From: Treponema sp.
GTDB taxonomy: Bacteria; Spirochaetota; Spirochaetia; Treponematales; Treponemataceae
Direction of reading: 5' to 3'
Length of the DNA: 36,372 nt
Assembly (NCBI GenBank): GCA_017617145.1
Contig: JAFZWX010000106.1
Location: 1 to 36,372 of the forward strand
Shown: positions 1-36,372 of the stretch, piece after piece
Position numbering within the stretch: the first letter of the stretch is position 1
Layout of the letters: each line of letters begins with the position of its first letter
The notes under the pieces: generated by a model
Told to the model about the DNA's origin: nothing
The model's input: only the letters and a program-made list of their open reading frames with translations
Database searches by the model: none
Position numbers and translations under genes: made by a program

Positions 1-91
1 TAAGCGGGTCATTCCAATAATAGTACCACTTATGTACGGTTTTACCCTTAGATTGTACGGCTTTTTTGAAAAGATGATAATTTGAATCCAT
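1..91 (-). CDS. Probable tyrosine integrase, N-terminal fragment cut by window edge
   Basis: An ATG at 91 opens a frame that runs off the window after 30 codons. A strong ribosome-binding site (GGAGG, 5 bases before the ATG) supports the start. The visible peptide begins MDSNYHLFKKAV and includes a KGKTVHKWYYYW stretch, the usual look of the N-terminal arm-binding part of phage-type tyrosine recombinases. The catalytic domain is outside the window, so the family call rests on this short pattern and on context: the gene lies directly beyond the 3' end of a tRNA, the classic place for an element integrase. It could instead be another small DNA-binding protein. Confidence 0.5.
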   Translation of the reverse strand, partial: MDSNYHLFKKAVQSKGKTVHKWYYYWNDPL

Positions 92-118
92 CGTAACCTC
101 CAGTTTTTTTGTAAGCGA

Positions 119-138
119 TTAACATTTGCTTAACATTT
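119..138. repeat. Two direct copies of a 9-base word near integrase start
   Basis: TTAACATTT occurs at 119-127 and again at 130-138, separated by GC. The pair sits between the tRNA and the integrase start, where arm-type binding sites of integrases or excisionases are often found. That role is inference; only the repeat is seen. Confidence 0.4.
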
Positions 139-183
139 TCAAACCCTGAAAGTCAGATGATTGTGTAAATGCTTGTATTATAA

Positions 184-215
184 GGATTTAGCACATATCC
201 CCTTATGCTAAAACC
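184..215. repeat. Inverted repeat abutting the tRNA 3' end
   Basis: GGATTTAGCA (184-193) and TGCTAAAACC (206-215) are inverted copies with one mismatch and a 12-base loop. The right arm ends two bases from the tRNA-like gene. It may be part of a recombination site or a weak tRNA terminator; no T-run follows it. Confidence 0.45.
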
Positions 216-216
216 T

Positions 217-288
217 ATTGGTCTCTAGACTTGAACCAAGGACCAAAGGATTATGAGTCCTCTGCTCTAACCACTGAGCTAATGGCCC
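217..288 (-). tRNA. CAT-anticodon tRNA (Met/Ile2 type) with unpaired acceptor stem; probably disrupted
   Basis: Read on the minus strand, the 5' part is a textbook tRNA: a GCTC/GAGC D-stem, an anticodon stem GAGGA/TCCTT with loop CTCATAA (anticodon CAT), a variable loop TGGTC, and a T-loop TTCAAGT. The 3' part fails. The T-stem CTTGG faces CTAGA, with one mismatch and two wobbles. The acceptor GGGCCAT faces GACCAAT, with wobbles only at its two ends and no Watson-Crick pair. A promoter lies just upstream. The pattern suggests that the genuine 3' end was replaced by foreign DNA, in keeping with the integrase fragment beyond it. Whether it is Met or lysidine-modified Ile cannot be told. Confidence 0.65.
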
Positions 289-298
289 GAATAAGTTG

Positions 299-327
299 AT
301 ATTATCATAAAATGGGGGGCTTGGCAA
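299..327 (-). promoter_or_regulatory. Promoter for the CAT tRNA
   Basis: On the minus strand, TTGCCA (327-322), a 17-base spacer and TAATAT (304-299) form a good sigma-70 type promoter. The tRNA 5' end begins ten bases downstream. The spacer holds a run of six C, a possible slippage site. Confidence 0.55.
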
Positions 328-347
328 TATAGGGGAATTTTGCACTC

Positions 348-560
348 CTAATAATGCGGTGGCTTTCTATTAGGAATATCACCTTCCATCGTATCTGACA
401 TTTCGCGGATTTTATCAGACATTAATTTGATTTCTTTTTGCAGCTTATCAATAGTTTTAGCCTGGTCAACTGCAACATTCTGAATCTGGTTTACAAAGTC
501 TTCCATGTAAGCAAGCTTCATTTCAATTGCAGTCAGGCGGTTGTCGGTTTTATTTTCCAT
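348..560 (-). CDS. slyX: SlyX family protein
   Basis: This is a 70-residue protein, the usual SlyX size. It is almost entirely a predicted coiled coil with heptad-like spacing (NRLTAIEMKLAYMEDFVNQI, then VDQAKTIDKLQKEIKLMSDKI) and ends in the PPHY tail typical of SlyX. The molecular role of SlyX is not settled; it takes its name from a locus near slyD in enterobacteria. Its ATG overlaps the end of the preceding gene by 11 bases, which suggests translational coupling as the last gene of a small operon. The CAT tRNA follows with its own promoter. Confidence 0.82.
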   Translation of the reverse strand: MENKTDNRLTAIEMKLAYMEDFVNQIQNVAVDQAKTIDKLQKEIKLMSDKIREMSDTMEGDIPNRKPPHY

Positions 561-954
561 ATTTCTCGTCTAGTTCCTTTAATCTTGTTAGCCACCTATC
601 CATTGTACCTTTTTCAATGTACTTACTAATAATTCCTTCGCAAAATCTTTCGCCACGAATAACAGCAAACATCATATATAAAATCATATCACCATTAAGC
701 TTAGAAATGTCTACCTTGTAATAATCATCGCCATATTTTTGGTTTATTTCTCTAAGCACTTCACCATAATCTTTACCGCCGTTTGGAACAACTTCGTACA
801 TTTTAGAAATAAACTCTTCTGTTGTTTCATCGTAATCAATCCAACAGGCAATATACGGATGCTCTGCAGAACCATCGCCTTGATTCTTAGGTTGCTGCCA
901 ATGGCCTGGTGTGAGTTTTCCTAGATATGATGTTATTTGTTCGTATATACTCAC
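550..954 (-). CDS. DUF6508-like protein
   Basis: The protein has 134 residues and no signal peptide or membrane segment. A conserved-looking C-terminal block (MILYMMFAVIRGERFCEG, then a run ending in WLTRLKEL) and an aromatic N-terminal half (HPYIACWIDYDE) fit what I recall of DUF6508, a family without known function. The start is awkward: the GTG at 954 lies directly against the GGA of the Shine-Dalgarno sequence, with no spacing. The AAGGAG is better placed for the ATA codon two codons later, and no ATG is near. The FliL-like gene ends 10 bases upstream, so they probably share a transcript. Confidence 0.6.
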   Translation of the reverse strand: MSIYEQITSYLGKLTPGHWQQPKNQGDGSAEHPYIACWIDYDETTEEFISKMYEVVPNGGKDYGEVLREINQKYGDDYYKVDISKLNGDMILYMMFAVIRGERFCEGIISKYIEKGTMDRWLTRLKELDEKYGK

Positions 955-964
955 TCCTTTTTTA

Positions 965-1657
965 TTAACCTATGACATCCAATTGATCAAATGTGATATC
1001 CCTTATTTTACTACCAGAAAGGACTTTATCATTTATTCCATTTCTTATTTCCATCTTAAGTTTTTCTTCATTATCAGGATTTGTTATTTCTTCTTTTGAT
1101 TTTCCTCTGAAATATCTTCTTAGAAAATCTTTTAATTCTACAATCCGTGAAGTTATTTCTGTTGCTGTACCTTTATCATCTTTTTTATAACCAAGAAATA
1201 CATTTACACGAACTGTCGCTCCATCATTTGTAGTCGTCTGTATAACTCCTATTGATTTATACCAATCATAAACTTCTCTTTGTCCTTGGTATTCTTCTGC
1301 TGAAACACTCGGATTATAAGCTTTTGGAGCTACATTTTTTGTTATAATTGAGAACAGGTATTCATATATAAATTCATCATAATCTTCTGAATCTAAATCC
1401 TGTTTTTCACAGACTCCATGTACATAACCAAGATTATAAGCTTCAGCATCTTTGACAAAGTCCATTTTATCATCTTCATCAGGAATCTTTTTTAATGAAT
1501 CTGATAGTCCCTCTATAGAATATTTATTGTCAAACTTTTTATTGTTATATCCGTCATTATAACCTATTGAATAGTAATCAAGTTTTTTGATTTGGGCAGC
1601 TAATAAAATGACAGTGTATAAAAAAAATATAAAACTGAAAACAATTTTCTTTGACAT
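965..1657 (-). CDS. Secreted or membrane-anchored protein with FliL-like C-terminal domain
   Basis: The 230-residue protein starts with a signal peptide or single membrane anchor (residues about 1-22, KKIVFSFIFFLYTVILLAA). The N-terminal half carries two related GY-rich motifs (YSIGYNDGYNN and YNLGYVHGV). Residues about 148-230 resemble the periplasmic domain of FliL: VRVNVFLGY, acidic turn, then a long helix with LKDFLRRYFRGKS and a closing IRDITFDQLDVIG. FliL is a stator-associated flagellar protein, but this gene is not among flagellar genes and carries an extra N-terminal region, so I do not call it fliL. AGAGGGAG before the ATG is a clear ribosome-binding site. It follows the nuclease-like gene by 20 bases. 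Confidence 0.65.
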   Translation of the reverse strand: MSKKIVFSFIFFLYTVILLAAQIKKLDYYSIGYNDGYNNKKFDNKYSIEGLSDSLKKIPDEDDKMDFVKDAEAYNLGYVHGVCEKQDLDSEDYDEFIYEYLFSIITKNVAPKAYNPSVSAEEYQGQREVYDWYKSIGVIQTTTNDGATVRVNVFLGYKKDDKGTATEITSRIVELKDFLRRYFRGKSKEEITNPDNEEKLKMEIRNGINDKVLSGSKIRDITFDQLDVIG

Positions 1658-1677
1658 ATTCTCCCTCTTTAGGATTA

Positions 1678-2322
1678 TTATATTCCCATTGTTTTTTTTA
1701 TATTATCAACAGTTTCATCTAATTTTTGATTTACTTCTGATGTTGTATATCGTAATACTGTATATCCCAAATTCTGTAATTCCCTATCAATACTTCGATC
1801 TCTAACAGCTTGATATTCTGTTCTTTCATGATATGTATGACCGTCTGTATAAATACATATTTTCTTATTTTCTGTTTCAACATAAAAATCTGGAAGTGTT
1901 AATATTTTATCTGGATCTACAGGTTCAGGATAATGAACTACTGAACCATCCTTATTAATTCTTAATTGTAATTCAGTTTTGATATTATTTCTTGTTAATG
2001 CTTTTAATAAAGATTGCTCTAAAGGACTTTCACAAACTTTAATACATCTGTAGCATTCTTTCATTTTTAAATCACAATCTCTACACTCACGATATCTATT
2101 AATCTTCTCATCAATATCACGAGCATCCTGTACCGAACAATTAAATGTTTCCATTATTTTCTTATAACCAAGAACAGTTATGATATCGTCTAAAAGTTCA
2201 TTCATTTCACTTTCTGAAAGCTTTCTTTCAAGAGATAAATCACTGTCAAAAGGGATTACTAATTTATAATTATCAAAACTCATAGCCGAGCCCTTTTCAC
2301 AAACATCAACTTTGACTTTCAT
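1678..2322 (-). CDS. PD-(D/E)XK nuclease-like protein (DUF559/Vsr-like) with Cys-rich motif
   Basis: In this 214-residue protein the C-terminal part (about 98-214) follows the DUF559/Vsr-like nuclease pattern: SPLEQSLLKAL, then LPDFYV (Asp145), CIYTDGHTYHE (Asp160), then DRELQNLGYTVLRYTTSEV. The Glu usually found two residues before the DG Asp is Tyr158, so catalysis is uncertain; the CIYTDG form recalls nuclease-like tails of some helicases. Before it lie Cys80, Cys83, Cys90, Cys93 and Cys97, a plausible zinc site. The N-terminal 75 residues are not recognised. An AAAGGAG site precedes the ATG and a promoter lies upstream. It heads the four-gene operon ending with slyX. Roles in DNA repair or defence are inference. 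Confidence 0.6.
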   Translation of the reverse strand: MKVKVDVCEKGSAMSFDNYKLVIPFDSDLSLERKLSESEMNELLDDIITVLGYKKIMETFNCSVQDARDIDEKINRYRECRDCDLKMKECYRCIKVCESPLEQSLLKALTRNNIKTELQLRINKDGSVVHYPEPVDPDKILTLPDFYVETENKKICIYTDGHTYHERTEYQAVRDRSIDRELQNLGYTVLRYTTSEVNQKLDETVDNIKKTMGI

Positions 2323-2365
2323 TTTGTTTTAACTCCTTTAAATTGAATTTTTATTATTTTAAGAA

Positions 2366-2393
2366 TATATACAGTTTAGATTATAAACGACAA
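2366..2393 (-). promoter_or_regulatory. Candidate promoter of the nuclease-to-slyX operon
   Basis: On the minus strand, TTGTCG (2393-2388), a 16-base spacer and TATATA (2371-2366) lie about 45 bases upstream of the nuclease-like ATG. The surroundings are very AT-rich, so other hexamers are possible. Confidence 0.35.
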
Positions 2394-2463
2394 AATTATA
2401 AAAATCCACTTTTTCTGGATCATATAAAAATATGTTCTTTTTCATAATTAAATGAACTTCAAT

Positions 2464-2512
2464 CCCTGCACAAGATTGCACACGACTTTTATGTGTGCAA
2501 CATTGTGCAGGG
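2464..2512. repeat. Long hairpin with 20-base arms
   Basis: The arms at 2464-2483 and 2493-2512 are inverted copies matching at 18 of 20 positions, around a 9-base loop. The outer part CCCTGCACAA pairs with TTGTGCAGGG and the inner TTGCACAC with GTGTGCAA. No T-run follows on either strand, so a plain terminator is unlikely. Shorter related palindromes lie at 2613-2626. This looks like a decayed mobile or REP-like structure in the gene-poor stretch between the regulator remnant and the nuclease-like gene. Confidence 0.6.
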
Positions 2513-2612
2513 TTTTGTGGCAAGAGTAATTCAAAAGCAGTTTCCAAAGGCGGCTAGCCTTTGCTTTATGAAATATCGAAGGGGACAAGTTTCCTCGCAA
2601 GGTTTTAAGTGT

Positions 2613-2626
2613 GTGCAAGGTTGCAC
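2613..2626. repeat. Short palindrome sharing the GTGCAA word
   Basis: GTGCAA, two G, then TTGCAC form a perfect 6-base palindrome. It uses the same word as the long hairpin 100 bases to its left, which suggests common descent. Confidence 0.35.
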
Positions 2627-2744
2627 TAAAAGATTTCTTTATAATATGTGATTGATTCTGTAAGACTTTTAATATATCAATCTTTTTTGCAATTTCAAGT
2701 TCGGCCTCAACGGCTTGCTGTAATCCAACAAACCACTGTTGTTT

Positions 2745-2772
2745 GTTACCAAAATTGTATAGTTTTGGTAAC
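2745..2772. repeat. Perfect 10-base inverted repeat after the regulator remnant
   Basis: GTTACCAAAA (2745-2754) and TTTTGGTAAC (2763-2772) are exact inverted copies around an 8-base loop. The hairpin lies immediately after the stop codon (2774-2776) of the AlbA_2-type remnant on the minus strand. It could have been the terminator of that gene or an element end. Confidence 0.5.
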
Positions 2773-2773
2773 A

Positions 2774-3609
2774 CTATTTTACTTTATAAGCTTGATTTGG
2801 AGTATTAGGTCTATCTGGATACAAAAGAGATAGGTCTGTGCCCAACATTTCAGAAAGAATTTCCTTTCGTAAATATTCTTCGCTCTTATTTAAAATACCT
2901 GCAAGTTCTTTTCGTGTTCTTGGTTTTATTTTACAAAGTTCAATAATAATGGATTTTATCTCATTTTGCGAAACTTTCTTACCAAATTTTGAGATTCGTT
3001 CTTTTATATCGTCTGGAATATCTACTTGGGAGGTTTACTTGGGAGGTTTCGTCTGAAACTGGAATGTTTCCCGCATCCCAAGAAAACTCATCATTCAAAG
3101 GAACAGTAATTCTAAATACATCGCTTTCATCAAAAACAGGATCTGTCCCCGAGTATTTTTCTGAATACATAAATAACTTTCTAACACCAGAACCAAGCTT
3201 ATCGGAATAACCGATATTTCTAAAGAAATTAGCAATAATAGGGTTCTTTGGATATAGTATTACATTTTCTGGAGTAATTAAGCCATCTTTTTTAGCACGA
3301 TTTGCATTTTCGACAAACATCTTGTCTTTTTCTATTACAAATCTAGCCTAAAAGCATAACCGCAGCAAGATTGAAGCCTTGTTGACCTGTAACTCTATCT
3401 TCTGTAAAAAGTCTGGCTTTAACCTCTTTTTCTACTGATGTAGGTTTATATTCCTTATTCTTTCTTTTTGTCTGGAAATACTTTGCCACAAACTTAAAAT
3501 CACTCTTGAACATATCAATTGTCAGGAGCTTTTGTGAGGATTTTGCATTAAGTAATTCATTATGCTTTACCTCCGCCTCAATTATAATTCCAGGTCGAAG
3601 ATAAATCAT
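2774..3609 (-). pseudogene. Broken AlbA_2/RecG-like ATP-binding regulator
   Basis: Three pieces of one protein type lie in order. 3609-3343 ends with TEDRVTGQQGFNLAAVMLLG, the junction after the AlbA_2 domain. 3346-3050 carries IEKDKMFVENANR and YPKNPIIANFFRNIGYSDKLGSGVRKL, the hallmark of the HATPase_c_4 part. 3050-2774 reads SQVDIPDDIKERISKFGKKV, then a winged-helix-like tail. Intact relatives of roughly 480 residues have about 120-130 more residues between the first two pieces, so an internal deletion plus frame change is inferred. The second break is a 13-base tandem duplication. The N-terminal AlbA_2 domain is largely missing, so the gene is almost certainly non-functional. Confidence 0.75.
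3024..3049. repeat. 13-base tandem duplication that shifts the frame
   Basis: The 13-base unit ACTTGGGAGGTTT stands twice, at 3024-3036 and 3037-3049. Thirteen is not a multiple of three. Removing one copy restores an uninterrupted reading from SDETSQV straight into DIPDDIKERI of the regulator tail. Confidence 0.85.
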
Positions 3610-3616
3610 TAAACTA

Positions 3617-3728
3617 TTACTTTAATTTCTCAGGCTTTCGTAAACCTTGTCGAGTATATTCAACAAATACTGTGCTATATTGTCTTGTATAATCGACAAA
3701 ATTGGATAAGTCAATTGGAATATAAGTT
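3617..3728 (-). other. Coding-like remnant between mnmE and the regulator remnant
   Basis: Directly after the mnmE stop, a frame without a start codon reads TYIPIDLSNFVDYTRQY, then VFVEYTRQGLRKPEKLK and a stop at 3617-3619. It looks like the C-terminus of a real protein but is not recognised. It probably belongs to the decayed insertion that occupies 3610-2323. No terminator for mnmE is visible here. Confidence 0.3.
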
Positions 3729-5174
3729 CTACTTTCCTACGCAGAAATTAGCAAAAATAGAACCAAGAACATCGTCTGGGGTTATGGCACCGGTTACTTC
3801 GGCAAGGGAATCTAAGGCGTCTTCGAGATCCTGGACTACGGCATCGAGAGAATAATTGTCGGCGGCTGTGGCAAGGGCGTGCTTTGTGCATTCAAGGGCT
3901 TCGGAAACAGCGTCTTTCTGGCGGGCGGAACCAAGGCCTGCCTGAGTACGCTCTGTTGAAAGACCGTGTTTTAAGATGGTTTCGATTTGGGTGAAGAGGT
4001 CTGAAAGGCCGGTGCCGGTTTTGGCGGAGATGGAGCAGACAAGAGATTGTCGGGTCAAGCCCGACAATGACACACTTTCATTACTCGACAATGACACACT
4101 TATGTCATTCCCCGGCTTGACCGGGGAATCCATGTCTATCTTTGTCCAAACAACAATAAGTGGCACGGTGCAGGTTTCTATAAATTCCTTGTCTTCGTCA
4201 TTCATGCCTTCTACGGAATCTATTAAATACAAAACGACGTCTGCATCGTGGACGAGGTTGCGGCTTATTTCTACGCCTTTGGCTTCTATTACATCATCTG
4301 TCTGGCGAAGACCTGCGGTGTCGAACAGGCGCACTGGTATTCCGTTTATGCCGGCCCAGCTTTCGAGCCAGTCGCGGGTGGTGCCTTCTATGTCGCTTAC
4401 AATGGCACGCTCTTCTTTTAGGATTGCGTTAAAAAGCGAAGATTTTCCGGCGTTAGTGCGGCCTGCCAATACTACGCGGGCTCCGTCCTGGTAAAGTTTT
4501 TCGCCCTGCCAGGAGGCTTCAAGCGAAGAAAGTCGTTCAACTGCCTTCTCTAAATCTGCTTTATCAAAGGTGTCGGCAATTGTTTCTTCATCTTCGGGAT
4601 ATTCAATTTCTACTTCAATTGCGGCAAGTGTGTCTACCAGAAGTTTTTTTATTGAATCAATTTCGGCATAAAGAGAGCCTGCAAGTCGACCGGCGGCGTG
4701 ACTTCTGGAATCATCGGTGTGGCTGTCTATAATTTCACGAACTGCTTCGGCTTTGGTTAAATCTGTTTTGCCGTTTATGTAGGCACGGAAGGTGTACTCT
4801 CCTCTGTTTGCCTGACGGAAGCCGGAACGCAGCATAAGATTTTGTATTGCAGTTACAACAGAAGGACCACCGTGGCAGAATATTTCGACCATGTCTTCGC
4901 CGGTGTAGGATTTTGGAGAGCGGTAGACGGCGCACATGACTTCGTCGATCTTTTGAACGTGGATTGCTTCGCCTTCGGCTCGCAATGACGTAATCCAGCC
5001 ATAGACAATTGTGTTGCCTTTTGCTTCTAACAGGGCGCGGGGGCGGGAAAAGACTTTGCTGACCAATTCAATGCAACCTTTGCCACTAACCCGCACTATT
5101 CCTAAAGCTGCGGGTGCCAATGCTGTTGCAATTGAGGAAATTGGTTCATCAGGTGTGTACTGGTCCAGTGCCAT
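3729..5174 (-). CDS. mnmE: tRNA modification GTPase MnmE (TrmE)
   Basis: MnmE works with MnmG to make the 5-(carboxymethyl)aminomethyl group on wobble uridine 34 of certain tRNAs. The 481 residues show the N-terminal folate-binding domain (SSIATALAPAALGIVRVSG), the RGEYTFRAY motif, and the G domain: GRTNAGKSS at 238-246, EGTTRD 263-268, DTAG 285-288, TKID 344-347 (TKxD instead of NKxD) and SAKTG 382-386. The catalytic tail FCVGK closes the protein. Odd: residues about 349-378, between TKID and SAKTG, are an insert built from palindromic repeats (VKPGND and LSGLTRQSL) that remain in frame. The gene starts 2 bases after the DUF4015 stop, so the two are likely co-transcribed. Confidence 0.97.
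   Translation of the reverse strand: MALDQYTPDEPISSIATALAPAALGIVRVSGKGCIELVSKVFSRPRALLEAKGNTIVYGWITSLRAEGEAIHVQKIDEVMCAVYRSPKSYTGEDMVEIFCHGGPSVVTAIQNLMLRSGFRQANRGEYTFRAYINGKTDLTKAEAVREIIDSHTDDSRSHAAGRLAGSLYAEIDSIKKLLVDTLAAIEVEIEYPEDEETIADTFDKADLEKAVERLSSLEASWQGEKLYQDGARVVLAGRTNAGKSSLFNAILKEERAIVSDIEGTTRDWLESWAGINGIPVRLFDTAGLRQTDDVIEAKGVEISRNLVHDADVVLYLIDSVEGMNDEDKEFIETCTVPLIVVWTKIDMDSPVKPGNDISVSLSSNESVSLSGLTRQSLVCSISAKTGTGLSDLFTQIETILKHGLSTERTQAGLGSARQKDAVSEALECTKHALATAADNYSLDAVVQDLEDALDSLAEVTGAITPDDVLGSIFANFCVGK
4045..4071. repeat. Palindromic repeat copy A, inside mnmE
   Basis: The stem TTGTCGGG (4047-4054) pairs with CCCGACAA (4060-4067) around TCAAG, and a GAC follows. The core is the same as the copies at 18396 and 19366. 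It encodes LSGLTRQSL on the minus strand in mnmE. Confidence 0.85.
4062..4101. repeat. 24-base direct repeat beside the palindrome in mnmE
   Basis: CGACAATGACACACTT stands at 4062-4077 and 4086-4101, a 24-base offset that keeps the reading frame. The second copy includes part of the palindromic element only. Confidence 0.7.
4104..4131. repeat. Palindromic repeat copy B, inside mnmE, inverted to copy A
   Basis: ATTCCCCGG (4107-4115), loop CTTGA and CCGGGGAAT (4121-4129) form a perfect 9-base stem. It is the inverted, base-compensated version of copy A and encodes DSPVKPGND in mnmE. Confidence 0.85.
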
Positions 5175-5176
5175 AC

Positions 5177-7555
5177 CTAGTTATGATACCGTTTTACGCT
5201 CGAGTTTTGCAATAACGGAGAGTAATAATTATCATCACTGTCGTCGGTATATAAATTCAAAATGCTGTCTAAAATTGAAAGATCCAGATCATCCGGCGAA
5301 GCAACAAGAGGCTTTAATTTTGTTCCTATTGCCGGTTTTTTGAATTCCCAGCTTGCCTCTGGTGCTGTTCCTGTAAATGTTTCGGTATCAGTAACATCGC
5401 GCGGTGTTATGCCATATTCTCCTGAATTATTCCAGCACATATAGCCGCGGTTGATTGAATCGCGTACACCAAAAAATTCTTTTCTTATGTAATCTTCATC
5501 ATAATATTGTTTGTCGTAACTAACACCAAGGTAGAAGCTCTGAACCCAAGGTCTGATTATTGAACGGTTACGACACATAATTGTATTACGGAACGAACCA
5601 TAATAATAAATGCGGTATGTTCTGTCGGCATAAGGCGCATAATTTAAGAAGGTCTGCTCAAAGTGACTTGGATAAAACATCGGGCCAATAACATCAACAT
5701 ATTCCGAAAGTAATTCAGAATCCTGACCAGTTCTTGTGCCACTTCTATACCATCCATTTGCACCATAAATATCAATTCCAATTGGAGCATCAATATTCTC
5801 ACGAGCGTAAGACAGGAATGAAATAAGAGCACTTTCTTTATCCATTCCCTTATCCTGCCAGCGATATTTTGCGTTATAAAGATTAAGCCCATCAGTTGGA
5901 AAACGAATATAATCAAACTGAATTTCATCAAAACCGCGGGCGATTAATTCCTTTGCAACTGCAATATTGTATTCCCATACTTCTTCTGAATAAGGATCAA
6001 CCCAATGCTCATCATAATATTGTGTTTCGGTTCCTGTTATATTACCCTCTTCATCAACAATATCTTCATAACCTTTTATACCTGTCCAGACTTTATTATT
6101 TTTGCTATCCCAGACTGCATATTTTCCGTTTGCATATTTTGTTAGACAACGATCCTTAAATGTTACAATTCTTGCAACAAGATAAATGTTTTCTTTTTTG
6201 AATTCATCAATAAATTTTTCAAGGTCTATTGCGTAATTAGAAACTGTACCTTTTTCGAGCAGCAAAGGATCTTTTGTCTGATATCGTAAATAACCATAAT
6301 CATCCTTCATATCAATTACAAGCGCATTCATATTACGATCTTTTACGATTTTCTTAAACTTGTTAATTCCTTCCATATTTCTGCACTGATAAGCTGAAGC
6401 ATAAATTGCCTTTTTACCATTTGCTTTTTCTGCATAAGGAGAATTAACTGTTCCGGGATACAGCAGCCACAATTCATTTAATAAAATGCCTTTTCCAAAG
6501 CCGCTCCGAGTTTGAGGTATCCAGGCAGAATTTATCATTCCAGGAACGCAGGCAAATGCCTTGTTCCAGTCATTGAACATTACAGGTTCACCAGGGCTTG
6601 TAAGAGTGTTAATATCAAGAGAGCCAATTCCTTCCAGATGTGTATAAACAAGAACATCATCCATTAACGAAAGGCCATCCAATGAATCTACAGGCTCTGT
6701 ACCCTTATAAATTTGTACACCTTTTTTTGTCTGCCAGTCAAAACGGTAAAGATAAGGAAGATATGACTGCGAAAGATAAATTTCTGTATACTGACTTCCA
6801 TCTGCATTTGTTCGTACAACCGGTAAAATATCGGCAATTTCATCTGGGCTCGAAAGCGACTGCATTTTTACAAAACCGTCTTCTACATCATTCCAGGTTG
6901 CTTTTGGTTTGTCGGGCATAATATATGAAAGTCCGAATATTGGATGCGTCATGAATACAACAGTTTCGCCTTCGATTGTTGCTACGGCTACTGCTTTTAC
7001 TCCAGCGGTTGTCTTACTCATTGAACCAAGCGATTTCCAGTTATAGCCGCCGTCGCTTGAATAATAAACAGCATCTTTAGTAGCAGTTACCATCTGACTG
7101 TTGTTTACAGGATTTACACAAAAATCTTTTAACTCCTGAATCTGTAAAGTCAGCGTTGCACTTTTGCCGTCATATTTTTTTATTGTAAGAAAAGGAAGTC
7201 CATTATCGCGTTCTTCAAAAGTCTTTAAATCTTCAGAAAAGAAAAGTCCCTTTTGTGTACGAAAAAACCACCCATCTTTTACACCGGCAATTGAATTTCC
7301 TATATATTCAGGCAGACTTACGCGTGCAATCTGATCTACACGGGCTTCTGTCCAAAGTGGAATTACATTATTTGATGAGGTAACTTTAAATAATCCTGAA
7401 TCTGAACCAACAAGAAATACGTCTGCTTCATTGGTAGATTCTGCCGAAGCCGTAATTTTGCCCGGCAACTGATAAAGAGGTTTTGTGTTCTGAGCATAAG
7501 CTTGTTGTGCCGGAACACAAAACAACAACGATAATACAATGAGTATAGTAGCCAT
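5177..7555 (-). CDS. Secreted BNR-repeat and DUF4015 (glycoside hydrolase-like) protein
   Basis: From the ATG at 7555 the protein has 792 residues and begins with a signal peptide (ATILIVLSLLFCVPAQQAYAQ). The frame stays open upstream to a GTG at 7684, but that part is basic, lacks signal-peptide character and has no good ribosome-binding site. Residues about 30-330 look like a beta-propeller, with an Asp-box (YYSSDGGYNW, about 165-174). Residues about 385-735 match DUF4015, a TIM-barrel glycosidase-like domain: NMNALVIDMKDDYGYLRYQT, EIQFDYIRFPTDG, PIGIDIYGANGW, YVDVIGPMFYPSHF. Substrate unknown; action on envelope or host glycan is inference. It sits between the HD-GYP gene and mnmE. Confidence 0.85.
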   Translation of the reverse strand: MATILIVLSLLFCVPAQQAYAQNTKPLYQLPGKITASAESTNEADVFLVGSDSGLFKVTSSNNVIPLWTEARVDQIARVSLPEYIGNSIAGVKDGWFFRTQKGLFFSEDLKTFEERDNGLPFLTIKKYDGKSATLTLQIQELKDFCVNPVNNSQMVTATKDAVYYSSDGGYNWKSLGSMSKTTAGVKAVAVATIEGETVVFMTHPIFGLSYIMPDKPKATWNDVEDGFVKMQSLSSPDEIADILPVVRTNADGSQYTEIYLSQSYLPYLYRFDWQTKKGVQIYKGTEPVDSLDGLSLMDDVLVYTHLEGIGSLDINTLTSPGEPVMFNDWNKAFACVPGMINSAWIPQTRSGFGKGILLNELWLLYPGTVNSPYAEKANGKKAIYASAYQCRNMEGINKFKKIVKDRNMNALVIDMKDDYGYLRYQTKDPLLLEKGTVSNYAIDLEKFIDEFKKENIYLVARIVTFKDRCLTKYANGKYAVWDSKNNKVWTGIKGYEDIVDEEGNITGTETQYYDEHWVDPYSEEVWEYNIAVAKELIARGFDEIQFDYIRFPTDGLNLYNAKYRWQDKGMDKESALISFLSYARENIDAPIGIDIYGANGWYRSGTRTGQDSELLSEYVDVIGPMFYPSHFEQTFLNYAPYADRTYRIYYYGSFRNTIMCRNRSIIRPWVQSFYLGVSYDKQYYDEDYIRKEFFGVRDSINRGYMCWNNSGEYGITPRDVTDTETFTGTAPEASWEFKKPAIGTKLKPLVASPDDLDLSILDSILNLYTDDSDDNYYSPLLQNSSVKRYHN

Positions 7556-7634
7556 ACTCTTATTATCGGTGAAAAATATGTTGTAGATTAGATGAAGTTT
7601 GAAGAGGAAATTGTGCAAAAATTTACTGACTGAG

Positions 7635-7662
7635 CGCGAACTTCCTTTTCGTCCTGTTCGCG
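7635..7662. repeat. Inverted repeat between HD-GYP and DUF4015 genes
   Basis: CGCGAAC (7635-7641) and GTTCGCG (7656-7662) are exact inverted copies with a 14-base loop. On the minus strand a TTTTT run follows about 10 bases later. It may attenuate transcription between the two genes, but it is too loose to call a firm terminator. Confidence 0.35.
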
Positions 7663-7689
7663 ATCGGGCAGCAAATCTTTGCACCTTTA

Positions 7690-9273
7690 TTATACAATCT
7701 GGTCTAATGTATCGACAACTGTTGCGTCGTAAAAGCCTGGTTGTTCGCGGAGCTTTTCTATTGCGGTTTCCTTGTCCATTGCCTGACGATAATTTCTGCG
7801 GCTAGACATTGAAACATAAGTTTCGGCAACACGGATAAGGCGTGCAATCTGTGGAATTTCGTCGCCCTTAAGACCGTTAGGGTATCCTGTACCATCAAGG
7901 TTTTCATGGTGCTTTTTAGATGCATCATCGAATACTTCCCAATACTTCTTTGGAACAAAATCAAGATATTTTTCTGCAATATTTACATGGTTATGCATTT
8001 CTTCCTTTTGTTCATCAGTAAGGGTTTCGGCTTCCCAAATTGTTGGATCAACACCCAAGAAGCCTGCATCATAAATCATAGCAGCACAGAAGTTTAGCAT
8101 TGCATTTCCCTGAGATAATCCTAACTGCATAGAAAGCTTATATACAAGTTCACTAACATTCTTTGAATTGTTCTTACGGTTTGTAATCTGGTCAATCTTT
8201 GTACCAATTTCTTCACACTTAACAGCAAGCTGTTTTAATTCTTCTTCATCTTCCTGTGTAAAGGTTACATCAGGTAAAGCAGCGGCTGGTGCCCATGAAG
8301 AAGTGCCTGCAAGTTTAAGTGGAGCACCTTGTCCATACAAGTCGGTTGCACCACCAAGCATGATTCTATTTGTATTACTTGTATTTTCAGCAATAAGACG
8401 GAATGCCTGCATATATTGTTCCTGTCGTTCTGCCTGAAGTTTCATACTTCTGCGTGCAATAATGATTACAACAAAAACAATAATCAGAATAAGAACGGCA
8501 ATTCCAACAATTGAGAATACCATGATTGTTGTAGATTTTGCCTGAGCCTTAGACGATTCTTTTAAAGCTTCTGCCTGATCACTCATGGAATCCTGCATAC
8601 CGGCGAAGCCTTCCTGAATTGCCTTAAGATTCTTTTCTGAATTTTCATTTGATTTAGCAAGCTCTTCTGCCTGATTTTTCATAGATTCAGCTAACTCTGC
8701 CTGTGATTCTGCCTGTTTGGAAATTGCCTCATTCTGCTTTTCCATGGCTTCTTTTTGCTGATAGAGTGCTTCGTTTTGTTTTTCAAGCGCCTGTGTCTGC
8801 TGCTTAATAGAAGCCTGCTCTTCATTATGACGCTTTTGTGCAGCAGCTTCACTTGCTTCAAGCTCTGCCTTACGCTGTTTTTCTGTTTCGATCTTCTGAT
8901 TTTCTTCTATTTGAGCAAGAAGTTTTTCTGTCTTTGTATTTTTAACATCAGGATATTTTTCGAGCATGATTTTTACATCGCTCAAAGCAGCACCGTCGTA
9001 ATTTGCAAGAATTGCTTCAAGTTTCTGCTGATAAACAAGCTTTGCCTCGCTTATTACAGAAGCACGTAATGTTGGTGTAGTTTCGTCATTCATCATTTGA
9101 AGTGCACCATTTACTTTTTTATAAGCGGTTTCAATATCACCTTCGTCCATTGCATCTTCTGCGGCAGTAAGCTGCTTTTTTACAAGCGCCGAAGTATCTG
9201 CTGCAAAAACAGAAACTGCTACAAATGAAAAAACTAATACTGCAATAATTCTCTTAAACTTATCTAATAACAT
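7690..9273 (-). CDS. Membrane protein with long coiled coil and degenerate HD-GYP domain
   Basis: The ATG at 9273 is preceded by GGAG six bases away; the longer TTG start at 9285 lacks this. The 527 residues comprise a signal peptide (about 1-24), a helical region, a strong Gln/Glu/Ala-rich coiled coil (about 125-245), a membrane helix (about 250-273) and a cytoplasmic HD-GYP domain (about 345-527). HD-GYP enzymes degrade cyclic-di-GMP. Here the HD pair reads Tyr401-Asp402 and the usual first-helix His is absent, while His429, HHENLDGTGYPNGL (about 455-468) and IPQIARLIRVAE remain. I infer a weakened enzyme or a sensor. The start lies inside the preceding gene (14-base overlap), so the two products are coupled. 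Confidence 0.85.
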   Translation of the reverse strand: MLLDKFKRIIAVLVFSFVAVSVFAADTSALVKKQLTAAEDAMDEGDIETAYKKVNGALQMMNDETTPTLRASVISEAKLVYQQKLEAILANYDGAALSDVKIMLEKYPDVKNTKTEKLLAQIEENQKIETEKQRKAELEASEAAAQKRHNEEQASIKQQTQALEKQNEALYQQKEAMEKQNEAISKQAESQAELAESMKNQAEELAKSNENSEKNLKAIQEGFAGMQDSMSDQAEALKESSKAQAKSTTIMVFSIVGIAVLILIIVFVVIIIARRSMKLQAERQEQYMQAFRLIAENTSNTNRIMLGGATDLYGQGAPLKLAGTSSWAPAAALPDVTFTQEDEEELKQLAVKCEEIGTKIDQITNRKNNSKNVSELVYKLSMQLGLSQGNAMLNFCAAMIYDAGFLGVDPTIWEAETLTDEQKEEMHNHVNIAEKYLDFVPKKYWEVFDDASKKHHENLDGTGYPNGLKGDEIPQIARLIRVAETYVSMSSRRNYRQAMDKETAIEKLREQPGFYDATVVDTLDQIV

Positions 9274-10411
9274 TTTCAACTCCAAATCCTATGATTGCAC
9301 TAAGATGATTTTCTACACCACCCTGGTTCAATATTAAAAGTGTATCTCTTGCTCCCAGGTTGAAAACAAGCTTAACTCTCTCAAGTTCTGCAAATGGAAT
9401 TGCAACAGCAGCTTTAAGGCTCAATGCCTGATAATCTCCTGCAATGAGTCCTCCAAGCAGATAATTCAAATCAAGATTTAATCCAGCTGGTCCTATAGCC
9501 GCATTGCTCAACTGAACACCAATCAAAGGAGAAACAACACTTCCATAAAGTGCATTTTGAGCCTGTACAACAGCTTTGTTCTTTGCAAGTGCTTCATCGT
9601 CTTGTTTAAGAACTCCAAGATCGCTAAAGCCTAGACGGAAGAAGAGCTTTTCTGCAAATGGGAATGAAACCTTTGGTGCAATTTCAAAATTGAACTCCAT
9701 TGGACCATTATTGAATTCCATAAACTTAAAGTCAAAGAAAATATCTCCACCAACTGTTATTGACTTTGGAATAGAATATTCATAAGTAAAATCAAGCGAA
9801 ATACCTTCGGCCATAAGTGGTTTTTCCAGATCATTTGCGGTTACCATGCCAAAGTCAATCATACCGAAATTTGCATTCCATCGGTATTTTTCGCTTCGTT
9901 CATCTTTAGACGAAATATAAACCTGCTTACCTTCTGCAGTTGTAACTACGTTATAATCCTTTTGGGCAGCGGCAAGGAGTTTTTCTTTTTCTGCTTCTTT
10001 TTTAGCAGCTTCGGCAATTGCTTTTTCTTGCTGTTCCTTTTCATATTGCTGCTGGATTTCATAAGCTTCGGCAATTGCTGCATAAAGGTCTACGGCATCT
10101 TCATCTTCAAAATCACCGTCGATGTTGTTATCGATAATAATATAAATTGCCGTCATGGCAAATTCATATTCGTTATCAATAATCAGTCTGCGAACCTTTT
10201 TTTTGGTGTAATTTTCCATAAGGTAGTAGTACTTGTCTTCAACATTTTCACGGAGAATACTTGCAAGTTCATCATCTGCCTGTTTAATGAAGATTACATC
10301 AATTTCTTTATAAACCTTGCTTACATATTCTTCTACTGCAAACAGATTACCTGCTGCCACAGAAAAAATTAAAGCAAGAAAAAATGTTTTGAATCGTTTC
10401 TTCAAAATCAT
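9260..10411 (-). CDS. Probable outer-membrane protein: helical N-terminus plus beta-barrel-like C-terminus
   Basis: The ATG at 10411 has GAGGTG just upstream and is preferred to the GTG at 10417. The protein has 383 residues. It has a signal peptide (RFKTFFLALIFSVAAGNLFA), a helical region (about 25-165) ending in a Glu/Lys/Ala coiled coil, and then about 210 residues of alternating polar and hydrophobic strands (SLDFTYEYSIPKSITVGGDI, FFRLGFSDLG, AGLNLDLNYLLGGLI, VKLVFNLGARD) typical of a small outer-membrane barrel. I know no named family for it. It begins 29 bases after the Ig-repeat gene and overlaps the HD-GYP gene, so all three are probably one operon linking the outer membrane to a cytoplasmic regulator. 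Confidence 0.75.
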   Translation of the reverse strand: MILKKRFKTFFLALIFSVAAGNLFAVEEYVSKVYKEIDVIFIKQADDELASILRENVEDKYYYLMENYTKKKVRRLIIDNEYEFAMTAIYIIIDNNIDGDFEDEDAVDLYAAIAEAYEIQQQYEKEQQEKAIAEAAKKEAEKEKLLAAAQKDYNVVTTAEGKQVYISSKDERSEKYRWNANFGMIDFGMVTANDLEKPLMAEGISLDFTYEYSIPKSITVGGDIFFDFKFMEFNNGPMEFNFEIAPKVSFPFAEKLFFRLGFSDLGVLKQDDEALAKNKAVVQAQNALYGSVVSPLIGVQLSNAAIGPAGLNLDLNYLLGGLIAGDYQALSLKAAVAIPFAELERVKLVFNLGARDTLLILNQGGVENHLSAIIGFGVENVIR

Positions 10412-10440
10412 AATCACCTCAAATAATCCTAACCACTACA

Positions 10441-13400
10441 CTAGAAAATGTTCACACGAAGTCCTATAGAACCTTGTGGTACTAATTTCTTAATATCTTC
10501 ACTTGCTACATCCGATGGAATGAACCACAGAGAGAACTCGTAGTACATCGAGAACGTACTGAAGGCCTTAATTTCATTAATATGAACTCTAGGGAATTCA
10601 AGCTGCGAAAGAACTGCCGAAAGAATCTGTCCGGAACCAGAGTTCGTCTGTGAGAAATAGTTGAACTGAGCACCAACAGCAATACTTGCACTAAGCCAGT
10701 CAAAGTCGTGACCAAAGAAGAAGCTGAATGGTATTGTAGAAATATTGGCAAGAAGCTTTCCACCAAAGATATTTCCACCATATCGGAGTTCACTTACAAC
10801 ATTTCCAAGGAATGCATTTACTGCATCGCGCTGTTCCTGTGTATACTGACCAAATATGAACTGAAGTTTAACGTTATCATCAAAGAAGGTAAGACCTGCA
10901 CCAACTTCGTACAATGAAGCACCCCAGAAGTGGAAGTCTACATAAAGTCCCTGAATGAATGACGGAACTTCATAAGAAGCCTTGTCACCTTTACGAAGGG
11001 CAATATTTACTTTTTCAAGACCTACTTCATCCTTTGAAAGTCCCGAAGCTTCGAGCATCTGGTTATAGCGGCCACCGTTGTTTGGAGCAATAAGCCTTAC
11101 TGTTGGAGCGGTGTTATCAATCTGAACAATTGTTCGTTCAATAGCAACCTCGCCGTTCTTCATTGTGGCACGAATAAGCAGGAAGTGATATCCTTCTGTC
11201 CAGTCCTGATTTTCTACGCGGTAGAGCCACTTGTCGTTTTCCGAAAGCAATTCAAAGGTCTTACCGTTATCAAAACTCAATTCAACCTTTGCAACAGCTT
11301 TGGCTGCAACCATATCTTTATATTCTTTAGTAGCTTCTTTTGATTTAGAAGCGGCAACTTCTTCCGGATCGCGACTATAGCCTGCTCTACCCTTAAGATA
11401 AGGTCTGCGCATTGCAAAGTCTCCGTAAGTAAAGTTGTCAAGAGTAATCCATGGACCAATTGAACTATAAGTAATTGACTGCGTAATAGAAGGAACTGCA
11501 CGTCCGTCTTCCAGAACTGCTTCTACATAATATGTATGAGTTCCGTCAGTCATATCGGTTACAATTGTCTTAATTGGATTTCCTTCATAATCAAGCTCAC
11601 CGGTATTAATTTCGGCAGCAGGAGTAATTTCGAACTTAAAGAAGTTTGAATCAGAAAGAGATGTTTCTTTTACAAACTTGTCATCAACATAAAGCTTGAG
11701 AGAAGAAATCTTACCTTCAACATTAGAAGAAGCCTGTCCATAAATATTGAAGTTTCCGTTCTTGTGTTCACCATTCAACGGGTAAAGAACGTCTACTACT
11801 GCAGGCGGCTTAGACTTGTCTAAGTGAATGTTACGGCTTACATTTGTTCTGTTTCCGGCTTTATCTTCACCAGAAAGTTCTACATTGTAGAAACCGTCAG
11901 ACAAATCTGTAATATCAAGAGTTTCACCAATGATATTATTGATTGGAATAGTTCGCTTAATTGCTTCTGATGTCTTTTCCATGTTGCGGATTGTAATGTA
12001 CAAATCAGAAATTTCTACATTATCGAATGCATAACCGGAGAAGAAGAGCTGACCTGTAGAAGTTGAATCATCAAGCGGCAAATCAAGAGAAATATCCGGA
12101 GCTTCGTTATCAATATTAATCAAGCTTGAGTACAAGCCCTTAATTCCATAATTATCTGTAATGCGTAAGAATACTACCTGAGTTCCACCTGGAATTGCGC
12201 GTGTATCTACCTGGTATGACCATTCTTCCTGACCAACAGCATCGTTATAGCTGTTACCGTTATCAAGAGAAAGCTCAACCTTCATAATACCGTTCTTATC
12301 GCTCGCAACACCAGAAATTGTAATAACTTCGCGAACAGAAGTATCGATTGTAGGTTTTTCTACAGAGCCTTTTGGTTCTTCCAAAGAAATGCGGAAGGTT
12401 CTCTGTGTAACTTCACCCTGAACACCATTAATATCTACGGCATAAACATAAATTGTATGCTCATTATCGGTCATAGATGCAAGTGGAACATCAATTGAGA
12501 AGCTTGTTCCAGGTTCAGGAATCATCTGATATTCATTGTCATCAATCTTATACCAGATTGTCGAAGGACCATCATCATCATATACAACACCCGAAATTGT
12601 GAAATCGCGTGTTATTACCTGAAGTTCATCCGGGACGTGAATTTCGGCAACAGGAAGGTCAGACTTGTTATCAATTGTGAAGTCCCAGCCCTCGATTGTA
12701 GTTTTGTTGCCTGCATCATCTATAAAGATAAACTGCATTATATCATCAATTGGTTTTTCTTCGGTACCAACATGAGTATTTACAAGCGGTTCAAGAGGAA
12801 TTTCAACGCGTTTTTCTTCTTTTTCTTCGCCTGCAATCATAAGATATTCTGCTTTATTGAACCATCCGTTATCTTTTACCTTAAAGGCAATAAGATTTTC
12901 ACCATTAACAATATCAATTGACAAAGGTTCAATAACTGTTACTTCTGGAGGAGTTGTATCTTTAAACGCTGCAGTTGTTACAAGAGCAGTATGACCTGCA
13001 TTATCATATGCACGAAGATCAAGTCGAACAAGTCCATCTTCAATAAATGTAATATTTACATCTTCACTGAAGGTTACTCCAAGTCCATTTGCATCTCCAT
13101 TTAACTGAAGATCTCTCCAGGTTTCACAGCCATCGAGAGAGTATTCTGCACGACGAACACCAAGAGCATCTGCAATTGTTCCAGAAAGCTTTACAGAACT
13201 AGAAAGCCAGTCATGAAGAACCGGAGTCTGAAGAACAAGCTGAGGCGATTCTGAATCTGCAAGGAAATTCATTGCTTCTGTCTGGAATGTATCGCCAAAG
13301 CGGTCTGTTACTTTAAGAACTATATCTTTATATACACCGTCTTTTGTTGCAGAAAGAACAACAAACTTACCGTCTGTTTCAATGAAAAGTCCATCTGAGT

Positions 13401-16400
13401 TTCCTTCGAGTTCGGCTTTGATTGGACCAGTTACATTTGCATAGAATACATATTTTGAACCATCAAGAAGAACCCAGTTTTTATCCTGTGAATCATAGAA
13501 GGTTCCAACATCGGCATAACTATAGATTTTTTCCTGATCATCAGTAACGTCTGAAGATGTATCGCGGATTACTGTAATTGAACCGGTAATAACCTGCTGA
13601 AGTGCACCGGCCTTAATTGTTATGTTAATCTTGTTTACACGCGAAGGTAAATTATTAAGAGGGATATCTGCAGTCCAGCGGGTGCCTTCTGGTTTACCAA
13701 GTTTAACTGCACCTGTCTGACGCTGATCTCCTCCCGAAACTTCCTCGCCGGTAATTTCATAATTAACAGCATTTACAGCAGCACCAGTATCTATATAAAC
13801 CCGCATATATTTTGGTTCTTTAGAAACACCATAAGGAAGCACTACAGGCATTCCGCTATAGTATTCTTCACCATTAACTTCGGCGATATTAGCAGAAAGA
13901 GTTGGTGCCTTTTGTGCTGTATATTTGCTGTTTCCGAATACAAGGGCATTTGCACCTTCCTGCATATCGGCACGGGCAAAGGTACGGAAGTTTTCATCAA
14001 GCTCACCCTGATAAGTTGTAATTGCATAAACATCAAAAGCATCTATCCAGCTGATAATCTGAGCTTTTGCTGCCGGCATTTTTCCATTAATCTCTTCAAT
14101 TTCCGGAAGATTATTAAGGGCAACAGCTTTAGCAACCTTGTTTCCGCCTGCACTTTCGGCAATAAATTCAACTATATACATTCCATCTGGAAGTGAATAA
14201 GTTTCAAAATTAAGAGAGAAGTTTCCGTCTATTTCAACCGGAATATTCTGGAAACTGTTTTCTACAGGACGAGGTGTTACTTTTGCAATAGTACCCGTTT
14301 TGTCGAGAGTTGCTTCTACACCAAGAACCCTGTAACTCAAGCTGCCAACGCCTGTTTCGCACTTAACGGAACCGGTAATTGTAAAGTTAGTCTGTCTAAC
14401 CTGCATTGCCTGAGATTCTGTATAATTATTTATGAATAAATTTGGAGTTACATTGTCATTCTTAAAAATAAGTGGACGAGATTCTGCAACCTTACCCTTA
14501 TCTGTAGTAACACGAACAATTACCGGCTCGGAACCGCCAATTGCACTACCCGGAATAAGTTTAATTTGATTGCCCTGAAGGCGAGCTGTTGCAAATGGAG
14601 TTTCTGGAACAAGCTCAACTGTTGCAGCGTTTCCACCAATAAGATATCCGGTAACAGGGAAATCCGGATTATTAATAATTGAACCGTCTTCGGCAACAGT
14701 GCTGTCGTCAAAAACAACAATCGGATCATCATTTTTTACAAGTGCAGTATTTGTTACATAGAAGAACGCTTTGTATTCTGTTGTACGGTCAATTACATCT
14801 GTTACTGTAATACGTACAGGGACAAGTCCCTTTGCAAAAGTTGAATTAACAGGGATTGAAACTGTATAAGAAGTAGGATTTTTAAGAACTTCATCACGCG
14901 GATCCTGTCCGGCAACTTCTATATGTGCTTCTTTAATTCCAAGAGCCGAAGTTGCTGTTACCGAGAATGTTTTGCCTGCTTCAGGATGAATTTCCATTCC
15001 GTTTACAAAATCAACAGATTCTTTTCCGGCGGTAACAACACCCTGAGTAAATACAGGAGCAATTCCTTTTGAAACAACCTGTACAGTAACAGGATTTCCT
15101 TCTACTCCATTTTCATCAATACCAACAATTGTGATTTTGTGATTTCCGGCAGAAAGTTCAGAAGCCTTGCACAGTTCATAGTAATAAGAACCCTTTGTTT
15201 CCTGAATAATTGCTTCATTTGAATCAAGCTGAATTCTTACAGACTGAACACTATCATCATCTGTTACAAAACCTCTTACAAAAACAGGTCTGTCATCTCC
15301 GGCATAAATTGTATTAGGAATTGGTTCCGTAATTGTAACAACAGGCTTATCTTCTTCCTGATTTAAAAGAATAGTTTTTGAAACCTCTACAACGTTCTTT
15401 GCACGGTCAATTGCCTTTACAGAGAACTTGCGCGATTTATCTTTAAGACCAATTGTATCTACAGTTATTGCCCAATATGGGTTACCTGGTACAAGATCAA
15501 ATACTCCGCTCTGATCTCCAAAGGTCCACGAAAGATCTGTTACACCAACATCATCTTTTGCAAAACCTGCAACAGTGAATTTTCCATTTACAGGCTCATC
15601 AACAGGATAAACAATCTGAACATCCGGCTTAGTATTATCAATATAATAAAGGAAGGAATAAGCACCTTCGGAAGTAGCGTTATCAATTGCCTTAAACCAA
15701 AGAACAGCAGGTCCATCCGGGAATTTTCTTGTATCAATATTTATAGAAAACTCTACAGTATCAAACTGCTTTGTTTTAGAAAGCTTTACAGGGAACCAGA
15801 ATCCGCCGTTATCTACAGAATAATAAAGTTCCTTAATTCCGTTACCGTCGCTTACTGTACCTTTGAAGTTTACGTTTCCAGAAACAAGTTGTCCCATACC
15901 AACATTTTCAACTGCTGTAAGCGGCTGTTTACGGTCGAGCTGCCAGGTAAGTTTTACAGGCTTGCTCACTACAGGTTCATCATTAATATCATAACCGGTT
16001 ACTTTAATTGTATGAGGACCTTCCTCAAGATTATTTGTATCAAGATAATATGACCAGAATTCTTTTCCATCAGCTATAACTAATTTTTCGTTTTCGGTGC
16101 CTTCATCAAGGAGGAGTTCAACCTTTGAAACACCATCATCGTCAACACAAGTACCTACAATGTTCAAGTTGCCGACAACACGCATGTTAGAATATGGGTT
16201 TGTAATACCACAAATTGGTCTGTCCGACTCAGGATCTACGTACAAATTGAACGGACCTTCAACATGCTCATTACCACCAAGGTCTGTAGCGGTAATCATA
16301 ATATTATATTTTACTGCTTTTTTCTGAGTTTTACCTTCAAGATCAAAGGTTTCTTTCCAGCTGTTTACATTATCTACGTCAATTGCTTCTATATCGCCCT

Positions 16401-16473
16401 TTCCATGAGCAAAAGAAAATCCGCAGATACTACAGAGGAATAGAATAAAAAATAAACTTTTTACATGTTTCAT
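10441..16473 (-). CDS. Giant Ig-like repeat surface protein with barrel-like C-terminus
   Basis: From the ATG at 16473 (signal peptide KSLFFILFLCSICGFSFA; AAGGAG about 14 bases upstream) the protein has 2,010 residues. The alternative ATG at 16545 would put 24 residues before the signal peptide. Most of the chain is a series of Ig-like modules of about 100 residues, each opening with variants of DNTKPDVQIVYP (DTTPPEVTVIEP, DNEAPDISLDLP, DNTAPTVRLIAP) and containing G-x-v-x-D-x-x-G-v motifs with a KVELSLDNG-type strand. The last 200 residues change to barrel-like strands (YVDFHFWGASLYEVGAGLTF, SASIAVGAQFNYF, FSMYYEFSLWFIP) and the chain ends in LRVNIF with a terminal Phe, as in outer-membrane proteins. 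I infer a surface-exposed stalk anchored by its C-terminus. Confidence 0.8.
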   Translation of the reverse strand: MKHVKSLFFILFLCSICGFSFAHGKGDIEAIDVDNVNSWKETFDLEGKTQKKAVKYNIMITATDLGGNEHVEGPFNLYVDPESDRPICGITNPYSNMRVVGNLNIVGTCVDDDGVSKVELLLDEGTENEKLVIADGKEFWSYYLDTNNLEEGPHTIKVTGYDINDEPVVSKPVKLTWQLDRKQPLTAVENVGMGQLVSGNVNFKGTVSDGNGIKELYYSVDNGGFWFPVKLSKTKQFDTVEFSINIDTRKFPDGPAVLWFKAIDNATSEGAYSFLYYIDNTKPDVQIVYPVDEPVNGKFTVAGFAKDDVGVTDLSWTFGDQSGVFDLVPGNPYWAITVDTIGLKDKSRKFSVKAIDRAKNVVEVSKTILLNQEEDKPVVTITEPIPNTIYAGDDRPVFVRGFVTDDDSVQSVRIQLDSNEAIIQETKGSYYYELCKASELSAGNHKITIVGIDENGVEGNPVTVQVVSKGIAPVFTQGVVTAGKESVDFVNGMEIHPEAGKTFSVTATSALGIKEAHIEVAGQDPRDEVLKNPTSYTVSIPVNSTFAKGLVPVRITVTDVIDRTTEYKAFFYVTNTALVKNDDPIVVFDDSTVAEDGSIINNPDFPVTGYLIGGNAATVELVPETPFATARLQGNQIKLIPGSAIGGSEPVIVRVTTDKGKVAESRPLIFKNDNVTPNLFINNYTESQAMQVRQTNFTITGSVKCETGVGSLSYRVLGVEATLDKTGTIAKVTPRPVENSFQNIPVEIDGNFSLNFETYSLPDGMYIVEFIAESAGGNKVAKAVALNNLPEIEEINGKMPAAKAQIISWIDAFDVYAITTYQGELDENFRTFARADMQEGANALVFGNSKYTAQKAPTLSANIAEVNGEEYYSGMPVVLPYGVSKEPKYMRVYIDTGAAVNAVNYEITGEEVSGGDQRQTGAVKLGKPEGTRWTADIPLNNLPSRVNKINITIKAGALQQVITGSITVIRDTSSDVTDDQEKIYSYADVGTFYDSQDKNWVLLDGSKYVFYANVTGPIKAELEGNSDGLFIETDGKFVVLSATKDGVYKDIVLKVTDRFGDTFQTEAMNFLADSESPQLVLQTPVLHDWLSSSVKLSGTIADALGVRRAEYSLDGCETWRDLQLNGDANGLGVTFSEDVNITFIEDGLVRLDLRAYDNAGHTALVTTAAFKDTTPPEVTVIEPLSIDIVNGENLIAFKVKDNGWFNKAEYLMIAGEEKEEKRVEIPLEPLVNTHVGTEEKPIDDIMQFIFIDDAGNKTTIEGWDFTIDNKSDLPVAEIHVPDELQVITRDFTISGVVYDDDGPSTIWYKIDDNEYQMIPEPGTSFSIDVPLASMTDNEHTIYVYAVDINGVQGEVTQRTFRISLEEPKGSVEKPTIDTSVREVITISGVASDKNGIMKVELSLDNGNSYNDAVGQEEWSYQVDTRAIPGGTQVVFLRITDNYGIKGLYSSLINIDNEAPDISLDLPLDDSTSTGQLFFSGYAFDNVEISDLYITIRNMEKTSEAIKRTIPINNIIGETLDITDLSDGFYNVELSGEDKAGNRTNVSRNIHLDKSKPPAVVDVLYPLNGEHKNGNFNIYGQASSNVEGKISSLKLYVDDKFVKETSLSDSNFFKFEITPAAEINTGELDYEGNPIKTIVTDMTDGTHTYYVEAVLEDGRAVPSITQSITYSSIGPWITLDNFTYGDFAMRRPYLKGRAGYSRDPEEVAASKSKEATKEYKDMVAAKAVAKVELSFDNGKTFELLSENDKWLYRVENQDWTEGYHFLLIRATMKNGEVAIERTIVQIDNTAPTVRLIAPNNGGRYNQMLEASGLSKDEVGLEKVNIALRKGDKASYEVPSFIQGLYVDFHFWGASLYEVGAGLTFFDDNVKLQFIFGQYTQEQRDAVNAFLGNVVSELRYGGNIFGGKLLANISTIPFSFFFGHDFDWLSASIAVGAQFNYFSQTNSGSGQILSAVLSQLEFPRVHINEIKAFSTFSMYYEFSLWFIPSDVASEDIKKLVPQGSIGLRVNIF

Positions 16474-16607
16474 ACTACTTTTAAAACTCCTTTTGATGAA
16501 AAAATAGTCATAGTTTATCTTTTCAATTATCGGCAAATTCACCAATAATCATCATAAAAATCTCTCACAAAAAAAACTATGAAAATTTTCCCCAATGATG
16601 CACATAT

Positions 16608-16636
16608 ATTTTATACCATAAATATGAGAAAAGCAA
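16608..16636 (-). promoter_or_regulatory. Candidate promoter for the envelope operon
   Basis: On the minus strand, TTGCTT (16636-16631), a 17-base spacer and TAAAAT (16613-16608) lie about 135 bases before the Ig-repeat gene. The 204-base gap 16474-16677 otherwise holds AT-rich leader sequence and no clear terminator for the M23 gene. Confidence 0.4.
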
Positions 16637-16677
16637 AAAATTTTGACAAAGGGGCCAAAGGAGCCGTCTAGCAGCTT

Positions 16678-17703
16678 TTAATTCAAGACAGAAAGAGGAT
16701 TTATTGTGTTTCCGTTCTTATAAACTGTAAAATGAAGGTGAGGACCTGTACTCAAACCGGTACTTCCAACAAGTCCAATCTGAGTTTTCTGGGCATATAC
16801 AAAGTTTCCTTTCTGGCATGTGATTTTACTCATATGGCCATACAAGGTTTTATAACCGGAATGATGAGTGATGATTACATAGTTTCCGTAGGTTGCATTG
16901 TAGCCGGCTGTAGTAACTTTTCCGTCCATTGCAGGATAAATTGAAGTTCCCTGAGCAACAGCCATATCAATACCACCGTGGAACGAACGTGAACCGGTAT
17001 TAAATGGAGAATCGCGCCATCCATAAGAAGATGAAAGCCAGTAGCGAACCTTAAGAGGTTTTTTGAACAAGTCACCGTTAATTTCCTGACGAGTCATCCA
17101 GTCAAGCTCTGCATCTGGAACAAAAAGCGAATAACCGGCCTTAAGTTCTGTAGATGGATTAAGATAGTTTACAAGTGCACACTTATTTGCATCTACTTCA
17201 TATTTTGTAGCGATAGTATCTATTGTTTCTCCATCTGTTTTTACTGTATACAAAATGCCGGGCATTGATGGAATTTTCAAATACTGATTTGGCTGAATAA
17301 GGCGTGACTGACGGATATTATTTACACTTATGATTGTATCCTGTGTAATTCCAAATGCATCTGCAATGTAACCAATCATGTCGCCTGATTTTACGCGGTA
17401 TGTCTGATATGTAAGGACAACAGGCTCTTCTACCTCGTCCAAAAGTACAACCTGATCTACTGCTTCTTCAACAGGTGTTTCAACTGCAGGCTCAGGTTCT
17501 TTAGTTTCGGCTAAAAGTCCGCTTAATGCCTTATAATCATCATCTACAGCAACTGGAACAGCAGAGGTTTCAAGACCACCCACACCTTTATGAGAATCTA
17601 TTGAATGAAGAATGCCTAAACAAGAGGACGTAACAATAACGCCAAAGCTGAAGAAAATAATAGAGGAGCTGACAATTCTTGAGACGCGAGTTTTAAAAAC
17701 CAT
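16678..17703 (-). CDS. LysM and M23 (LytM-type) envelope peptidase or amidase activator
   Basis: From the ATG at 17703 the protein has 341 residues. An N-terminal membrane segment (about 10-31) anchors it towards the periplasm, a Pro/Glu/Val-rich linker follows, then a clear LysM (YRVKSGDMIGYIADAFGI, about 102-144) and a weaker second LysM (YTVKTDGETIDTIATKYEV). The M23 domain (about 225-341) keeps all zinc and catalytic residues: His242 and Asp246 in FHGGIDMA, His290 in LYGHMS, His322 and His324 in GPHLHF. It is therefore likely an active peptidoglycan DD-endopeptidase. A frame extension to an ATG at 17757 would overlap rlmE, but an extended -10 promoter sits in that stretch, so the shorter start is preferred. 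Confidence 0.92.
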   Translation of the reverse strand: MVFKTRVSRIVSSSIIFFSFGVIVTSSCLGILHSIDSHKGVGGLETSAVPVAVDDDYKALSGLLAETKEPEPAVETPVEEAVDQVVLLDEVEEPVVLTYQTYRVKSGDMIGYIADAFGITQDTIISVNNIRQSRLIQPNQYLKIPSMPGILYTVKTDGETIDTIATKYEVDANKCALVNYLNPSTELKAGYSLFVPDAELDWMTRQEINGDLFKKPLKVRYWLSSSYGWRDSPFNTGSRSFHGGIDMAVAQGTSIYPAMDGKVTTAGYNATYGNYVIITHHSGYKTLYGHMSKITCQKGNFVYAQKTQIGLVGSTGLSTGPHLHFTVYKNGNTINPLSVLN

Positions 17704-17728
17704 ATTAAATCTACTTTCTAGTTTTTTA

Positions 17729-17737
17729 ATTATAGCA
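17729..17737 (-). promoter_or_regulatory. Extended -10 promoter element before the M23 gene
   Basis: TGCTATAAT on the minus strand is a perfect extended -10 box. No good -35 is seen, as is common for this class. Transcription would begin about 20 bases before the ATG at 17703, which argues for that start. Confidence 0.45.
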
Positions 17738-17743
17738 CATTCT

Positions 17744-18352
17744 TCAATTTTTACCATCTTTTTTATTCACTCCAATTAAATAAGTTTCAAAAGATTCTGC
17801 ACGGCATGCTTCGGGCTTAAAACCTTTGGCTGTCGTAAAAATTTCACGCATTGATTTAAGGATTTTCTGCTGATCTCCGTTCTGAAAGATTTTTACAGCA
17901 AAATTTCCGCCTGTTTTGAGCATTGTTTGGGCATACCACACGGCCATTTCTACAAGCTGTTCCGAACGGGCTGTGTCTACGGTACGGTTTCCTGTTGTTT
18001 TTGGGGCAGCATCGCATACTACAAGGTCATAAGGTCCCTGATTTTTAATTTGTGTACGGATTTCTGGAGCATTTAAGTCGCCCTGAATAAAAACAAGGTT
18101 ATCGCCCTTTACAGATTTTGCCAGAGGATTTAAGTCGCACGAAACTACTTTGCCGGTGCCATCCATTGTTCGTAAAAGGAAGGTTGTCCAGCTGCCGGGA
18201 GCCGAACCTAAGTCGAGAACTGTGTAGTTTTTTTTAATCATGCCAAATTTTTCGTCAATTTCCTTGAGTTTGTACACCGAACGCGCCGGATACCCTTCGG
18301 AAAATGCCTTTTGCGACCAAAAATCGGGCTTTTCATAGCTGTTTGCAGGCAT
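17744..18352 (-). CDS. rlmE: 23S rRNA 2'-O-methyltransferase RlmE (FtsJ/RrmJ)
   Basis: RlmE methylates the 2'-OH of U2552 in the 23S rRNA A-loop, late in 50S assembly. The 202 residues cover the complete Rossmann-fold enzyme: RSVYKLKEID, SAM-binding motif I DLGSAPGSW (47-55), CDLNPL and CDAAPKTTG. The catalytic tetrad K-D-K-E is present at Lys28, Asp114, Lys154 and Glu189, each exactly ten residues before its E. coli counterpart. The start is set by the conserved N-terminus; the ribosome-binding site is weak (GTAGGT). The gene follows the other rRNA methyltransferase gene across a 145-base gap full of palindromes, and it ends just before the M23 gene. Confidence 0.95.
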   Translation of the reverse strand: MPANSYEKPDFWSQKAFSEGYPARSVYKLKEIDEKFGMIKKNYTVLDLGSAPGSWTTFLLRTMDGTGKVVSCDLNPLAKSVKGDNLVFIQGDLNAPEIRTQIKNQGPYDLVVCDAAPKTTGNRTVDTARSEQLVEMAVWYAQTMLKTGGNFAVKIFQNGDQQKILKSMREIFTTAKGFKPEACRAESFETYLIGVNKKDGKN

Positions 18353-18395
18353 ATACCTACATAATCGGTAAATTTCAGGGAAATATTAGAGAAAA

Positions 18396-18422
18396 GATTG
18401 TCGGGTCAAGCCCGACAATGAC
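18396..18422. repeat. Palindromic repeat copy C, intergenic
   Basis: Same sequence as copy A: TTGTCGGG, TCAAG, CCCGACAA, followed by a GAC. On the minus strand the stem is followed by CTTTTC, so it may also act as a weak terminator after the rlmM-like gene. Confidence 0.8.
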
Positions 18423-18435
18423 ATAGATGCATTTG

Positions 18436-18505
18436 AGGCGTGATTGGCAGGCTGCGGACAAACTCCCCCTTTGCCCTGTTTGTCCGCGGACTGTTAATCA
18501 CGCCT
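18436..18505. repeat. Nested inverted repeat at the end of the rlmM-like gene
   Basis: Two concentric perfect 10-base stems are seen. The outer pair is AGGCGTGATT (18436-18445) with AATCACGCCT (18496-18505). The inner pair is GCGGACAAAC (18454-18463) with GTTTGTCCGC (18478-18487). They are separated by 8 unpaired bases on each side, with a 14-base loop. The stop codon of the rlmM-like gene lies within the outer arm. No T-run follows directly. It could protect the transcript end, terminate together with copy C, or be a small mobile insertion. Confidence 0.7.
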
Positions 18506-19607
18506 CCTTATGTATAAATGTCAATTCGTGTTTATTATAATTTAAGTGTACAATTTTCGAATCTGGTATATCCGCAAATTGCCGGATGAGACCCCAGTCA
18601 ATGGCGCCCTGCATTTTGATGGTGCAGATCATATGTTTGGTCAAGCCGCTGTCTAGCCAAATGTGAATCCATTCTAAGAGGCGTTCGGGGTAGCAGATTA
18701 CGTCGGAAAAAACCCAGTCTACCTGCCCTACTTCTTCTGGTTTAATTGTAAAAGCGTCGTGGGCACGGAACTGGACAAGCGGATTTTTCATAAGTTCCGG
18801 GGCTAATTCTGCACGGTCAACGGCATAAACTTGTGCGCCAAGACCTGCTAAAACCCAGGTCCATCCACCAGGGCATGCTCCTGCTTCAAAACATTTTTGT
18901 CCCGGGGCAGGAAGACCACAACCAAAATAAAAATCGGCAAGCGTAAGACTTTCCTGAATTTTAAGGTATGCACGGCTTGGAGGATTTTCGTGGTCTTCTA
19001 TAAAACGCAAAGTTCCGGCAGGCAGCGGAGAAGTTGTTGCTGCAGACGCAATAATTGTATGTTCATCAAGTAAAGTATAAAGGCCCATAGGTGAGTCTGG
19101 AATTGTAAACGGAAACTTACGCTCTTTTAAATTAATATATGGAAGCTTTTCTTGAATGAGTTCTGCCCTTCTGAAGCATGTAAACTGATACGGTGCCCAG
19201 TTGCGTTGGATTTCTTTAAGGGCAGCCGCGGCTTCGCCAATGGAATCGAACTTAAGCATGAAAGGTTCCAGCATACAGGTACGCGCCCAGTAAGGAAAAG
19301 CACCACCAGAGGCTTTTAGAAAAGCAGTTTTGTCCGGGAAGTAGAGAAGGTCATTATAAAAGAGAGATTGTCGGGTCAAGCCCGACAATGACATAGTGTC
19401 ATTCCCGAATGCAACTGTGTCATCCCCGAGTGCAACTGTGTCATTCCCGGGTGCAACTGTGTCATTCCCGGGTGCAACTGTGTCATTCCCGGGCTTGACC
19501 CGGGAATCTGTTATGCAAAACCTATCTTTTAATTCAGAAGAGAGAAAATCTTTTTGTTCTGGAAAAGCAAGAAAACCAATTCCGTTGAGTTTTTGAATAG
19601 AAGTCAT
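18498..19607 (-). CDS. RlmM-like SAM-dependent rRNA 2'-O-methyltransferase with repeat insert
   Basis: The 369-residue protein resembles RlmM, which methylates C2498 of 23S rRNA. The C-terminal Rossmann fold shows motif I FEAGACPGGWTWVLAGLGA (about 240-258), VYAVDRAELAPEL, DWVFSDVICYPERLLEW and a catalytic-type Lys in CTIKMQG (Lys331). The middle part (about 85-215) corresponds to the RNA-binding THUMP region. Residues about 36-82 are an insert of four 7-residue repeats (DTVAPGN-like) flanked by translated palindromic elements (DSRVKPGND and LSGLTRQSL). The ATG at 19607 has no clear ribosome-binding site. Neighbours are PilZ (23 bases upstream) and rlmE. Exact target specificity is not proven. 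Confidence 0.85.
   Translation of the reverse strand: MTSIQKLNGIGFLAFPEQKDFLSSELKDRFCITDSRVKPGNDTVAPGNDTVAPGNDTVALGDDTVAFGNDTMSLSGLTRQSLFYNDLLYFPDKTAFLKASGGAFPYWARTCMLEPFMLKFDSIGEAAAALKEIQRNWAPYQFTCFRRAELIQEKLPYINLKERKFPFTIPDSPMGLYTLLDEHTIIASAATTSPLPAGTLRFIEDHENPPSRAYLKIQESLTLADFYFGCGLPAPGQKCFEAGACPGGWTWVLAGLGAQVYAVDRAELAPELMKNPLVQFRAHDAFTIKPEEVGQVDWVFSDVICYPERLLEWIHIWLDSGLTKHMICTIKMQGAIDWGLIRQFADIPDSKIVHLNYNKHELTFIHKEA
19366..19392. repeat. Palindromic repeat copy D, inside the rlmM-like gene
   Basis: Identical core to copies A and C, in frame, encoding LSGLTRQSL on the minus strand. It bounds one side of the repeat insert in the rlmM-like gene. Confidence 0.85.
19396..19508. repeat. 21-base tandem array ending in palindromic repeat copy E
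   Basis: Four 21-base units start at 19396, 19417, 19438 and 19459; units three and four are identical. Each begins GTGTCAT(T/C)CCCG and ends TGCAACT. A fifth unit at 19480 runs into the palindrome ATTCCCGGG (19485-19493), CTTGA, CCCGGGAAT (19499-19507). The units look like iterated copies of the first half of the palindromic element. Because 21 is a multiple of three, they encode a 7-residue repeat (DTVAPGN and variants). Confidence 0.9.
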
Positions 19608-19630
19608 ATAGAAATCACATGTGGTTGGGT

Positions 19631-19996
19631 TTACAAAACATCAGGCAGTTCGTCGTCGTCTTCTTCACCCATCTCCTGAAGATATGTAATAAACTCGCGT
19701 AATCTTGCATCATCCGGAGAATAAAGAATCTGTAATCCTATTGAAGTTACGCCCTGATTCTCTTTAACCCACATAGGTTTACACATAAGTTGAAGAGGAA
19801 CAACATCGATAGATCGGCTGAGAGTAACTTTTATCATATATTCAGAATCAAGATCAACGACAACCGATACAGGAAAGTGAATTTTACACCCTGTAAAGCT
19901 TATGTTGTCGAGAATTCCCGGAAGTGCACAAAGTTCTGGCGCAATAATTCTTCCAATTTCAGGATATCTTTGACTCTGTCGATTTTCCTGTCCCAT
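19631..19996 (-). CDS. PilZ-domain protein
   Basis: This small soluble protein has 121 residues. Near the N-terminus it has RQSQR (an RxxxR form) followed by a GRIIAPELCALPG strand and DNISFTGCKI, the (D/N)xSxxG motif that binds cyclic-di-GMP in PilZ domains. The remaining strands (MIKVTLS, LQLMCKPMWVKEN, SIGLQILY) fit the six-strand barrel, and an acidic tail closes it. It starts 25 bases after the stop of the giant gene and may be co-transcribed with it. A role in cyclic-di-GMP signalling is family knowledge; the target is unknown. Confidence 0.78.
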   Translation of the reverse strand: MGQENRQSQRYPEIGRIIAPELCALPGILDNISFTGCKIHFPVSVVVDLDSEYMIKVTLSRSIDVVPLQLMCKPMWVKENQGVTSIGLQILYSPDDARLREFITYLQEMGEEDDDELPDVL

Positions 19997-20021
19997 AAGT
20001 AATAGTATATTCCGTTTTCTG

Positions 20022-23000
20022 CTATTTTACAACAAGAACTTTTCGGGTTTCGTCAATGCCCGGGCCTGTTACACGAATAAAGTACATACCTCTTGCAACA
20101 GCATTTCCCCTGCGGTTTGTTCCATCCCAGGAATAGAAATGTTCACCTGCTTCTGAACTTCCACGGTGAAGATAATCAACAATATTTCCGTCGAGCGTCA
20201 TTACAAGAACAGTAAGATTTCCTGCTTCTGCCTGATTAACCTTTATTACAACTTTTTCTCGTTTTGAAGAATTAATTGCATTATTAAGAATTGTTACTCC
20301 ACCGCGCTGTGAAACATTTGATTTCAATTTAAATGACCACAAATCAAGCGAAAGAAGATTTTCTGGTTCTGTAAGTCTGAGCGCATATAAAGGCATCTTT
20401 ACAGAAGTTGTAAGATACTGCATGTCATTGTTTATATCGAGTACCGGCGAATGCATTATTGTTACAGGAGTACCATCACTGTTAGTTAATCCAAACAAGA
20501 AAGAAACCTGATCTCCTGCCGACCATTCATCTGCCATTTCTTTACTGATATCAAAAATAAACTGTGGATTAGTTTTACCAGTCTGCGGAGTTTCTAAAAC
20601 AGTTCCATCAACAAAAGAGTAATTATTATTGTTTGTTTCTGACAGTGCAGTAAATACTGTTCCCATTACATCTGGCAACCAGATTCTCCATTTTGGATCT
20701 GGTTCAAGGTCTTTGTTATATTGAGTCGAAACAGCTGCAGCCAGAGGCTTATTAGTAAGATAAAGTCTGAAATTCTGAACTTCTTCATCGCTGGTATCGG
20801 CAACAATTGCAATTGAACGATCTGCAGGAAGTGTTCCGTAATTATTCTGATCTCGATTCCAATCATGTACCGCCCAGCTTGTTGTATCTGTAAAGCCGGT
20901 ATCATCAGACATATTCTGATGATAAAGACCGTCCGAAATTATAGAACCGTCATCGTTTGTCATAGAAGAATCATAAGCATAAAGAGGTTTAATTGCTTCT
21001 ACTGCAAAATCCGAAAGCGCATGAGCTGTATACATCTGCAAAGAATTTCCTTTTGCATCCTGAATGAAGGTTACGCGGGAATTCTTGTGGTTTGTAAATT
21101 TATCTATTGAATATTCACCATAATTTTCATGATATTTTACTCTAAGGTGAAGAGTCTTAATATCGTCAAGAGTAATTTCGCGGTTAAGCTTAAGTCTTAT
21201 TATTGTAAATGAAGAACCATATGCATTCTGCTTAATACTTATTTGTGCCGGAACTCTTGTATCAACCTGTAAATCATCAGCTACTGACGGTGCACCTGAA
21301 GAATCAATTTTAATAAAATCAAAGCATCCGGTTATAAGAGAAGCAAAATCTTCTGTGATTGTCTGTTCCTGTCCGCTATCGTTATTAATATAATCAAGAT
21401 CACTGCTGTCTGTTCGCAATTCCTTTACAAAAACAATTTCAAGTTCATCGCCGCCAACCGGACAAACTGTTAAATCAAAGCTTGGAGGAGTTCGGTCAAT
21501 TGTTGTAATTGTCTTTGAGCGTAATCTGTTTCCGGCAAGGTCAGTAATAAAGCCCTTGGTATCATCGTATTTAATCTTAAACGAGGTTGTAATATCAAGA
21601 GTTTTATTCTTTAAAGGAAGTGCAAAATACAAACCTTCACAATCGGCAGCAGAACGACGAGGAGCAGAAAGACCTGTGAAAATCAACGAAGCACCACCTG
21701 CATAAACAGGAGCTGTTGTATCAAATTCAAGATTTACAAGAGATTCAGGAACTGTTGTTCCAATTCCATATTTAAATGCTTTTGCACTGTCGCTTATGGT
21801 ACTGAATCGTACACCTCCCGAAGTACGGCGTGCATTATCTGAAGCTGTGTTTCCATCAAATGGTCTTGCGCCACCAAAAATATCTGCAGCATAAGTATAT
21901 GATTTATAAAGATCACTCTTTTCACCGTCGGAATTTTTAACGCACCAGCCTGTTTCTGTAAACCATTCCGGCTCATTCTGGCCCGCTTCAAAATCTGGAG
22001 TATTGTCAAAAATATGGAATTCAATTCTGTCGAGTGTTGAACCAACTCCCGAGTTATTACCTATAACTTCTGCTTCATAAACACCCTTAAAAAGTTCGGA
22101 ATCCCATTTTTGTGTTGCGTTGCTTCTTATAACAGCAAATACCGGTTCAGACAGATCCCATTTTCCATAAAGGCCATCCTCTGTGCTGTTTACAACCGGA
22201 ATTGTATTATAGATATCTGAACCCGAAGTTGACAAAGAATATTTTATCTGGCAATTACCCTGCAGGTCGGTTACAAGCTCATTTTTGTTGTTTGAATCAA
22301 CAAGATGATTTACAGTTCCAGAAGGCATTTTTGCTTCTTCTATATAACCAACCCATTTTTTATATGAATGACCGTCTGCATCTGTAACAGTTCCGTCTGT
22401 ATAACCTGCAATACTAAGACAAATTGAATACTCATCTTTACGGTAAAGGGCATTAACATAAGGGTCATCCTGAGCTTTTCCATTTGAACCTTCGCTGCCT
22501 GTATAAACCAAGCCTTTTTCAATTATTCCAAGACCTGCAATTGTAAGATTATCTTCCTGTCTGATATTTTGAATTTTACCAAAAGTATCTGTTACACGGA
22601 TATTTTCTACAATATCATATGCAGCAATAGAAGCAGTCTCTCCAAAGTTTACTGGTTCTGAGTATCTGAATTCAATAAAGTTATGAGAATCATAGGAATG
22701 CTCACTTGCTTCACCTATAGCTGTGTCATAAGCAGAATGAAGTTCCTGACCTGTGCGAACCTTCCAAAGAACCGGACCAGTTTTATCGTCAACAACAAAA
22801 GTATCATCACTTGATTGATTTGAACCATAAGCAGCCTCGGCATTAGTTCCTTTTACTACACGACGGCTATAATTGTTAAGACGTTTACCCCATCTGTCTG
22901 TCAGAACAAATGCTGTGTTTCCAAGCGCTCTAGGGAAGTCAAGACATGGTTTTGTTTCATGATGAATTCCTGCACGGTCTGTGCTTATTGAACCGGCAGA

Positions 23001-26000
23001 AGATGTTTGTGTTCCCCAGACTTTACCCGTTGCATCGGTGTTCCAGGCTCCAAACTCAGAAGAATCCTGAGGTGCGGCTTTTATATAAAAATATGACAAT
23101 TCCGTGTCATATTTTAATTCGTTCTGACAATCAGGATCAGAATACAAGCCTGTAAAATCACAAACAGGTGCCGAAACTGCATCATGGAATTTTAACAATT
23201 CAACTGACTCGCTGTGATATCGTACCGGGCGATTGAATTCAACTCTTATAGAATTGTCGCGTTCGGTATAAGCAGTTGTAATTACAAAATCATCAAAATC
23301 AACATTTGTGTTTTCAACTGCACTTGTTCCTTCATCAACACATTCAAGTGCAACAAGACGAGCCTTTGAACCATCTGTGCTGCCATTACTGCAAATAACC
23401 TTACATCCCGAAATATAAGAATGATAAGCTTCTGCAAAGGCATTAGCAGCATTTGTCAAATCTGGAACCTTGAGAATCCACTGACCGCTTGCACCGTTTG
23501 CCGAAAGTCGTGTTCCGTTAGCATAGAAGTTCTTTGCAATAGAAACTGTTTGACCGGCTTGAACAGCAAGAGTTGCAGAAAAATCTTGTGGTACTGCAGT
23601 TCCATCAGGAAGCGAGGTTTCATTATAATTTGGCTGGCTCCAGGTTTGAGGGCGCGCACAATAATATGAATATTCGTTTACAGAACCTGTTGTTGTATCG
23701 GTTGTAGAATAATCCTGTCCAAGAATTAAAACATCCTGGCTAGCTGTAATATCGCCATTCAAAATAACTGCACCATTATAAAGAACAACATTTTTGGCTT
23801 TTGTTATTTTTGCATTAATTGTTAAAGGAGCAGCCGGTAAAGCCTGTCGCACAATAATAAGATTTTTATCTGCTGTTGGTACCTGGGTACCAGCTGTCTC
23901 TCCTGTGCCAATTGTGATTACCTGTCCGCTTGTACCAAAATCAGCAGCTTCGGTTCCATAAATTTGAACATCTGTGGCAAAACCCGCAGGACCGTTTCCT
24001 GTAAAGCTTCCGCCAATTACAGAATTACCTGTTCCGTTTTGTGTAAATGTCCTTTCAGAAGCATCAACACTTGTATCAGTACCAAAAGCAAAATCCTTTC
24101 CATTTTCGGTTTTGAACAATCCAGAGTTTGTTATTGTTACAGAATTTTCTGCAGCAAAATCTTCTTCAAGCGTTATATTGTGACCCTTTAATACTACAGT
24201 TGTGCCATTTGTCTGACCAAGAGAAATATCTTCGGCTTCAATCGTACCAGCAATAACTGTTGCCGCAAGCGTAACATTTTTTTCTGGAACAAAAAGCTTG
24301 CCATAAATTTCTGTATTTCCGGCGGTGTGAATAAGATTTGTTCCTACAGACATTACAGGATTTTCGATTGATGAAGTATTACCTGAATCTCCGAACTCAA
24401 CTGTACCGGTGGTTTTAAATGTATCTTGTTTTATTGTATTTATTACACCACCCTTCTTAAAGATTACATTTCCACTTTCTGTAAAATCGGTAAAGGTATC
24501 AATGTTTACGACATCTTTGAAAAGTGTTTCTGCCGCACTTGTAAGCTGTAACTCATGAAAAGCATTACCAGCCTGTTCACCAGCTGCAGGAGTTCCCACA
24601 GTTCCATTGAATACAATATTATTTGTGCCTGCAACAAAATTCAGTTTTTTATTTCCGTTTACAGAAGAACCAAAGCTTATAGTTCCAAGCGTGATTTCAA
24701 GAGTTGTATCAGAAAGAATTTCTACCTGTTTATTGTAAGTCTGATTTTCTGCTGTTTTGATTTTTGCACAGTTAATATCAGCTTTTTGAGTATCGATTGT
24801 ATCTACAGTTACGTTTCCATTAAAGGTTGCTTTTGCCGCTGTTTTGAGTGATGTAAGATTTGTGATTGTATCATCAAAAGTTACGGAACCTGTTTTTGTT
24901 TCAAGTGAATATGCTCCAGAAAGCGGTTTTTCAAAAATGAGTTTTGCTGTGTCGGCTGCGTCTGTTGTTATGATTGTATTTGTAAGAAGCTCTACCGGCT
25001 GATTAAAGGTTGCGCTGTTTACTGTAATTGAATCACAGTTAATTTTTGTATTTGCATCTACAATGAGATTCTGAGTTGCCGTACTTGCGTTTTCAACATT
25101 TGCGTTGAACTGAACTGTCTGATATTCGTTGGCAGCATTTTTTGCAGTAAGAGTTATGTCGCCTGCTTTGATTAAAGTTACTTCGCCGTTATATGTCTGA
25201 TTTCCTGATGTTGTTATTGATTCACAATTTATTTTTGCAATTTGTGTGTCTATTGTTCCTGCTGTTACATCTCCGTTGAAGGTTGCAGCAGCCGCTGTTT
25301 TGAGTGATGTAAGATTTGTAATTGTATCGTCAAATTTTACAGAGCCAGTTACAGTTTCAAGTGAGTGATTGCCAGAAAGTGTATCTTTAAAAATAAGTGT
25401 TTCTGATTCACCGGCATCAGTAGTAATTATTGTATTGCTTAAAAGAGTAACTGCTTTTTCAAAAACAGCATTTTGTGCCGTAATCGACTCGCAATTGATT
25501 ATTGCAAACTGAGTATTCAAAATTCCAATATTTATTTCATCATCAAAAGTTGCAGTTGCGGCTGTTTTTAAAGATGTCAGACCAGTAATTGATTTTTCGA
25601 ATTCTACAGAGCCAGTTACAATTTCAAGCGAAGCGTTTCCGGTAATTACATCATTAAAGAGAATTGTGTCTCCTTCTGGAGCAGTAAGCTTTGTGTTGCT
25701 TGTAATTGAAACAGCTTTTTTATAAGTTTGATTAGCTGTAGTCAAAATTGAAGCCGTATTTATTGTAAGCGGTGCATTTATTGAAAGTTCTGCGCCCTGT
25801 ACATTGCTGTTTAATATAAGTGCGTCTGCAAGAATGTTGTTTTCAAGGAAGATTGCGGCGCCTCCACTGCCAGTTCCGTTCAAGGTTACTGTTCCGGCGT
25901 TTACAGAAGTTGCAGCTGCTTCTGTGTCATTTCCAATTATTACTTTATCTATAAACACATTTGAAGCATTATTAAGTGTTACAAATTTTCCGGTGCCTGC

Positions 26001-29000
26001 TGTAATTGTTGTGATATTATTTACTGTAATTTTTTCTGCTATATCAACAGATGCGTTTATATGAAGCTTTTCATATTGCTTACCAGCTTGAGGTGTATTA
26101 CCTTCTCCATCCCAGGCAAAATTTGTAATTGTTGCAGAGCCTGTTTCATCATAATATTCAACAGTTGAATCGGTACCGTTTATCATAATGCCGCTGATTG
26201 TCTGACCGTTAGAGCCATTAAGACGAACAAGTCCATTATTTGTAATTGTTCCAACTGTAAGATTCTGGTCGGCTAAATCAAAACGTGCGGCTGCTTCAAC
26301 AGTTATTGCTCCGTTGTAGGCTTGCGAAGTTGTTCCATAAGTATCATTCAAATCAAGAGGAACTGTTAGTTTAGGATAACTTGGCTTGTTTGCAGCAATT
26401 GTAACAACAGCACCCTTATTTGGAACAGAAGCAGGACTCCAGTTTTCTTTTGTATTCCAATCTGTATTATTTGCTCCATTTCCACCAATCCAGGTGTAAG
26501 GCATGTTAGGGAAATTCCAGTTTACATTGTTTCCTCTGTCGTAACTGCTCAAGGCAAAAAGATTGTATGCAAAATCCGGATCGTCCGAAGGTGATGTGTT
26601 AGAGATATTATTTGAATCCTGAACATCAACATACTGAATTTTGTGATTGTTTGTACCGGTACATTTTATTGTCCAGGCAGTCCCTGTCGTTGAAGAACGA
26701 AGAGAAAGCATATTGTTATCTTGAGCTGCAGTTCCCATTAATGTAAGAAGACCACTTACAGTTTGAGTTTTTCCAGCAGCAAAAGTAATAGTTTTTCCGC
26801 CAAGACCTGTTGTATCGTCACCGGCAGTAAGATTAACAATGTTGTTGCTTCCTGTAATAGTCACTGAGTTTGTAAACACTAAATTATTAAAGCTGTTATT
26901 TCCCTTTAAGATTGCAGCAGGAGATGCAGTAGTTTTATTTGCAGCTGTAAGAATTATTGTTCCGTTATTTGCGGCAAGCGTATCGTCTGCTAAATCAACA
27001 TCGGCATTAAAGGTTGTTGTACCGGAAGAAGCAGTGAGTTTTGAGTTTGTCTCTGTCGTGATGTTAGGCTCTGCTAACACATCATCTGGCGTCAATGAAA
27101 TATTTTTAATAGTTTCATCAATAACAACAGTTTTTCCAACGCCATTTATTTTTGGAACATTCAGATTTATGAATGTATTATTTTCTGTTTCTAATGAAGT
27201 TGAGTTCTGTATAAAAATCAGTTCGCCAAGAGTGATGTTTGCAGTGGCATCTGTGGCAATTATGCTTTTAAAAATCGGAGTATCTATTGTAAGTTTCTTT
27301 CTGGTTGCTGCTGCAGGGTCATCGGTGATATTTGATTTATAATTGATCTGGGTTTCCGCAGCAAGAGTTGTGTCAGAAAGAATTTCCACCTGTCCGTTGT
27401 AGGTTTGAGTTCCGGTTGTAGTTATAGTTTCGCAGTTGATTTTTGCAATCTGAGTTTCAAGAACTCCTATGTTTACGTTTCCGTTGAAAGTTGCGGTTGC
27501 AGCTGTTTTAAGTAATGTAAGGTTTGTAATTGTATCGTCAAAAGTTACGGAACCTGTTTTTGTTTCAAGCGAATATGCTCCGGAAAGCGGCTTTTTGAAA
27601 ATGAGTTTTGATGTGTCGGCTGAGTCTGTTGTTATGATTGTATTTGTAAGAAGCTCTACCGGCTGATTGAAAGTTGCACTGTTTACTGTAATTGAATCAC
27701 ATTTGATTTTTGTTTTTGCATCAACAATGAGGTTTTGTGTTTCTGTATTGTCATTTCCGACATTTGCGTTGAACTGAACTGTCTGATAAACATTAGGTTC
27801 AGCAGAAGTATTCTTTGCTGTAAGAGTTATGTTGCCGGCTTTGATTAAAGTTACTTCGCCGTTGTAGGTTTGATTTCCGGTTGTGGTGATTGAGGCACAG
27901 TTGATTTTTGTTTTTGCATCAATAATAAGATTTTGTCTTCCTGTGTCTGATTTTCCAACATTTGCGTTGAACTGAACTGTCTGAAGTTCATTTCCTGCAT
28001 TCTTTGCGGTTAGAGTTATATCATCATTTTTCTTGAGTGTTACCGTTCCGTTATAGGTTTGATTTTCTGTTGTTTTAATTGTTGTACAGTTGATTTCGAC
28101 AGGGCCATTCAGGGTAAGAGTCTTGAGTGCTGTTGTCGCTCCTACATTTCCGTCAAAGGTAATCATGTATGAATCAGAAGAAAGTGTCAGAATATCATCT
28201 ACGTCATCAGATTCAGGATTTGTTATTATTCCGTTGATTGTTCCGTTGTATTTTTGAGTACCGTTTGTATTTATGTTTGCAGTTCCATTGATAATCAGAT
28301 TATCAAGTTCGAGAGCCGCAGTATTTAGTGTTCCACTTATTATTGTATTTGAATTTTTTGCTGTAACAGAATGCTTGAAATTTGCATAATCCGGACTTGT
28401 ACCAATGTTCATTGTGCCGGTTATAGAAACTTCATCTGGAGTATTAAATGTCACCGCATTCTGAATTGTTCCCCCGTTCTGGAAAATAATATTTCCTGAG
28501 TCTTCGGTATCTTCAAATGTTCCGATATATACAGCCTTTTCAAATTTTGTTTCCCTGGAACTTGTTATATGCAGTTTCCCAAGTGGATTACCTGAAGTTC
28601 CTGCTGTGCCTTTGAAAAGTATATTCTTTTCACCTGCTGTTATGGTTAAAGTTTTATTTCCATATACATTAGCATCTGCATTTGTAAATGAAACCCCGCC
28701 GTTTGTTGAGGAAGCTGTAAGATTCAGATTTTGTTCAAACTTAAGTGAATCTTCAAATGTAAGACTTTCACCTGTTGAACTTATGGTAACTGGATTTTCT
28801 TCAGAAATTACTTCTACTTCTTTTTTATAAATCTGATATCCATTTGTTGTTATTGAAGCACAATTGATTTTTGTTTTTGCATCAACAATGAGGTTTTGTG
28901 TTTCTGTATTGTCATTTCCGACATTTGCGTTGAACTGAACTGTCTGATATTCATTAGGTTCAACAGAGGTGTTCTTTGCTGTAAGAGTTATGTTGCCGGT

Positions 29001-32000
29001 TTTGATTAAAGTTACTTCGCCGTTGTAGGTTTGATTTCCGGTTGTTGTAATTTTTTCACAATCAATATTTGCATAACCGGTTACTTTAAGCGAAGCAAGT
29101 TCTGTATCTTCTCCTACATCTGCTCCAAATGTTGTACCATCATTTGAAGTTGTAATCAGTTCCAATTCTGCAGCACCATTAATAGTTGAACTTGCATCAA
29201 AGTTTATACTACCGGCAGACAATTTATGAGGAGAATTTGTTGTACTTAATGTTATTGCTCCACTGAAGTTCTGTGCCCCTGAGGTATAAATGGTTGAACA
29301 TTCAATCGTTGAAGGACCTGTTACTTCAAGAGTCTTGAGTGCTTTTGTCTGACCTACATTTCCGTTGAAAGTTATCAAATTAGAATTTGAATTGAACCTT
29401 AAAATATCATCGGCATCATTCGGAGTTGTTTCTATTCCGTTGATTGTTCCATTGTATGTCTGAGTACCATTTGTATTTATGTTTGCAGTTCCATCTACAA
29501 TGAGATTGTTCATTTGTATAGATGGTGTTATGAGGGTGCCTGTTAAAGTTATATAGTCAGGTGTATTAAAGGTTGTACCATTTGTATTTGTAATATTTCC
29601 ACCGTGCTTAAATGTTATATTTCCTGAGTCTTCGGTATCTTCAAATGTTCCGATATATACAGCCTTTTCAAATTTCGTTTCACCGGAACTTGTTATATGC
29701 AGCGTTCCAAGTGGATTATCTGAAGTTCCTGCTGTACCTTTGAAGAGTATATTCTTTCCGCCAGCTGTTATGGTTAAGGTTTTATTTCCATATACATTTG
29801 CATTTGCATTGGTAAATGAAACTCCGCCGTTTGTTGAATCATCAGCAGAAAGCTCCAGATCCTGCTCAAGCTTTAGGTCATCTGCAAAAGTAAGGTTTCC
29901 ACCTGTTGAACTTATTGTTGGCTTGCTTGCCGAAGAGACTGTTACTTCACCGTTGTAAGTTTGATTTCCATTTGTTGTAATTGCCGTACATTTGATTTCT
30001 ACAGGACCTGTTACTTCAAGAGACTTTAGAGCTGTTGACTGACCTACATTGCCGTTGAAAGTTATCAGAGTAGAATTGGAATTAAGTTTTAAAATGTCAT
30101 CAGCATCATTCGGAGTGTTTTCTATTCCGTTGACTGTTCCGTTGTATGTCTGAGTTCCTATTGTATTTATATTTGCAGTTCCATTGATAATCAGATTATC
30201 AAATTCGAGTACTTTTGCATTAAGTGTTCCTGTTATGTTTGATGGACCTGCGGTATGTTTAAGATCTGCATAAGGTGAAGTAGTTCCAATATTCATTGGA
30301 CTTTCAGTTGTACCTGTGATTGAAACTGTTCCGGTTGTATTGAAAGTCACCGCATTCTGAATTGTTCCGCCGTTCTTAAATGTTATATTTCCGGAATCTT
30401 CTGTATCTTCAAAGGTTCCGATATATACAGACTTTTCAAATTTTGTTTCACCGGAACTTGTTATATGCAGCGTTCCAAGTAGATTACCTGAAGTTCCTGC
30501 TGTGCCATTGAAGAGTATATTCTTTCCGCCAGCTGTTATGGTTAAGGTTTTATTTCCATATACATTTGCATTTGTTTTAGTAAATGAAACCCCGCCGTTT
30601 GTTGAATCGTCAGCAGAAAGATCCATATCCTGTTCAAGTTTAAGTGAATCTGCAAAAGTAAGGTTTCCGCCGGTTGAACTTATCGTTGGCTTGCTTGCCG
30701 AAGAGACAGTTACTTCACTGTTGTAGGTTTGATTTCCATTTGTTGTTATTGAAGTACAATTGATTTTTGTTTTTGCATCAACAGTGAGTTTATGAGTTCC
30801 TGTATCCGGGATTTCTACATTTGCATCAAACTGAACTGTCTGATATGCATTAGAAGAATTCTTCGCTGTAAGAGTTATATCATCTTTGAGTAAAGTTACT
30901 CCGCCTTTATAGATTTGATTTCCCGTTGTCAAAATTGAAGCCGCATTTATTGTAAGCGGAGCATTTATTGTAAGTACATCACCTTGCACATTACTGTTTA
31001 ATGTGAGACTGTTTGCAAGAATGTTGTTTTCGAGGAAGATTGCAACTCCTCCACTGCCAGTTCCGTTCAAGGTTACTGTTCCAGAGTTTACAGAAGAAGT
31101 TGAATTTCCAATCTTTACATGATTAGCAAAAACATTCGAAGCATTATTAAGATTTGCACTTGTTTTTATTGTTGTTAATCCAGAAACATCAAGTACTTCG
31201 GTATCTGGCTGTGTAATTTCTTCATTTATGATTAGATTTACATACTGCTTTCCTGTTGTGTTGGCACCGTAATCTCCATCCCATGCAAAACTTACAAATG
31301 TTCCGCCACAATACTCAACTGTTGAATCATCTTCATTTTTCATTTTGCCAGAAATCTGATTTGATGTTCCAACAAGTTTTATATGTCCATCATTAATGAT
31401 TTCTCCAACAGTCAACTGCTGATCTGCTAAATCAAAAATTCCTGTAACTGTGATTTTTCCCTCGTAGTTTGTAGAACCAAAGCTTTCGTTAAGATTAAGA
31501 GGCTCAGTTAAAACAGGATAAACTGTTGCTCCACTGATTGTTACAGTTCCAATAGTTACATCAGCGCCAATTCCAGGTACAGAACCTTCGTACCAGTTAT
31601 CTGGTTCATCCCATGCTGTATTATTTTTAGGTGCAACAGCTGCCCCTGTCCAGGTATATTCTTGTCCCGGGAAATTCCAGTTTTTGTTGTTTCCGCTGTC
31701 GGTACTATTAATGGCAAAAAGCTTGTAAAGAGTTGAATTGTATTCAGAAACATTGTTTGCATCCTTTACATCAACATACTGAATATCGTGACTGGTTGAA
31801 CTTGGAGCGGTACATTTAATTGACCATGCAGTTCCATCAGTAGTAGAACGAAGAGAAAGCTTATTCGTAGTAGAACTTCCTGTCAATGTAAGTTTGCCTG
31901 CAACTGTCTGAGTATTTCCTTCTGCAAACTTAATTGTTTTGCCGCCGAGCCCTTGAGCAGTAAGATTGTAGAAGGTTGATTTTCCTCCTACAGTGACTGT

Positions 32001-35000
32001 ATCTATAGTATCTGCCGGAGCAAGAATAACAGTTCCGTTTGAATGTTTAAAAGTGCCGTCTGCAAAATCAAGGCTGGCTTTGAAAGTCATTTTGTCAGTG
32101 TCTGTGCCCGAAGGTGCCGTAAGCGTTGTTCCGGTTTCTGTTTTAATACTTGGTTCAATTGCAACATTTCCAACAAACGAAAGTTTTGTTCCGGAAGATG
32201 ACAATGTAACTGTTTTACCATTTCCACTTATTGTTGGAACTGTAAGCCGTATTGGTGCGCCATTTGCACTTTGGATTTCTGTATTCTGTGAAAAAGCCAG
32301 TTCATTACATTGTATAGTTACAGTAGGCGGATTTTCAGGATCGGCAACTGCGGCAGTGCTTTTGAAAGTTGGTGAGTTTATTGTGAATGTTATTGACTTT
32401 GTTCCTGATTCTGAAATATTTCCAGAAAAATCAATTTCAGCTGCTTCCAATAAAACTGCATTTGATGTTGAGTTAGAATGAAGAATTATGTCTCCATTAA
32501 AAATCTGATTTTCCGTAGTTGCTATTTTTGTACATTTAATATTTGTTTTACCAGTAATCGTAAGAGACTTAAGTTTAGTTGCGTTTGTTTTTCCAACATC
32601 TCCATTAAAGGTTACGGATTTTCCATTATCAACTTCAATAGTTAAGGCTTGATTATTACTTACATTTGCATAAGTTGTTGTACCGTTTGATGTTGTATTT
32701 TCAAAAGCAACATTACCATGGGCAACAAGCTTTGTTGTTCCGGTAAGGTTAGTTTTATTCAAGGTTATATCGGCAGCAGTTAAAGTTCCTTTGATATCTG
32801 TAGGACCAGCGGTGTGAACTAAATCACAGTATTTTGTATTTGATTCATTATCAACATAAAGAAAGTTTGCGCCGTTTTGGAATGCGACTGTATTCGTTGT
32901 ATTAAAAGAAGAAGTTTTTATTGTAACAAGATTTGCGAAAGCTATATTTCCAGCAGAAACTAATAAATCTGTAATGTTACAACTTCCCGTTACTGTAAGA
33001 GTTTTGTCATTAGATTTATCTTCTTTTATTTTTGTATACGTGCCAGTTCCTGCAGCAAAAGTCTGATCGTTTGTGCCATTAAAAATCAAATAACCGTCGC
33101 CGTCTGTATTTCCAGTTGAGGTTAGATTTCCTTTTATTTCTACATCTGATGAAAATGTAACTGTTCCGCTTGCAATATTGAGATTTTCGTAAACATCGGA
33201 CCAGCAAGGAGTTGTTGTGCCATCGTAAATAATAGTACTACCGGGGCCATTTGTTCTTGTTGTTGCGGTAAGTGAGCCACCAGCAAAAGTGAGTTCTCCA
33301 TTATTTGTAATTGAACCAGAATATGTAGAATCATAAATTAATGATACATCAGCAGAAAGAACCGGATAATATGTTTTTCCTGCTGGAATTAAAACTATTG
33401 CACCTGAAGCTGGAACTGAACAAGCGGCTAGAGATTCACCAACTCCCCAGTTTGCTGCTGTATTCCAATCAGTTTTTTCAGCATCGGTTGAGCCACTACC
33501 ACCCTTCCAAATGTACTCAACACCATCAAAAATCCAGTTTGTATTATTGCCACTGTCGGTGCTGTCAAAAGCAATGAGTTTATAGGCAGTAGCTGCATCC
33601 TCTGATGTGTTAGAAATATTATTTGCATCCTTTACATCAACATACTGAATATCGTGGCTGGTTAAACTTGAAGCGGTACATTTAATTGACCATGCAGTTC
33701 CATCAGTAGTAGAACGAAGAGAAAGCTTACTTGTAGCAGAACTTCCTGTCAACGTAAGTTTACCTGCAACTGTCTGAGTATTTCCTTCTGCAAACTTAAT
33801 TGTTTTGCCGCTGAGATTTTCTGCTTTAAGATTGTAGAAGGTTGATTTTCCTCCTACAGTGACTGTACTTACATTGTTTGCCGGGGCAAGAATAACAGTT
33901 CCGTTTGAATGTTTAAAAGTGCCGTCTGCAAAATCAAGGCTGGCTTTGAAAGTCATTGTATATGGATTTGTTTCTGCGCCAGAGGATGGTGCCGTAAGCG
34001 TTGTTCCAGCTTCAATTTGTATGCTTGGCTCGATTTCGACATTTCCAACAAACGAAAGTTTTGTTCCGGAAGATGACAATGTAACAGTTTTTCCACTTCC
34101 ACTTATTGTTGGAACTGTAAGCTGAATAGGCGCGCCATTTGCACTTTGAATTTCTGTATTCTGTGAAAAAGCCAGTTCATTACATTGTATAGTTACAGTC
34201 GGCGGATTTTCAGGATCGACAACTGCGGCTGTGCTTTTGAAAATTGGGGTATCAATTGTAAGTGTTTTACCGTTACCAGAAATGTTTCCGGCAAAATCTA
34301 TTTCGTCTTTTACAGAGATAGTAATGTCTTCAACATTGATATTTGCATTACACTCAAGAACAGCATCTGTGGCAGAACCAGTTACATCTTTTTTGAATGT
34401 CACCGTACTTGCCGTAAACGTTGCCGATTTATTAAATGTCACAGTTCCGTTATAAGTCTGATTTCCGTTAGTTAAAATAATAACTGGTGAACTCTCGCTT
34501 TCTATTTTTACATCACCGTTCACAACCAGAGTTGTATTCGCTGAAGTATTTCCTGTAACATTCTGTTTAAAAAGGATCTCTTTATTTTCAGGAGTTTCGC
34601 CCGAGGTTTTTGCATTAAGAGTTGTACTTTTTTTAAGGATGACCTCGCCTTCGTAAATTTGATTTCCGGTTGTATTAATATAGTCACAATTTATATTTGT
34701 TATTCCAGTCACCTTAAGCGATTGAAGTTTTTTGTTTTCTTCAGTTCCGACCTCGCCATTAAAGGTGGTTGATTTGCCGTCGCCATGCGTTGTTATTGTT
34801 AATTCATTTTCACCAAAAACCTTTGCGTAAACAGTTGGATCTGTTGGTGAATCGTTTTCAAAAACAACATCTCCATAGGCTTCAATAGTTGTATTACCTT
34901 TGAGTTCGGTTTTACTCAGAGTGACATCGGCAGCAGTTAAAGTTCCTTTGATATTTGTAGGACCAGCGGTGTGAACTAAATCACAGTAATTTGTATTTGA

Positions 35001-36372
35001 TTCATTATCAACATAAAGAAAGTTTGCGCCGTTTTGGAATGAGACTGTATTCGTTGTATTAAAAGAAGAAGTTTTTATTGTAACAAGATTTGCGAAAGTT
35101 ATATTTCCAGAAGGAACTGATAAATCTGTAATGTTACAACTTCCCGTTACTGTAAGAGTTTTGTTATTAGATTTATCTTCTTTTATTTTTGCAAAAGTTT
35201 TTCCATTTGTTATAAAATCTTGTTCATCAGCCCCTGTAAATGTCAGAGTGCCTTCGCCGTCTATATCATCTGTTGCAGTAATTGATTTTTGGAGCCTTAT
35301 TTCTTTTCCAGAAGTTATTGTTGCTGAACTGTTAAGATAAAGGTCATAAGAAAAATCTTGTGTATCATCAAATTTTATATTTCCAGGATTATCGCCTGTT
35401 CCCAGATACATACATTTTCCTTCAGAGGTATTAACCTTTTCTGCAAGGTTAGAAGGAATTGTAAATTCAGAAGTGGAATCATATGGGGCAAGCGTAAGAT
35501 TTTCTTTAAAATTCACCAGACCTTGAAAATCAAAAGAACCTGCCTGAATCGTTGATACACTAGTTACTGCACAAGCATCTACTAATTCGGTTGCAGAGTT
35601 ATTTATTGTCAGCTTATTTTTTATTTTATAATCACCATTGAATTTCCAATCGGTTCCAATAACTTCCAGATCGTAATATTCAATGCTACTTGTTAAAATT
35701 GTTACGGTTCCTGTATTTCCAGAAGCGTATTGAACCTTTCCCACATTATTATCATTTATTGGATTTGTGCTATGTGTTATTCGACCATCATTCGTATAAA
35801 TGATTGTGCCGTAGTTTGTGAGAATAGTAGTTGCAGGAGTTATCGGATTGTCCTTATCTTTTCCAGAAAGAACAAGATTTTTTGAACCCAATGTAATTGT
35901 AGAATCAGGAGTCGTTACAGTGATACCTGTCGAATCTTTATCTGATAAAGTCAAAGTTCCGCCATTGTAAGTTCCATTTGTTAATACTGGATAACTTGCA
36001 CAACCGGATGGAATTATGATTTTAGAATCAGCACCTGGAACATAGCCTGTATCCCAGTTAGTTGCAGTATTCCAGTCATCAGTATTTCCAATCCAAGTAT
36101 AAACAAATGCAGATTTATTTCGAATATTCCATCCATTATTTAATACAGTAATCCAGTTGTTTTGATTAGAATTATCAGCAGTTGGAATACTATTTGAAAT
36201 TTCATCTGTATAATTTTCAAGAATAATATTTGAATCTATTGATAGATATTCAGCAGACACTGAACTTGTAGATGATGTAAATTTATGGTTTGTTCCTGAG
36301 CCTATAAGTGAAAGACGAGAAGTAGTTGTTGAGCCATGTAGCGAAATTGTGCTGGCATTAATAATTGCATCA
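20022..36372 (-). CDS. Giant secreted beta-strand-repeat protein (>5,449 residues), 5' end outside window
   Basis: The frame is open from the window edge to a TAG at 20022-20024. The GTG at 36260 is not a real start: the codons before it read DAIINASTISLHGSTTTSRL and continue the same style of sequence. From the edge to about 23700 the protein is Thr/Asn/Gly-rich and solenoid-like, with endlessly varied strands of the type TKINCESITTTGNQTYNGEV and NITLTAKN. Four spacer modules occur of the type YTWIGG..DWNT..NW..VP. The C-terminal 1,200 residues carry invasin- or Ig-like segments (SIRVEFNRPVRYHSE). The chain ends in a FlgD-Ig-like tail (LTVLVMTLDGNIVDYLHRG, FYSWDGTNRRGNAVARGMYF). I infer an exported adhesin or sheath-like surface protein. 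No barrel anchor is visible. Confidence 0.85.
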   Translation of the reverse strand, partial: DAIINASTISLHGSTTTSRLSLIGSGTNHKFTSSTSSVSAEYLSIDSNIILENYTDEISNSIPTADNSNQNNWITVLNNGWNIRNKSAFVYTWIGNTDDWNTATNWDTGYVPGADSKIIIPSGCASYPVLTNGTYNGGTLTLSDKDSTGITVTTPDSTITLGSKNLVLSGKDKDNPITPATTILTNYGTIIYTNDGRITHSTNPINDNNVGKVQYASGNTGTVTILTSSIEYYDLEVIGTDWKFNGDYKIKNKLTINNSATELVDACAVTSVSTIQAGSFDFQGLVNFKENLTLAPYDSTSEFTIPSNLAEKVNTSEGKCMYLGTGDNPGNIKFDDTQDFSYDLYLNSSATITSGKEIRLQKSITATDDIDGEGTLTFTGADEQDFITNGKTFAKIKEDKSNNKTLTVTGSCNITDLSVPSGNITFANLVTIKTSSFNTTNTVSFQNGANFLYVDNESNTNYCDLVHTAGPTNIKGTLTAADVTLSKTELKGNTTIEAYGDVVFENDSPTDPTVYAKVFGENELTITTHGDGKSTTFNGEVGTEENKKLQSLKVTGITNINCDYINTTGNQIYEGEVILKKSTTLNAKTSGETPENKEILFKQNVTGNTSANTTLVVNGDVKIESESSPVIILTNGNQTYNGTVTFNKSATFTASTVTFKKDVTGSATDAVLECNANINVEDITISVKDEIDFAGNISGNGKTLTIDTPIFKSTAAVVDPENPPTVTIQCNELAFSQNTEIQSANGAPIQLTVPTISGSGKTVTLSSSGTKLSFVGNVEIEPSIQIEAGTTLTAPSSGAETNPYTMTFKASLDFADGTFKHSNGTVILAPANNVSTVTVGGKSTFYNLKAENLSGKTIKFAEGNTQTVAGKLTLTGSSATSKLSLRSTTDGTAWSIKCTASSLTSHDIQYVDVKDANNISNTSEDAATAYKLIAFDSTDSGNNTNWIFDGVEYIWKGGSGSTDAEKTDWNTAANWGVGESLAACSVPASGAIVLIPAGKTYYPVLSADVSLIYDSTYSGSITNNGELTFAGGSLTATTRTNGPGSTIIYDGTTTPCWSDVYENLNIASGTVTFSSDVEIKGNLTSTGNTDGDGYLIFNGTNDQTFAAGTGTYTKIKEDKSNDKTLTVTGSCNITDLLVSAGNIAFANLVTIKTSSFNTTNTVAFQNGANFLYVDNESNTKYCDLVHTAGPTDIKGTLTAADITLNKTNLTGTTKLVAHGNVAFENTTSNGTTTYANVSNNQALTIEVDNGKSVTFNGDVGKTNATKLKSLTITGKTNIKCTKIATTENQIFNGDIILHSNSTSNAVLLEAAEIDFSGNISESGTKSITFTINSPTFKSTAAVADPENPPTVTIQCNELAFSQNTEIQSANGAPIRLTVPTISGNGKTVTLSSSGTKLSFVGNVAIEPSIKTETGTTLTAPSGTDTDKMTFKASLDFADGTFKHSNGTVILAPADTIDTVTVGGKSTFYNLTAQGLGGKTIKFAEGNTQTVAGKLTLTGSSTTNKLSLRSTTDGTAWSIKCTAPSSTSHDIQYVDVKDANNVSEYNSTLYKLFAINSTDSGNNKNWNFPGQEYTWTGAAVAPKNNTAWDEPDNWYEGSVPGIGADVTIGTVTISGATVYPVLTEPLNLNESFGSTNYEGKITVTGIFDLADQQLTVGEIINDGHIKLVGTSNQISGKMKNEDDSTVEYCGGTFVSFAWDGDYGANTTGKQYVNLIINEEITQPDTEVLDVSGLTTIKTSANLNNASNVFANHVKIGNSTSSVNSGTVTLNGTGSGGVAIFLENNILANSLTLNSNVQGDVLTINAPLTINAASILTTGNQIYKGGVTLLKDDITLTAKNSSNAYQTVQFDANVEIPDTGTHKLTVDAKTKINCTSITTNGNQTYNSEVTVSSASKPTISSTGGNLTFADSLKLEQDMDLSADDSTNGGVSFTKTNANVYGNKTLTITAGGKNILFNGTAGTSGNLLGTLHITSSGETKFEKSVYIGTFEDTEDSGNITFKNGGTIQNAVTFNTTGTVSITGTTESPMNIGTTSPYADLKHTAGPSNITGTLNAKVLEFDNLIINGTANINTIGTQTYNGTVNGIENTPNDADDILKLNSNSTLITFNGNVGQSTALKSLEVTGPVEIKCTAITTNGNQTYNGEVTVSSASKPTISSTGGNLTFADDLKLEQDLELSADDSTNGGVSFTNANANVYGNKTLTITAGGKNILFKGTAGTSDNPLGTLHITSSGETKFEKAVYIGTFEDTEDSGNITFKHGGNITNTNGTTFNTPDYITLTGTLITPSIQMNNLIVDGTANINTNGTQTYNGTINGIETTPNDADDILRFNSNSNLITFNGNVGQTKALKTLEVTGPSTIECSTIYTSGAQNFSGAITLSTTNSPHKLSAGSINFDASSTINGAAELELITTSNDGTTFGADVGEDTELASLKVTGYANIDCEKITTTGNQTYNGEVTLIKTGNITLTAKNTSVEPNEYQTVQFNANVGNDNTETQNLIVDAKTKINCASITTNGYQIYKKEVEVISEENPVTISSTGESLTFEDSLKFEQNLNLTASSTNGGVSFTNADANVYGNKTLTITAGEKNILFKGTAGTSGNPLGKLHITSSRETKFEKAVYIGTFEDTEDSGNIIFQNGGTIQNAVTFNTPDEVSITGTMNIGTSPDYANFKHSVTAKNSNTIISGTLNTAALELDNLIINGTANINTNGTQKYNGTINGIITNPESDDVDDILTLSSDSYMITFDGNVGATTALKTLTLNGPVEINCTTIKTTENQTYNGTVTLKKNDDITLTAKNAGNELQTVQFNANVGKSDTGRQNLIIDAKTKINCASITTTGNQTYNGEVTLIKAGNITLTAKNTSAEPNVYQTVQFNANVGNDNTETQNLIVDAKTKIKCDSITVNSATFNQPVELLTNTIITTDSADTSKLIFKKPLSGAYSLETKTGSVTFDDTITNLTLLKTAATATFNGNVNIGVLETQIAKINCETITTTGTQTYNGQVEILSDTTLAAETQINYKSNITDDPAAATRKKLTIDTPIFKSIIATDATANITLGELIFIQNSTSLETENNTFINLNVPKINGVGKTVVIDETIKNISLTPDDVLAEPNITTETNSKLTASSGTTTFNADVDLADDTLAANNGTIILTAANKTTASPAAILKGNNSFNNLVFTNSVTITGSNNIVNLTAGDDTTGLGGKTITFAAGKTQTVSGLLTLMGTAAQDNNMLSLRSSTTGTAWTIKCTGTNNHKIQYVDVQDSNNISNTSPSDDPDFAYNLFALSSYDRGNNVNWNFPNMPYTWIGGNGANNTDWNTKENWSPASVPNKGAVVTIAANKPSYPKLTVPLDLNDTYGTTSQAYNGAITVEAAARFDLADQNLTVGTITNNGLVRLNGSNGQTISGIMINGTDSTVEYYDETGSATITNFAWDGEGNTPQAGKQYEKLHINASVDIAEKITVNNITTITAGTGKFVTLNNASNVFIDKVIIGNDTEAAATSVNAGTVTLNGTGSGGAAIFLENNILADALILNSNVQGAELSINAPLTINTASILTTANQTYKKAVSITSNTKLTAPEGDTILFNDVITGNASLEIVTGSVEFEKSITGLTSLKTAATATFDDEINIGILNTQFAIINCESITAQNAVFEKAVTLLSNTIITTDAGESETLIFKDTLSGNHSLETVTGSVKFDDTITNLTSLKTAAAATFNGDVTAGTIDTQIAKINCESITTSGNQTYNGEVTLIKAGDITLTAKNAANEYQTVQFNANVENASTATQNLIVDANTKINCDSITVNSATFNQPVELLTNTIITTDAADTAKLIFEKPLSGAYSLETKTGSVTFDDTITNLTSLKTAAKATFNGNVTVDTIDTQKADINCAKIKTAENQTYNKQVEILSDTTLEITLGTISFGSSVNGNKKLNFVAGTNNIVFNGTVGTPAAGEQAGNAFHELQLTSAAETLFKDVVNIDTFTDFTESGNVIFKKGGVINTIKQDTFKTTGTVEFGDSGNTSSIENPVMSVGTNLIHTAGNTEIYGKLFVPEKNVTLAATVIAGTIEAEDISLGQTNGTTVVLKGHNITLEEDFAAENSVTITNSGLFKTENGKDFAFGTDTSVDASERTFTQNGTGNSVIGGSFTGNGPAGFATDVQIYGTEAADFGTSGQVITIGTGETAGTQVPTADKNLIIVRQALPAAPLTINAKITKAKNVVLYNGAVILNGDITASQDVLILGQDYSTTDTTTGSVNEYSYYCARPQTWSQPNYNETSLPDGTAVPQDFSATLAVQAGQTVSIAKNFYANGTRLSANGASGQWILKVPDLTNAANAFAEAYHSYISGCKVICSNGSTDGSKARLVALECVDEGTSAVENTNVDFDDFVITTAYTERDNSIRVEFNRPVRYHSESVELLKFHDAVSAPVCDFTGLYSDPDCQNELKYDTELSYFYIKAAPQDSSEFGAWNTDATGKVWGTQTSSAGSISTDRAGIHHETKPCLDFPRALGNTAFVLTDRWGKRLNNYSRRVVKGTNAEAAYGSNQSSDDTFVVDDKTGPVLWKVRTGQELHSAYDTAIGEASEHSYDSHNFIEFRYSEPVNFGETASIAAYDIVENIRVTDTFGKIQNIRQEDNLTIAGLGIIEKGLVYTGSEGSNGKAQDDPYVNALYRKDEYSICLSIAGYTDGTVTDADGHSYKKWVGYIEEAKMPSGTVNHLVDSNNKNELVTDLQGNCQIKYSLSTSGSDIYNTIPVVNSTEDGLYGKWDLSEPVFAVIRSNATQKWDSELFKGVYEAEVIGNNSGVGSTLDRIEFHIFDNTPDFEAGQNEPEWFTETGWCVKNSDGEKSDLYKSYTYAADIFGGARPFDGNTASDNARRTSGGVRFSTISDSAKAFKYGIGTTVPESLVNLEFDTTAPVYAGGASLIFTGLSAPRRSAADCEGLYFALPLKNKTLDITTSFKIKYDDTKGFITDLAGNRLRSKTITTIDRTPPSFDLTVCPVGGDELEIVFVKELRTDSSDLDYINNDSGQEQTITEDFASLITGCFDFIKIDSSGAPSVADDLQVDTRVPAQISIKQNAYGSSFTIIRLKLNREITLDDIKTLHLRVKYHENYGEYSIDKFTNHKNSRVTFIQDAKGNSLQMYTAHALSDFAVEAIKPLYAYDSSMTNDDGSIISDGLYHQNMSDDTGFTDTTSWAVHDWNRDQNNYGTLPADRSIAIVADTSDEEVQNFRLYLTNKPLAAAVSTQYNKDLEPDPKWRIWLPDVMGTVFTALSETNNNNYSFVDGTVLETPQTGKTNPQFIFDISKEMADEWSAGDQVSFLFGLTNSDGTPVTIMHSPVLDINNDMQYLTTSVKMPLYALRLTEPENLLSLDLWSFKLKSNVSQRGGVTILNNAINSSKREKVVIKVNQAEAGNLTVLVMTLDGNIVDYLHRGSSEAGEHFYSWDGTNRRGNAVARGMYFIRVTGPGIDETRKVLVVK
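24811..25071. repeat. Intragenic duplication V, copy 1
   Basis: Near-identical to 27475-27735 at an offset of 2664 bases (888 codons). It encodes the NVT...NCDSITVNSATFNQPVELL-type strands of the giant protein. Confidence 0.75.
25741..25910. repeat. Intragenic duplication W, copy 1
   Basis: Close copy of 30928-31097 at an offset of 5187 bases (1729 codons). It encodes GTVTLNGTGSGGAAIFLENNI of the giant protein, a segment placed near the spacer module. Confidence 0.75.
27475..27735. repeat. Intragenic duplication V, copy 2
   Basis: Partner of 24811-25071. Mismatches are scattered and no frame change is seen. Confidence 0.75.
28488..28710. repeat. Intragenic triplication Z, copy 1
   Basis: Near-identical to 29616-29838 (offset 1128) and 30384-30606 (offset 768 from the second). 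It encodes KFEKAVYIGTFEDTEDSGNI and neighbouring strands. Confidence 0.8.
29616..29838. repeat. Intragenic triplication Z, copy 2
   Basis: The middle copy of the Z family. It differs from the other two at scattered positions and shares substitutions with copy 3 (for example the TTTCCGCCAGC stretch). Confidence 0.8.
30384..30606. repeat. Intragenic triplication Z, copy 3
   Basis: The copy closest to the 5' end of the gene. A more diverged relative is visible at about 24403-24680. Confidence 0.8.
30928..31097. repeat. Intragenic duplication W, copy 2
   Basis: Partner of 25741-25910, with the same frame and protein segment and only a few substitutions. Confidence 0.75.
31756..32370. repeat. 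Intragenic duplication Y, copy 1
   Basis: More than 600 bases closely matching 33622-34243, with small in-frame length differences. It encodes SLRSTTDGTAWSIKCTA and HDIQYVDVKDANN. A diverged third relative lies at about 26600-26850. Confidence 0.8.
32771..33034. repeat. Intragenic duplication X, copy 1
   Basis: About 264 bases nearly identical to 34928-35191 at an offset of 2157 bases (719 codons). It encodes SNTKYCDLVHTAGPTDIKGT and neighbouring strands. Confidence 0.85.
33622..34243. repeat. Intragenic duplication Y, copy 2
   Basis: Partner of 31756-32370, offset 1866 bases (622 codons) at the left end. Extra codons in the copy change the offset towards the right end without breaking the frame. 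Confidence 0.8.
34928..35191. repeat. Intragenic duplication X, copy 2
   Basis: Partner of 32771-33034. Together with duplication Y it suggests that a unit of about 2 kb was duplicated as a whole and then edited. Confidence 0.85.

Follow-up and report, generated by a model that had tools for sequence, protein, structure and literature searches.

The window analyzed here, a stretch of 36,372 nt from Treponema sp., carries on its minus strand (3729..5174) the CDS of a 481-aa MnmE (mnmE, or trmE), recognized by NCBIfam TIGR00450 at 347 bits and by Pfam TrmE_N, MMR_HSR1, and MnmE_helical. The protein has the features by which membership of MnmE is judged, namely TrmE_N, a G domain with G4 and G5, the helical domain, and a C-terminal Cys motif (FCVGK); its frame is uninterrupted over the 481 aa, and the nearest named database proteins are MnmEs of Treponema MAGs. 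Downstream of the gene, the region 2900–3700 contains a single ORF of at least 100 aa (113 aa) and may hold decayed genes.

The segment from G4 (TKID) to G5 (SAKTG) reads MDSPVKPGNDISVSLSSNESVSLSGLTRQSLVCSI, and the linker within it (residues 348–382; 4029..4133, minus strand) is filled by a short hairpin repeat, here called F1. One copy (4045..4071, minus strand) has a TGTC tag and a CTTGA loop and is read as SLSGLTRQS, and an inverted copy (4104..4130, plus strand) gives the coding-strand peptide DSPVKPGND; the two hairpins lie in opposite orientation, and in both of them all 9 stem positions pair around a loop of 5 nt. A 15-mer, AGTGTGTCATTGTCG, recurs in the linker at a spacing of 24 nt (4062..4100, minus strand) and encodes SVSLS twice. 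Folded as DNA, the 103 nt of 4036–4138 reach −22.1 kcal/mol against a mean of −9.56 for shuffled sequence (z −5.1), and none of 200 shuffles folds as well. With two perfect hairpins, a repeat, and an open frame, the palindromic elements that a preliminary description placed in frame between TKID and SAKTG are confirmed. Its figure of about 30 extra residues holds for the repeat-derived part. The window linker, however, is 35 aa long, whereas several linkers without a repeat in its clade measure 12–20 aa (L004 14, L009 12, L015 12, L034 18) and those of many outlying Treponema 24–25 aa, so that the repeats have in part taken the place of an earlier linker.

A second repeat-filled site, overlooked in that description, lies in the N-terminal domain at residues 62–74 (loop1; 4953..4991, minus strand), where the insert reads TSLRAEGEAIHVQ and contains a palindrome of another type, F3 (4962..4988, minus strand; translated SLRAEGEAI), preceded by CGTC. 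In a predicted structure of modest quality (mean pLDDT 64.5, pTM 0.52) both inserts fall within low-confidence stretches, of which there are eight others; together with their loop position and an alignment to 1xzp and 3gee, this bears on their possible exposure to solvent.

The same repeats occur elsewhere in the window. An rlmM-like methyltransferase gene (18498..19607, minus strand; NF008734 (RlmM) at 89 bits, under the cut-off of 176; FtsJ PF01728) contains an F1 dimer and a 21-nt tandem array at residues 34–81 (19365..19508, minus strand), the two F1 copies being translated DSRVKPGND and SLSGLTRQS as in mnmE, and one further F1 copy lies between ORFs (18396..18422, minus strand). By coordinates, four of the five F1 copies in the window are inside genes, and all five have the TGTC tag. 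The tandem array between the rlmM-like hairpins (19396–19500; GTGTCATTCCCGGGTGCAACT type, 21 nt, about half a hairpin per unit) is read as VAPGNDT-type repeats. At the 3′ end of the gene, adjoining the intergenic F1 copy, is an inverted repeat (18435–18506; 29 nt, 86% complementary, 14-nt spacer) that is possibly a terminator. A minus-strand ORF of 5412 aa with many internal repeats (20022–36260) probably encodes a giant repetitive protein.

Two variable loops in Treponema MnmE

Both sites were followed through 81 Treponema mnmE genes, those of 80 relatives (the best 80 of 262) and that of the window. Two long blocks of the encoded proteins differ in length from gene to gene, and three more vary by at most 7 residues. 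Loop1, which follows YGWI, is most commonly 5 residues long and reaches 63, and the G4–G5 linker ranges from 12 to 83 aa. A pattern classifier for six repeat families detected them in the linker of 29 and in loop1 of 11 of the 81 genes; none of 2577 overlapping 110-nt windows from the rest of the same genes was positive. With composite linkers counted in each of their families, F5 was assigned to 22 linkers, F2 to 6 (that of L065 by a loose match), F1 to 3, F6 to 2, and F3 and F4 to 1 each; different families are thus read in frame at the same two places. F1, F3, and F4 have GTCAT-type ends in common and, judging from these ends, may be distant kin, so that ‘five families’ may represent fewer independent kinds. 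The F6 unit (GGGGACAG type) is expanded in the 83-aa linker of L032 and single in the 54-aa linker of L029.

The F5 and F6 patterns were composed from the linkers themselves, after these had been inspected, so that the counts of both families in mnmE are biased upward (F5 is present in 22 of the 29 positive linkers), and a pattern-free blastn test was therefore added. Against DNA outside mnmE at E ≤ 1e-5, matches were obtained for 12/81 linkers and 5/81 loop1 segments and for neither of two control segments (0/81 and 0/81). At E ≤ 1e-3 the linkers rose to 16/81 and the controls to 3 and 0, and at E ≤ 0.01, a less clean threshold, to 23/81 and to 7/81 and 1/81, respectively. An identical insert lacking palindromes throughout the genus, which the preliminary description had named as a refuting observation, did not turn up: the linkers of relatives contain palindromes of other families, differ in sequence, or are short, and orthologues with no element at the site were found (L004, L034).

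Occupancy of both loops has turned over between relatives. On a tree of the 81 MnmE cores, from which both loops had been removed, the family label changes at least 20 times for the linker and at least 10 times for loop1; the species are related, so that these and other counts over genes or genomes are non-independent. Within the window’s own seven-member clade (SH-aLRT 99), three linkers have F2, two have F1, and two have none. A larger FastTree tree of 201 rows, 120 of them extra database proteins labelled by peptide only, gave 68 and 40 changes, numbers that weak forks may inflate. Among 167 pairs at least 97% identical in the MnmE core, taken with these extra proteins included, 67 have disjoint linker labels, both linkers being filled in 59 of these; P0004 (F1) and P0020 (F3), for example, share 99.1% core identity. 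Such pairs need not be strains, given that L004 (both loops empty) and L051 (both filled) show 96.0% core identity and, over 11 kb of DNA, 86.8%.

Dispersal, anatomy, and reading frame of the repeats

The repeats are dispersed through the genomes in which they occur. Fifty related Treponema genomes, reached via their mnmE loci, were searched with the F1 pattern GTCATTSYCSGGCTTGACCSGRSAATC at up to 2 mismatches, and copies were found in 35 (229 in G002, 213 in G001, 185 in G048, and 126 in G014), with no match to the reversed control pattern in any of the 50. F2 numbers 230 copies in G001 and 211 in G048 (control 0), and the F5 core is present in all 50 genomes at 1–54 copies each, with no reversed matches. 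Generic GTCAT hairpins in the 81 stretches numbered 40, against 17 in mononucleotide-shuffled sequence, too few for a census.

Every counted F1 copy has an 8–9-bp stem starting AT and a loop of 4–5 nt, but these dimensions were imposed by the search. The tag was TGTC in 125 and CGTC in 1 of 128 distinct copies in the G002 stretches, most of which had been picked by a GTC-containing pattern, and F1 accordingly has the unpaired CGTC, TGTC, or CCTC beside the stem that characterizes CGTC-tagged REPs. The tail of three nucleotides is CTT, CTA, or CTC in 117 of the same 128 copies and CCA, as in those REPs, in 3; given this non-CCA tail, F1 is by its sequence CGTC-like only. In 34 of 43 pairs of neighboring F1 copies (≤120 nt apart, G002 stretches) the tags face each other, and head-to-head dimers therefore predominate.

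Most F1 copies read in related genomes fall outside genes, coding ORFs holding 5 of 128 in G002 (in three genes, mnmE included), 0 of 37 in G014, and 0 of 5 in G001. For F2, 100 copies were read in four genomes, and for 40 of these the ORF has coding scores on either side of the element; 33 of the 40 are in genes other than mnmE. In G001 the hosts are, among others, a beta-galactosidase that has taken three insertions, a GH43 enzyme, a class II tRNA synthetase, a pseudouridine synthase, and an ABC transporter; when ten host ORFs from G001 and G002 were scanned with Pfam, two had no family and one had a sub-cut-off match only. MnmE as sole host was rejected on these F2 copies in other genes, and the phenomenon is larger than the single case first noticed. 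Two ORFs of 474 aa, L291 (G001; a pseudouridine synthase by Pfam) and L388 (G005), carry F2-type elements in similar context and are possibly another recurrent F2 host gene. At the rlmM-like site, inspected by eye, F1 in the window is matched by an F3-type element in G001 and G002 and by short linkers in G004 and G005; the window and 4 of 30 loci could be parsed there, the flanks being too variable for precise junctions.

The preliminary description had stressed that mnmE and the rlmM-like gene read the element in one frame, and had regarded copies without frame preference as counting against its interpretation. A single fixed frame is not supported. Four frames of F1 and five of F2 are open, the sixth F2 frame containing a stop; the 33 F2 copies in coding ORFs outside mnmE use frames 11, 9, 8, 3, and 2 times (chi-square p 0.055 for a departure from equal use), the five F1 copies in G002 coding ORFs use three of the four open frames, and the F3-type element at the rlmM-like site of G001 (by eye) is in a frame that differs from the window’s. 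Any open frame seems to suffice, with a mild preference at most. Agreement between the two window genes is weak evidence because several frames are used elsewhere, and a near lack of preference, though largely what is seen, leaves the insertion itself untouched.

The clearest pair of filled and empty sites is L028, with an F1 hairpin, against L022 and L035, which read TTCATCACAATC. Two short strings of the empty site, TCAT and ACAATC, agree with the ends of the element; on balance L028 is longer by 18 nt, and this comparison shows no target duplication. Of 44 indels in 20 close pairs, 14 contain an element of a known family; inspected by eye, none of these has an evident target-site duplication, although most flanks have diverged too far for this to be firm. 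From one clean pair and a tiny sample, these observations suggest that insertion or exchange may proceed via short homology to the element ends. At an intergenic site, L013 (~8377) and L019 (~8353) have different palindromes and L012 has none, which suggests palindrome exchange.

Permissive loops as the probable explanation, and alternatives

There is good reason to think that mobile palindromes have recurrently colonized two permissive loops of MnmE in frame and been kept where the frame was open and the insertion harmless, and we hold this to be the probable explanation. Genomes of a gut (rumen-type) Treponema clade harbor several short palindromic repeat families, each at as many as ~230 copies, and copies would reach new sites with no evident target duplication, presumably via short homology to the element ends as inferred from the one site above. 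Within a gene, a copy would survive wherever it leaves the frame open and falls in a flexible loop. MnmE would supply two places of this kind, in the N-domain turn and in the G4–G5 linker, and at both the repeat family has switched often between related species as the rest of MnmE stayed conserved. The effect on MnmE would then be near-neutral, and the concentration of repeats in this gene would presumably reflect permissiveness of the loops rather than targeting. Der, a protein with two G domains, gave a full-length match in 27 of 30 genomes, and as the match spans 1308–1311 nt in all 27, that region is free of inserts.

A bolder version of this explanation, which we advance tentatively and think doubtful as it stands, is that certain protein loops act as exchange sites: the conserved ends of a hairpin that has landed (GTCAT, AATC) would let other palindromes replace it through short-homology template switching, and a small number of housekeeping proteins, MnmE first among them, would become genus-wide reservoirs of competing families, with new peptide segments under constant trial.

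It might instead be supposed that positive selection has diversified the MnmE loops for function, for example in escape from an MnmE-binding factor or in tuning of the GTPase or of MnmG binding. One protein houses both long variable loops, these turn over rapidly alongside a conserved core, and repeats are denser in mnmE than even between ORFs. Over the 81 stretches, 117 kb of mnmE contain 47 repeat clusters (40 per 100 kb), 62 kb between ORFs contain 11 (17.8 per 100 kb), and 680 kb of other CDS contain 11 (1.6 per 100 kb), although these densities share the bias of the F5 and F6 patterns toward mnmE linkers, and of the 11 clusters in other CDS some resemble chance matches or start-site errors and two belong to the rlmM-like insert. 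Against selection, F2 is found in mnmE mostly where F2 is abundant, carriers among the 50 genomes having more copies of it (p 0.0004) and the four F2-richest genomes (G001, G048, G005, and G002) all having F2 in mnmE. Exceptions occur in both directions (G004 with 69 copies and G047 with 40 have no F2 in mnmE, and G016 with 3 and G050 with 1 do), and G001, G048, and G014 are rich in F1 yet have no F1 in mnmE, so that case by case copy number predicts mnmE content poorly. Linkers of anything from 12 to 83 aa and the use of more than one frame by F2 are also what passive tolerance predicts, and the same repeats sit in other genes that have no common theme. We therefore regard selection for loop function as improbable.

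A different account of movement would have the palindromes mobilized by a Y1 tyrosine transposase, as REPs and REPINs are in REP–RAYT systems. The constant tag of the hairpins and their inverted dimers, seen in 34 of 43 pairs, do look REPIN-like, and Y1_Tnp (PF01797) was detected in 21 of the 50 genomes. It was not found by the PF01797 search in the four F1-richest genomes, though draft MAGs may miss genes; it occurs in 4 of 14 genomes with at least 20 F1 copies and in 17 of 36 with fewer, and genomes that have it contain fewer F1 copies (p 0.012). The tag is TGTC rather than the GTAG of REP–RAYT elements. Membership of the GTAG REPs was rejected on the tag and on the missing Y1_Tnp, RAYT mobilization of F1 was rejected on its absence from the F1-richest four, and this account is very improbable. 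Least credible of all is repeat-driven misassembly of metagenome contigs, to which the prevalence of MAGs among the sequences and the tendency of assemblies to break at repeats might point, since the inserts are also found in records titled for the named strains T. bryantii XBD1002, B25, NK4A124, and Treponema sp. JC4 (L006, L010, L014, L037) and all 81 mnmE genes keep G1, G2, the G4–G5 region, and the C-terminal CxGK within a single open frame.

Relation to known palindromic repeats

A search of titles and the beginnings of abstracts in the open-access literature found nothing on these Treponema repeats or on palindromic elements in MnmE. In Treponema, several families share two loops of one enzyme across dozens of species, with empty relatives alongside, and nature has thus performed an insertion scan of the MnmE loops. 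Comparing filled with empty sites could reveal how REPs with no known transposase move, and the loops offer an example of how short selfish DNA can give a conserved enzyme new segments. In practical terms, annotation will encounter the repeat peptides (SPVKPGND, SLSGLTRQS, VPEPVEG, SLRGAERRGNP) in many proteins.

Protein-coding palindromes have been reported from Rickettsia, Wolbachia, and some other genomes, in these accounts for the most part as isolated insertions here and there (Di Nocera et al. 2013, PMC3733652; PMC2229807). Correia, ERIC, and YPAL elements (PMC2229807) are likewise small non-autonomous repeats translated in frame, but they are described as ~100–200 bp long, with target-site duplication for several, and no such duplication is evident in Treponema. 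A closer precedent is recB of Xanthomonas campestris and X. oryzae, where different REPs occupy about the same gene position in related species (PMC3733652); two species are involved in that description, whereas the Treponema MnmE case extends to two loops and at least five families, with repeats in 29 of 81 linkers.

The likeness to the Rickettsia palindromic elements (RPEs) drawn in the preliminary description is right in kind, a dispersed palindrome being inserted in frame within conserved protein genes. In both cases palindromes stand in frame in conserved housekeeping genes and are apparently tolerated (PMC2229807, PMC3733652). The RPE for which a length is given (PMC2229807) measures 105–146 bp, whereas the Treponema elements are 27-nt hairpins, single or in inverted dimers, and they and other families recur at two loops of one enzyme in many species. 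RPE-6 and RPE-4 of R. conorii have been equated with CGTC-1 and CGTC-4 repeats (PMC3733652), and the parallel may be close, in that F1 and F3 by description resemble the CGTC class.

The CGTC/TGTC-tagged REPs themselves (Di Nocera et al. 2013, PMC3733652) share with the Treponema hairpins an unpaired CGTC or TGTC tag, head-to-head dimers, and some genic copies. They are also described with a 9-bp stem starting AT and a 5-nt loop, dimensions that the search imposed on the F1 copies counted here. Spirochaetes are among the phyla listed for them, and no dedicated transposase is reported in the sections that describe them. They differ in their CCA tail, that of F1 in G002 being mostly CTN, and in Treponema other families use the same sites. 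The Treponema elements, set beside RPEs by description, are thus RPE-like in kind and, save for the tail, CGTC-REP-like in anatomy.
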